64,000 nucleotides of DNA from Tetracentron sinense. Taxonomy: Eukaryota; Streptophyta; Magnoliopsida; Trochodendrales; Trochodendraceae. Shown in pieces: positions 1 to 64,000 of this stretch. The position numbers were made by a program, and so were the translations under genes. The notes under the pieces were generated by a model, which worked only from the letters and a program-made list of their open reading frames with translations, had not been told where the DNA came from and made no database searches. The stretch lies in contig CM026568.1 in the NCBI GenBank assembly GCA_015143295.1, positions 14,700,607-14,764,606 of the forward strand, given 5' to 3'. Position 1 is the stretch's first letter, and the number at the start of each line of letters is the position of its first letter.

Positions 1-515
1 TGCACACTCAAAGACTCTACTACAACCCTTGAAAGACTCTCATACAGCCCACATCTTTGTTCACTCTCTCCAATCCGAATCTGACCGAATTACTACCCCT
101 TTTAGGACAAAGGAGACACAAAACCCGAACCCTTCATGATTGAACCAATACCCTCCACCATGAGAGCACGCCGAGATACAGCTGTGAGAACATTCTTCTT
201 CACCCAAGAGCTTCACTAGGGCTTTCCATGGGAGACGCCCTACCACACCTCACATATCCGTGACTTTTTCTCTTCCTCTTAGTTCTTACTTTCTTGGTTA
301 TCTCTATAAGTCTCTACCCTAGGCTTATTTATATGCAAGGAATGAATCCTAACTCAATTAGGATTTCCCAAATTCTAATCTCCACGAAAAGGCAACTTCC
401 TATTCCAAGTAGAAGTCTCCAAAAGCAACTCAAATTCCAGCCAGTCTAAAACTCGTCGACCAGCGATCGATCGCCCATTTTGGGGTTTGCCTTATTCGAG
501 CCAAAAATCCCCACA
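1..515 (-). repeat. 3' LTR of the short copia-type element, partial
   Basis: Aligns with 914-1430 of the other LTR, with a few indels. The remaining ~175 bp of this LTR lie before the window. On the minus strand it begins at 515 after the purine-rich GGTGGAGATT. Confidence 0.7.
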
Positions 516-724
516 AATCTCCACCTTGGCGAGAATCCCGCGAACATCCTTCAATATGCCATCTCACTTTCACCAACATAAATTTTCTTTTTCAATCTTG
601 TGCAAAACTCCATCGGATTCGCAGGAAAAACTCCACCTCAAACTACGACTTCAAAACCATCATAAATCTTGCAACTCCGACAGCCTTGTAAATCTCAAAT
701 CCATAACCCCAAAACTCAAACACA

Positions 725-736
725 GCTCTGATACCA
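725..736 (-). promoter_or_regulatory. Primer-binding site for initiator tRNA-Met
   Basis: Plus strand reads GCTCTGATACCA. The minus strand is TGGTATCAGAGC, the standard copia primer site complementary to the 3' end of initiator tRNA-Met. It lies 3 bp inside the LTR edge at 740. Confidence 0.85.
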
Positions 737-739
737 ATT

Positions 740-1430
740 TGTTGGGGAATGGAGGAATCAATGCTATCATGGGTATTCTCATGAAAATATAAAAATATAT
801 AATACACAAGATATACGTGGTTTACTCATCTAGGGCTACGTCCACACTAGAAACGGTCCAGAAAAAATTTACTACTAAATAGAGAGATTACAAGAGAACA
901 AATAAACAGAGAATACACACTCAAAGACTCTACCACAGCCCTTGAAAGGCTCTCACACAGCCCACATCTTTGTTCAGTCTCTCCAAATGAGACACAAAAC
1001 CCGAACCCTTCATGACTGAACCAATACCCTCCACCATGAGAGCACACCGAGATACAGCCGTGAGAATACTCTTTTTCACCCAAGAGCTTCACTAGGGCTT
1101 TTCATGGGAGACGCCCTCGCTTTCCATGGGAGCTCTACCACACCTCACATATCCGTGGCTTTCTCTCTTTCTCTTAGTTCTTACTTTCTTAGTTATCTCT
1201 ATAAGCCTCCACCCTAGGCTTATTTATAGGTAAGGAATGAGTCCTAACTCAATTAGAATTTCCCAAACTCTAATCTCCACGAAAGGCAACTTCCTATTCC
1301 AAGTAGAAGTCTCCAAAAGAAATTCAAATTTCAGCCCGTCTAAAACATGTCGACCAGCGATCGATCACCCACCATGGGCAATCGATCGCCCATTTTGGGG
1401 TTTGCCCTATTCGAGCCAAAAATCCCCACA
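740..1430 (-). repeat. 5' LTR (691 bp) of the short copia-type element
   Basis: Complete LTR. It starts on the minus strand at 1430 with TGTGGGGATTTTTGG and ends at 740 with CCCCAACA, directly next to a tRNA-iMet-type primer site. The same sequence reappears from position 1 to 515. Confidence 0.75.
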
Positions 1431-1989
1431 TCACTGAACTCTATAAGAATCCATTAAGATCATACCTTTCTCAAATCTCACTAACCAAATTGTAATGTTA
1501 CAAACAATTAAATTCAATGAAATTGCTTCATTTTGTTGAACTAAAACAAAAATTCAAGAAAATCACATCAAGATCATACATTACTGCAATTTCAATCAGC
1601 AGAAAGTTGAGAACAAAACAACTCTTTTTAAATTCATTAATTACATCTTTATGAAATCCCTTTCACAAAAAAAGGGGAGAAAAAAAAATCTGGTTCCAGC
1701 ACAAAAGAAGTTCATTCTTTCTAACCCAAAACAATTAACAGAACTGTGTAGTCTTTTTGCTTTTGATTTCAGTATCTTGTGAACCCATTGGTGTACTTCC
1801 AGATATTGGCTTGTTTTTATATACATTATCTGATTTACCCATCAAAATTAACAGACTTGAAGTAAGATCCTATTTTTCTGCAACTCCCATTTCTAGAAAC
1901 ATGAAAAGAGAAACCCATCTCATATCTTCAAAGTAATGAGTCCTTATTTGGGAGAATTTAATTGAGAAACTTGCAGAAAACGAATCAAA
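1431..1989. other. Intergenic, no gene recognised
   Basis: AT-rich. It contains several GGTATGAT-like motifs on the minus strand (around 1460-1480 and 2019-2025) that could be splice donors of the possible leader at 1990-2281. No protein similarity was recognised. Confidence 0.4.
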
Positions 1990-2281
1990 ATCATTTTTCG
2001 AAAGGAAAAAGAATCAATATCATACCTCTCTGCAATTCAAGAAAAATCGAAAGTGATGAAAAAGTAACCCAGTGAGATCTGTTCGAGATGCCCACTATTG
2101 CATTAGAGATCGTGCAAGCAACAATGTCAGGTTTGAATTCGGTTGGGATTTCTTTGAATTTGAGCGGTATGAGCGCGTTTATCGCAGAAATAACCTGAGA
2201 TACTGGGGGGAAAAAACAGAGGAAAAGAGAGAGAGCGAGGAAAAGCGCGAAGAGAGGGACCCCACCAAATTTTAAGAGCAC
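1990..2281 (-). other. Possible 5' leader/first exon of an unknown host gene
   Basis: The minus strand begins with a long pyrimidine tract (CCCTCTCTTCGCGC, then CTCTCTCTCTTTTCC), typical of plant 5' leaders. It runs to a plausible splice donor (CAGAGAG then GTATGATATT at 2025). A 96-codon open frame covers it, with a hydrophobic start (MLLKFGGVPLFALFLALSLF), but no family is recognised and the hydrophobicity may simply be translated CT repeats. No downstream exon was found on the minus side before the element at 1430. It may be a truncated gene end or chance sequence. Confidence 0.2.
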
Positions 2282-2288
2282 TCAGGGA

Positions 2289-2592
2289 CAAGGTTTGAAA
2301 TCCCCGTACTCGAACCGAAATCCCAAAAAATATCCGGTATTTTAGCGGTATTTCAGATTCTCATTTATTAATATTTTATTAATTTTTTTATATATTTATA
2401 TAAATATTCTTATTTTATATTTAAAATAATTATATAAATTTCCGGCCGAAATTTCTAAATTCCAAAATTTGACCCGAAATTTTTTTAAATCCCAGCAAAA
2501 AATCATGTTTTCCGAAATCCATGTAGTTTCAATATTGTTGGGGTTGAACGAAACCAGGATTTTGCAAAATCCCAACGGGATTTTAAACCTTG
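2289..2592. mobile_element. hAT-type MITE (304 bp) with 8-bp target duplication
   Basis: Terminal inverted repeats of 16 bp with one mismatch: CAAGGTTTGAAATCCC on the left, GGGATTTTAAACCTTG on the right. They are flanked by an 8-bp duplication, CTCAGGGA at 2281-2288 and CTTAGGGA at 2593-2600 (one mismatch). An 8-bp duplication is the hAT signature. The interior is AT-rich, non-coding and contains further GAAATTTC-like inverted motifs. It sits against the end of the possible leader at 1990-2281. Confidence 0.85.
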
Positions 2593-3117
2593 CTTAGGGA
2601 TTCTTTAAGGAGACACCATACCATTTTATAATTGATTTCTCATATGGCGAGAAATTGAATTTTTGCGTTACTGGATGAAATTCCTAGTTTTAGCATTGAT
2701 AATGTAATTTTATTATATTATTCATATTAAGACACAGGGGATCTCTACTTCACGGTATTGAAGCAGGCTCCTTGTGTATGGTGGTGACAATCTAATAATA
2801 AGGAGGCACTCCTCTCTCTTAATTACAAAAGTGACATCGCCATACACAACAATGGGAGCTACGCTTCCAAATTAGTCTCTATATTATTAGTATTTATTAC
2901 TATCAAAAGCCCATGTGTAGATGATTAATAATATATATATATATATATAAAAGTAATTGAGCATATTTTTATCTAACAAATAATCAACTATAAAAAAAAA
3001 TTGGAACATAAACAATCTAATTGAGCATATTAAAAGTTTTAACTGAGTCATAAAGACTTTGATTAATTAAAATAAATTATACCTTACGAAAATTTAAAAT
3101 AAATTATACCTTATGAA
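2593..3117. other. AT-rich intergenic with short repeats
   Basis: No gene seen. Contains an (AT)n run at about 2930-2950 and a local duplication of AAAATAAATTATACCTTA at about 3068-3113. Confidence 0.6.
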
Positions 3118-3192
3118 ATACATTTGATGGTCTCTAGTTTTCCACTCTCTCTCCCCTTCCCTCTCATTGGCATTGCATGTGTGACCCACTAA
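3118..3192 (+). mobile_element. Helitron 3'-end fragment (first of a tandem run)
   Basis: The CT-rich stretch and the terminal hairpin region (CATTGGCATTGCATGTG, then CCCACTAAT) match the 3' end of the Helitron that finishes at 3901. The 5' part of this copy is missing. It abuts the 5' end of the next Helitron. Confidence 0.5.
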
Positions 3193-3195
3193 TTA

Positions 3196-3901
3196 TCTCT
3201 TCTATTATCTATTACTAGCAAGTGGCACGAGTGATGCACGTGAGAGCGGGGGGAAGGAGTTAACCACAGTTAATAGGAGTTAAAAGGGACACGTGTTAAC
3301 CCGTGGGTGGGATTGAACTCGCTAGTGGCACGTGCGATGCACGAAGAGCGAGGGAAAGGTGTTAACCACACTTAATAGGAGTTAAATGGGTCACGTGTTA
3401 ACTTGCAGGTGCGATTGAACTCTCCCTGAGTTCAATCACGATTGGCTGTGATTCAAAATAGATAAATGAGCAAGGGTACTTTCAGCAAGGGGTAGTTTGG
3501 GAATTAAAGCAAACATTAAATCAAAGTTTTGTTTTTATATAAGGGTAGTATGAGAATTTCAGAAAAATCATCTACGGCTGCCTCTTGCATTATAATAGTA
3601 AAGATAATGAGAGAAGGAGGGGTAGGTGGAGTTGATTGACTTTTTTTAGTATGACAAGAAAACCAAATATTATATTTTTCTATTAATTTTTAGTGAATAA
3701 ATATTTAAGAATATTAAAGTAATTTTTAATCTATTAACTTCAATCCACTTAGATATGACTAATTCCCTCAATTATCTAATCCTATTTTTTCTCTACCGCT
3801 CACCCACTCTTTATGTGCATCGGTGGGTCTCACTAGGGTCCCTCTTTCCACTATCCCTCCCCCTTCTCTCTCTCACATTCATCGCATGTGTGGCTAACTA
3901 G
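3196..3901 (+). mobile_element. Non-autonomous Helitron, interrupted by another Helitron
   Basis: Starts TCTCTTCTATTAT after an A (3195). Ends with the stem CACAT...ATGTG at about 3874-3890 and CTAG at 3898-3901, followed by T, the classic Helitron 3' end and AT target. No Rep/helicase coding. A minus-strand Helitron (3215-3604) sits between an A and a T near its 5' end. Its remaining sequence matches the copy that starts at 3905 along its length (for example TTAGTGAATAAATATTTAAG). Confidence 0.7.
3215..3604 (-). mobile_element. Helitron inserted in a Helitron, with doubled 3' terminus
   Basis: On the minus strand it runs from TCTTTACTATTATAATGC at 3604 to CTAG at 3215-3218. The flanking bases are A (3214) and T (3605), the expected AT target. 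A second 3'-type end lies inside: CTAG at 3322-3325 next to a perfect 5-bp stem CGTGC-GAT-GCACG (3331-3343). The two ends head near-identical ~107-bp stretches (GTTAACCACA, TTAATAGGAGTTAAA, CACGTGTTAAC). Either the 3' end was duplicated or a shorter copy is nested. No coding sequence. Confidence 0.7.
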
Positions 3902-3904
3902 TTT

Positions 3905-4251
3905 TCTCTACTATTATAATGAGAGAAACAGGGTATTAGGTGGCGCTAATTGACTTTTTTTACTATTACAATAAAATCAAATATGAAATTATCCTATTAA
4001 TATTTAGTGAATAAATATTTAAGGGTATTAAAATCATTTCAAATTTATTAACTTCAATCCTTTTAGATACGGTTGATTCCCTCAACAATTTAATCATGTT
4101 TTTTCTCTACCACTCTTTATATGTTTTCAACGGCCACACAATTCATTTTCTAACACATTTTCTCTCACCCGTCTCCCCTATAACACGTGCATTAGGGTCC
4201 CTCTTTACACTATCTCTCCTCTTTCCTCTCTCACGTGCCACACACTATAAG
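3905..4251 (+). mobile_element. Non-autonomous Helitron (third in tandem)
   Basis: Starts TCTCTACTATTATAATGAGA, the usual plant Helitron 5' end, only 3 bp after the CTAG that ends the previous copy. It shares TTAGTGAATAAATATTTAAG, the TAACTTCAATCC region and the CT-rich tail with that copy. The 3' end near 4251 is degraded: the hairpin is weak and CTAG is not intact. Confidence 0.6.
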
Positions 4252-4503
4252 TAAAAATAAAATGTTAATTAAAACCAAGGAGATTTTGATAATTTAAGTA
4301 AAAATTTTCTCTAATGGTATTTTTGTCACTTAAACAATCTTTTATCTGAGAACTACCCAAATGCCCTAACCAAACTTACTGCAATAAATAAATGATGCCC
4401 AGACCTCCAATAATTTTTTTTTGAGTAGTATCAAAATATCGCGATAACTTGTTTTTTGTACATGTATTAAATGAGGTGCCATATGGGCTGTGTCAAGTTT
4501 TGA

Positions 4504-4659
4504 AGGGGAATGCTAGCGGACTTTCCGACCAGTGGGCTCGACTATTATGTGAGAAAAATGCCATACAGGAAAACTTGAAAACGGTCAGTTTCACTTTTTT
4601 GTAAAAAAATTACATAAGGGCCGATTCTGCTAGATGAGAGTCTCCCTAGCATATTCTCT
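4504..4659. mobile_element. Possible degraded MITE
   Basis: GGGGAATGCTAGCGGACTTT at the left end resembles the reverse complement of GAGTCTCCCTAGCATATTCT at the right end, with several mismatches. No clear target duplication was found. It could be chance. Confidence 0.25.
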
Positions 4660-4917
4660 AATTTTGAAATGTGTCTCATATGTGAAGATGATAGTTTACC
4701 GGTTAATATAAAAGGAGAAAAAAAAGACAAAAACCTTAAATTCTAACCCATTATATTAATATTTGCTTAATTCTAATTTGCGAACTTCTTAGCTTCCTCT
4801 ATGGGGAAATCATTTGTTGTTAAGGGTCTCTTCTTTTGTCAAGACTTGTAAAACTTGACATTTTGCACTCTTTCATGGTAGTTGTTAAGAAGGTTATTAT
4901 CATGAAATTTCATATCT

Positions 4918-5019
4918 TATCATTTTTTTATATTATCATTTTTATGAGAATTGAAATCATACATTTTGTATCATTTTTTATGTCATCATTTTTATGAGAA
5001 TTGAAATGATCCATTTTGT
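4918..5019. repeat. 50-bp tandem duplication
   Basis: Two copies of a ~50-bp unit. TTTATGAGAATTGAAAT occurs at 4941 and again exactly 50 bp later, with matching flanks and a few substitutions. Confidence 0.8.
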
Positions 5020-7597
5020 TGCATTTGAACTCTTAAGGAATTACAACCCAAGACATAAAAATACACGATACATCTAGTTCATAAAAGTAAATACATATTG
5101 CCAAATAACAAAACTTGCAAATTGCCATATTTTATGACTCAACAAAAGAACGGATCCTAATCATATTTTATAAAGATGAAGAAATGAAGTTTTTTTTAAA
5201 TTTTTGTTCAAGTGATCATGTGGTTAGGCGGCAATCCCAGTTAGAGTGTTAGTATTTGTTCGAGGTTAGTGACTTAATACGTAACATTTGAATTTGAAGC
5301 TTGGCTAAGAGGGTGGATATTAACAACTATCACAACCCTCATGATCGAGCCCGGAACCTACCCTTTGGAGGAGACTGGGACAAGCTCAGTTTGTGTGGGG
5401 TTGGGCAAGGAAGGAAGAAGATACATTTTAGCCAACAAAATTGATAGAAAATGCAAAAGAGAAGAAAAATAATTCTTTTTAATATATCCAACGATGTCCT
5501 CTTGAAAGCAATTTATCAGGACCTTAGCATTTTGCGGTAGCCAAAATATCAATACAATGAAAGCATAATAATAAACAAAGAAAAAGAACTTAAATTAATT
5601 AATGAAAAAAGAACTTTTGATTCTTTCTCTCTCATCATCTATGCTCTAGATCTAGTGTGTGTTCAGTGTAATAACAATGAGAGAACGTGCTAATTGTCTC
5701 TTATTAAGTGCCGGATCAGGACTCAAGAACTTTATCCTCCCTACTCTCTCTATTATTTCTATCTTCTATACTAATATAATATGCCAGTTGGTTCTACATG
5801 GTATATCTCATTGGCCCCTATTCTTTATTTTGATTGATGTCATGTGTTTGCTAACATGACATCTACTATTTAATTGATCCAATAAGAATACGGCATGCCA
5901 TTTTAATTATTATTCTTTCTTCCTAATTATGATAGGTTAAATGTTCACACACTCACTCACATTCTATTATTTAATTATACTCTTTAATTGGAATTAATTA
6001 AGTTGTAACATTTAAATTATTAAAAATATGAAGGCTAACGTTCTCTTCTTCCTTCCATCTCCATCCCCATTCTTTAATTGCAATAACATCTACCATCCTC
6101 ACATTTTCTAACTCTTAGTCTACTTTCTCCCAAATCCTATAAATAGTAGACAAATCCATAAGATATTTTTCATTCTCAAATATGTAAGGGTTTGACATGT
6201 CTTGTGCACTTCAGCTAGCATGGTTCACTAAATAGGTTTTTCCTAAACATTATTGGAGCATCTAGGGTAGAAACCTCAAGAGGTTTGTTTTCATGAATGT
6301 AGGAAATTTTTGAGTCTGGGTGCATTATGGCATGGGTGGATTTTCCAACACTATTTTGGACAATTCGTTGTTATTGGAAGTTGTCAGCTTGATTATGGCA
6401 TTAGTTATCTTTACATTTATGGGTCTCTACATAGAGCTTTGACTGAGTATTTTTGGGCAGTGAAATATCATTGTTTGCAAGGTGGGTGCATGGTGGACCT
6501 GCCTGCATCGGATCACCACCCAAAAATGGGTGTTGGCATTTGCACGTGCCACAGGCACGCACACTATCTGGCCAGTGGCTGGCTTACCGCAAGCCCGCCA
6601 GCATTTAATACTGGCAGTAGGGCAATGATGCCCCACGGATACTTACTTTGCTAGTCCCTTTGGGACTGACACGTATTTAGGGTTTGTCCTCGTGGACAAA
6701 CTTGGTTAGATCCCTGCGGATTGACTCATTGGGTCCATCTACAGATAGACCTCATAAGTCAGTCCGCGGGCTAGCCAAAGGTTAGCCCTGTAGGACCTAG
6801 TCTGTGGCCATAAATGGCCATGAACCTGACTAGAACATGTGCAAAACTCATGGTCTCACCCCTCTTGGTACATGGACTGACCAAGGCCAGTCCCTTTTTA
6901 GTGAACTGGTCCTTGGCCTAAATAGGCATTGGACCTATGTCAATCTTTCCCAGCTGGTTGTCAGTATCTGACTGCCATAGGGTAGAGAATGTAGAACCCC
7001 GGATCTCACTTTCATAGCCTGTGAATAGTGCTGTGAAGTGCGGTGAATGGTGACCATGTAATGTAAATTTTTGAATTTTGAGATAAAAAGTCCCGGTAAT
7101 GGTTGTTTATATGTTAACTAAGCTCACGTAATTTTATGGAATTTTATTCATATGATTAGAATGGTTTTCGAGTAATGGAAAAAGTTTACAACAAATCGGA
7201 TTATCGGACTTTGCCTAAAACTAGAAATTTAGATTTTAAGTTATGAGGAATTGGAATTTCTAAGTATTTTTATTGGATTCAAATGGGAGGTATTTCCTTA
7301 TTTTAAACATTTAAGTTAATTTAAAAACATTAACTTAAATGTTTTTTTTAAAAATAAGTATAAGAGGAAGAAGAAGGAATGGAAGAAGAACAAAGCACAG
7401 GACAAAACAAGGGAAAAACAGGCAAATCCGGTCAACCGAACCTCCTTAGCGGTCGACCGAATGCCCGAAATTTTGTATGTGGTTTTTCAACAGAGAGGGG
7501 TCTTTTGACCGGTTGACCGATCATACTGTTTTTGCCTGTGGCCGACCTTCTGAGATATTTTGAAGGGTGTATGAGTCTTTGACTAATTCCCTTTAAC

Positions 7598-7606
7598 TAT
7601 AAATAG
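7598..7606 (+). promoter_or_regulatory. TATA box of the solo LTR
   Basis: TATAAATAG, followed by a leader with CCTTAGGGTTTCACAAACCC and a purine-rich tract. This is the expected U3/R boundary layout of a plant LTR promoter. Confidence 0.55.
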
Positions 7607-7993
7607 CCCAATTTCGTGCCTTAGGGTTTCACAAACCCTAGAGTACTAAGAAAAGAGAAAAAAAAAGAGAAAGATAAGAGAAGAAAGAGGAAGAAGGAAA
7701 AGGACTTGGGTTTTTGCTTTTGAGTGTTCTTGAGTTGATTTCTCAACTACAAAGACTATCTATCTCGCTTCAGAACCTTTCTAAAACGTTTTAGATCAAA
7801 GGGTTGATCTAAAAAGGTAGATACACTCTACTAGCTACCTACCTTGTACTATTATTTTTAAGGCAAAACACTATATTTAAGGTTGTTCTTGGATTAATTC
7901 GGATGATGATTGATATGTGGGATGTAAGCTATCACTACGAAATTCTATGAATATGATGTCATGTTTACAAGTTTTCTAAGTTCACCATGATAT

Positions 7994-8328
7994 TCACAAG
8001 TACTATATGCACCTTATGTTCACAAGTTAGCATGATGTTTACAAGTCTTGCATGATCCGATGATTTCTCACAAGAAAGGTATTTCATAAAGCTCTTAAGG
8101 AAGGTTTTTGGTAAAAAGAATTCTCACAAGCTCACAAGAATTGATAAGGCCAAACTATGGGTTGATAAGTGACAAGTTCTAAGATCGTTTCAAAGCTCAC
8201 AAGGAATCCCACTATACATGGACTCACAAATAGTCATGTCTCACAAGATCACAAGTTCACAAGTAATCATGCATACTCAGATCCTCGCATGCTCACAAAG
8301 ATTCCCAACTTTCGCAAGAATTCACAAG
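7994..8328 (+). repeat. Cluster of TCACAAG heptamers inside the solo LTR
   Basis: TCACAAG occurs exactly ten times in ~335 bp, with more near-copies (TCACAAA, TTACAAG). Spacing is irregular, so it is not a simple tandem repeat. Function unknown. Confidence 0.8.
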
Positions 8329-8950
8329 AACTCACAACAATATGATTATCACATGACAAGATTTACTTGGTTTTGTTTTCACGCGAATACTGTTACGAAA
8401 AAGGTTTTGGTAACTACTTTCACGAATGTTATTCTCTAAGTTTATGCATGTTCATGATATTATTCATTGTTAGTTAGTAGTTTGTATATCATTGAGTATT
8501 CCAAGCTCAGCCGATTATTGACTTCGGCAGGTGCACGTGTTCCATTCGATTTCTGTGGCACAGAGCCTTAGATAGATGAAGAATACTACGATCCGAAGCC
8601 CTCTATGGACCATTACCAGGATGATGGATCGCTGAATAGGCGACCCGATTTTGATTTTTGTTGAGAGGATGAGAGGAATGATACTGATATTTTGTGTATG
8701 TTGAGAGTGGGACTTGTCTACTCCATATTTTGGATATGTTATGTTGGTTTAGACTTGAACCGAACGATAGGAATATTGGATTATAAATTACTTCCGCTAT
8801 GTATTATAAATCGTTTCCGTTATATTTTATAACTTGTGTACTTTGATAGGATGATAAGTGTATGTGCCTTATGTGTCATACAGGATGGTATGATACGGCG
8901 GTCCAAGCTAAAGTATCCCTAACTCCTAGGGGGTATTTTGGGTCGTGACA

Positions 8951-11032
8951 GAGAATCCCTAACAAAAGAGATTATTTGCTACTTTTTGGGGATCCAAAGA
9001 TATGGATTTCCCATTCTTTCCCAATGAAAGGGTGCCACATTGCAACTCATTCAAAATAAGAGAGTAATCCTCTCCCATTTTGGAAGGTAAGATTTTTTTT
9101 TTCCTTTTTAGGGGATAGGTCTTATCCTCCCATATTCCCTAAAAAGGGAAACCAATTTGGAGTCTTTCAAGAAAGAGGGTACTCCTGGACGTTCCAAGTT
9201 TCCCAAGATAAGGGAAACTAGTTGTTAAAGACAGATGTCCCTCTCCAAGGAGAATGAATCATTTTTGACCTCCCAAAAAATAAGAAGTCAAAGGAGAGTC
9301 TAAAAATGACTCTCCAAAACATATAAAGGAGGGAGTTCCTCACAAGAAACCCCTAAAAAAAAGAATACCCCAGAGACAAAAGGAAGAACCCAAAAAAGAA
9401 AACAAAGATTTTTTCTTTCTTTTGTATGAACATAACAATTAAAGAGGAAGAAGAAGATCCCATCAATGGAGAACATCAGGTGAAGCCATTAACATGATCA
9501 TCTTATTTTTTCCCCTTTTCTTGATACAAAGACCTTAATGAGGCACCTTGTAATGCCTACATGAGAATTGGAAAACCACTTTGAATAAATAAATATATTT
9601 TATTAAACTATTTGTTTCTTATTGTTCTTTTTCTCAATTAGAGGTACTTCCTCAAATTGGGAAGATAATTAACAACCGGGTTTACTTGGATTGGAAGGAT
9701 AGTCCCCCACATAAAATAATAAATTTCATACAATAATAGAGGTAATTTGACAGTAAGATTCAATATGTCTACTATAAAAAGACGATTGGAATTTGCATGT
9801 ACAATATTTGTGCATTTTAGGCACTATTTTGGATCTTCTATTTTGCTCTTGCAACGATTTGAAATACCATGAATTATTCTCATTGAAATTAATGAGATTC
9901 ACGTTATCATTGATATTGAGAGTAATAAAATGAAATTCAAATTATTCTTGATATTTATTGATGTCAAAGTGTCAAGTGGTTTCCTATAAAGTATTTCATA
10001 TGTCAATTAATTGTTAAAAAAAAGAAAATACTAATAAGAGAAGGAAAATATATATTTCCTAAAATAATAGCCTACCCATAATATTTCGTTTTATATATTT
10101 ATAAATTATATTGATTTACTTAAGTTATAATTAATTATATTAACTCTCTAATTAGTAAATACTCTATAAGAAAGTGAGTATCTTGATATGATATCTCTAT
10201 TTAATTTTTATTATGCATTTTGTTATATTATGCAAACCAATGATAGTATTAAAGTAGGTCTCATTAGAAAAAAATTAATTTCATATTGTTTTGGGTTGAA
10301 GAATAAAAAGAGACTAACATTTTCTATTTTATGTAAACTTTTCTTTCTAATAATTAATTATTTAAATAGAATTACTTAAAAAATTATTTATTAACAATAA
10401 ATATTATCTCTGAAGCTTTTAAATACTTTTGACAAATTGAATTTTTAGATGAGATGAGATAATTTTTTTTTTTGATGATGCAAACTTACTTTCTTGAAGT
10501 TATATAATGATTATATAAAAATTTATATAATAATAAAGTTATGGATTTTTAAATGATTTCTTGGCTATTTTTTAATAGGATACATATAAAAAATCTCACA
10601 AGATGACCAAACTATCATCATTTTTTTTCTATTTTATTTTTATTTTTATTCTTTTCTTACTGCCTATTAATTTCTCATCATATTCTACTATCCATTGTTC
10701 GTTTATTTATTTACTTTCAATATCCCGTGCATACCTTTTAAAGGAAAAAAAAAAATCTCATATTCCCTTAATTCTATATGCAGTATTATGCGTGTAATAA
10801 GATTGCACATCTATCCATTTTACATACCAAACTAGGTGGTGGAAATGCTGAAAATCCCAGCCAAACCCTTAATGCTGACAAATGTGGTATCCCAAAGGCA
10901 AATACGGCACAAAAATAACCAAATTATCACAATGAAGTATGGAATCTTCATGACGTAATAAATTTTATAAAGAACATATACAGCCAGATACCCTACAAAG
11001 CAAATGCATGGACTAAATACTAACCCCCCCCT
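8951..11032. other. Intergenic, no gene recognised
   Basis: Contains a TATA-like CATATAAAGGAGGG near 9329 followed by a leader-like A-rich stretch, possibly part of another old LTR into which the solo LTR jumped. 9.7-10.8 kb is very AT-rich and featureless. Confidence 0.5.
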
Positions 11033-11066
<34 letters not shown>

Positions 11067-11067
11067 A
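11033..11067. repeat. (CA)n microsatellite
   Basis: About 17 CA units preceded by a C-rich run. Confidence 0.95.
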
Positions 11068-11589
11068 CTTTTTCATGACCATCAAATCTATTTAGTTGTT
11101 ACAATTCATGGATTATTTTTTTGGAAGAAACAATTCATGAAGTTAAGTTTTATTTGATAATACATACTTCTAGATATTGAACTCGTTTAGTATTAAAAAA
11201 AAGTAGGAAATTCTAAGAGGGCAGAGCCCCCAAGTGCTCGATTTTGTATGCATATAAGAAATTAAACAACCAATGTGGACTAAACTCCCAACTTGAATTA
11301 CCAATTGATATTTCCTAAAATGATCTGTTTCTTTAAATTAATCTTACCTTTAGAGCCTCGCAAATCAGTCATGATGATGAATAAAATTTTGTATTATACA
11401 TAAATCATCAAGAGGAGGAGTAAAAAACAGGAATGGTTGGGAGGGCTGCACGACATTCGGGTACTGCTGAAGGAGAACATAGCTACCAAAGCAGAACAAG
11501 GTGCTTGTGATGATGATATCCAGATAAGAAGGAATTCAGAGTAAAGAAGATTACAAGGAGAACACTAGGGTTTCAACTTCAGAGGATTC

Positions 11590-11929
11590 CTCTTCGAGTG
11601 TGCCCGGCAGCCATTGCCGAGGTCGGCCAAGGGCAGCCAGAGGAGGGACCCCATTCAGCGATCTCTCCGTCTAAATCCTGGAATCTATCCAAGAACAGTG
11701 GTATGGCGCTCTCCTTTGAGGAACCCTCGTTGATAAATGGCAAGAAGGTTGCATGTTGGTCTGAGGAGGAGGTCGGTAGGTGGAGGGGGCCAAAGCAGGA
11801 GATTTGGGCTTATAGGGAGTAGCCCCGTGTGCAAAAGTTGTTCCTGTTGGTGACACAGACGAGCCTTTGTTGGGCCCACCATCTGTTCGCGAAAATGCCT
11901 TTGAGAATGGGGTTCCTTTTGTTCTCCCC
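11590..11929 (+). pseudogene. Weak LINE ORF1/DUF4283-like fragment
   Basis: An open frame contains EEPSLINGKKVACWSEEEV, which resembles the short motif before the DUF4283 core in plant retroelement ORF1 proteins. Nothing else in the frame is diagnostic and it stops soon after. A MITE (11933-12373) cuts off the downstream side. Base composition is richer in GC than the surroundings, consistent with decayed coding sequence. It could equally be a host gene fragment. Confidence 0.25.
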
Positions 11930-11932
11930 TTA

Positions 11933-12373
11933 AAGCATTCCTAGCAGCCTCACCAAATTTCCTCACCAAAATAGCCAAAACCTACAAAAAGTGGTTTTGG
12001 TGAGCCACTTTTTGAAAACACTCCCAAGTCCCAACAGCCTCACCATTTTAACCAAAAAAAAAAAAGGAGAGAGAAGCAATATTTTATCATTTGTGCGGGA
12101 AAACGAAAAAGGAAGAAAGAGAAAAATATTATTTTATTATTTGTGTGAGACCACAAAAAAGAAAGGGAGAGAGAGAAACCTTATTTTATTATTTGTGTGG
12201 GCTAAAGGTGAGAAGATCTAACTTTGGTCACCAAGTTTGGTGAGTACTGTAGATTCACCGAAGGGGTTTCTTCATTCTGTTGAGGCTGTTGGGAGTCATT
12301 TTAACACCTTTTTAGTCTTTTGGCTCACCAAAATAACCAAAAAGTTATTTTGGTGAGGCTGCTAGGAATGCTC
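11933..12373. mobile_element. Tourist/Harbinger-like MITE (441 bp), TSD TTA
   Basis: Terminal inverted repeats of ~25 bp: left AAGCATTCCTAGCAGCCTCA, right end the inverse of GAGCATTCCTAGCAGCCTCA. TTA flanks both sides (11930-11932, 12374-12376). The interior repeats CTCACCAAA/TTTGGTGAG motifs on both strands and can fold extensively. No coding. Confidence 0.85.
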
Positions 12374-12642
12374 TTAATAGCCGTGTTGACGTTGATTGCA
12401 CTTCTAACCTATTGGGTGAGCACTCCTTGACTGAACAAGGAGCTCATGGGATTCTGTGGACTGTGGTACTAGTTTTGAAATAGTTGGAAACTGATTGAAC
12501 CTGATGGAGCCTTTTCCAGGTTTGGGTGTTCTTCGAAGTATCAGCTATTGTTTGACAAGCCGAAGTTTTTCTATAGATGCAGGTCTACAGATGATGGCCA
12601 GGTTTTGGAAAAACAACCTTTATCGTTTGGATACCCTTTTTA

Positions 12643-13033
12643 CTGTGTGTTCGGTTAAGGGGTAAATGGGTGGGAGAAAAAAAAGTGAAGTGAAGTAAAG
12701 TGAAAGAATTGTATAAATTCTATTATGTGTTTGGTTTGAGAGAAAAATTTAGGAGAAAATATAAATTTTTCTAAAATTACCTTTTGCTCTCTTTAGGAAT
12801 AGGGTTCTCCACAAGGGTAGATTTGGAATTGGAAGCTTTTACTTTACTTTCTTTCACAATTCCAGTTTTTTTGGAGGAATAAGGTTTGGGTGAAAGTAAG
12901 AGAAAGTTGTACACTATTGAGAAAATTCAAGTTTTACTTTACCTCAAAATCCCTCAAACCAAACAGGGTGAAAGTGAGAGTTTCTCTCACTTTCACCCAT
13001 TTTCCTTCACATTCCCCTCAACCCAACACACCC
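12643..13033. mobile_element. MITE (391 bp), probably Tourist-like
   Basis: Ends are imperfect inverted repeats: left CTGTGTGTTCGGTTAAGGGG, right the inverse of GGGTGTGTTGGGTTGAGGGG. The subterminal TTTACTTTACTT/GAAGTGAAGTAAAG motifs are also inverted. Flanks are TTA on the left and TAA on the right, so the target duplication is imperfect. It directly abuts the foldback element. Confidence 0.7.
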
Positions 13034-13036
13034 TAA

Positions 13037-14649
13037 GGGGAAAATACATTTATACCCATGAGGTTTGACGAAAATATACATAAACCCCTCAGGTTTCAGA
13101 AAATACATTAAGTACCCTCACTTTTCAAAATATTGACACTAACACTCCTTCTATCAATTACCCTTAAAAATGACGATGTCATTAGCTAAAATGGTATGAA
13201 CTACCAAAAATATCCTATTTAAGGTTGTCATTTTCTATTTTTCTTATTTACCAAATTATCCCTTCTTTTTTTGAATGAAATCAAATCCTCTAGAGTGGCC
13301 ACATGTCCTTCTTGACACCCCTTTGAGGTGGCCATGTGTCCTTTTTGACACCCCTTGAGGTGGCCACGTGTCCTTTTTGACACCCCTTAAATGGGGTTAG
13401 ATTCACCCACCCCAATGGTTCACCCGCCCATCCTTGGTTTTTTTTTTTTCAAAATGTTAATTCTTTTTAAAATTTAATAATTGTTTTTAAGACTTTGTAA
13501 ATATTAAAATATTTCAAAAAATAATTAATATTTAGAAAAAAAAAACCCAAGGATGGGCGGGTGAACCCTAGGGGTGGCCACATGTCCTTTTTGACACCCC
13601 TTGAAGTAGCCACGTGTCCCTTTTGACACCCCTTAACTATGGTTAAGATTCACCCACCCCTAGAGTTCACTCACCCATCTTTGGTTTTTCTTTTTTATAT
13701 TAATTCTTTTTTTGAATATTAATTATTTTTTTAAAATTTAAAAACTGTTTTTAAGGCCTTTTTACTATTAAAATATTTTTAAACAAGACCAAGGATTGGC
13801 CGGTGACACCCTGAGGTAGTCACGTGTCCTTTTTGACACCTCTTAAATGGGGTTAGATTCACCCACCCCTAGGGTTCATCTGCCCATCCTTGGTTTTTTT
13901 CTTTTAAATATTAATTATTTTAATATTAAATTTTTTTTAAAAACAATTATTAAAATTTATAAAAAATAATATTTAAGAAAAAAAAAACCAAGGATGGACG
14001 AGTGAACCATAGGAACGGGTGAATTTAACCCCAATTAAGGGGTCTCAAAAAGGACACATGGCCACCTCAATGGTATCAAAAAGGACACATGGCTACCTCA
14101 AAGGGGTGTTAAGAAGGACACGTGGCCTCCTCAAGGGGTGTTAGAAAGGACATGTGACCACCACAAGGGGTGTCAAAAAGGACACGTGGTCACGTTAGAG
14201 GATTTTTTATTTTATTCAAAAGAGGACAGTTTCGTAAATAAGAAAAGTGGAAAATAACAACTTTAGAGAGGATATTTTTGGTAGTTTATATCATTTTATC
14301 AAATGACATCATCATTCCATCAATTGACTAACGGTCAACTGATAGAAGGGATATTAGTGTCAATATTTTGGCGACCTCAATAGGTGATATCAGATTTTTA
14401 AATTATAAATAAATAGTGTTTTAGAGTAGGAATAGTAATTTTTGAAAATTGAAGGGGCAATGTTGAAAGTTTACACATCTCACATGACATCATCATAGAT
14501 CAGTAATTCTGTGAGTTGACTAACGGTTAACTAATGAAAGAGGTGTAAGTACCATTATTTTAAAAAGTAAAGGTTCCTAATGTATTATTTGAAAACTGAG
14601 GGGTGTATGTGTATTTTCGTCAAACCTCGGGGTGTAAATGTATTTCCCC
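13037..14649. mobile_element. Foldback-type DNA element (1.6 kb) with long inverted arms
   Basis: Left arm 13037 to about 13330 is inverted in the right side at about 14140-14370 and again, in part, at about 14500-14649. Shared outer motif: GGGGAAAATACATTTA on the left against TAAATGTATTTCCCC on the right. Later shared blocks include ACTACCAAAAATATCCT and AAATCCTCTA. The right arm therefore looks partly duplicated. The middle is an inverted series of ~27-bp units (separate entry) and AT-rich hairpins. No coding sequence and no clear target duplication. Mutator-like non-autonomous elements with long arms are the nearest known type. Confidence 0.65.
13297..14190. repeat. Inverted series of G-box/ABRE-like units
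   Basis: A ~27-30-bp unit with the core GGCCACGTGTCCTTTTTGAC, then ACCCC, appears six times in forward orientation (from about 13297, 13327, 13357, 13572, 13606, 13813). It appears five times inverted (about 14036-14190). Several copies keep CACGTGTC, a G-box/ABRE-type core; others read ACATGTC or ATGTGTC. A separate 21-bp perfect inverted pair lies at 13417-13437 and 13547-13567 (CACCCGCCCATCCTTGG core). Confidence 0.8.
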
Positions 14650-15198
14650 CCCTCCCCACGAAAAAAACAAAAGGGGTGTAACCCGAAAAAAAAAATTGAC
14701 ATACTCTAATAATCTCTAAACACTCTCAATTGCCATCACTATCACTGACACCGCAATCAATTCTCTTACCAAATCCAAGCCACTCTATTACCTCTGATGT
14801 CTCTAGCATACGCCACCTGGAGAGGCATCACTAGTCATGAGAGAAGCTTCTTGGTGCAGGCGCAGAACTATGCTCCAGTTCCGACCAGAATCTTTGGATA
14901 AAAAAATTCCCAATTCGACAAGAATCTTTGGATAAACAAACGCCCATTCAGTTCCAAATGCCTGCAAATTGAAAGATGAAAAATCAAAATTTTCTCTCAA
15001 TTTATCTAAATTAAGAAATGTGAGCTCTATATACTTGTTAATATAGGCTTCTGCTCCTGAGGAGATGACTGCCGCGGGTAACACTAATGATAGCGAAGAT
15101 GATGATGAGGAGTTCGGCCATTGTAGGGGCATCCGCCAATCTTATTTTAAGGAACCTCATCTCTCTAATCTGAAATCATATGGCCCAACATAAAAGAG
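14650..15198. other. Intergenic, no gene recognised
   Basis: Low-complexity C and A runs follow the foldback element. 15060-15130 contains a short acidic open stretch (SEDDDEEFG) that may be a decayed exon, but no family is recognised. AGAATCTTTGGATAAA is repeated at about 14889 and 14922. Confidence 0.4.
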
Positions 15199-15206
15199 GG
15201 TGAAGG

Positions 15207-15431
15207 CAGGGCAAGCCATTTGGAGGCCTAAAGCGAAAATCCTAGATGGAGTTTTTTTTTTAATATTATAAAAAAAAATTAACTATAAATAGAGCCTTTT
15301 TAATAGTCTAAATGGGCCTTTTATTTTTTTAAATATTCTAAATGAGGCATTTTTAATATTGTTTTTTATATATTTTTTTTAATGAGGCCTAAAGCAAAGG
15401 CTTTGATGGCCTAATGGATGGGCCGGCCCAG
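15207..15431. mobile_element. hAT-type MITE (225 bp), perfect 8-bp target duplication
   Basis: Flanked by GGTGAAGG at 15199-15206 and 15432-15439. Ends CAGGGCAAGCC and GGCCGGCCCAG are imperfect inverted repeats. Interior GAGGCCTAAAGC-like blocks are repeated and inverted. The C(A/T)GGGC start and 8-bp duplication mark it as hAT. Confidence 0.85.
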
Positions 15432-15749
15432 GGTGAAGGAGAGGCTGTGGGAATATGATGAAGGAGAAGAGGTGCGAAGTTATAAAGTCACCATGGATCT
15501 TGGTGTAATGGTGGGGAGAGGAAGAGGAGGAGGTAAATAATCGTGCAACGGTTAGGGAGAGGCGGAAGAGTTATGTGAAAGGTAATAGAAAGTAGAAAAC
15601 TAATGAGGGGATGAGGAAAGAGGGAAGAGAATGGAAGAGTAAATGAGAGGTGGGTCCCACTATTTGCTCACGTGGCCGCATAGGTGAAGAGTTGTCTTAG
15701 GTGGCATCAAGAAGTGAAAATGAAAGCATTTGAGGATAGACACATCACA

Positions 15750-15774
15750 CACACTCTAGCATATAGTAGATAGA
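15750..15774 (-). mobile_element. Helitron 5' terminus (minus strand)
   Basis: The minus strand reads TCTATCTACTATATGCTAGA from 15774, preceded by A. This is the usual plant Helitron start. Its 3' end, to the left, was not found with confidence, so the element length is unknown. Confidence 0.45.
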
Positions 15775-15791
15775 TTTATAGATATATAGAA

Positions 15792-15830
15792 CTAGCAAAA
15801 GCCCTTGCAATGCATGAGTGTAAGGCAAGA
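15792..15830 (-). mobile_element. Helitron 3' terminus (minus strand)
   Basis: The minus strand ends with a short stem (GCATTGCAAG region), then GGCTTTTGCTAG at 15792-15795, followed by T. The plus-strand sequence CTAGCAAAAGCC resembles the reverse complement of the end of the Helitron at 23831 (CTAGCAAAAACC). The matching 5' end, to the right, was not found. Confidence 0.5.
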
Positions 15831-16353
15831 ACAGGAGATATAAAGATATATTAATTCATCTCAAGCTTTATTGTGGGGTAAAGACTACAGAGATTGCACT
15901 CTGGACAGTGTTTGACTACAGTGTTAATTTTAATAATTTTGAGTCGTTAGAGATAGAGGAGTGCTGACTCAGGCACTTCTTTAAAAAAAAATTCAACTCT
16001 TACTGTGGGGCTGAAACATGTCGTTATTACCCCCCTTCAACATTTAAAAAAAATAGAAATTTCAAATATGGAAGTTATAGATTTAATAAGTTATAGAGGC
16101 ATTAGGGAAAAGTAGTGACACATGTTACCTTAATGAAAATGTCTATCAATTGATAAATGCTTGGCAACCTCCATTGAGCGCAAGCACAATCTTGAAGCAT
16201 GTAATTCATGTTTGACATCTCAACATATCAACAAAATTAAGCTCATCTTGTAGAACAAAAATACTTCATTACCGTATTGATTATTTAACACTAAACTATA
16301 AAAATATAAGATTATGAACAAGGAGAGAGACATGTATTATTAGTTTTACCAAC
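15831..16353. other. Intergenic, no gene recognised
   Basis: AT-rich sequence with no recognisable gene; probably the body of the Helitron whose 3' end is at 15792. Confidence 0.4.
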
Positions 16354-16356
16354 TTA

Positions 16357-16617
16357 TGCCCTGTTTGTTTTGAGGTAAAATTGGGGAAAACAAATGAATT
16401 CCATAGAAAATGTCATTTTCCAAGTGTTCTTTCTTACACACCATGGGTTTGGCCCAGTGGTAGTGTATCTCCCATTTGGGGAGGGAAGACTCGTGTTCGA
16501 GTCCTTGGTGTGGCTGTTGACGCCCACCATGTGTTGAGTTCTAACCCTGCTGACAGTCCGACATTTTCCGTGAAATTCATTTGTTTTCCTCTATTTTACT
16601 TCGAAACAAATGGAACA
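16357..16617. mobile_element. Tourist/Harbinger-like MITE (261 bp) with tRNA-like insert
   Basis: The left ~58 bp (from TGCCCTGTTTGTTTTGAGGT) is repeated inverted at the right end, where the inverse reads TGTTCCATTTGTTTCGAAGT. TTA flanks both ends (16354-16356, 16618-16620), the Harbinger target size. The arms continue through AAAACAAATGAATTCCAT. A tRNA-like polymerase III promoter sits in the middle. Confidence 0.8.
16450..16504 (+). promoter_or_regulatory. tRNA-like A and B boxes (SINE head)
   Basis: A box TGGCCCAGTGG at 16450-16460 and B box GTTCGAGTCC at 16495-16504, 34 bp apart. This matches a type 2 polymerase III promoter. It probably marks a small tRNA-derived SINE (about 16440-16555) inserted at the centre of the MITE. 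No acceptor-stem pairing was seen, so it is not called as a tRNA gene. Confidence 0.6.
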
Positions 16618-16620
16618 TTA

Positions 16621-16827
16621 GATGAAAAGACTAATTTCACAGTTGATGAATTAATTATAAAGTTTAAATCCAATAAAGAAAAGCTAAAGAAAAAGGATAA
16701 GCTCATCTTTAGGCTGAAATCCTCTCTTATAGTACTAACTGAAGGGGAAAATTTCAGGAAGGACACGTATCAGCAACTGCTACACGAACTCCGGTTTACT
16801 GGTAGAAAGTGGGAGTTGAAGGTGTGA
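16621..16827 (+). other. Unrecognised lysine-rich open stretch
   Basis: An open frame continues from the MITE and encodes a K-rich, coiled-coil-like segment (KSNKEKLKKKDKLIFRLKSS) ending near 16827. The composition looks coding but no family is recognised. It is probably a decayed exon. Confidence 0.25.
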
Positions 16828-17280
16828 TACCCGGACCTGTACTTCAATGCCAAAGTAAGTAGATGTAGAAGATGATGAACAGTAACAAATACACAAGCAC
16901 AAGAGAGAGAAAAAATAGTGATTTTCTTCCAGGCCTTTATGCACTGAAATTCTTGGGGTATTTATAGGTTTAGCTCTGAATGCCCATGAATGGCCATAGA
17001 TGACCACACCACGTGCTCAACACTCATTACCAAATATGTCAGACAGATTTGTCACCTAACGTATCTCACGTGGGCGCCTACTATTAGTTCAGTCGGTTTG
17101 TCCTTGACAGCACGCAGAAGTGACCAACATTAAATGCCAAAACAGTACTTTTCACCTTTTTGTTAGAATGAAACGATTGCCTCCTGATTACTTCCTCCTG
17201 CGAGTCGGTCTCATTGTTGATTCGAGCTCAGGTCCGTTGTATATGCCTTAAAATGAGGTTTCTACATAGTTATCCAAAGG
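16828..17280. other. Intergenic, no gene recognised
   Basis: Mixed composition with short CACGTG-type motifs (CACCACGTGCTC, CTCACGTGGGCG). The minus strand shows a TATA-like CTATAAATACC near 16960. Possibly a fragment of an LTR, but no edges are visible. Confidence 0.35.
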
Positions 17281-17465
17281 ACATCGGATTCGTTGTATAT
17301 CGGACAACGGAAACGTTGTCGAGAATACAACGGATACGTTGTGCAAAAGACAGCGAGAACGTTGTTATGAACACAACGGAAATGTTGTTTTCAAGACTAC
17401 GAATACGTTGCGAAGTATACATTCGGAAACACCGTGCATCAGACTACGAGCCATTCCTCTCTTTT
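17281..17465 (+). repeat. 23-bp tandem array with hairpin-forming units
   Basis: Units start at 17281, 17304, 17327, 17350, 17373, 17396 and 17419, an exact 23-bp period. An eighth weak unit starts at 17443. The first 16 bp of each of the first six units is a dyad: arms ACAACG and CGTTGT around a 4-nt loop. Units 2 and 3 are perfect (ACAACGGAAACGTTGT, ACAACGGATACGTTGT); units 1, 4 and 5 have one mismatch and unit 6 has two. The 7 bp between dyads varies freely. 23 is not a multiple of three, so it is not a protein repeat. Confidence 0.85.
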
Positions 17466-19034
17466 AATCACGCGATCCATGTGTCACCATTTCGTGAACA
17501 TAACAACAAAACCTAACTCGTTCTTCAACACTTAAACATTTGTTTACGAATTTTATCCCTTACACTAACTAAAGTGATCGCGATCATTTTGTCTTGTTTT
17601 CCATTAGAGTGTACAAAATTCTCAATGCAACTACCACCGAGTTTAACATCTTGATCTAATTCTTGAAAATACTGAGATAAGATTCCAAAACTTCAACTTC
17701 ATAGAAGAAGTAATATGGACCAAAGATTCACTCATGATAAAGCTCAAAATTAAGTTGCATATTCCCTTTTCTTTTGAAGCCATGCATGACGATGTGAGGA
17801 AGATAAAGTACACAATCAATTGCTCCTTGAAATTAGTAGTGCCTTGCCAAGAAATAAGTTAATAGTTCAGCTTCAATGTAGCGAAGAGGCTCGAGAATGG
17901 CACTGACCAACTGTTCCTTTTTACAAACATATAACAATATACACACATAAGATCGCCAATAAAATAGTTGAGTCAAGCTTGCCGAAGTGCTGAGGTTTTA
18001 AGGTCATCCATTTGTATCATTGGTCATATAGATACGTGTGAGACCTTAATCTCAGGGCTGCAAAAAATCGTATATATGTCCCCCATTAAGCCTAATCATA
18101 ATTCCAAAGAAAATCAATAAAACTATACAAAAGATAATGAAGTAAATTCGTATTATATTTAGGCATAAAAAAGAATAAAAGTAGATAATAATGTTGGTTA
18201 TTGCATGATCATATGTTCTATTGGAATAAGAGGGGCACTTAGGTTTAGGGTTATTTGAGACTTATAGGTAAGAAAGGGTTGGGACTTTTAAAAACGGGGA
18301 GAAGTACTTCTAGATTGGAGAAGGATTTGGACATGGAAGAAAAAAAAAAGGCAAATGGAACAAAAGTGAGAGGGGTTTGGCAGAACCAAAGGAGTGGATA
18401 GATATATAGAGTGAGATAATTTTGTAAGAGAGAGAGAGAAAGAGAGAGATGTTGGTACTCCGTGGCCATCCCAACATTCAGATATGCATCTCCATCCGTT
18501 GATACTACTGTGGATGAATGTTGTTGGCGGGCTGCTTCATCTTTGTCTTTGATTCTCCCTTTCTCTTTATGAGATTATAGAAAAATGATAACATGGGTTT
18601 CAAGGAAAATGTAGAAAAGTTTAAAGAAGTTTTCTCTCGTAAACATTTTCTCAAAAACAAACCATGAAGCTTAAAACGGGTTGAAGTAGTTGAGAGGACG
18701 GAGTTTGTTCGCCCTTTCATTTTCTCCAATGCTCTTAGTGCAGGAGAAGTTAAGGGGTGATTAGAGGGTAAGCATGCGAGTACCGGTGTAAATGGATACA
18801 TATATATTATCTGTATCCAATTCCGTTTACTCGGATAATTATCCGATGGAGCGAATTCAAATAGTATTTGTAATATTTGCTTATGATTGTATATGAATTC
18901 AGATATTCATATATCTGTTCGATAAATATTTGACTGATTATGTTATATTATATATTATTATATGTAACTAATATATAATATAAAACTAAAATAACCTTAT
19001 AGATAATCACGAATTACCTAATTCAAGTAGTAGA
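17466..19034. other. Intergenic, no gene recognised
   Basis: 17.6-17.9 kb has a weak coding look on the minus strand but no family is recognised. A GA-rich run lies at 18428-18450. 18785-19000 contains a GTGTAAATGGATAC/ATCCGATGG-type sequence, common in plant interspersed repeats, with inverted pieces. Confidence 0.4.
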
Positions 19035-20265
19035 ATATTGCTCTGGAGGAGCAGGTTAGCATCTTTTGAAAATAGGTGCATGTTAGCAAGATCATCGTGG
19101 TTTTTGCCCTAGGGTTTCATGGAAACCTCCATGGCCGCCGGCCCCATGGGAGGGGGATCTTCTTCTCGGCCTCCTGATAAGCCTTTGTATGCTAAGGTGG
19201 CTGGGTCCTTCTCTGTAAAATCATATGCAGATGCTACTGCAAAGTCTCTGATCCCAGAAACCATAGAATTTTCAAAATCCTTATTTGCGTACCAAGGTGA
19301 ACCAACTCTTTTTCTATCTCAAGATGAATCCGCAAAGCTTGCCTCCCCTCTAAATCTCTCTCTGATTGCAAAGTGTTCGTATGGAAGACCTACTTTTCCT
19401 GCTATTAGAGAGTTTTTTAAAAAAACTCTTCACTTGAGGCAAGATTACACCATTGGAGTGCTAGATCCTCGACATCTTCTTATCAGGTTTAGCTCCGAAG
19501 AAGATTATCTTACAGTCTAAATGGACCCCATCATTCTGCTCTGGGATCGAACCTTCGATAGTTCCGGTTCGGATTTCCCTGCCCAATCTCCCTATTCATT
19601 TATTTCAAGAACCAATACTAAGATCTATAGGATTTGCGGTGGGGAAAATCTTATGTATTGATGGACCTACAAAGTTATTAACTTGTCCCAACAAAGCCAG
19701 GATTTGTGTTGATCTGGATTTAACCAAAGCAAAACCAGAAAGAATTTGGTTGGGAATTGGAATCACTAGCAGATGGCAGAAGATATGCTATGAAAACCTT
19801 TTTTCCTATTGTTCCCATTGTTGTAAACAAGGTCGTGAGAACTCTGGATGCAGAATAGCAAACAAAAAATTTCACCAAGCTAATCCGAATGAAGAACATG
19901 GCAACAAACCAAAGGAAATCGAGAAGAGAGGAACCAAGAAATCATCTCATCCTGGAAACGTTAATGAGAACAATATTGCACATGAAATAATAGTCGAATC
20001 CCCTATTTCCAATGATGCAGATCGCCCTTTCAGATTAGAGGTGGTCGAAGAGCAAACTAGATAGAAGATCTCTCTCGATGTGATTGAAACAACAATAAAG
20101 GTTCTGCAGATCTGAAAAACGCAGCCAGTTCTAAAGTAAATCTCGTCAATCACGTTGAAGCTGCCCAGCCTTTGAAGCTCAGAAGCTTGGTAAATAATAA
20201 ACCTTCTCCGGATGTCTAGTTTGTATACAAACTACTCTCTTCAGAAGGTAATCCGAATCCGGTTC
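19035..20265 (+). mobile_element. L1-type LINE, upstream part (leader and ORF1)
   Basis: First segment of a plant L1 element that resumes at 28545 after an inserted copia element. The copia is bounded by GGTTC at 20261-20265 and 28545-28549. The LINE 5' end is approximate: a short leader precedes the ORF1 start at 19119. The order ORF1 (DUF4283, CCHC knuckle), then ORF2 (endonuclease, reverse transcriptase, zinc-binding domain) is the plant RIL/L1 plan. The LINE is the oldest layer of the four-level nest. Confidence 0.8.
19119..20210 (+). pseudogene. LINE ORF1 protein (DUF4283 plus zinc knuckle), broken
   Basis: The start is at METSMAAGPMGGG; an RNA-binding ORF1 product is expected. The DUF4283 core is visible (GEPTLFLSQDESAKLASPLN, then CSYGRPTFPAIREFFKKTLH). 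It is followed in another frame by ISLPNLPIHLFQEPILRSIG and RICVDLDLTKAKPERIWLGI, then a zinc knuckle YCSHCCKQGRENSGC. The frame is broken by a stop at about 19518 and a shift before 19640, with a further stop at 20062. In the knuckle, the usual histidine position appears to be arginine. The C-terminal part lies beyond the copia insertion, at 28563-28882. Confidence 0.8.
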
Positions 20266-21171
20266 TAAAACAAGTATATAGAAGTTGTTCTCTCTCTATC
20301 TCAACGTGAGAGGAGAGAATTCTATTTATATTATAATCTCTATTCATTTGTTACAATAGGAAAGGACATCTATATACTACTACTATAACCCGGTTGGTCT
20401 CCACGTGGCTCTTCAGAAGCCTTCGTTTGAGTTCTACTTCTTTCCCACATGTCATGCCACGTGTCCTTTTCCCTCTGTCCGATTGGTTTCCCCACCATAT
20501 TTAATACCCTAATTAATCTTCTCTGTAGACTGTAGGTCTTCCCAATACGTAAACTGCTACTCCCCTATCTTCCCAACCCGTGTTCCTATCTTAATGTGTT
20601 CATATCTTTACATATTCCTTCCATAAAGTTGTATAGACCCAACACATTAAATAAATTTATAACAGTTCCAACATTCTCTCTCATGCAAATAAAGTCGAAA
20701 CAACTCTCTTCTTCATCCAAGCAACCGGCAAAGAGGGTTTTCTTCATCCAAAGTATCACCCATTAAGCAACATCAATTTCCAGTAGGTAATCCGATTCTT
20801 TTGATCCATTACCAGTAATTGAACGCTCTTTATCCGATGCCTCCACCTTCTGTAATCAACGACCTGATTTTTTTTTTGTTTTTGTTTTTGTTTTTTTGGC
20901 TTGATTACTTAGCCCTGGTTTTGTGGCAAATAGGGTTTACTTAGCCCTGTTTCTTTAAGCTAGAACATGTGGTAGAATTTATCTTGAGATGTATGAACGT
21001 GTCTACATATCTTAGATTATCTCATGTTAAAATTCATGTGTCGGTACGTTTCTCCTTAATCTTCCTTGCTTTGATCCTTCCCATAAGCTGACAAAGTGAA
21101 AATTTACATTTATAAGCTTTTTTGGTTTGTATTTTTTTTGTGCTTAAATATTTCTTAATATCTGTTGCAAG

Positions 21172-21414
<243 letters not shown>

Positions 21415-21986
21415 TAGAGGAACTCAGAAGATCCAAATCTCAAGGATGCTTTGGTTTATATTTTAGAGGGTGTCCTTATCTGGTTGTACTTATCCTGGTA
21501 TAGGATTTTGGTTTTGTTTCACGGCCTATTTTCTATAAGATTCAGGTAGGATTTCAAGCGACGGGCCTATTCTGGGCAATTCAGGATGTTCTTTACTATT
21601 GCTTACATGGCTACAAGGTTATTTGGTTATAATGTTTATCATTGATTTCAACCGCAGGGCCTACCCTCCAAAATATTTAAACATCTTTCTCAATTAGTTA
21701 TGTAGACCACTTGCTATTCTTTTCTACTCCTATGTGAATTTAGAAAAATCAAAATTTTATAGCGAAGTGGATATTGATTTTGGTCTCTTTTGGTGGACAA
21801 CAGAAAAGGTAGGACACAAAGGATAAGAGACGGAGAAGAAAGAGGGCAGAGATTTCAAACTACACTCTCTCTTCTATACTTGCGTCTCTTCCTTTATTTC
21901 CTTTTTCTCTTTTATAAATCAATTTAAATTTTCTTTAAAAACTTCCATTAATATATATATTTTTTTTAAAAAAACTGTCTTGAATC

Positions 21987-21999
21987 CGTGCATAGCACG
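21987..21999 (+). mobile_element. Second Helitron-type 3' hairpin inside the Helitron
   Basis: Perfect stem CGTGC-ATA-GCACG followed by AGACTTTTATTTTC, with no CTAG. It resembles a decayed 3' terminus and may be the old end of a shorter ancestor or of a nested copy. Confidence 0.4.
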
Positions 22000-22449
22000 A
22001 GACTTTTATTTTCTTTTCATATTTGATTTCTCTGCATCTTCCATACATATTTCATTTCTATACACAATCAGCCCATGTTTATTCCTCCATTGTATTCATA
22101 GGAATACTTGAAAGTCAGGATGGGGAGATAGGAGGAATGTGCTCTTCTTAACTATGCCATACACATGGCAAGCATATAGGGTGGTTGGTGGTTCTTCACC
22201 CCACTATGAAGATCTCGTGGATGCTTCATTTCATTTGTTTGTTATTTGGTTAGGTTTTGGATTTCTTTGGAGTAGACCCCGGCCAAAGGTCTTTTTGATT
22301 CCCAAGTACGAAGATTTTCCATTCCCTGATCAGATTTGGATATATACTCACACATGAAATTTGTACACGTCTAACGCTGTGTGACCCAGGTTGTCAGTCG
22401 ACCTGAACTTATGGTCTGTGTGAAACTTTCTTTTCTCTGTTTTATGCAG

Positions 22450-22483
22450 GTTACACAAAATGCTAGAATTTATGGTAGAAATG
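22450..22483 (+). pseudogene. Short exon-like piece in the Helitron, origin unknown
   Basis: 34 bp (VTQNARIYGRN) between a good acceptor (TTTTATGCAG) and donor (GTATGTTG). No family is recognised and it may not be coding. Confidence 0.3.
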
Positions 22484-23076
22484 GTATGTTGTTTATTTTT
22501 ATTTATTTACTTTTTGTTTTCTGTTGTTACAAAATCAACCTAGATTTCACTTGAATTGAGTATGGCCTAGACAAGACAAATGCCTTAGTAGTCCACAGGA
22601 ATGTTTAAGTAACTTGATTGTGTGCACAAGTTGTTTGCTTCATGCTTCAACTATTTGGTGGTAAATTATGTTTCCCTCAAATATAGTGGCATTACAATTA
22701 GAAGGCTCCATAGGATTACATTCTACATTGCAATCATGAATTTGTTTGTTCCCACCTTACCCCCAAAAGAAGAAATACATTAAAAAAAAAACGAAATTCA
22801 CAGCTCATAGTTACATTGTTAGGTGGAAACATTTTTTTCCATGAACTGGGATCAATACACATGTTAGGCAATGTTTGCTATTTTCCAATGCCATTTATTA
22901 TAGTTGGCATCTCAGTTCTTTTATTGTCGTCAAGGTCCTCTAGACATGTTATCCTATTTCTAAGGTCTTAGTATCGTGTTACTTAACATACGAATTTGTA
23001 CTTAATGCTTACTTACAATCTCTTTAATATCATACACTGTACATTACTCTCTATTTTTAGAACATTAGAAACTTCC

Positions 23077-23202
23077 TTTTTTTTTTTTTTTGGAACTCGG
23101 GGTGTCCCCAACCCTTTGGGTCAGGACTAATCCCCGAGGGTGTGGCGTGAGCCCGCAACCCGCCACACTAGTCCAGGTAAACCCGTGTGGGGCTGGCCCA
23201 AG
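23077..23202 (-). mobile_element. SINE (126 bp) inside the Helitron
   Basis: Read on the minus strand it ends in a poly-A tail (T run at 23077-23091). It is flanked by AGAAACTTCC (23067-23076) and AGAATCTTCC (23203-23212), a 10-bp duplication with one mismatch. It shares GTGGCGGGTTGCGGGCTC, CACCCTCGGGGATTAG and GACCCAAAGGGTT with the SINE at 40375-40520, so both belong to one family, probably Au-SINE-like (from memory). Confidence 0.8.
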
Positions 23203-23596
23203 AGAATCTTCCTTGCTTTTGTATAAACAAATAACATTTAATATATCATTATATTCAGGTGTAGTCATGATTTTGAATAACCTACATTTCTAGGAACTGT
23301 GTCATTCAAGTTGTTGAATTTTTGGGTTGTTTTCAGTCCTTCTATTATTAAATCCTTTACCCTATGTTTGGTTGCTGAGAAAATAGTGAAAACATGGAAA
23401 AGAAAAGAAAAGAAAATTAGACAAGACACAGCCAAGAATTGTATTAGAAATATGAAATTTTATTTTATTTTCTATATTTTCACCTATTTTCTCGGCAACC
23501 AAACATAGCATTAGGGACTGTAAAATCCAGCCTTTATAGGTCTAAATTTCGTGGGCTGATTTGTGGCCCTTTAGATCTCTTGCCCCGCCATCTTAG

Positions 23597-23695
23597 GTAA
23601 TTGAAGTTCTCAACAAAGAAGTACTTGAAGCAGAAGCACAATTTGAGAGACTGGCTGCGTATCAGTACACAAAACAAAGACCGCAATATCTATGA
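23597..23695 (+). pseudogene. Captured terminal exon of an unidentified gene
   Basis: After the acceptor ATCTTAG it reads [20 protein letters not shown], then [12 protein letters not shown] and a stop. It is an open, charged, helix-like C-terminal sequence. It is not part of glutamate dehydrogenase, so the Helitron appears to have sampled more than one gene. The parent gene could not be named. Confidence 0.45.
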
Positions 23696-23961
23696 GTGCA
23701 ATACTTCAAACGTTTCTTCATATAACAATCATATGCCAATTTTCATTGGAAATAGATTTGTTTTCTGAATTATGTAAATCCTATATTATAATTTCTTCAC
23801 ATCCTGTGCAATCGCACGAGGTTTTTGCTAGTATACATATATGCAAATCATGATTTGGGGAGAGATTGTAGCACATGGTTTGGCAATGCAAGACAGTTTA
23901 GGAAACTAACAGTAATGAAATATTGGCACAAGGTTTGAAATCTTCTTTGAGTTGACTATTA

Positions 23962-26900
23962 CACCCCCTCAAGCTGATGGACCGCTCGTGGACGGAAAGC
24001 TTGTCTTGCAAAAATTTGAACCAGTGAGCTGATAGGCCTTTGGTAAAAACATCAGCAACTTGATCTTTTGTTGTGACATATGGAACATCAAGCTCTTTGT
24101 GAATGACTTTTTCACAAATGTAATGATAATCGTAATGATAATCGATTTCTCCGTGCTTTGTACAGGCATGAAATACCGGATTAGAAGCGAGGGATATTGC
24201 ACTAACATTGTCACACCAAATTAAAGGAACAGTAGGCAAGAAGACTTTTAGATCACAAAGTAGCATACTCAACCATGAAATCTCAGCGGTGGTGTTAGCT
24301 AAACAATGGTACTCGGCCTCAATTGAAGAACGGGCGACGGTAGATTGTTTCTTTGCGCTCCATGATATAGGATTAGAGCCAAAATAAATACAATAACCAC
24401 TAGTTGATCGGCGATCAGTTGAATGGCCAGCCCAGTCAGCATCACATTAGGCAACTAGGCGAAGAGGACCACGTTGAAATTGGATGCCAAATTATACTGT
24501 GCCTTTGAGAAAGCATAGGATACGTTTCACAGCAGTCGTGTGAGCAGTAGTAGGAGCGTGCATATATTGGCAAACTTGGTTGACATCAAAAGAGATGTTT
24601 GGGCGGGTTATGGTGAGGTATTGTAACCCCCCAACAATGCGGCGATACTCTGTGGGATCATCGAGGGGATCCCCTATGGTGAGTACCAATTTGACATTTG
24701 AGGTAGTGGGTGATGTGACGGGTTTTGATCCTATTATACCAGTCCGAGTGAGGAGGTCCAACATATATTTGGTTTGAGAGAGAAACATCCCATTTTGATC
24801 ACGATGTACTTCTATACCCAAAAAGTAGTTGAGTGATCCAAGATTTTTCATGGCAAAGTGAAGACCCAATTGTGTGATTAAGTGTAGCACATACTCATGG
24901 TTGCTTTCCGTGATAATGATATCATCCACATAGATTAAGAGGCATGTGATGGTGCCACCTTCATGATGAATAAACAAGGATGTGTCAGCCGTGGAGGCTA
25001 TGAAATCCAATTCCAATAGATGAGATGTGAACTTGTCAAACCAAGCACGAGGGGCTTCACGAAGCCCATAGATGGATTTGTGCATTCGGCAAACATGGTT
25101 GGGAAAGGTAGGATCAACATATCCTTGTGGTTGGACCATGTAGACATCTTCATGTAGGTCTCCATGGAGAAAGGCACTTTCAACATCTAACTGCTGGATT
25201 GCTCAATTGTAGTGAAGAGCAAGGGTAAGAACCACACGAATGGTTGTTTGACAACTGGGCTAAATGTCTCAAAGAAATCGATTCCGGGCTGTTGGTGGAA
25301 CCCCTTTGCAACTAGGCGTGCCTTATATCGTTGAATAGTGCCGTCTGAATTTTGCTTTATTCGGTACACCCACTTGCATCCCACAACATTCAAGTTGGGT
25401 GTATGGGGTACTAACGACCATGTACCACATCGCTGAAGAGTGTTGAACTCATGATCCATTGCTTGCCGCCATTCAACTTGTTTGGATGCCTCCGTAAAGC
25501 ATGTAGGTTCACGCTCTACTACTGTAGTAAGGAGACATGTAGGAATTGGATGATTTGAACCTAAAAGGGCTTTAGTTTTGAAGATATCAGATTCGAAGTG
25601 TGTATTCATGGGGTGAGTATTGGTGGTGGTTGGTTGGATATGAGTTGTGGGGAGTGAAGTGGTAGGTTCATTTGGTGGCAACTCATGAAGTGGGTGCATG
25701 ATGATAGGTGCAATGGATGGAGCAAGGGAAATTGTTGGATGGTTGGTATTGGAAATGGGTGGGTTGTTTTGAACTATTAAAGTGGGTTGATTTGAAGAAC
25801 TTATGGGTTGGGAGGTAAGGTTTGGAAGATTTGAGATGGTTTGGTCTAATGAGGTTACATGGTGAGTGGTTTGTTGGGACAGTGGTTGTTGATGGTCAAG
25901 TTGGGTGTGGTTTGATGTAGGTGTAAGAGATGATGCAGGACACCATATGGGGCTGACTATGTGAGTTGTAGGTATAGTATTATTGTGTTGAAACCAGGCT
26001 GACAATGGGCCAAACACAATCGGGTCCTCCATGCGCGTCGAGGCAGTGAATGTAGATTGTTGAGAATTTACAGATCGTTGACAAAATGGAAATAAGTGTT
26101 CATCAAAGACAATGTGGCGAGATTGATAGACTCGTCCTGTTGACAGATCGAGACATCAATAGCCCTTATGATTAAGACTATAGCCCAGAAACACACATTT
26201 GATTGACCGAAATTCGAGCTTATTACGGGTATAGGGATGGAGCCAAGGATAGCATGCACACCCCCAATACTCGTAAAATGGAATAGTTTGGAGTTTTGTG
26301 AAAGAAAACCTCCCAAGGTGAGATATCAATGAGAACTTTTGTTGGCATTCGATTAATTAGAAAAATGGTTGTGTTAAAGGCTTCAAGCCAATAGGTGGAA
26401 GGCATGTGAGCATGGGCTAAAAGGGTGAGTCCAGTTTCAACAATATGACGGTGTTTTCGCTCGGCCATACCATTTTGTTCGGGTGTATGGGGGCAAGAGA
26501 GTTGATGAGTGATACCATGAGTAGATAGCAAAGAGCTAAATCGAGAACTCATGAACTCTCCACCCCCATCCGAGCGAAAATTTTTGATTTTATGGTCCAA
26601 AAGATTTTCAACAGTAGTTTTGAAGGAATGAAACACATCATAAACATTCGATCGTTGCCGTAAAGGAAACAACCAACAATAATGTGAATAGTCATCAATA
26701 AAAATAATATAATATTTGAAACCACTTATTGATGAAGTAGGAGCTGGTCCCCATACGTCACTATGAACAAGTTCAAGAGGTCTAATAGTAACAGAGCTAG
26801 AAGAAGAAAACAACAATTTCTTACTCTTCCCAAGTTGACATGAATGAAAAATAGAAGAGAGCGTGGAAGGGCCAGAGTGTGGGAGAGCAGACTTGGAGAT

Positions 26901-28306
26901 GATGGTTTGTAGTGTAGGAGTTGAAGGATGTCCAAGCCGTGAGTGCCATAGTAGAGAAGTGACACGTGTGCCAAGAAGTGCCGTAGTTCCAGATTTATTG
27001 ATGTGGTTAAGCGAAATGTGAAATGGATACAATCCACTTTCAATCTGCCCGCGGAAAAGAGTCCTTCCCAATGCTTTGTCCTTCACAATAAAACCATTAG
27101 CATCAAAACAAAAAACACAGTCATTGTCTTTGAAAAATTTATGAACTGAGAGAAGGTTAGTGGAGGCACTAGGGCAATGTAAAATATTGCGTAGATGAAA
27201 GTTGGAGTCTGAAGAATGTAAAGTAGAGGAACCAATGTGGGTGATTGACAAACCTTGGCCATTTCCTACTTGAACTTTATCACCTCCTTGATAATCTGAG
27301 TGAACTGATAAATTTCCCAAGTCTAAAGTGATGTGATGAGTGGCTCCGGTGTCGGTATACCAAGTTTGATTGGTCGGGGGAGATGGAGTAGCAACCATAG
27401 CAGCAAGCTTTTGTGGCGGGGTTCTTCCTTGGTAAGCATAGTTCATTCTGTGGTAACAGTCAATGGCAAGATGTCTAACCCTGTTACAAATTTGACAGGT
27501 GGGTCGATGAGTTTGAGAGCATTGGCCACCAACACGGCCATGTCCACGTCCGTGGGCTCGACCGCGATAATGTCCTCTATGCTGTCCATTCCTTTGAGGC
27601 AACATGTGAGGAGCACAAGCAGCAACAAATGCTGAACTTTGAGATTCTTCAATGCTTAACTCTTCACAAATAAGAAGAGAATGAAGTTCGTCCAATGTGA
27701 TTGGATCGGAGCGCGAGTGAGTGCAAATAGAAGTGTTGAATGGGCAATACGCACTAGGAAGACCATTTAAAGTATGAAGTATGAGATCATCTTCATCAAC
27801 CGGGGCAGCACAAGCAGCGAGTTTGTCTGCCAAAACTTTAATTTGTTGAAAGTAGTCGTGCATAGAGGATGCCCCTTTCTTGACAGATTGAATTTGTTGC
27901 TTAAGTTGCAATATATGAGAGCGAAAGAGGGATGCATACCGTTTTGCAAGAGTATCCCAAACGATTTTGGAGGTGGGTAGTCCAACAACATAAGGAAGGA
28001 TGGCTTCAGATACAGTAGAATTGATCTATGTAAGAAGATTTTGATCTTTAATAACCCACTCCGTGTACTTGCGATTGACGGTAGTGGAGATGTTTCCATC
28101 AGAGTTTTGTAGAAACTGAAGAGGACAGATTGAAGACCCATCTACGAATGGTAGCAGGTTGTGACCTCGTAGGACTGCTAAAAACAGAGGTCTCCAAAGA
28201 TGGTAGTTATTGTGATCTAGTTTAATTGGTACCAAATGTGCAATGCTAGAGAGAACAAATGTGTTTGAAGATGCATTGCCTAGGATGTTGGAGGAAGTTG
28301 TAGCCA
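23962..28306 (-). mobile_element. Interior of the Ale-like copia element
   Basis: Approximate parts on the minus strand: gag at 27.4-28.3 kb, with the CCHC knuckle near 27.5 kb; protease (YTDTGATHHI) near 27.3 kb; the pre-integrase LLWHSRLGHPS motif near 26.9 kb; integrase core at 26.3-26.8 kb (DDYSHY, PEQNGMAERKHR); reverse transcriptase at 24.5-25.4 kb (LLIYVDDIII); RNase H at 24.0-24.4 kb with the end motif VADVFTKGL. A proline/threonine-rich linker sits between integrase and reverse transcriptase. Broken; treated as a fossil. Confidence 0.9.
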
Positions 28307-28544
28307 TAAAACAAGTATATAGAAGTTGTTCTCTTTCTATCCCAACGTGAGAGGAGAGAATCTATTGGTGTCTATTTATAATCTCTATCCATTTGTTACA
28401 ATAGAAAAGGAAATATACATATATGCAAATCATGATTTGGGGAGAGATTGTAGCACACGGTTTGGCAATGCAAGACAGTTTAGGAAACTGACAGTAATGA
28501 AATATTGCCACAAGGTTTGAAGTCTTCTTTGAGTTGACTATTAG
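28307..28544 (-). repeat. 5' LTR (238 bp) with TA...TA ends
   Basis: On the minus strand it runs TAATAGTCAACTC to ACTTGTTTTA, so the ends are TA...TA rather than TG...CA. The flank GGTTC at 28545-28549 repeats at 20261-20265. A TATA-like TTATAAATAGAC lies on the minus strand at about 28370-28380. The gag ATG begins on the last LTR base, leaving no separate leader. Confidence 0.85.
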
Positions 28545-28562
28545 GTTCCTTTTTAGTCCAAG

Positions 28563-28882
28563 CTAAGTATTTTAGAGAAAAGAATCCATAGTACCATTTG
28601 TCGTCCTAGAATTTCTAGGGACATATGTGGCTTTCTTCAGCCTCAGCTGAACTCCATAATGAGGTAGAGACTATACCATTTGATACGGAAAACAACTATG
28701 TTAAAGATGCCAAAGAGTTCCTTGCTTCTCTTTACAAGATCAAATCCTGCAATGGGGCAAACTTAGAAGGGGAATTGACCCAAAAAATAAAGAAAAGTAT
28801 TCCTCCTTTGGACAGAATTACCTGGTCTAGAGCACTAGCTCCCATCTCTTTGGAACAAATCTTTCCAGTTTCCAATGATTAG
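28563..28882 (+). pseudogene. LINE ORF1, C-terminal part
   Basis: An open frame (WLSSASAELHNEVETIPFDT to EQIFPVSND) ends at TAG 28880-28882. The ORF2 start ATG at 28875 overlaps this stop by 8 bp in another frame (AATGATTAG), a compact ORF1/ORF2 junction that suggests termination-coupled restart of translation. The N-terminal part is at 19119-20210. Confidence 0.6.
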
Positions 28883-31800
28883 TATTCTATCTTGGAATAT
28901 TAGAGGTGTTGGCAATTTTGCTTCTAAAGCCAGACTTAAGAAAATAATGGAAATTCACCAAATTTCTATCATTGCCATTATGGAGCCTATGTAGACTTCC
29001 AAAAACTTACTTCCTCTCAGTAAGATGCTTAATAAGACTGGTTATCTAGCCCACCTGAAGATTTGTCTTCTCTGGAAAGATGGTTTGAAGATTTCTCTCT
29101 TTGCTTCTCTAGACCAAGCTTTAATAGTGGATGTGATTTTTCCTGGTATAGAAAAGTTCAGATGTGGTTTTATTTATGCTAAATGCTTGAGAGAAGATAG
29201 ATTGCTTCTATGGAATGATATCTTTTTACTGTTGGCAAACTATAATGGTCCTCTCCTCTTCGCTGGTGATTTTAATGCCATATCTAATTTTGGAGAAAAA
29301 ATGGGTGGAAGGGATCCCAATTTTTGGTCTATGGACGATTTCAATACTTTCACTAATGATATGGGGCTTATAGATGCTGGCTTCACAGGTAACAAATATA
29401 CTTGGTGTAACAATCAAAGGGGCCAAAACAGAATATATGCCAAGTTGGATCGGATACTTTAATGCGGATTGGAGCAATAAATTTCCTTCTTCCCTAGTCA
29501 CTCACTTATCTAGGCTCAATTCGGATCACGCTCCTCTTATCTATAAGTTTGATAATGGTGTTGCTCGAAGCCCTTCTTCTTTCAAATTTCAAAAGATGTG
29601 GGTTTCTCACTCAGATTTCAAAAGGTTAGTAGAAGAATCCTGGTCTTTTCCTATCTATGCTAACCCTATTACTGCTTTCTTTCTAAAACTTAAGAGACTT
29701 AAAACCTCTCTAAAGAATTGGAACAGAGAAATATTTGGAAACCTCTTCAGCACAATAAAGGATTCGGAGGCCAAAATTTGTGAAACATAAATTAATTTGC
29801 AAGAAACTTGGGATAGTAGATTGGAAGAGTCTCTATCTTCTCTCAAGGATAATCTTCAACAGGTTATGATTCATGAAGAAATTTTTTGGAAACAAAAATC
29901 TAGAATTAAATGGCTCAAAGAAGGAGACAACAATGCAAAATTTTTCCACTCAATTGCTAATCAAAGAAGAAAGAAGAATGTTATACATAAAGTGAAGAAT
30001 GATCTGGGTGAATGGATAGAAAATCATCATGACATTGCTAATGAAGCTGTTTCTTTCTTCCAGAATCTTTTAACTACGTCTCAGAATGATATCGATAATG
30101 GCATTCTTGATTATATCCCAAGATTGGTTTCAGATGAGGATAATTGCTATCTTACTTCTTCTCCCTCCTTAGAGGAGGTCAAACAGGTGGTCTTTAGTCT
30201 AGCAGAAGATAATGCTCTAGGGCCAGATGGCTTCAATGGGAATTTTTATCGAGCTTGTTGGGACATCATCCAGAATGATTTGTTTATAGGAGTCCGCCAT
30301 TTTTTCTAAACCTTGTTATGCCTAGGTCAGTTAATGCTACAACTATAGCTTTGATTGCTAAGCGTGAAGATCCATTGACCTTTGCAGATTATCGGCCTAT
30401 TAGCTTATGTAATTTTTTCTATAAAATATTTTCCAGGATATTGGTAGTTGGGCTTGAAATTATTCTTCCCAATATTGTTTATGAAGAACAATTAGGATTT
30501 ATAAAAGGCAGGAACATTACGGATAATATTTCTATTGCTCAAGAAATGGTGAATGAAATAGATAGAAAAACTTTTGGTGGAAACCTTCTCATAAAGCTAG
30601 ATATGGCGAAGGCATATTATCGCATGGATGGAATTTTATTCTTGGTGTTTTGGAAAAGTTTGGTTTTTGTGATAACTTTATTCGTCTTATCCATGGTTGT
30701 ATACAGAATCAAAGCTTCTCCATGATCATAAATGGTTCTCTTTATGGATTCTTCACTATCTCTAGAGGATTAAGACAGGGTGACCCTCTCTCTCCTACTC
30801 TCTTTATATTGGCTGAGGAGGTCCTAAGTAGAGGTCTTAAAGATATTTCTTCTCACCAACTCACTCCTTATAACATTGGGATAAATGGCTTTGCGGTGTC
30901 CCACCTCCTTTTTGTGGATGACTCTCTTATTTTTTGCAATGGTAGCTCTAGAAGCATTAAAAAAAAATCATCTTTCTTTCTAAGTATGGAGAATCTTCTA
31001 GGTAGTTGACTAACAAAGATAAAAGTTCTCTGTATTGCTTGGGAAAGATGCCTTCTGCAAGCAAACGGGGCATTTCTAGAATTCCAGGATTCCAATTTAT
31101 ACATTTTCCCTTTACTTACTTGGGAGTTCTGTTGATAAAGGGAAGGCAAAAAATTATTCACTTTCTCCCTATTGTTGAGAAAATCCAAAGCCGTGTCTCT
31201 GGGTGGTATGGTAAGTTCCTCTTAGCTGGTGGTCGGTTAATGTTGATTGAGTATGTCCTATCTTGTATTCCTGTTCATATCATATCGGCTATCAACGTTC
31301 ATTCTGGTATTGTCTCCAAGATCAACAAGATTATGGCCATATTTTTTTGGAACAATTGGGACTCTCAGAGTTGTCATCATTAGGTGAGTTGGAATATTTG
31401 TGCTTTGCCGACCCTTGAAGGAGGTTTGGGTATTAGATAGATGGAAGATTTTGCTCTGGCTTTTCGAACTAAATAGGCCTGGAAAATTTACTCTTTAGAT
31501 TGCCTTTGGGTTAGATTCTTCAAGGCCAAATTCAGTGCTAACCATGTCTGGAATGCTTTTCCTATTCGGGGATCTTCGAAACTGTGGGCTAATATTTGTG
31601 GAGTATTCCAAGATATGCTTTCCAACACTTCAGTTCTTACTGGAAATGTTTAAAGTCAATTTTCGGTTTGATTGGTGGTACAAGGAGGAAGCATTCATCA
31701 ATTTGACATTGGATAACCCTTTTGACAACCCTATTATTGCTAATATCCTTAATTCAGAAGGTGAATGGGACCTTTCTCAGGTGAGTAATCTGGTTTTTCC

Positions 31801-32146
31801 TGCTACAATTGAAGATATCAAATCTGGAAATTTCTCTACATCAGATGAAGAAGAAAAATTATAGGGAACAAATCTTCTTCTGGTGAATTTATCATTCAGT
31901 CTGCGTGGAATTGTCTGAGGAACTCTAGGACTCCCCTTGATTGGGCTAAATCAGTTTGGAAGCCGATTGTGCCTACCAAAATTCGTGTTTTCAGCTGGAA
32001 GATTATGTATCGAGCAATCTCTACTAATTCGACTATCCAAGCCACATTAGCATCTCTTTGGTTAGCAAATGCGTTTGCTGCAAGACTTTTTGTATAGAAA
32101 GCTCTGATCACATATTCATTACTAGTGAGATTGCTTCGAACTGTAC
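28875..32146 (+). pseudogene. LINE ORF2 (endonuclease, reverse transcriptase), broken
   Basis: Starts MISILSWNIRGVGNFASKAR. The endonuclease shows SWNIRG, IIAIMEP, LLFAGDFNAISN and NSDHAPL, so the expected N, E, D/N and H residues are present. The reverse transcriptase shows DYRPISLCNFFYKIFSRIL, LLIKLDMAKAYYRMDG (the usual AYDR is AYYR), GLRQGDPLSP and LLFVDDSLIF (FVDD rather than the common FADD). The zinc-binding C-terminal domain begins IVPTKIRVFSWKIMYRAIS and ends KCVCCKTFCIESSDHIFI. The frame is broken by a stop after IMEP near 28996 and by shifts or stops near 29.46, 29.79, 30.31, 30.66, 31.0, 31.38 and 31.86 kb. Long inactive. Confidence 0.9.
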
Positions 32147-32681
32147 GGATTTAACAAGTGTACAAGAGATCCTAGCCATCAAACACCCAGGCCACAGGGA
32201 AGAACCCAGGAAAGAGCATAGATGATATTCGCTTAAAAGTGTTTATTTTCACTATTATCTTTTGAGGCGTTGTCAAACTCTAATACGTAAACTTTCAATT
32301 TTACAAACTTTTTTACGTAAGGGTTCCCTCCATTGCATAACATACACATTTCTGGTAAAAATGGTATATTCGCATGAATTTAACATGTTTCTAAAAGTCT
32401 ATATTCAAAGATGTTTTTATGAATTCTCATTACACGCTTTAATGTTTCAGGACCCAAGATTATAAGAAATTCAGGAACCAGGATGCCAAAAGCAACGATT
32501 GAAGCTAAAGGCAATAAGCTGCTTCATCTAGAGACAGGCCAAACATGAGCTGAGCTAGTGACTGAAGAAGGCCAAAGAACCAAATAATACATTTCGTAGA
32601 GAAAGGGACTCAATTAATAAATATTCCCTACAAGACAAAGAAAGTAGCAAGCTTAATTGGCAAAGGCCGGGAGAGATCATG
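32147..32681. other. Intergenic, no gene recognised
   Basis: Sequence between the broken LINE end and the Harbinger element. An acceptor-like AATGTTTCAG at about 32450 precedes a GC-richer stretch that could be a decayed exon, but no protein was recognised. Confidence 0.35.
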
Positions 32682-32917
32682 TTATGGGCCGTTTGTCATC
32701 ATTCTCGTGGAATAATTCCACGTTCCGGAACTACCCGAGGAATGAGAAACGGGTTTGGGTAGGGGATCAAGTTCAACCTAGGTGAGAAATGGGTTCCAGT
32801 GGCACGACTTTTGCGGAACAGAAAAAAAAGCTCCTTAGAACGGCACAACTCTTGAACCTTGTTCCCGATAAAAAAAAAAGCAAACAAGAAGTTTGTGTGC
32901 TGGTGAAGGGAGTAGCA

Positions 32918-33717
32918 AGGATCGATTCTCAATATGTAAAATGCATTTTAAAATGTTCCTAGATAGACATGAACTTCATATGATATGTGGAATGAATTAC
33001 AACAGGTTAGCATTACTTAGAATATTAACGAAACAAATTTTTTCTACTCATTGGACTGCTCTATCTGGAGTGGTCTTAATATGCTTGCTTGTGTGCTCAC
33101 CGTAATGTACCACAATGATCATGGTAAGGGTGTAAGATTCGATGCTGGTCCTTCAGTCCAGTTAGTAGAGCTGAACTAATCGAACTTTCCAAAGTTTGAA
33201 ATACAATATTTAACTTTAGAGAAATGGGGAACAACATAGATGATGCTATTGGTTTTATATGGATGTATTAGAAGGATCGATTCTCAATATGTAAAATGCA
33301 TTTTAAAATGCTCCTAGATAGACATGAACTTTATATGGTATGTGGAATGAATTACAACAGGTTAGCATTACTTAGAATATTAATGAAGCAATTTTTTTTT
33401 CTACTCATTGGACTGCTAAATTTGGAGTGGTCTTAATATGCTTGCTTGTGTGCTCACCGTAATGTATTGCAATGATCATGGTAAGGGTGTAAAATTCGAG
33501 GCTGGTCCTTTTATCCATTTAGCAGAGCTGAACTAACCGAACTTTTCAAAGTTTGAAATACAGTATTTAACTCCAGAGAAATGGGGAACAACATAGATGA
33601 TTCTATTGGTTTTATATGGATGTATTAGAAGGATCAATTCTCAATATGTAAAATGCATTTTAAAATATTCCTAGATAGACATGAACTTCATATGGTATGG
33701 GGAATGAATTACAACAG
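32918..33717. repeat. 356-bp tandem repeat, 2.25 copies, inside the Harbinger element
   Basis: GGATCGATTCTCAATATG-type starts occur near 32919, 33274 and 33631. The first two units are near-complete (355 and 357 bp) and highly similar, the third is only ~88 bp. Units contain TTAGCATTACTTAGAATATT and TGGGGAACAACATAGATGAT. No coding. Confidence 0.9.
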
Positions 33718-33894
33718 AAATACATTTTGTCTTCTACTTTTTGTTTCTAGTTTCTTTCTCTTCTTCTCTAGTTTTTCCTTGCTCTAATTGTTGTAATTGT
33801 AATGGTTAAACATGATGTTATGAAATAGATGAACATATATGGTTTGTTTTCAGAATTTTTTGAAGATACAGATTTGAGATTTTTTTAAATAAGT

Positions 33895-34823
33895 AATGCC
33901 TGACGAGGTTGCAACGTGGAGTGCTAGGGATGAGAAGTTGTTTATAGAACTAATGTTTGACGAGGTTTGCAAGGGCAACCGACCAACTACAACATTCTCA
34001 AAAAAGCATGGAATGATATAAATGGTAAGTTCTTTAAGGAAACGGGTCATAAGTATTCTCATCAACAATTCAAAAACAAGTTCAACAAGTTAAGCCTATA
34101 CTATTGAGAGTTCGCTTTGCGATATCCCCGCAGGGTTTGGTTAGAACCCCGTCTCTAAAACTGTCACGACTCTCGATGACATATGGGAGTCGTATTTACG
34201 AGTATGTGCAATTACTATTTTTTTTTATCAACAAGATAAAAAAAAATGTGCTTCATTAGATGTACACTTAATAATACCCATTGTCGATTGTTTTTAAAAC
34301 AGCAACAACTTGGGGGAAAAATATTCCGTCATAAGGGTGTCCAATGTGGGATTAGCTTGTGACAATATATGGTGACACTATCGCAACGGGTGATAATACG
34401 AGTTCTTCAGCACAAGGTGCAGGTGATACAGACGATAATGAGAATGTTGACGGGATTCCAGAAACTCAAGTAGAGCAATTGGAAGAAGATTTTGATGTTG
34501 ATATGGGGGGAGTTGAACCAACCCAGTTAGGGTACTTCTAGGACTAATACTCCTCGTAGAAAGAAGGTGTTGTTTTAATGAAGGCGTGTAAGGCCTACAC
34601 TACGAGACAACATCGAAGGACAAATAGTTCTAGGTCCGAAGCAAGTGAGGACTCTTTCTCTATTACTCGTTGTTGTGAGGTGTTAGCAACATTAGATGAA
34701 GATCTAAGCGACGAGGCCTACTTGAAGGCAATGAAGATTATCACGTACAATCGTAATTGGAGAGAACTTTTCATGAATATGCCCACAAGCCGGAAACTCC
34801 TCTTACTAAAGAGTTTAGAATGA
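33895..34823 (+). pseudogene. Myb/SANT-like DNA-binding protein remnant
   Basis: The start is MPDEVATWSARDEKLFIELM, then FDEVCKGNRPTTTFSKK. After a one-base shift near 33998 it reads AWNDINGKFFKETGHKYSHQ and QFKNKFNKLSLYY, followed by a stop: the W...N..F...TG..Y...Q.KNK pattern of the plant Myb/SANT-like (Myb_DNA-bind_3) domain. Downstream at 34360-34823 are acidic and serine-rich stretches and a conserved-looking end (CCEVLATLDEDLSDEAYLKA, NWRELFMNMPTSRKLLLLKS), also typical of this family. In Harbinger elements such a protein brings the transposase to DNA. Several breaks; not functional. Confidence 0.7.
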
Positions 34824-35057
34824 CACTCTAGTGCTGAGAAAGCTTATAACTTTTTAGTTGAGATGTTTAAGACTTTGTTACTTTAAAACTTTGTTTGCTA
34901 CTTTAAAACTTAATTTGTTTGCTACTTATTTGCTACTTTAAAACTTTGTTTGCTACATATTATGTTAGTTGTTATTTGAAGATTTCTCTGGTTTGATTTG
35001 CTATTTTGTAATGATGCACCTATAAATATTACTGAAAGTATGGTAGGAGATCACAAA

Positions 35058-35330
35058 ATTCGTACATGTTCTTGTGAGCGTGACGTCGTGAAATTGTTTA
35101 TGGCGAAAACAAAGAAAAATTATGGACGTTGATTTTTTCGATGCCCAGTTTGTCAGGTTTATATGTTTTGATTTGATTTTGATATTGATACTAATAAGAA
35201 CTCATTATGCCGATTAATTATTAGCTAATTAGATTTTATTTTGTTAGGACCATGAAGACTCATTCATATGGTTATGACTATGATGTGGAACAACGTCAAA
35301 CAGAAAATGATTGGATTCAGCATCTCATCA
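35058..35330 (+). pseudogene. GRF-type zinc finger remnant, two exons
   Basis: IRTCSCERDVVKLFMAKTKK NYGR, a stop, then FFRCPVCQ fits the GRF zinc finger (C-x-C...T..N.GR.F..CP). A donor follows at 35156 and an acceptor at 35247 leads to DHEDSFIWL, the usual end of the domain, although the last cysteine is not seen. It may belong to the same gene as the Myb/SANT remnant or be a separate capture. Confidence 0.55.
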
Positions 35331-35789
35331 ATTACTCGTTGAACGCAAATGACACCGTCTTTTCGTCTGTGCAGCTTGTGGTTGTAGTGTGATATGTTTT
35401 TTTATGGGAATTTTAATGTTTTTTTAGGCAATAATGATTCTGATCTTAATGAAGTAAACATATAATATGTTTAATTGCAAATATAACCTTGGATTATATG
35501 AAACATGTATTATTTTTTGGTAGACTTTAAAGTTGGACGCAACTACCATTTTGTGTAGTTATAATGATTAATCATCTCTTACCCCTAAGGAAAAGTATTT
35601 AAAATAATGTTATTGTGATTCTGTTTTTTTTTTTTCATCCAAACACGATTCTGCTGTTTGTGTTCCCCGCAACAGAGTCTGGTTGACTGCACCCAAACGG
35701 GTTCTAAGATCAGAAGCGTTCCAAAAAAATCAGATTGTTCTAGGGAATAGAATTGTTTCTGATTCGGAATGATGCCAAATAGGCCCTTA

Positions 35790-36571
35790 GAGACCAGGGT
35801 TCAAGAATCTTTGCTTCTTTTTGTTTGCTTTTATTTTGTAATTTTAAAACCCTAACCAAATTCCTCTCTAATTAATCATAGTCACTCATTCTTCTTCTGT
35901 CATAACCATCATTTCAAATCTCTACTTTCCCTCTTTCACTTGGTAACTCTAATCCCACAATTTCTTCCTATATTTTCTTTAAAACCCTAATATTTTTCTC
36001 TACAAAATCCTAACCATCCATCTCTTCTCTATCACCAAACCCTAATCCTAGCCGTTCATCTCTATCAAAACTCTAATCCTTATTTCTCCAAACCCTAATC
36101 TCTTTCTAATCTAATTCTAGCCGTCCATCTCTTTTCCCTTCATTTTCAAAATCCTAACCTAGCACTATTTATCCCCACAACCCAAACCCTAGCCATTAGG
36201 TTCCCTCCCCAATAACTTCTCTTGTCATCTCTCTTTCATTTCTCAACCTCTTCTTTTCTCAACCTCTTTTCTGTCTAAGCCTCTCAACTCCTTCTTTTCT
36301 CAACCTTTTTTCCATCTAAGCCTCTCAATCTTTTCTTTTCTTAGCCCCTTCTCAAAAACCTCACTCAGAACACTTGCAACTACACATAATGCGAGTTTAC
36401 AGTTTGCTGAATTTTTCTTACGGATGTAATGCGAGTTCAATTCTAGTTGTAAGTGACTTCTTTATTTTAATGCAATAAATGTTATTTTTATTTAATGTCT
36501 TTGATGTCTCTTTTTAATTCAGTTTATTTTATGTTCATGTCATTTAATTAGTAGATTTTAATTAAGTCTAT
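35790..36571 (+). other. C/T-rich stretch with a cluster of telo-boxes
   Basis: Four exact AAACCCTAA motifs (35847, 35982, 36037, 36090) and several one-base variants (AAATCCTAA, AAACTCTAA, AAACCCTAG) lie in ~350 bp, all in one orientation. The telo-box is a known plant promoter element. The spacing is irregular, so it is not telomeric sequence. 36380-36450 repeats AATGCGAGTT. Confidence 0.6.
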
Positions 36572-38287
36572 TGATAAGTGCTTAATTTTGCTTGATCATC
36601 CTCATTTAAATTAGCTTTATCAAAATTTTATGGTATAGAATTTCAAATTTACACGTAAAGTGATGTATTCTCTTCTCACCATTGTATTGTCCTCTTTCTT
36701 TTGATTTTTATGGAACAATTACATGCCTTCATGTGCGTTCGGAAAGGTCATGTGCAAAACTTTCTTAAGAGAGACTTATTACGTGTATTTATTGTTGTAG
36801 GAGTCTTAACCCAGATCACTCTCGCGATTCAAGAAAGCTAAAGTCTAAAAGCCCAAGTTCAAGTTCCACATATAAGAAAGTTAAAGTTCAAAAGCCCAAG
36901 TCCAAAAAGCCAAGTCTCAAGTCAAAGAGTCAAAGCCCAAGACCAAAGCCCAAGACCAAGTATAGAAAGATTCTACAACATGGGTGGAGAACCTTAGGAA
37001 GATATAGATGAATGTGATTTTGGCATAAAAAGGATGATACTCTTTTGAATCAGAAAGGAGAAGTGTGCTATATTTATGTTTTTATTTTAGAAAAAAAGAG
37101 AAAGTCTATTTTGGTCATTGGAACCCTCTATTTTGGGTGGATTTTGGAATTCAAGTAAGGAGCTTAATGGAAGTCAACTAAATTTACAAGAAAAACAAGA
37201 AAATTCGTGGATGGCTAAAGGAGTGCTATTATTTAGAAACTAATCACAAACAAAGAAGGAGGATTTCCTAGATTCCTGGCTAATCTGGACGATACTTACT
37301 AATTTAGTCATAACTTTTGACTCAAAAGCCGGATTAAGGCAAGGTTAGAAGTTTTGAAAAGAAGACTTAAAGGGAAGAAAATTGTATTTTACGAAGATTT
37401 CCTAATTCAGATGTTTAAAGGGTCAAAACAGTTCGTCAAGGTGAGGGAAGTGCAATTTTGGTTGGAATTTTGTAATTGTAAGTTTCTCTTTTGCTTATTT
37501 TCCATTCTCTTCTTCCCTTTAGTCTATATAAACCTAAAGTGAGAGAGATTTTGGGTCTCTCTGATATTTTCTCATTCTCTTTTCTCTTTCGTTAGTTAGT
37601 TTTGCTTTGCTATTATTTCTTTTTCTTTTTCTTTGAGTTATTTGATTGTAATGTTTAGTAAACCATTAATGAGGATGACAACTCCAATCATGGTTGGCTA
37701 AACACCTATTTAAGGTTAGAGATTCGAAGCTTTTCCCGATTTATGTGGATGGTGTGGATGGCCTGATTATTGATTTTAATTGAATAATTTCTTAGTTTGG
37801 TTAATTGTTCATCTCTATATGTTCTTTGATTTCATATGATCTAATGATATATGGAATGCTTGGATCCCCTGTGAGTTGGATACAAAGTGCTTTTTAAATT
37901 GTTATAATTATTTAGTTAGATTAATAATCAGTGGTATTATTGTAGTATTTTTCATCTAGTTTAAATCTTTATTTAATTCTAGATGCGTTTTCATCCAAAT
38001 CTAAGCATAAAGAAGGATAGGTGAATTTTCCTGAAGCCTTAGACATCTTTCTCTTACTTTATATTCTCAGTGATTTTTGCTCCATTCTCATTGAGTGGAA
38101 AACCGATTTTAAATTTCTCTTTTCTCTAGATTTCGTTTCCTTAATTTTTGTTGCACAATAGTTAATCCCTGTGGATTCGACCCTGTGCTCACCAGATACA
38201 TCAATTGTTTTACTTGTGCACTTGCAAGTATATTATTTTTACTCTTGATTTTATGTCCATTAATTTAGATTAAATTAAGTTGTAACA
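36572..38287 (+). repeat. 5' LTR (~1.7 kb) of a Ty3/gypsy Athila- or Tat-like element
   Basis: Starts TGATAAGTGCTTAATTTTGC and ends TTGTAACA, directly before a tRNA-Asp-type primer site. Contains a CAAAGCCCAAGACCAAG-type short repeat near 36890-36960 and GTCTATATAAACC as a TATA box near 37525. No second LTR or pol of this element was found in the window, so it is a fossil fragment. The start is approximate. Confidence 0.6.
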
Positions 38288-38293
38288 AGTTTT

Positions 38294-38311
38294 TGGAGCC
38301 ATTGCCGGGGA
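38294..38311 (+). promoter_or_regulatory. Primer-binding site, tRNA-Asp type
   Basis: TGGAGCCATTGCCGGGGA differs by two bases from TGGCGCCGTTGCCGGGGA, the primer site common in Athila and Tat gypsy elements. Confidence 0.65.
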
Positions 38312-38807
38312 TTGCAACATGTGACGAGTATCAACTTGTTTATTTTTAAAAAATCTCATCGATTCCATCATTCTCATCCCTCCATCGTTTTATAATTTTT
38401 TTTTGGTTTCTGCTTTATACCAACCTCATAGTTCACGAGTGAGGATTCGACATCCGACAAAAGCCCTATACAAATCATATCTTGTAGGTCTCGGATTATT
38501 TAAAGACTTGATAATAGCGTTTTTCAAGCGATGGAGAATAACTAATATCAATAGACGATTTGGTTCATTGTTTTAGCGTGTTTGTTCATATTTGGTAGTT
38601 GTTAATTGATATCTCAAAAATGAAATCTTTTTTTAAAAGTACCCCGAGGGGGAGGTGGTTTGACAGACCCCTACCAGTTTATTGATTAGAAAAAAGATTA
38701 CAACGAAAGGAGTGGGACATAAAGACTTACCTCTAACCCAAAAGCACTAACCAATACATTAAATTATAATATTAAAAAGCGATGATCTATCAGTAAGAAC
38801 CATGCCC
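38312..38807. other. Leader remnant and intergenic
   Basis: Probably the untranslated leader of the element whose LTR ends at 38287. GTACCCCGAGGGGGAGGTGG near 38639 is a GC-rich island of unknown origin. No coding. Confidence 0.4.
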
Positions 38808-39024
38808 TGAACAGAATAACGAATAAAGAAGATTTTTGATTTGGTTCTCTCTCAGCCGCGAGAGGGAGTGAGGCTTGTATTAGTATTTATAGAGATTACA
38901 ATGAAAGGAATATCTAAGAGATTACAGTGAGGATTCTGAGATTACAATGAGGGTTCTGTTACAATGAGGAGTAAAGATTCTGTAGCTGTACAATTCTATA
39001 GTAAGGATTCTGTAGATTCTTACA
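38808..39024 (-). repeat. Probable solo copia-type LTR
   Basis: The minus strand reads TGTAAGAATCTACAGAATCC to ATTCTGTTCA. It contains a TATAAATA box and a CTCCCTCTCGCGG leader arranged like the short LTR at 28307-28544 but not closely identical. AGGG lies on both sides, too short for a sure target duplication. Confidence 0.4.
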
Positions 39025-39134
39025 CCCTAAACATTATATACGACACATGTCGCATTTTGTAAATGTTGGTGAAGAGGCTAGTAGAACCATATTTGACCCA
39101 ACAATAGTTAGGGCTATGAGCATCTACTCTTCTG

Positions 39135-39362
39135 CTAAGAGGTCGCAATCACAACATTCATGGTGGGAAGAAGACTGTGGCTAAGCAAGGCAGGTCGGCC
39201 ATGCTCAAAATCAAGACACAATTTCATAAGAAACTGCCTAACACGTGTCCGATCTCGCATATTCTGAAATATGGAAATAGCACTACAAGAATCTCTTGGT
39301 CTAAGATTGATATCTCGATCCAAATAGCAACTATTGCATTGTATAATTCTTGAACCGTCCAA
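39135..39362 (-). mobile_element. Retroelement gag-like fossil fragment
   Basis: The minus strand encodes RVRQFLMKLCLDFEHGRPAL and LLSHSLLPTMNVV, matching the common plant copia gag pattern (FLM.L...F...R..LL...PLP). Only this piece is recognisable. Confidence 0.55.
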
Positions 39363-40361
39363 TTTTCATGTTGTTGGGGTTGTCATCGACCCTAGTAACA
39401 AAAAAATATGGGCCCAGCACATATCAAGCGTTCATCAGTGGAGAATTTGAAAGTACAAGATATTTCCCTGGCAAACATGTTAGAGACGGCTTCATGTGAA
39501 AATTTATTCTCTTCATGTTGTTGTGCTTGTCATCAACCCTAGAAACAAAAAAACTAAGGGCCCTCCCAATCCATGTCAAGCCAGCTTTATCAGTGGAGAC
39601 TGATGTGGAGCTTCTTAAACCAAAGTAGTAGGATCTAAATTATACATGGATTTAAATGTCTAATTAAAATGGTTAATTTAGTACCATTCACAAAACTAGG
39701 AAATATTGATTGAACCGATCGTCGCAGCTTTCTCGAACCCGAGTCTTGACATTGCACCCAATCTGTCTCAATTTGTGTCCAAATATAACACTTTGAACAA
39801 ACTAACATTATTGGTGACATGATCATTAGTCGCAGGGTGAATTAGTGATCGAAATTCCAAAATTATGTCGTAAATATATCTAATTTAGGACTCATTCAAG
39901 TAATATTACAAGAATTATTTAGAACTAGTGTTGCTAGAAGATCTATTAAACCTAGCTCAAATTTAGAATTATAGTTATTTTTTAGAAACAGATTTCATTA
40001 TAATCATACAAACACAGCTATAACCACGATAGGTCAACTTCAAATATAGTTCATATTATACAAAAATTAATAAAATATAATAATGGCGAGATCGTTTCCG
40101 AATTTTAAATACAGTGCTGAGTACCGTTGACCTATGCAAGCTTCCAATTTAATGAATCAAATTCATGTGCCAATTATAGCCACATAGATCTCTACAAGGA
40201 CTTCCCTCCCACTCAAAGTTCTTTATTGATTTAACAGTGAAATGGAACCCATTTGGTTCCCATTGTTGTAATGTAGAAGCAACATGCCCCCAAAAGCAGG
40301 AAAGGAGAGCGGGAGCACTTAGCCACAGTTCAAAAGTCAAATGATGAATTGTATATGAATG
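39363..40361. other. Intergenic with an imperfect direct repeat
   Basis: TTCATGTTGTTG, GTCATC(G/A)ACCCTAG and ATCAGTGGAGA recur about 147 bp apart (39366-39455 and 39513-39602). No gene was recognised in the remainder, which is AT-rich. Confidence 0.5.
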
Positions 40362-40374
40362 AACATGATCACTG

Positions 40375-40520
40375 TTCGACTTCTCACTCCCCATTTGGGG
40401 CCAGCCCCGCATGGGATTTTCTCAGACTTACCTGGCGTGGCGGGTTGCGGGCTCTTGTCGCACCCTCGGGGATTAGGCTTGACCCAAAGGGTTAGGGACA
40501 CCTAGAGTTACCAAAAAAAA
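40375..40520 (+). mobile_element. SINE (146 bp) with perfect 13-bp target duplication
   Basis: Flanked by AACATGATCACTG at 40362-40374 and 40521-40533, with an A tail at its right end. Same family as the SINE at 23077-23202. An A-box-like TACCTGGCGTGG is visible; a clear B box is not. The perfect duplication suggests a young insertion. Confidence 0.85.
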
Positions 40521-40533
40521 AACATGATCACTG

Positions 40534-41118
40534 GTCCCTAATTTTCTTATCTTTCTCCTCCATCACAGATGTTCCCATGGCTTGAAGTAGGGGCATTCAA
40601 ATGTGGGGTACCAAAACAGTAGGGAGAGGACATCATATTTTGTTTTCCTGTACTTATTGAAAAGTAAATGAAGAATTTGGGCTTGTGATGAGTTTTGAGC
40701 AAGCACAATGCTTGTGACATTAACCTAATTTGCTAAAACTCCAGCAAACGTTGATCAAAATTAGAAAATTAAGTTGAAAAATTAGCCCTTTTCATGTATA
40801 AAAATTGTGTGAACCACGTGGATCAAACTGAACTGCAAGCCAGGTACTATAATGAATGTTGGGGGGCTTAGTGGATGTTCGATCGTATATTACACATAAA
40901 AGAAAAAGGAATAAAATTTTATAAAATAAAGTAAACAAAAATATACATGCAAATATAGGCAAAATAGTAACTCAATATAGTTAGAAACAGGGGCAGAGCC
41001 ACATGGGGCTAGGGGCTTGAACTTTTGAAAAGAAATAAAATTTCATTGATGTTATAATTGGGGCATAGCCTGGTGATAGGCCGAAGCTAAGAGGGGCTGT
41101 GCCCCCCGAACTTTTAAA
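40534..41118. other. Intergenic, no gene recognised
   Basis: 41.0-41.1 kb contains CAGGGGCAGAGCCACATGGG and GGGGCTGTGCCCCCCGAAC, sequences typical of a GC-ended plant MITE family, but edges could not be set. Confidence 0.4.
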
Positions 41119-41632
41119 TGGGCTTTAGTCCAAACAAAAAAATAAAATATAGGGCTTGGGCTTAAGGCCCACAAGACAAGTAACCAACCAACCAATCAGC
41201 CAGCCAGCCCGGACCGGACTCGGCACGGCTCAATTCGGGGTGGGGCGGGCGGCAGCGGCACGCGCGTGGTTGGTTCCACCCTTGGCTAGGTTCTCACCCG
41301 TTCACAAAATTTGGGTGCCTCAAGGGCCCACCCTTTACTCCAAGACAATGGTATATAAACCCACTTTGGTTTCAATAATTTTCCGATGTGGGATTATTTT
41401 TCTATACTATTCTTCAACTTATAATGCATGTTCAAGTGGCAAACTTTGAGATCAATTTCTCATTCACCACTTAACTGTTTTGGACAAATAAATATACCAC
41501 GTTATTCTCCTCATGGAGGAGAATACGGATCCACTTGGACCCACCTCATAACTCATGTGTTTCCCACATTTATTTTGAATCAAAGTTTACAAAAAAATCA
41601 AATTTTCCAATAACCAGATTTTTTTCCCAACA
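41119..41632 (-). repeat. 3' LTR piece of the outer copia element
   Basis: The minus strand begins TGTTGGGAAAAAAATCTGG at 41632, directly after the polypurine tract CATGTGGGGGAT. It contains TCCCACATCGG and a TATA-like GGTTTATATACC (41350-41361). It matches the end of the window from 63721. Confidence 0.75.
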
Positions 41633-41832
41633 ATCCCCCACATGAATGAAAATTTCTTGGACAGAATACAGAATATATGCAGACACTAAAAGAAAGAGTA
41701 CAAATGAAAAGTTACTACATCGGAAAAGGTAGTTTTTGGCCTTGAACCTTCCGTAGTGAAGTATTATCGGATTTACTAGCTATCCAATGAACATGATGTC
41801 TTGAACTGTTCAGCCGCAATGTAAACCAAGAC

Positions 41833-42526
41833 AAGTCGCAATCAGTAGAATCATGGGAAAGCATTCTCGCCTTTATCCCCTGCATGACATCCCTGCATAG
41901 CATCACACATTGTATGACCAAACTCCTCAGCATCATCTTTGATCAACTTCAGCGCCTTTTGGCCACATCAAATCTTTCAACATCTATGGGTACCTTTACA
42001 GTGTACACCACCCTTTCTCTGTACCTTTACAGTGTACATTGCTCGACATCCCACGTATACCTTTACATTGTATACCACCTGCATGTACTTCCTTTTGACA
42101 CCTCCGTGTGTCCTCGACATCCTGTGTATACATTTACAGTGTATACCACCTGCATGTCCTTCCTTTCGACACCCCCGTGTGTCCTCGACATCCCCGTGTG
42201 TACCTTTACAGTGTACACCACCCACATGTTACTCCTTCAACACCCTGTGTGTTCTCAACACCCTGTGTGTCTTTTCGATCAAACTCGATCGAATCCTTCT
42301 GGCCGACGCCTCCGGGCTATGCCATCCCTGTATCCATCATGCCCCAGTGAGTAGTCCGAACTACCCACTCTTCCCATCAGTGGCCTTGCCACTACGTTGC
42401 ACTCACCATTTGCACTGCATGCGTACATGTCATCATTTTATCTGAGCTTGGTGTAAAAAATAGGATGATTCCAGTCTTTGCCGTTCGAATCTCGAACCTT
42501 GGCATTCTCCCGCAAAAAGGGGTAGC
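41833..42526 (+). mobile_element. 3' tail of a second Ogre copy, before the left LTR
   Basis: Closely matches 56208-56930, including the TTTACAGTGTACACCACC minisatellite and the polypurine tract (GCAAAAAGGGGTAGC) that should only precede a 3' LTR. The left LTR is therefore shared between this tail and the main copy. It has one minisatellite unit fewer than the right-hand version. Confidence 0.8.
41990..42290 (+). repeat. CTTTACAGTGTACACCACC minisatellite (left copy)
   Basis: Same repeat as 56365-56690 in the tail preceding the left Ogre LTR. The copy number differs, showing the array changes faster than its flanks. Confidence 0.85.
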
Positions 42527-43535
42527 TGTAAGCACCCAATTTTTACCCCCCATCTAACTGTCGTTAAAGTCTTTTAACTATGGTTATCCCTAGAACCAAA
42601 ACCCAACTCTTAGGACTCGCCTTAGTCAAAACCCAGGCCCAAGCCTTAGCCGTAGGTGACCTTTAGCCTCGAGCCCACAAGGCCCCAAACATCAAAGTCC
42701 AGCCTCCTGAACCAAGTGGGTACAGGGCCTAGCCCATTAAAAAACAAAATCCCAAAATGTCGGTAGAAGGTCTACCAACATTAATTTTTACCCTGGTTTC
42801 ACATTGTCGGTAGACCTTCTATCGGCAACTGTAAGTCCCGAGTTGCAGGCTTGCGTACACCCCTGCACACTCTACCTCCACCTCGAACTCTCCCTTCTCA
42901 GCCCTCACACGACCTCCCCTTGGTCCAACCACCTCCTCTCCCTTCTTCCTAATCCCCTTTAGGTCCCTGTTGCTTCCCCTATAAAACCACACTCCCCTCC
43001 ACTGTTAAACGGTCTGCGTTTTTTTAGAGAAGAACCATTGCTGCAAAAACGTGATCCTCACCCCTCTTAAACCCTTGGTTTGGTTCTAGGCTTCCCCTAG
43101 ATTTGTTTCGAGCTCCCCCAAGAGCTACAGACCTTCACCGGAGTGCCACCATCACTGCTACAGCCACCACCACCATTTGGCATAAACAGAGCACTGGGTA
43201 GGGACACCCCTACCTATTTTCCATTTGTTCTCTCTATCTTGTGAGCCCCTGGTCAATTCCAGGGGAGTTATTTGCTTTGAAACTTTGTACTTAGTTGGTA
43301 ACTGAGCCCAGCAGGGTGTTCACCCACCTTGTTCATAGGTGGAGTGAACCCCCACGGGTATATATCATTCCGGGAGGCGTGGTAGATCTTCACAAACCCT
43401 CTGGGTCCCTCAGATCATGAGGGAACCCCTGGACATCTCTATGCACAGCCCCATAGGGCGCAAACCTATTTTTGGAGGAATCCAGGAATGGCGGCAATTC
43501 TAGTCCCTCCATTCCTGGTGGAGCCTTTTTTCCTT

Positions 43536-43609
43536 TTGTCGGTAGTTATTCTACCGACAATACCTTTTTGGCCTGTTTTCGTATTGGCGGTAGAATAACT
43601 ACCGCCAAT
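43536..43609 (+). repeat. Pair of palindromes in the left Ogre LTR
   Basis: 43536-43560: arms TTGTCGGTAG and CTACCGACAA, loop TTATT. 43583-43609: arms ATTGGCGGTAG and CTACCGCCAAT, loop AATAA. The two are similar to each other in inverse order, so they could also pair across. Counterparts in the right LTR lie at about 57918-57990. Confidence 0.9.
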
Positions 43610-43792
43610 ATGCTCCTTCTGTCACAGTGAGTTTGCACCTCTGTGGGACCCAATCCAGGCATCCCCTGGGGCTCACACCTGGCCTGAACTTTCTCCGGGA
43701 GTCCCCTCTACACTCCCATGCCTTTACTTCACCTCAGGTTACAACTTAACCCTGGTTAATAGAGGCAAAAACACAAGTTAAAAACACTGTTC

Positions 43793-43823
43793 ATAATGTC
43801 GGTAATCCAATTACCGACATTAT
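43793..43823 (+). repeat. 31-bp perfect palindrome in the left Ogre LTR
   Basis: Arms of 14 bp (ATAATGTCGGTAAT and ATTACCGACATTAT) around CCA. In the right LTR (58175-58205) both arms carry a matched change (GTCAGTAAT, ATTACTGAC), so pairing is still perfect. Confidence 0.95.
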
Positions 43824-44817
43824 CCTTGTTTTCCTTTTGTGCTTTTGCAAGGGCCCAGGCCTGGTAGGAGGCCACTTTAGGCCCTGCCTAACCCCCTGGG
43901 CCCACCTTGGACTATACCAGACCCTTAACCGTGGCTAAATCCACCTCCAGTTAATATTTAACCACGGTTAAGCACCCCTTAACCCCACAAACTTTTGAGA
44001 AATTAAGCAGAAATTCCTTAAAGTGTAATTAGACCATAATCCTGACTTTGGCCCTTTCCGTAACCCTGGTTAGCAACCCTAACAATAGTTAGATCCCTTT
44101 AACCGTGGTTAACAACACTTACCGTAGTTAACTTCGGTTTACGGCCTGCCAGGCCTAAAAATCAAGTCTACCGGACTTACCTCGGCCTACTGGGCCCCGT
44201 CTTAGCCTACCGGGCTACAACTCACTCACCCTTTACTGTGGTTAGCAACTCTAACTGCAGTTAGTTCGGCCTAATCCCTGTTAGCAACCCTAACCTGGGC
44301 CGGACTCCTTCCTAGTCTACCAGACTACTCCCTAAGCCTACCGGGCTTACATACCTTGCACTTAATCCTCCTCGGTCAACCAACTTTAGTCTACCGGACT
44401 AGTCCATGTTAGCCACCCTTAGTGCACACACACACGCCCCTAACCTCGGCACAGGCTCACGTGCCAGAACTACGCTCGGTCTGATCTCACCCTGTGAGTA
44501 CGTAGGCAGCCCAACACGGGCCCGACCCCAGTTAGCTTTTCCATTTCTTGGTTTAGTGTTCACTTAAACATTTCGGCATTTTAAACAAGATTAACTTTAT
44601 TTGGCTTAAACTCGGGGAGTATAGAACTGTTGTAAAACGGAAGCCTCGGGATGCCTAACACCTTCCCCGGACTTAACCGAACCCCTTACCATGATCTCTC
44701 TCGTGGACTAGGACCTTATCTGAAACCTGAGGGACTTATTCCTTCTGAATGAATAGGTGGCGACTCTCAAAAACCCGTGAGACCAAATCAGGGAGTGAAT
44801 TACCGCGCTCACAGCTC

Positions 44818-44835
44818 TGGCGACTCTGTTGGGGA
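44818..44835 (+). promoter_or_regulatory. Ogre primer-binding site
   Basis: TGGCGACTCTGTTGGGGA, 4 bp after the LTR end, the type of primer site seen in Tat/Ogre elements. Confidence 0.75.
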
Positions 44836-45679
44836 GTGTTTGGGTTCAACAAAGAGCCCAGGTTTAAGCCAACTAAACCTTAATCTTGTTTAAATTGCCT
44901 GAGTGTTTAACTAAACAACTAATCATTTTACATTTCTTGGTTAATTGTGTACTGTGCATCCATACATGTCATAGTAGCGTAATTATCCAATTCAACCCAA
45001 TAGACAGGCTTATTACGTTAACGGCTGCTGGATGATCATCCTCAGTGTCAGTGACTTAAATGTTTTGCAGGTCCGTGGAGTTACTCCTGTTGGGTGATAT
45101 CCTTCAGGGAATGATTCTGAACGCTCTCACTTACACCAATCGTCCATTTTCAGGTATGTTCTATACCAGGGAGTCGTATATACGGTGTTAAGTGATCCCC
45201 TCACCCTACTAGGAACACCCTTGCATCAAACCAGCATTCATACATGTAGTCTAGGCTAGGGTATAGTCTACAAGTAGTCCATTCTAGAAGGGCTACCATA
45301 AACCCTAACCTGCTTGCACCCTATATCCATTCTTAATCATGGTTGACTATCCGGGCACATTCTACCCAGATAATCACTCACTCAGGGGCATGTAATGAGC
45401 CAAACTTGTGCTTGTAATAAACTACATCCAACCCTGCTTCCCGATTTAGCATATGGGATCCAAATCCTAGCCAGATAGGCCTTCACCGGGCCTGTCCCAA
45501 CCTTGGTCTGATAGGTCCCTCGGTTTCCAAAAAACTTAGGCTAAAGCACTTCGGACCTCCGTCCGTCTGCCCTATCGAAAAATCGCATGTGCCTTATCAC
45601 ACTCCATCAAAATCATAAATTGCATTATCATTGCATCCCATCTGCATACACAGTACACTCACAGAGTTTGTATCATTGT

Positions 45680-46950
45680 CTAGGTAGATGGTAGGTCCTT
45701 CAGGGATAACTCAGTCAATGGGCCGACAGTCACGACCCGTGCATCTAATTTCTCAGGGGGCATGTGATGACAACCTCTATGCATCAATTGGGGCTTTCAC
45801 CTCGAGTCAGCGCCTCATTTGGGCTCAGTACTACAAAATCAGAAATATCCTAGACCAATCTGTGGTTAACCCAGACTCGCGCTTCATGAACACTGCTATC
45901 CAGTGTTGGAGTCCATCTCACATTGTATTTCATTTTGGTAAAAATGAGCTCTGCCCAACAATGGATAACATGGACGGCGAAGCCATAGTACCACGCTACA
46001 AGACAACATACTAGGCAGACCTATCCAGGTTCTTGCATATCAAGCCTGCCTGCTTGCAGTCCGGTCCTAACGGCTCTTTTGATCGGATACCCGTGTCTTT
46101 TCTCGAAAAGAAGTATAAGCGCAAATGGAACCCTCACTCCCTTTCAGCGGAACTTCCCGGTCTCAATGCCCTTGCACTGATAGCTATGTCTCAGTTGGTG
46201 TTCCGAAGGTGCCGTTTGCTCGTCGAAGCAGTTTTGGTCGGGGTCATCGAAGACATGCACAACTCCTGCTCAGTTGTACCAGTCATCCTAGCCGAGCTTC
46301 TCAGGGCTCTCAACGAGTCTGTAAACCGCAGAAAAGGTATCTTCCATGTCAGTACACCTCTCCTACACCTCTGGTTGGTAAGTCACTTACATACAATCAT
46401 TTCAGTACCGGACGGCATCCACGAAGCTTACAGTCTGCCTCAGAAGATTTCTCAGAATCAAGAGCCGATAGTAACTACAGACATTGGAGAGCTCTACCAG
46501 CTCCTCCAAGACCTTTTAGAGGCATAAATCACTTGGCAATGCAATTGGCTTTTGCTGAACAGGCTACCCCGTGTTGTCATCACCGGCAGACGATGCATGA
46601 TTCTTGTTGGTCTAAAAGGCTCTGCAGTCTATACACTACTCCGAGTCCTCCTACAGTTTAGACTCCCTCAGTGTATCCCAGTGATAGACCGGCAGGAAAA
46701 TGATTTGATCACTTTTACAGTGCACTCCGACAACCTCACCCGGCACTTCCAGTCAGCTTGGCGTAGCTTTAGACGAGACCAATGGCCAAACTTTATGGTT
46801 TTATCAGGACCATCAACCAACTCGGCATACCAACAATGGGTGGATAATCCTGATATTTTACCCTGCATGCCTGTACCTAGGGAACAGCCCACACTAATCG
46901 CAGCTCCATCACAAGGAACCATACCCCTAGCCGAGATGGTGGTTCCTTGA
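45680..46950 (+). mobile_element. Ogre extra ORF upstream of gag
   Basis: Translated pieces (VSFLEKKYKRKWNPHSLSAE, LYQLLQDLLEA) resemble the plant DUF7745-like ORF1 that distinguishes Ogre from other gypsy elements. Function unknown in the family. Broken fossil. Confidence 0.55.
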
Positions 46951-47479
46951 ACAGACTTCTTCCTGGAGAGACAGCTCCAGATTCAGTAGAAATAAAAAAA
47001 GCTACGGAAAGCCCAGCGTGCATTCAGGCAGCAGGAAGCGGAACAAGGTCGGGAACTCCAGGCCGTACAAGAACAGGTTGAACAATTGGAGCAGACAATC
47101 CAATCCCTTCACAGGAGACGTAGAGGCGACGCCAGGGAAACAACCGTCATCCGGGTCCAGCTTCACTTCCACCAAGAACAGTTTGATAGTGCAAAGGCAG
47201 AGATGACCTCTCGTATCCAATAATTTGGATACCGCATGTTCAACGCTACCGAGACCCTTACGTGCATGGAGGTTGAAGTCACATCCCTCCAGCAACAAAT
47301 CATGGATCTTAAGGGTGTGCCTCGTCCACTTGACTTTGCGATCCCCGAAGGGCCTGCCTTGGATCAAGTCTTTTTCCTCTTTCTTTGAGTCACACTATTC
47401 ATGTACCCACTGTACTCTTCATGCATCAATGAAATCTTTTTTTAGCATCTGCTTTTTACCCTCATGCATAAATCATGAT

Positions 47480-49190
47480 TAGCCATTGCATTCTTTTCAG
47501 TTGCATGAGCCGACCTGTGACTCGTTCTTTGACTGCATTTCTCACAAAAGCAGTAGCTGCCGACGCAGTCTTGACGGAAGTACCAATCACAGAGATACTC
47601 CTTTGCACAATGCGATCAAAGAGCACCTCTTACACAACACAATCAGAAAGTAGTTCAGGATCAATGGTAGAACCTACAGATTAGTACCAGCAAACCAGTG
47701 AAATCCTACAGTCGCATGACAGGGACATAGCGGCCATACAGTCAAAGCTTGATAGTGTTCTGGAATCCCTGAAGATTCTAATTAGCACCCCCGGACCGAA
47801 GAACCCTCCACCCGAATCCCAATCGGATAACCAGCCGAGCAAACCATACCAGGGCCTCGCCCTCACCCTTTCATCATACCTGATCCTATACCTGCAACAG
47901 GTGGAGGAGAGGAGTATGACCAGTACGAAGAGCAGCCGAAGGTCTCACACATCCACCAGGATCAGCCGTCATCCTCAGATCCAACCCCTTCCTTACAGGA
48001 CGAGATTAAGCAGATGAAAGAAGAGATGAGAAGAATGAAGGGTGCATCCACCAGTACAAGTCTATCACTGGAAGACCTAACTTTCTCATCAGGGGATGCT
48101 GTTCCCGTAGGTTTCAAAGTCTCAGACTTTGATAAATATGATAGCTCGGGCTGTCCAAGACAACACTTGCAATTATACTTGGGGGACATGTTCCAACATA
48201 ACAAGAACCAGCCCTTGCTCATCCAGTATTTTCAGAAGAATCTGAATGGGGTAGCCCTTACGTGGTGGATGTCTGTGGACAAGCAGAAAGTCAAGACCTG
48301 GCAGGATGTTATGGATAGTTTCGTAGAGCAGTAATCCTTCAACCAGGAGCTCCACCCTCAGAGGAGCCAGCTTGAGCAGCTAAGCCAGTGCAACAACGAA
48401 TCATTCCTGGAGTACGCCACCTGCTGGAGGGAAATGGTAGCAAAGATCCCGACTCCTGTCCATAAAGAGGAGCTGGTAGGCATGTTCATGGGCATCCTGA
48501 AACAGCCCTACTCTACACTCATGGTGATCTTACCAGTGGTGGACTTCAACACTATCGTCAGGACAGGTGCCCGTATTGAGACTGCTATCAAGAGCAGGGC
48601 CATTCATTCCAGTATACGACTTGATCCCCCAAGGCGACGGCCTCGTTTAGTAGAAACATCGGTCCCTGGGACCACAGAAAAAAGGAAGATGTACATATGG
48701 TTGCTTCTATGGCACCCATCAGGTTACCAGCTCCACCAGCTCAGCAACAGTCAGTTAGCAGGAATACCCGGCCAGCCCGACCAGCCCAGGGGCGAAACCA
48801 TCCTCCTTGAAACTTTACCCATCTTCCATACACACTCAGTCAGTTGTTGAAATTCCTCACCAAGCAGGGCCTTCTCGAGCTGAGAGACCTCCAGATAAGC
48901 AAAACAAGAACTACAATGCCGACCATCACTGCGCCTTCCACAGAGGCCTAGGTCATGCTATAGACTACTGCATTGGCCTGAAATGTGCTATCCAAGACCT
49001 CTTGGATGACGGAAGGGTTGAGCCGGCCCTAGCAACACCAGCATCAATCAGGTGCCACTGCCCCCACATAAAAATCAAGTCAATTTTATCCAGTGGGAAG
49101 AGCCCGGGGCAGGGTAGCCAGGACCCAGCACACCCACAGAGAATGACGGCATCCTCAGGCCCTCTTACCAATCACCTGTCATAATCCGCT
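47480..49190 (+). mobile_element. Ogre gag region
   Basis: A capsid-type Retrotrans_gag motif is visible (KNLNGVALTWWMSVDKQKVK, KTWQDVMDSFVEQ) near 48.2-48.6 kb, with zinc-knuckle-like HHCAFHRGLGHAIDYC near 48.9 kb. Broken fossil. Confidence 0.75.
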
Positions 49191-49599
49191 TTCCCTAGTC
49201 AAGCATACAGACTATCCAGTCTCCAACCCAGATACCTGCCCCCAAACAGATCATCTACACCATTCCTTGTCCAGCAAACTGGCCAACGGATCCAACTCAA
49301 GCCTCAACCTCTGCAGGCCCTGTCCGGATCCCTTACATCCCAGAGCCTCCCTTCAACCTTAATCGAGTACCCGCTCTCTGCTCTCTCATCCTTGAGAACG
49401 AGAGCATAGCCAACCTAACTCGATCTGGCCGGGTATATCAACCTCCTGTAACAGAGCTGGCAAAGGTAAAGAGTGCAAAGAAAGAGAAAGCAAGGGTGTC
49501 AGACCCACAGAAGGAAGCAACTAATTCAGCAGTTTTATTAAAAATCCTAGAAAAAACAGAGGAATTCAGTATCACTCAATAATTGAGCAAGGTCCCAGC

Positions 49600-50820
49600 A
49601 TAGATATCCATCTTGGGTCTTATTCTCACTTTGGAGCATCACAGGAGGCAACTGTTTCGAGTATTCGGCAATGCCCATGTAACAGCAGACATAACGCTCG
49701 AGAAACTAGGGCAAATGGTAGGACAGATCCTCGAACCCAAAGTCATCTCCTTTACAGAAGAGGAGATACCGGACAGCGATAGGGACCATACCCGGGCTTT
49801 GTATATTGTATTTCAGTGTATGGACAGAACATTATCATTAGTACTCATCGACATTGGCTTCGACCTGAATGTCTGCACACTCTCCACGCTGCAAAACCTG
49901 GGTCTAAACCTTAGTCAAGTGAAGAAGAGACCCATGACCATCAGAGCCTTTGACAATACAACCAGGCAAAACCTGGGTGACATCGACCTAACCATCGGGG
50001 TCGGGCCTGCTCAATTTTCAACAACCTTTCAGGTTATGAACCTGCCAGCCTCTTTTACTCTGCTCCTAAGGAGGTCATGGATCCATGCAGTTAGGGCCAT
50101 CCCCTCCTCTTTGCATCAAAGAATCAAGTTCATCTAGGATGATCGACTGATCGTTATCCCATCTGAAGAGTTAACAAGTTCATTTGGGGACGTCCAAGAG
50201 CTGGGGCAAGGTACTACCTTCATGACATTTCAGTTCGAGTATGTTAGTTCTATCGCCGAGGTAGAACAGCAAAGCAAACAGGCAGTACCACCTTTTGTCA
50301 GAATGATGGCCAGAATGAACTATCAGCCCGGAAATGGTCTCGGTGCCAGGAATCAGGGCATGAAGAAGAGATACACGCCCCCTCGCTATACATCTCCCTA
50401 TGGTTTGGGGTACAAGCCCCTATACAAGGACTACCTCTCCAAGCTGACTAGGAAGAGTAGACAGTCGGCGAAACCTGAACCCCGACCGCACATCTCTGTA
50501 ACCTTCCCCGTGGGAATCTTTGAAACCTACCCAGAAACCTCTACCGCACCCATTGCCTTCACACCCCAGCCCAGTGATGAGTCTTTAGGGATTCCAGAAA
50601 TATTCACCATGGCCCAGATGTTCGATGAGCTGATTGTTGAAGATGCTGCTGAAGCAGAATATCCAGCGGGAGAGCAGGTCTGCACCCTCTCCAATAACGC
50701 CGAAGCGTTATCCAGTCGCCAGCCACTGATCAATTGGTGGACTGAGGCTCTCACCATCGAGGCCAGCCAGGGCTGGGGCAAGCACAGTACAGGACAGGTT
50801 GGTCCGAGATAGCAGTGAAC
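49600..50820 (+). mobile_element. Ogre protease and G-patch region
   Basis: Protease-like segment near 49.8-50.1 kb (LIDIGFDLNVCTLSTLQNLG), then a G-patch at 50.3-50.4 kb (MMARMNYQPGNGLGARNQGM). A G-patch between protease and reverse transcriptase is typical of Tat-lineage elements. Broken fossil. Confidence 0.7.
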
Positions 50821-51119
50821 CAGCATCACCCCTCTCCTTCATCTACCTCTCTTTTGCTCCCGTTTGTAAAATCCAAAAGTCAGGCTACTGTCAGCCTCTT
50901 TTTGTTTGAGTCTTTTTTTATAACAAGTCATCATTTTAAATGAAAATCAGATTGTTTTGACTCAAAAATCATGTTTTCAAAAAAACATTTCATATTGGCT
51001 GATAACGAAATCACACGGATTCTTCCCCTGGAAGGCCTAGTGTCTTGAAGCCAAAAAATCGTCATCATCAAAGCATGCTAAACTGAAGCTAATTAATTTA
51101 CCAGAAAATTACCTCTGAC

Positions 51120-53030
51120 AGAGCTACCCCTCAAACCCTCCTTGAACTCTCTGAAGTAGCGTATGACTCAGAACAGGAAGAGGAACCGCCTCAGGAAATT
51201 CTGGACCTCCTGGAGCACAGCGAAGGACTTTCGCAGTCTAACGGGGAAGACATTGAAACAGTCAATCTAGGATCCACAGACAACCCCCGGCTAGTCAAGA
51301 TCGGCACAAGCATGAACCCTCAGCAGAGAGCAGACATGATCAGCTTCCTGAGAAGCTACAGTGATGTCTTCGCCTGGTCATATGCTGATATGCCAGGCTT
51401 AGACCCAGCATTGGTGGTACACAGACTGCCCTTGAACCCCGACGTCAGACCAGTGAAGTAGAAGCTGAGACGGATGAGGCCCGAATGGTCATAGAAGGTC
51501 AAGGAAGAAGTTGAGAAACAGATCAACGCAGGCTTCATAGCAATTGCAAACTACCCTGAGTGGTTAGCTAACATCGTACCGGTACCCAAGAAGGACGGCA
51601 AGGTTCGCATGTGTATTGACTACCGGAATTTGAACAGGGCAAGCCCCAAAGATAACTTTCCTCTCCCACACATTGACGTTCTGGTCGACAATACTGCTGG
51701 GCACGAGACCCTCTCGTTCATGGATGGTTTCTCCGGATACAATCAGATCAGGATGGCAGAAGAAGACATGGAGAAAACCTCCTTTATCACAGCTTGGGGC
51801 ACGTTCTGCTACAAGGTCATGCCCTTCGGACTCAAGAATGCAGGGGCCACTTACTAGAGGGCCATGACAGCCTTGTTCCACGACATGATGCACAAGTCCA
51901 CTGAATTTTATGTGGACGACATGATCGTCAAGTCTCCTATCGCTAAGCAACACCCTGAAGACTTGAAGAGACTCTGCGACAGACTCCGAGAGTACGGCTT
52001 GAAACTAAATCCAGCCAAGTGTGTCTTTGGAGCCTCATCAGGTAAACTTATTGGCTTCATAGTCAGCAAAAGAGGCATTGAGATCGATCCAGCTAAAGCC
52101 AGAGCTATCATTGAAATGCCAGCACCCAAGACTAAGAAGGAAATCCGTGGTTTCCTATGCAGAATTCAGTACATCAGTCAGTTTATCTCTCAGCTAACTC
52201 CAATCTGCGAGCCAATTTTCAAGCTTCTCTGAAAGAACATGCCGACAGTCTGGACAGCAGAATGCCAAAAAGCTTTTGACAGGATAAGGCAGTATCTCCT
52301 GAATCCTCCAGTGCTTGTGCCTCCTACACTGGGACGGCCATTATTACTCTACATCTCGGTACAAGAAACCTCCTTGGGGTGCATCCTGGCACAACATGAC
52401 GAGAAAGGCAGAACAGAGCAAGCCATCTACTATTTCAGTAAGCATCTGCTTGAGTACGAAGAGCGGTACAACCCTCTTGAGAAGACTTGTCTGGCACTAG
52501 TCTGGGCAACTCAACGTCTTCCGCACTATCTGCTTTCCTACCCAGTAATTCTGATCTCCTGGATGGACCCACTGAAGTATCTACTAGAAAAGCCAGCTAC
52601 CACCAGAAGGACTACCCGATGGCTCATGATGTTGTCTGAATTTGACATCATGTACATGACACAGAAGTCAATCAAGGGACAGACGATAACATATCACCTG
52701 GCCTACAGTCCGACCCAGGACTACGTGTCTGTACATGATTGGTTTCCAGACGAAGCCATCCTGTATACAGAAACGGACAAACAAGAATACTCCGGCTGGG
52801 AGTTGTATTTTGACGGAGCTGCCAACAGTCATGGTCATGGAGCAGGAGCAGTCCTGATCTCGCCTAAAGGAGTACACCTCCCTATCTCAGTCAAGCTGAA
52901 GTTCAAATGCTACAACAATGAAGCAGAATACGAGGCATGCATAGCTGGACTGAAAGAAGCCCTGGACATTGGGATTGAAGAGGTAGACGTCTACGGTGAC
53001 TCATCTTTAGTAATCTATTAGGCAAATGAG
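51120..53030 (+). mobile_element. Ogre reverse transcriptase and two RNase H domains
   Basis: Reverse transcriptase at 51.5-52.2 kb (RMCIDYRNLNRASPKDNFPL, MPFGLKNAGATY, FYVDDMIVKS). Pol RNase H at 52.2-52.7 kb (LGCILAQHDEKGRTEQAIYY). A second, plant-type RNase H lies at 52.8-53.0 kb (LYFDGAANSHGHGAGAVLIS, NNEAEYEACIAGLKEAL). The doubled RNase H defines the Tat group. Broken fossil. Confidence 0.9.
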
Positions 53031-54524
53031 TCTTGGGCCATCCGAGAAGCAAGGTTAGTCCCGTACTTGGCCTACCTCAATCTGTTAATCAGTCAATTCA
53101 GAAGAATCAGCTTCAGCCATCGATCTAGGAACTAGAACAAATTCGCTGACGCACTGGTCACTCTCACTTCCATGGTATAGATCCCTATAGACATCATGCT
53201 CTGGCCGATAGAAATTCACCAACAGGATCAGCCTGCCTACTGCCTTCAGATCGAGGAAGTATCAGACAACAAACCTTGGTATGCAGACATCAAGTAGTAT
53301 CTCGAGGATGAGACCTTCCCTCTCAATACCACCAAAATAGACCGCCGGGCAATCAGAAGACTGGCCATTCAGTTCATCCTATCAGGGGGCATCTTGTATA
53401 AGAGGTCGCCGAACCTACTCTGGCTTAGATGCCTAGATACCAGTGAAACAACACAGATAGTCGAAGAGGTTCACGAAGGAACCTGCGGCCCACACATGAA
53501 CGGGTTGATGTTATCTCAGAAGATATTGAGGCTAGGTTACTATTGGTCCACCATGGAATCAGACTGTTGCAAGCATGTGTAGAAATACCTCCAGTACTAA
53601 ATCTACGCCGACAGGGTAAATGCACCGCCAAGCAGGCTGCATAATCTCACCGCTCTTTGGCCATTCTCGGCTTGGGGCATCAACGTCATTGGACCCATAG
53701 CTCCAAAAGCATCCAACGGACATCGATTCATTCTGGTAGCAATCGATTATTTCACAAAATGGGTCGAGGCAGCCTCTTATGCCAGCGTCACAGCCTCAGT
53801 GGTTCAGCATTTTCTGAAAAGGGATATTATTTGTAGATATGGGGTCCCGTATGAGATTGTAACAGACAATGCCCTCAACTTCTGCAACAAAGGGATGACT
53901 GACCTCTGCTAGAAGTTCAAGATCCAACATCACAACTCTACGCCATATAGGCCACAGACCAATGGTGCAGTTGAAGCCGCCAACAAGAATCTGAAGAAAA
54001 TCATAGAGAAGATGGCAACCAAGTACTCTGCTTGGCATGAAATGCTCCCTTATGCACTCATGGCCTACAGAACGTCCATCCGAACCTCAACAGGGGCAAC
54101 ACCATTCGCTCTTGCCTATGACATAGAAGTAGTCCTCCTTATCGAAGTACAAATTCCATCGCTCAGGATGTCAATGGATGCAGAGCTCTCAGAAGCAGAA
54201 TGGGCGCAGACCCGTTATGAGCAGTTGAACCTGATTGAAGAGTGGAGACTGAAAGCCATTAACCACTCTCAGGCCTATCAGAGGCGCATGGCTAGGACAT
54301 TCAACAAGAAAGTCAAGCCAAGAAACATTGAGATCGGTGACCTGGTTCTCTGGAAAATATTGCCAAATCGCCTTGACCCAAGGGACAAGTTCACTCCCAA
54401 CTATGAAGGCCTATATGTCGTCTGTGACAAATCCTCCGGCCGTGCCCTTCGACTCAGACGTATGGATGATGAAGAACTCCCAAAGCCCGTCAACATGGAT
54501 AAAGTCAAAAGATACTACACTTAG
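53030..54524 (+). mobile_element. Ogre integrase region
   Basis: Zinc-binding start near 53.47 kb (EEVHEGTCGPHMNGLMLSQK), catalytic core at 53.7-54.0 kb (FILVAIDYFTKWVEAASYAS), C-terminal part at 54.0-54.5 kb (RMARTFNKKVKPRNIEIGDL). Broken fossil. Confidence 0.85.
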
Positions 54525-56930
54525 GGTCTAGATCTGATAGGCGCTTTGCACTTGTAGTTTCTCCGGGAAATGACAAGAGGCCATCCTTGGCATACTCTTC
54601 ATCCCTCTCTCCTGTAACTCGTTTACAAGTCAAATGAAATTCGATAGTTAGCCCATTTGAACCTGACAGTCCTTCTTTCATTACACCTTTTCAGGGACAT
54701 CCTCCCTCGCCCTCTATGGCATTGGCCCGAACTACGTAATGACCTGATCCTGCAAAGGTACGTAGGCAACCTATCAAATCAGGTGCAGTCACAACTGGGG
54801 CATCTATTCCCTAACTCTCCCCAAACAGAGTCCCTCATTCCCCAAACAGTGACTAACTCTCCCAACTCCCAGGCGAATCAATTCTCATGGGCACACAGTT
54901 TCTATCAAAAGAAAGCTCAAAATAGAAGTTGAAATATTTCAACAGTCAGAGACTCCCCACAGAGACAATCTCTCCGGACTCTTTATCGAATAGAGACAAT
55001 CTCTCCGGAAAAACAAAATCCTCAGACAGAGACAACCTCTCTCACTATCTCTCCCCATTCCCCAGTAGAACAAAAAAAAAATCATCGAGAATCATAAGGC
55101 ACAAGCCTTAAGCAAACAAATCCCCCCGGAAACAGAAGAATTCTCCCCAGAAAGTGAAAATCAATTATTTCAAAACCAAAGCCTCCAAGGGAGAGCAAAT
55201 CAACAACAAAACTGGAGAAATCCCAGGGTGTCCCAAACTTCGATCCCTCAGCCTACATTTCGTCCTACTCTAAGTCCTCAATCCATTAGGAGTCACGAGT
55301 GCAAGCACAGTATCACATTTATATCTCCAGCAAAAATGTCATCCTCAAATTCCCAGAGGAGCGCCATTCAGGGCAATGACGGGAGAAGAGCTTTTTCCCC
55401 AGCATAAACAAAACTTCCCCAACAAATCGCATGTATGAGTGAAAACCGGCAATAGCCTCGTTGCACAAAAATCATGCGATCCCCAGACCTAGTCTTGCGA
55501 CTAGGGGCAAAAAAGGGATAAAAATCAATCAGCTTCGCAGGCATGAGGAAAACCGGCAACGGCCTCATTGCGCAAAAATTATGCGAACCCCATGACTTAG
55601 TCATTCCAAGGATAAAAAATGGAGAAAGGCTGAAGAGCAGTATGACAACAAAATCCGGCAACAATCAGTCTAGTCAGGTAAATCTCCTATAGCAATCTTT
55701 GGCAGATGGCATGGAAGAGTAGCTTCCCGGACACTAGTCTCCAGCAGAGTTCAGATCCCCAGCAGTGATCTACGACAGTGTCATATCCCTTAAAACAGAT
55801 CCCCAATAACGGTCTACAATGGCATTACATCCCCTAGCAGAAGCATCCTTTTTTGCTCCCCAACAAGCTTCTCCCCAGTCAGAGTCTAATCTCCAGCAAT
55901 GACAAAACAAACAAGCCTACCCGTGTGCATCCTCGGCGGTGACAAAACCTCTTCTGGGTCAGACTTTGCTCTCCAAGAGTGAAAGGCAAATACATGATCC
56001 CCAAGCCCTAACTAAGGCACTTTCCTGGCAAAACTAATAGCTATTTGAACATCCTTTCTGTTGAAAGCAACATTATTACAAAGGACCAAAACCTTTTACA
56101 AAATGTTTTCAAAAACAACTCTTTGGTATCCTAACCAGATCATGCCAGCCGGCACTGAGCAGCCCCAGCAAGACAAAGCAGAAGAAGTCGGCACCATGCA
56201 TCAACGCAAGTCGTAATCAGTAGAGTCATGGGAAAGCATCCTTGCCTTTATGCCCTACATGACATCCCTCCATAGCATCACACCTTGTGTGATCAAACTC
56301 CTCAGCATCATCTTTGATCAACTTCAGGGCCTTTTGGCCACTTCAAATCTTTCAACATCTGTGGGTACCTTTACAGTGTACACCACCCTTTCTCTATACC
56401 TTTACAGTGTACACCACCCTTTCTCTGTACCTTTACAGTGTACATTCCTCGACATCCCACATATACCTTTACAGTATATACCACCTGCATGTCCTTCCTT
56501 TCGACACCCCCGTGTGTCATCGACATCCTGCGTATAACTTTACAGTGTATACCACCGGCATGCCCTTCCTTTCCACACCCCCATGTGTCCTCGGCATCTC
56601 ATGTGTACCTTTACAGTGTGCACCACCCGCATGTCACCCCTTCAACACCCTATGTGTTCTCGACACCCTGTGTGTCTCTTCGATCAAACTCGATCGAATC
56701 CTTTTGGCCGACGCCTCTGGGCTATGCCATCCCTGCATCCATCATGCCCCAGTGAGTAGTCTGAACTACCCACTCTTCCTATCAGTGGCCTTGCCACTAC
56801 GTTGCACTCACCATTTGCACTGCATGCGTACATGTCATCATTTTATCTGAGTTCGGTGTAAAAATAGGATGATTCCAGTCTTTGTTGTTCGAATCGCCAA
56901 CCTTGGCATTCTCCTGCAAAGAGGGGCAGC
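54525..56930 (+). mobile_element. Ogre 3' untranslated region
   Basis: Long non-coding stretch after integrase, as usual in Ogre. Contains AGAGACAATCTCTCCGGA repeats (54957-55010), a ~111-bp imperfect duplication (AAAACCGGCAA to CTTAGTC, about 55441-55606), many CCCCAGCA-type motifs at 55.7-55.9 kb and a minisatellite at 56365-56690. Ends with the polypurine tract before 56931. Confidence 0.75.
56365..56690 (+). repeat. CTTTACAGTGTACACCACC minisatellite (right copy)
   Basis: About six units starting TACCTTTACAGTGTACACC, spaced ~31 or ~75 bp, with CGACACCC(C/T)GTGTGTC between them. The left counterpart (41990-42290) has one 31-bp unit fewer. Open frames across it are translations of the repeat. 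Confidence 0.85.
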
Positions 56931-59181
56931 TGTAAGCACCCAATTTTTACCCCCCATCTAACTACAGTTAAAGTCTTTTAACTATGGTTATCCCTAGAAC
57001 CAAAACCCTACTCTTAGGACTCGCCTTAGTCAAAACCCAGGCCCAAGCCTTAGCCTTAGGTGACCTTTAGCCTCGAGCCCACAAGGCTCAAAACATCAAA
57101 GTCCAGCCTCCTGAACCAAGTGGGTGCAGGGCCTAGCCCATTAAAAAACAAAATACCCAAAATGTAGGTAAAAGGTCAACCGACATTAATTTTTACCCTG
57201 GTTTCACATTGTCGGTTAACCTTCTACTGACAACTGTAAGTCTCGAGTTGTAGGCCTGCGTACACCCCTGCACACTCTACCTCCACCTCGAACTCTCCCT
57301 TCTCAGCCCTCACACGACCCACCTCCTCTCCCTTCTTCCTAATCCCCTTTATGTCCCTGTTGCTTCCCCTATAAAACCACACTCCTCTCCACTGTTAAAC
57401 GGTCTGCGTGTTTTTTTAGAGAAGAACCCCTGCTGCAAAAACGTGATCCTCACCCCTCTTCAAACCCTTGGTTTGGTTCTAGGCTTCCCCTAGACCTATT
57501 TCGAGCTCCCCTAACAGCTACAGACCTTCACCGGAGTGCCACCATCACTGCTACAACCACCTCCACCATTTGGCAGAAACAGAGATTGGGTAGGGACACC
57601 CCTACCCATTTTCCTTTTGTTCTCTCTATCTTGTGAGCCACTGGTCAATTCCAGGGGGGTTATTTGCTTTCAAACTCTGTACTTAGTAGGTAATTGAGCC
57701 CAACAGAGTGTTCACCCACCTTGTTCATAGGGGGAGTGAACCCCCATGGGTATATACCCATGGTAGATCTTCACAAACCCTCTGGGGTCCCTCAGATCAT
57801 GAGGGAACCCCTGGACATCTCTGTGCACAGCCCCATAGGGCGCAAACCTATTTTTGGAGGAATCCAGGAATGGCGGCAATTCCAGTCCCGCCATTCCTGG
57901 TGGAGCCTTTTTTCTTTCTGTTGGTAGTTATTCTACCGACAATACCTTTTTGGCCTGTTTTCATATTGGTGGTAGAATAACTACCGCCAATATGCTGCTT
58001 CTGTCACAGTGAGTTTGCACCTCTGTGGGACCCACTCTAGGCATCCCCTGGGGCCCACACCTGGCCTATACTTTTCCCGGGAGTCCCCTCTACACTCCCA
58101 TGCCTTTACTTCACCTCAGGTTACACCCTAACCCTAGTTAACAGAGGCAAAAACACAAGATAAAAACACTGTTCATAATGTCAGTAATCCAATTACTGAC
58201 ATTATCCTTATTTTTCTTTTGGGCTTTTCTAGGGGCGCAGGCCTGGTAGGAGGCCACTTTAGGCCCTGCCTAGCCCCCTGGGCCCAACTTGGACTATACC
58301 AGACCCTTAACCGTGGTTAAATCCACCTCCGGTTAATATTTAACCACGGTTAAGCACCCCTTTACCCCACAAACTTTTGGGAAACTAAGCAAAAATTCCT
58401 TAAAGTGTAATTGGATCATAATCCTGAATTTGGCTCTCTCCCTAACCCTGGTTAGAAACCCTAACCACAGTTAGATCCCTTTAACCACGGTTAGCAACCC
58501 TAACTGTAGTTAACTTCAATTTACGGCCTGCCGGGCCTAAAAGCCAAGTCTACCGTATTTACCTCGGCCTACCGGGCCCCGTCTTAGCCTACCTGGCTAC
58601 AACTCACTCACCATTTACTGTGGTTAGTAACCCTCACTGCAGTTAGTTCAGCCTAATCTCGGTTAGCAACCCTAACCCGGGCCGGACTCCTTCCTAGTCT
58701 ACCGGACTACTCCCTAAGCCTACCGGGCTTACATACCTTGCACTTGACCCTCCTCGGTCAACCAACCCTAGTCTACCGGACTAGTCTTGGTGCACACACA
58801 CACGCCCCTAACCTCAGCACAGGCTCACGTGCCAGAACTACGTTCGGTCTGATCTCACCCTGTGAGTACGTAGGCAGCCCAACACGGGCCCAACCCCAGT
58901 TAGCTTTTCCCTTTCTTGGTTTAGTGTTCACTTAAACATTTCGGTATTCTAAACAAGATTAACTTTATTTGGCTTAAACCCGGGAAGTATGGAACCATTG
59001 TAAAACGGAAGCCTCGGGGTGCCTAACACCTTCCCCGGACTTAACCGAACCCCTTACCCTGATCTCTCTCATAGGCCAAGACCTTATCCGAAATCCAAGG
59101 GACTTATCCCTTTTGAATGAATAGGTGGTGACTCTCCAAAACCCATGAGACAAAATTAGGGAGTGAATTCCTGCGCTCACA
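56931..59181 (+). repeat. Right Ogre LTR (2251 bp)
   Basis: Same ends as the left LTR (TGTAAGCACCC to GCGCTCACA), immediately followed by copia sequence (CTAACTGAGTAGGC) at 59182. Confidence 0.9.
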
Positions 59182-62100
59182 CTAACTGAGTAGGCTATAT
59201 CAGGTCTAGTGCAGTTAATGAGATACATTAGACTACCAATTATCCGAGAAAACTCTAACTGATCTATTCCCTTTCCAGTATTCTTATTTAGATATAAATT
59301 TACATCTACAAGTGTTTTTGCAAGACTTTTATCATTCTTGATAAATCTGTCAAGGATCTTCTTAATGTAATAAAATTGAGATAAGATGAGTCCTTCAGAG
59401 GTTCTAGTAATTTTAATTCCTAGAATTATATTTGCAGCACCTAGATCTTTCATGTCAAACATTTTATTTAACATCAGTTTGGTAGATTGAATGATATCAT
59501 TACTGCTACTTATGATTAACATATCATCTACATAGAGACAAATAATGACATATGCATTTTCAGTGCTTTTTACATAAACACATTTATCACACTCGTTAAT
59601 CCTGAAACCATTTGACATCATAACGTTGTCAAATTTCTCATGCCATTGTTTAAGAGCTTGTTTTAATCCATAGAAGGATTTGTCAAGTTTACATACTTTC
59701 TTTTCTTGGTTATTTGCCATGAAACCTTCTGGTTGTTCCATGTAGATCTCTTCATTCAAATCACCATTTAAGAAAGCAGTTTTAACATTCATTTGATGTA
59801 TCTCTAAGTTGTTAACAGCAGCAATAGCTATTAACATACAGATAGATGTTATCCTTGTAACTGGTGAATAAGTATCGAAATAATCGATACATTCCTTTTG
59901 CTTGTATCCATTTACTACAAGTCTGGCTTTATATTTGTCAATCGTTCCATCAGCTTTCATTTTCTTCTTGAATATCCATTTACATCCTAATGGTTTATTC
60001 CTTGGAGGAAGATCAACTAGTTCTCAAGTATAATTTTGCATGATGGACTCGATTTCACTATTTATAGCCTCTTTCCAAGATGGTGCTTCAGGAGAAGTCA
60101 TGGTAAAGCTTTGAGGCTCATTTTCCAATAGATAAGTTAGAAATCAAGACTGAAAGTTGTAGTAGTTTTTGCTCTTTTACTACGTCTTGGTTCATCTTCA
60201 TTTTCCTTTTCTATAGACTCTTGGTCTATATTTTCTTGATGATCAGTATTAATAGTGTCATGTGTCATTTTTATTGGATTATGTTCTTGTACAATCTTGT
60301 AAGGAAATGTAGTTTCAAAGAAAGATGCATTCTTTGATTTCATTATCATATTGAATGTATATCAGGAATATCTGGCTTGTGTATAAGAAAACGAAATGCA
60401 ATGCTATTGTGAGCATATCCAATGAAGATGCAATCCATTGACTTAGGTCCTATCTTAACCTTCTTTGGAGTAGGAACTGCTACCTTTGCTAGACATCCCC
60501 ACACTTTTAGGTATTTGTAGGAAGGTCTTCGACCTTTCCACAATTCATAGGGTGTTTTGTTTAACTTCTTGTGGGATAGTTTGTTAAGAATATAATTAAC
60601 AGATAAAATTGTCTCCCCTCACAAGTTCTGAGGCAAACCTAAACTAATTAATAATACATTCATCATTTTTTTTAGTGTTCAGTTCTTGCGTTCAGCAATA
60701 CCGTTCTGCTCAGGTGAGTAAGGAGCGGTTGTTTGATGAATTATGTCATGTTCTTTACAGAATTCATCAAATGGTGACACATATTCACCTCCTCTATTGC
60801 TTCTTAACATTTTTATCGTTTGGTTAAGTTGATTTTCAACTTCCCTTTTATAAAGTTTGAATATGTCCAATGCCCCATCTTTGCTAGTTAGCAAATAGAT
60901 ATGACAATACCTTGTGTAATCATCAATGATTGTGAAAGGAATCAGAATTAACATCATACAAATGTTCAGAACTTCTTTCAATTGAGTGAAAGGAAGTTCA
61001 TACAAATCACAGATATCACTATGAATTAACCGTAAAGGTTCAGAACTTCTTTCAATTGAGTGAAAGGAAGTTCTTGATAATTTGGACTCCACACAAATCG
61101 CACATTTATGATTTGAGTCAAACTTAATTTTTAGAATTAAATCTGAATTAGCAAGCCTACGTAAGGAATCAGAATTAACATGTCCTAGTCTAACATGCTA
61201 TAAATTAAAAGACTCAAGCATATAAGCAGAAGAACTTATTGCATTATTATTGTTACCCGAAGGCATATAGTCATGACATTCATCTTGAATAAACCATCAC
61301 AGAGATATCCTCTGCCTACATACATTCAAATTTTAGTTAGAACAAACTTATCTAACTCAAAGACTAACTTAAGTCCATTCTTACTAAGAAGTTCTGCAGA
61401 AACAAGGTTCTTCCCGATGTCTGGTACATGCAGGACATCATTCAGAGTAAGCTCTTTGTCCGAGGTCATCTTCAGTACGACCTTCCCTGATCCTTGAACA
61501 GTTGAGGTAAAGGAGTTTCTCATGTAGAGTTTTTCTATAGCAGTAACTCTATGATAGTTACTAAATGCACTCCTATCTGAACAGATATGGTGAGTTGCTC
61601 TAGTATCTACCCACCACTGTTTGGGATTCATCACCATGTTTACTTCTGAAACAACTGCTGACAAGTGCATATCAGAAACATCCTCTATGATATTCTCTAC
61701 TTCAGTCATATTTACTAGAGTGGATTCCATCTTGGATTTCCCTTGGAAGTTCTGATTTCTGTAATTTTTAGCTACATGCCCTGACCTGTTAAATATGTAA
61801 CAATTACCCTTGAACCTTTTTTGTTACTTGCCTTTATGTTTTTGACTTGGACCTACTTCAGAATGGTTCCCCTTCTTATTCTTATGTTCCACCACATTGG
61901 CCTTTGGCTCAAGAATCTGCTTTCTAGCTTTCCTCTTAGATACTCGATTATCTTATTCAATTCTGAGTCAGATAATCAAGTCATCTACCCCCATTTCCTT
62001 TTGCTTATGCTTAAGGTAATTTTTTGAAGTCCTTCCAAGATGGTGACAACTTCTCAATTACAACAGCTACTTGGAAATATTCATGAAGAATCAATTGGAG

Positions 62101-62563
62101 GTCTTGAACATGGCTTATCACTGTCTTTGAATCAACCATCTTGAAATCAAGAAACCTGTCTATAACAAATTTCTTCATCCCGGCATCCTCTATCTTGTAT
62201 TTCTTGTCCAAGGATTCCCACAATTCTTTAGCAGTCTTAATTAGACTATAGACATTGAATAATGCATTGTCCAAGTCATTCAAGATGTAGTTCTTGCACA
62301 GAAAATCAGCATGTTTCCATGCATCGATTGCAACAACTACCATCCGATTAGGTCCACCCTCTTTCAATGTAGGGGAATCCTCTGGCAGGAATCTTGCCAA
62401 GTTCAAGGTGGTCAGATAGAACAACACTTTCTACTGCCATCTCTTGAAATCCATCACATTGAATTTCTCAGGTTTCTCATCATGAGCAATGGGGCCAGTA
62501 GTGAGTATAGTTGACATTGGGGCCACAACCGGGGTAGGAACAATAGTCTTTTCGGTGTCCATT
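59182..62563 (-). mobile_element. Interior of the outer copia element: gag, protease, integrase, reverse transcriptase
   Basis: Approximate parts on the minus strand: gag at 62.0-62.56 kb (KTAKELWESLDKKYK); protease near 61.6 kb ([14 protein letters not shown]); integrase at 60.6-61.1 kb (DDYTRYCHIYLL, PEQNGIAERKN); lysine-rich linker near 60.2 kb; reverse transcriptase at 59.2-60.0 kb (KTAFLNGDLNEEIYMEQPEG, ICLYVDDMLI). Broken; treated as a fossil. The Ogre array begins immediately to the left. Confidence 0.85.
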
Positions 62564-62599
62564 TAAATGTTTAGATTGTAAACAATAACATAAAATAAA

Positions 62600-63200
62600 T
62601 TTCCAGAATTTAACTAATCACGGAATATAAAATAGAACTATTTAGTAAATTGCAGAACTAATGCTAAAGAGTCTGCAGCAAAATATAGAATATAAATGAT
62701 GTCCGAAATATGTAACAGTGCAGTAAAATTATTGTAGAAATTCACTGTGCAGAATTTGAAGTTGTAGGAATTCTGTGCAGAGTTTTAAATTTTAGAATTT
62801 AAAAGTTTAGAATTTAAAATTTGTAGAATTTTTAAATTGCAGATTGCAGAATTTTAATTGCAGATGGTAGAATTTTAAAACTTCAGATTGCAGAATTTTA
62901 ACTTGCAATATTTAAGTGCAGAATTTTAAAATGCAGCAGGTGCAGATTTTAAATTTGCAGAATTTAAATAGTGCAGATTTTTAAGAAATACAGAATTTTA
63001 ATTGTGCAGATTTTAAAAATGCAGAATTTGAAATGGCAGTAATCAAAGTGCAGAATTCTGTACAGATTTTAAATTACAGAATTTAAATAATGCAGAATTC
63101 TGTACAGATTATAAAATTACAGAATTTATAAACAATGCAAAATTCTGTACAAAATTTAAAAACACAGAGTTTAAACAATGTAGAATTATATAATTCACAA
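62600..63200 (-). repeat. Degenerate GCAGAATTTTAAA repeat region
   Basis: GCAGAATTTTAAA-like motifs recur about every 20-30 bp with many variants (TGCAGATTTTAAA, CAGAATTTAAA), between the gag start and the presumed LTR. It is a low-complexity minisatellite in the leader of the copia element. No coding. Confidence 0.75.
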
Positions 63201-63249
63201 AATTAAAGATAACATATAACAACAGAATATTTATCTTAAGATTGTTGGA

Positions 63250-64000
63250 AATATTTTCTAAAATATCTGTATGTTATCATTAAGACATGCAAATTACAGA
63301 ACAAGAACATTAAAAAATTAAAGAACAGAAGATGTAGTGCACTTTACTGATTGAGGCTTGAATTAGATTCAATGTCCTTAAGACAAATATTGCTCCGCTA
63401 TGGTGGTGACGGTCTGTAGCAACTTGTATCCTAAGATACAATAATCACGCCTCTGGTACTACCATTAGAAACTCAAAAGCACAGCGAACTAGAGGTGTGT
63501 ACAAAACTATTTCTTGAATGCAGACTCACTGTATGTAGAAGGATGACAGAAACTAAGAAGGAGAAGAGTAAATTTCGTATTTTAGAAATGCAACTGAGAA
63601 GCCTTTAAATATAGGCTGAGGAGACTGTCCAGAAAAGTCATGTCTTTTGGGTTTGATTTTAAATCCAAACAGGCATGACTGTTGGATAATAAACCCGTTG
63701 GGTTTGCAGTTGAACTTGAATGGGCTTTAGTCCAAACAAAAAAATAAAATATAGGGGCCTGGGCAAGACAAATAACCAACCAACCAGCCAGGACCGGACT
63801 CGGGGCGGGCGGCGACGGCGCGCATGTGTGGTTGGTTCCACCCTTGGCTAGGTGTTCACCCGTTCACAAAATTTGGGTGCCCCAAGGGCCCACCGTGTAC
63901 TTCAAGGCAATGGTATATAAACCCACTTTGGTTTCAATAATTTTCCGATGTGGGATTATTTTTCTATACCATTCTTCAACTTATAATGCATGTTCATGTG
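63250..64000 (-). repeat. 5' LTR of the outer copia element, partial
   Basis: 63721-64000 matches 41119 to about 41410. The part toward 63250 holds a second TATA-like CCTATATTTAAAGG (minus) near 63610 and a leader. The LTR start lies outside the window and its inner edge (near CCAACA at about 63245) is a guess; no standard primer site was seen. Confidence 0.5.

Follow-up and report, generated by a model that had tools for sequence, protein, structure and literature searches.

Nesting of transposable elements, with younger elements lying within older ones, is routine in plant genomes according to published surveys. In maize, 50% of Helitron copies are reported to lie inside another transposable element (PMC8547701). 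A survey of 12 plant genomes counted 1491 nested LTR pairs and reported that nested LTR elements do not commonly target LTRs (PMC6911290). The canonical Helitron is described as having a 5' TC end, a 3' CTRR end, and a 16–20 bp hairpin located 10–15 bp from the 3' end (PMC13286980). Helitrons are reported to insert between A and T (PMC8969392), and gene fragments to be present in about 60% of maize Helitrons (PMC4778049). For LTR retrotransposons, termini other than TG...CA are on record, such as TG-GA in Tos17, TA-CA in TARE1, and TG-TA in AcCOPIA1 (PMC5659011). Among 10 grapevine copia families, TG...CA was reported in 8 and was absent in 2 (PMC2576258).

The window analyzed here is a 64,000-nucleotide stretch of the Tetracentron sinense genome. 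Four transposon types are stacked at one locus in this window, namely a SINE in a Helitron in a copia element in an L1-type LINE. The identities assigned to these elements in the initial annotation were upheld by protein domains and junction signatures. The nest is very probably real and readable, and composed of plant transposons from successive independent insertions. It resembles the nested transposons of maize and of the 12 plant genomes in having younger elements within older ones, and differs from them in that four different orders form one stack. Unlike the nested LTR elements described in PMC6911290, the element within the LTR is a Helitron. The coding regions of the LINE and copia and the captured Helitron exon are broken, and no function is assigned to the locus. 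A tRNA scan (bacterial code) and an Rfam scan of the window yielded no matches. When the window was compared with itself (low-complexity filtering active, hits up to E 1e-4), the LINE, the copia, and the Helitron each appeared in a single copy.

The outermost element is a plus-strand LINE. Its 5' part with ORF1 spans 19035–20260, of which the 5' boundary is putative and taken from the initial annotation; a DUF4283 domain was detected in 19465–20064 (E 4.1e-11). The remainder, 28549–32140, contains the probable end of ORF1 and a decayed ORF2, in which Pfam similarity is detectable to about 32140. The domain set of an L1-type plant LINE is present: DUF4283 in ORF1, an endonuclease (Exo_endo_phos, E 2.2e-4, 21.5 bits, under the gathering cut-off of 24.5), reverse transcriptase (RVT_1, E 4.2e-10 and 2.5e-10), and zf-RVT (E 7e-9, followed in another frame by a match under the cut-off, E 0.02). 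This last match, a marginal one in a 59-residue peptide, reaches profile position 82 of 85, where coding similarity ends. It was not repeated in the overlapping frame 32091–32222. Past 32140, none of nine open plus-strand frames in 32091–33176 matched a LINE domain in Pfam at E 0.1; the nine were drawn from 18 open frames of at least 28 codons in 32090–34000, with plus-strand frames and Pfam searched. Each layer had been described as having exact boundaries, which does not hold for the LINE. The longest word shared by its flanks (18700–19160 vs 32080–33000) is 9 bp, and was rejected as a terminal duplication: when the right flank was shuffled 200 times, words of at least 9 bp arose 174 times (null mean 9.45), which is chance level. 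No poly-A was found at 32146, and A-runs of at least 8 within 32101–33000 start only at 32822 and 32870. The LINE is a remnant without a detectable 3' end, A-tail, or terminal duplication. Because neither duplication nor A-tail accompanies it, its presence is established and its own insertion is not.

The copia element as a whole occupies 20266–28543 on the minus strand and measures 4815 bp after subtraction of the Helitron. Its uninterrupted 5' LTR (28307–28543, 237 bp) and its 3' LTR, split into 20266–20368 and 23832–23961, enclose an internal region (23962–28306) encoding gag, integrase, and RT. The domains detected were rve (E 1.9e-14), Retrotran_gag_2 (8.3e-13), gag_pre-integrs, Pol_BBD, RVT_2 (3.9e-41 and 2.9e-14), and Retrotran_gag_3 (1.8e-6), in reading frames that shift twice and are interrupted by in-frame stops. 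The element agrees with plant Ty1/copia of about 4.8 kb in having gag, integrase ahead of RT, LTRs of 233–237 bp, and a 5-bp duplication. The duplication of copia elements, 5 bp in length, arises from the integrase mechanism. Here it is GGTTC, with perfect copies exactly at the LTR edges (20261–20265 and 28544–28548), as the initial annotation had it. The junctions listed there at 20265/20266, 20368/20369, and 23831/23832 stand, but the right copia junction is 28543/28544 and not 28544/28545. The copia had also been placed inside LINE ORF1. This location is plausible, the copia being preceded by DUF4283 and followed by the ORF2 endonuclease, but the 87-codon open frame between these two domains (28619–28879) matches no ORF1 family.

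Reverse transcription makes both LTRs of an LTR retrotransposon alike. Comparison of the two LTRs showed that a segment of 3463 bp (20369–23831) is confined to one of them, as initially claimed. The sister LTR has an uninterrupted A|T site at 28413/28414, and the part beyond the segment (23832–23961) is 97% identical to 28414–28543. The LTRs differ at 9 of 221 positions (K2P 0.042). This count leaves out the single base lying outside each LTR and a segment that has been rearranged (20321–20332 vs 28362–28377). The whole-alignment distance, K2P 0.081 with 18 mismatches over 234 ungapped columns, includes both and was for that reason not adopted.

The boundary set by LTR comparison coincides with the signature of a plus-strand Helitron: a 5' TC end (TCTATATACTACTACTATAA), a CTRR-type 3' end, CTAG (TTTTTGCTAG), A and T flanks, and a subterminal hairpin of 19 nt that stops 10 nt short of the 3' end (-8.0 kcal/mol, RNA parameters). 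Relative to the sister LTR, insertion occurred between A and T without duplication. The frame is ambiguous by 1 bp, as 20369 and 23832 are both T, and A|TC...CTAG|T was adopted by convention. The ends, the A–T insertion, the hairpin, and a captured gene fragment are all features of canonical Helitrons. The fragment (21172–21399, plus strand) is a glutamate dehydrogenase exon, recognized by phmmer (1.9e-32 to 8owm) and by ELFV_dehydrog_N (2.9e-20). It is preceded by AG and followed by GT, and it is decayed: two residues have been inserted and a stop interrupts the frame. Unlike canonical gene-capturing Helitrons, this one has no coding frame of at least 100 aa, and its captured gene is a glutamate dehydrogenase. 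No stop-to-stop frame of at least 100 aa, and with it no Rep/helicase protein, occurs in 20369–23831; as that protein defines autonomous copies only, the element was filed as non-autonomous. A second exon-like piece (about 23600–23700) gave a best E of 1.4 against the PDB and no Pfam family at E 1. A MITE-like hairpin lies at 23363–23507, with inverted repeats matching at 19 of 20 positions and TA on both sides; its ends were chosen from a grid, which makes the flanking TA weak evidence. Searches of one literature library retrieved no paper on Helitron capture of glutamate dehydrogenase, and none on Helitron insertion nested with LTR, SINE, and target site duplication.

The innermost element is a SINE of 124 bp including its A-tail (23079–23202, minus strand). 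The duplication around it had been given as 10 bp; it is present, but it is 12 bp long with 11 of 12 positions matching (AGAAACTTCCTT, 23067–23078; AGAATCTTCCTT, 23203–23214), and the 10 bp are part of it. The match has a p of about 3e-6 at a fixed offset, an optimistic value given that the sequence itself was used to place the edges. A family is supported by a second copy at 40375–40522, which is flanked by a perfect 11-bp duplication of its own. The element is short and repeated (n=2 in the window), and each copy has an A-tail and a duplication of variable length. Relative to the Pol III A and B box consensus sequences, the best A-like box (10/11) lies in the 3' part and the best B-like box (8/11) touches the element, both at unexpected positions.

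From these structures, the following order of arrivals is very probable. An L1-type LINE was struck by the copia, probably in ORF1, with a 5-bp duplication left behind. A non-autonomous Helitron carrying the glutamate dehydrogenase exon then entered the copia 3' LTR at A|T without duplication. The Helitron is younger than the copia insertion because it sits in one LTR only, and reverse transcription would have equalized both. The SINE entered the Helitron, presumably by target-primed reverse transcription, leaving an A-tail and the 12-bp duplication, either at the present locus or wherever the Helitron resided before. Accordingly, the strict chronology initially proposed stands for the LINE, then the copia, then the Helitron, but not for the SINE step, which may be a local insertion or a Helitron passage. 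The SINE and the MITE-like hairpin may have entered the Helitron elsewhere and arrived as its passengers, giving three arrivals, not four; we regard this as possible, if somewhat doubtful. Helitrons transport whatever their ends enclose, the present one already holds a gene fragment, and nothing in the window tells the two orders apart. If the SINE was carried in, a presence/absence ladder of four steps collapses to three. Single-copy families are reported to make up 66% of the Helitron families of maize (PMC8547701), which says little for the present plant.

One LTR with the segment and one without formally permits the opposite direction, in which the 3463 bp would be original LTR content deleted from the other LTR. 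This is highly improbable: the segment includes a host gene exon, and a precise deletion between A and T, at TC and CTAG ends beside a hairpin, would be a coincidence. An artefact of assembly is conceivable in that a single sequence without reads was available. At the junctions of the copia, of the Helitron, and of the SINE, the signature of the respective element is present, which is unexpected from misassembly, and we give an artefact hardly any credence. The nest of successive insertions is a tidy textbook example that gives a relative order for three of the four elements and a check case for nested-transposon annotation. The description of the locus as a clean test case was overstated, as nested insertions were already resolved genome-wide in published maize annotation (PMC8547701). 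The nest changes no view of how LINE, copia, Helitron, or SINE elements work.

A leaderless copia with TA...TA LTRs is the sole feature that a specialist might pursue. TG...CA termini are usual, not universal, and in plant Ty1/copia an initiator-Met-type primer binding site usually follows the 5' LTR. The present element differs in three respects. Its LTRs end in TA...TA. The best match to the initiator-Met-type site TGGTATCAGAGC in 381 bases around the LTR end (27950–28330, minus strand) has 5 mismatches in 12. The internal region opens with TGGCTACAACTTCC right at the LTR end, with no leader, and the gag ATG straddles the boundary: its A is the last LTR base, and its TG may belong to a primer site of a type other than initiator-Met. 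AtRE1 and the Ale lineage are candidate comparators among plant Ty1/copia elements of about 4.8 kb. When contigs were scanned with a pattern for relatives of the copia RT, 2 viral and 18 prokaryote stretches matched, none of which was confirmed. That the copia stems from a leaderless lineage whose LTRs end in TA...TA is a tentative and rather unlikely reading. If it were true and common to relatives, copia coding and priming sequences would overlap.

Four elements are stacked at this locus: an L1-type LINE (plus strand) holds a copia LTR retrotransposon (minus strand), which holds a Helitron (plus strand), which holds a SINE (minus strand). The copia LTRs are direct repeats flanking 23962-28306. 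The 5' LTR, on the right, occupies 28307-28543 (237 bp), and the 3' LTR, on the left, is split into 20266-20368 and 23832-23961 (233 bp). The target-site duplication GGTTC is located directly outside both LTR edges, at 20261-20265 and 28544-28548; because it abuts both, it places the right junction at 28543/28544, a shift of one base from the 28544/28545 of the initial annotation. The DUF4283 domain (Pfam) is encoded left of the copia, and an endonuclease (weak, under the Pfam gathering score) and RVT_1 are encoded to its right, with zf-RVT near the LINE end; thus, the copia sits between the ORF1 domain and ORF2. The interior of ORF1 itself is a likely site, given an open frame of 87 codons (28619-28879) immediately ahead of ORF2, for which no ORF1 family match was found in Pfam. 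The short LINE flanks, joined across the copia, carry stop codons in every frame, so the LINE is decayed at this site. The copia unit contains gag, integrase, and RT domains; two frame changes and several stops within the frame interrupt its coding sequence, and therefore this copy is dead.

The Helitron (3463 bp, between 20368 and 23832) is present in the left LTR and absent from the right one. At the insertion site, the right LTR reads GGAAA followed by TATACATATATG, whereas the left reads GGACA, the Helitron, and then TATACATATATG. This alignment agrees with the earlier description of a Helitron between A and T of one LTR with the empty site kept in its sister. The boundary can slide by one base (20369 and 23832 are both T), and its frame was chosen by the A/T convention. 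The Helitron starts with TCTATATACTACTACTATAACC and ends with a 19-nt hairpin (CCTGTGC AATC GCACGAGG), TTTTTG, and CTAG, in agreement with canonical Helitron marks (PMC13286980; PMC8969392). It was classed as non-autonomous because it has no open frame of at least 100 aa. A second Helitron-type hairpin (CCGTGCATAGCACGAG, 21986-22001), without CTRR soon after, could mark an earlier 3' end that was bypassed. One plant-type glutamate dehydrogenase exon (21172-21399; best PDB match 8owm, E 1.9e-32) contains an insertion of two residues and a stop codon in frame. Together with the types of element present, this exon points to a plant host. The AG before it and the GT after it suggest capture at the DNA level. 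Such a captured exon is ordinary, since about 60% of maize Helitrons have gene fragments (PMC4778049). An exon-like piece of 32 residues at 23590-23700, with AG before and a stop after, gave no significant hit to PDB sequences or to Pfam.

The A-tailed SINE (23079-23202) is flanked by AGAAACTTCCTT and AGAATCTTCCTT. The SINE and its duplication were confirmed; the duplication spans 12 positions, 11 of them matching at a fixed offset, rather than 10 bp. The chance of this is about 3e-6 under independence, an optimistic value, as the element's edges had been chosen from the sequence itself. Pol III box matches were unconvincing. Self-comparison of the window revealed a relative at 40375-40522 (81% identity, 125 aligned columns) with its own perfect duplication, CATGATCACTG. 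This copy extends further on the 5' side, so the nested SINE may be 5'-truncated. Beside the SINE lies a MITE-like hairpin (23363-23507; inverted repeats 19/20 matching, TA on both sides).

Both LTRs of a retrotransposon are copied from a single template at insertion. The Helitron is in one LTR only; hence, it is later than the copia, which in turn is, for practical purposes, certainly later than the LINE. The SINE is later than the origin of the Helitron carrying it, and it could have come here with that Helitron, as could its sibling, the MITE-like hairpin. Because both may predate the Helitron's arrival, the strict four-element order of the initial annotation holds for LINE, copia, and Helitron and not for the SINE step. 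If Helitron and SINE arrived together, the proposed presence/absence ladder would have three steps, not four.

With the rearranged stretch 20321-20332 left out, 9 of 221 sites are different between the LTRs (7 transitions and 2 transversions), and K2P is 0.042 (standard error about 0.013); with everything included, K2P is 0.081. At 1.3e-8 and 7e-9 substitutions per site per year, 0.042 would correspond to 1.6 and 3.0 million years, and to much older ages in a slow-evolving plant. The LTR age is an upper bound on Helitron insertion and is silent on LINE age.

The start of this copia is odd. In element sense, its 5' LTR ends ...CTTGTTTTA and is followed by TGGCTACAACTTCC; the gag ATG takes in the last LTR base, without a leader (28300-28316). 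A chance leader deletion would have had to stop exactly at the LTR, because GGTTC by the other LTR fixes the edge independently. No Met-type primer binding site was found, the best candidate having 5/12 mismatches. The LTR ends are TA...TA, a form known from LTR annotation work. LTR elements without TG...CA ends are on record (PMC5659011), and 2 of 10 grapevine copia families are described as lacking them (PMC2576258).

Exact outer boundaries, previously assigned to the LINE, were not upheld; its 5' edge, 19035, is a putative boundary from that annotation. Similarity fades inside zf-RVT, where it was detected up to profile position 82 of 85, past a frame change. The last zf-RVT piece is marginal (E 0.02, under the cut-off), and the overlapping frame 32091-32222 did not repeat the match. 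None of nine frames taken from 32091-33176 matched a LINE domain in Pfam, 32101-32821 contains no A-run of 8 or more, and flank words that could form a terminal duplication were no longer than shuffled ones (174/200 shuffles as long or longer). Plant L1 ORF2 normally continues past zf-RVT. With this extent also considered, the LINE looks like a decayed remnant truncated at its 3' end. An overlapping tandem duplication (32917-33717; 446 bp, 93% identity) lies just past the lost 3' end.

Such a nest is not unusual, because 50% of maize Helitron copies are reported inside another TE (PMC8547701) and nesting is described as common among plant LTR elements (PMC6911290). Self-comparison also revealed 3-kb direct repeats (41832-44813 and 56207-59181; 90.6% identity) with gypsy-type RT and RNase H frames between them (51495-53018), which together are a large LTR retrotransposon. 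A second copia (58974-62430, minus strand; RVT_2 4.4e-73, rve 5.4e-12) adjoins it, and repeats at 41114-41438 and 63716-64000 (81% identity) could be its LTRs. These two elements may form a second nest with approximate edges. A further cluster at 13037-14650 consists of mutually inverted and direct repeats of 100 bp or more with about 70-84% identity.
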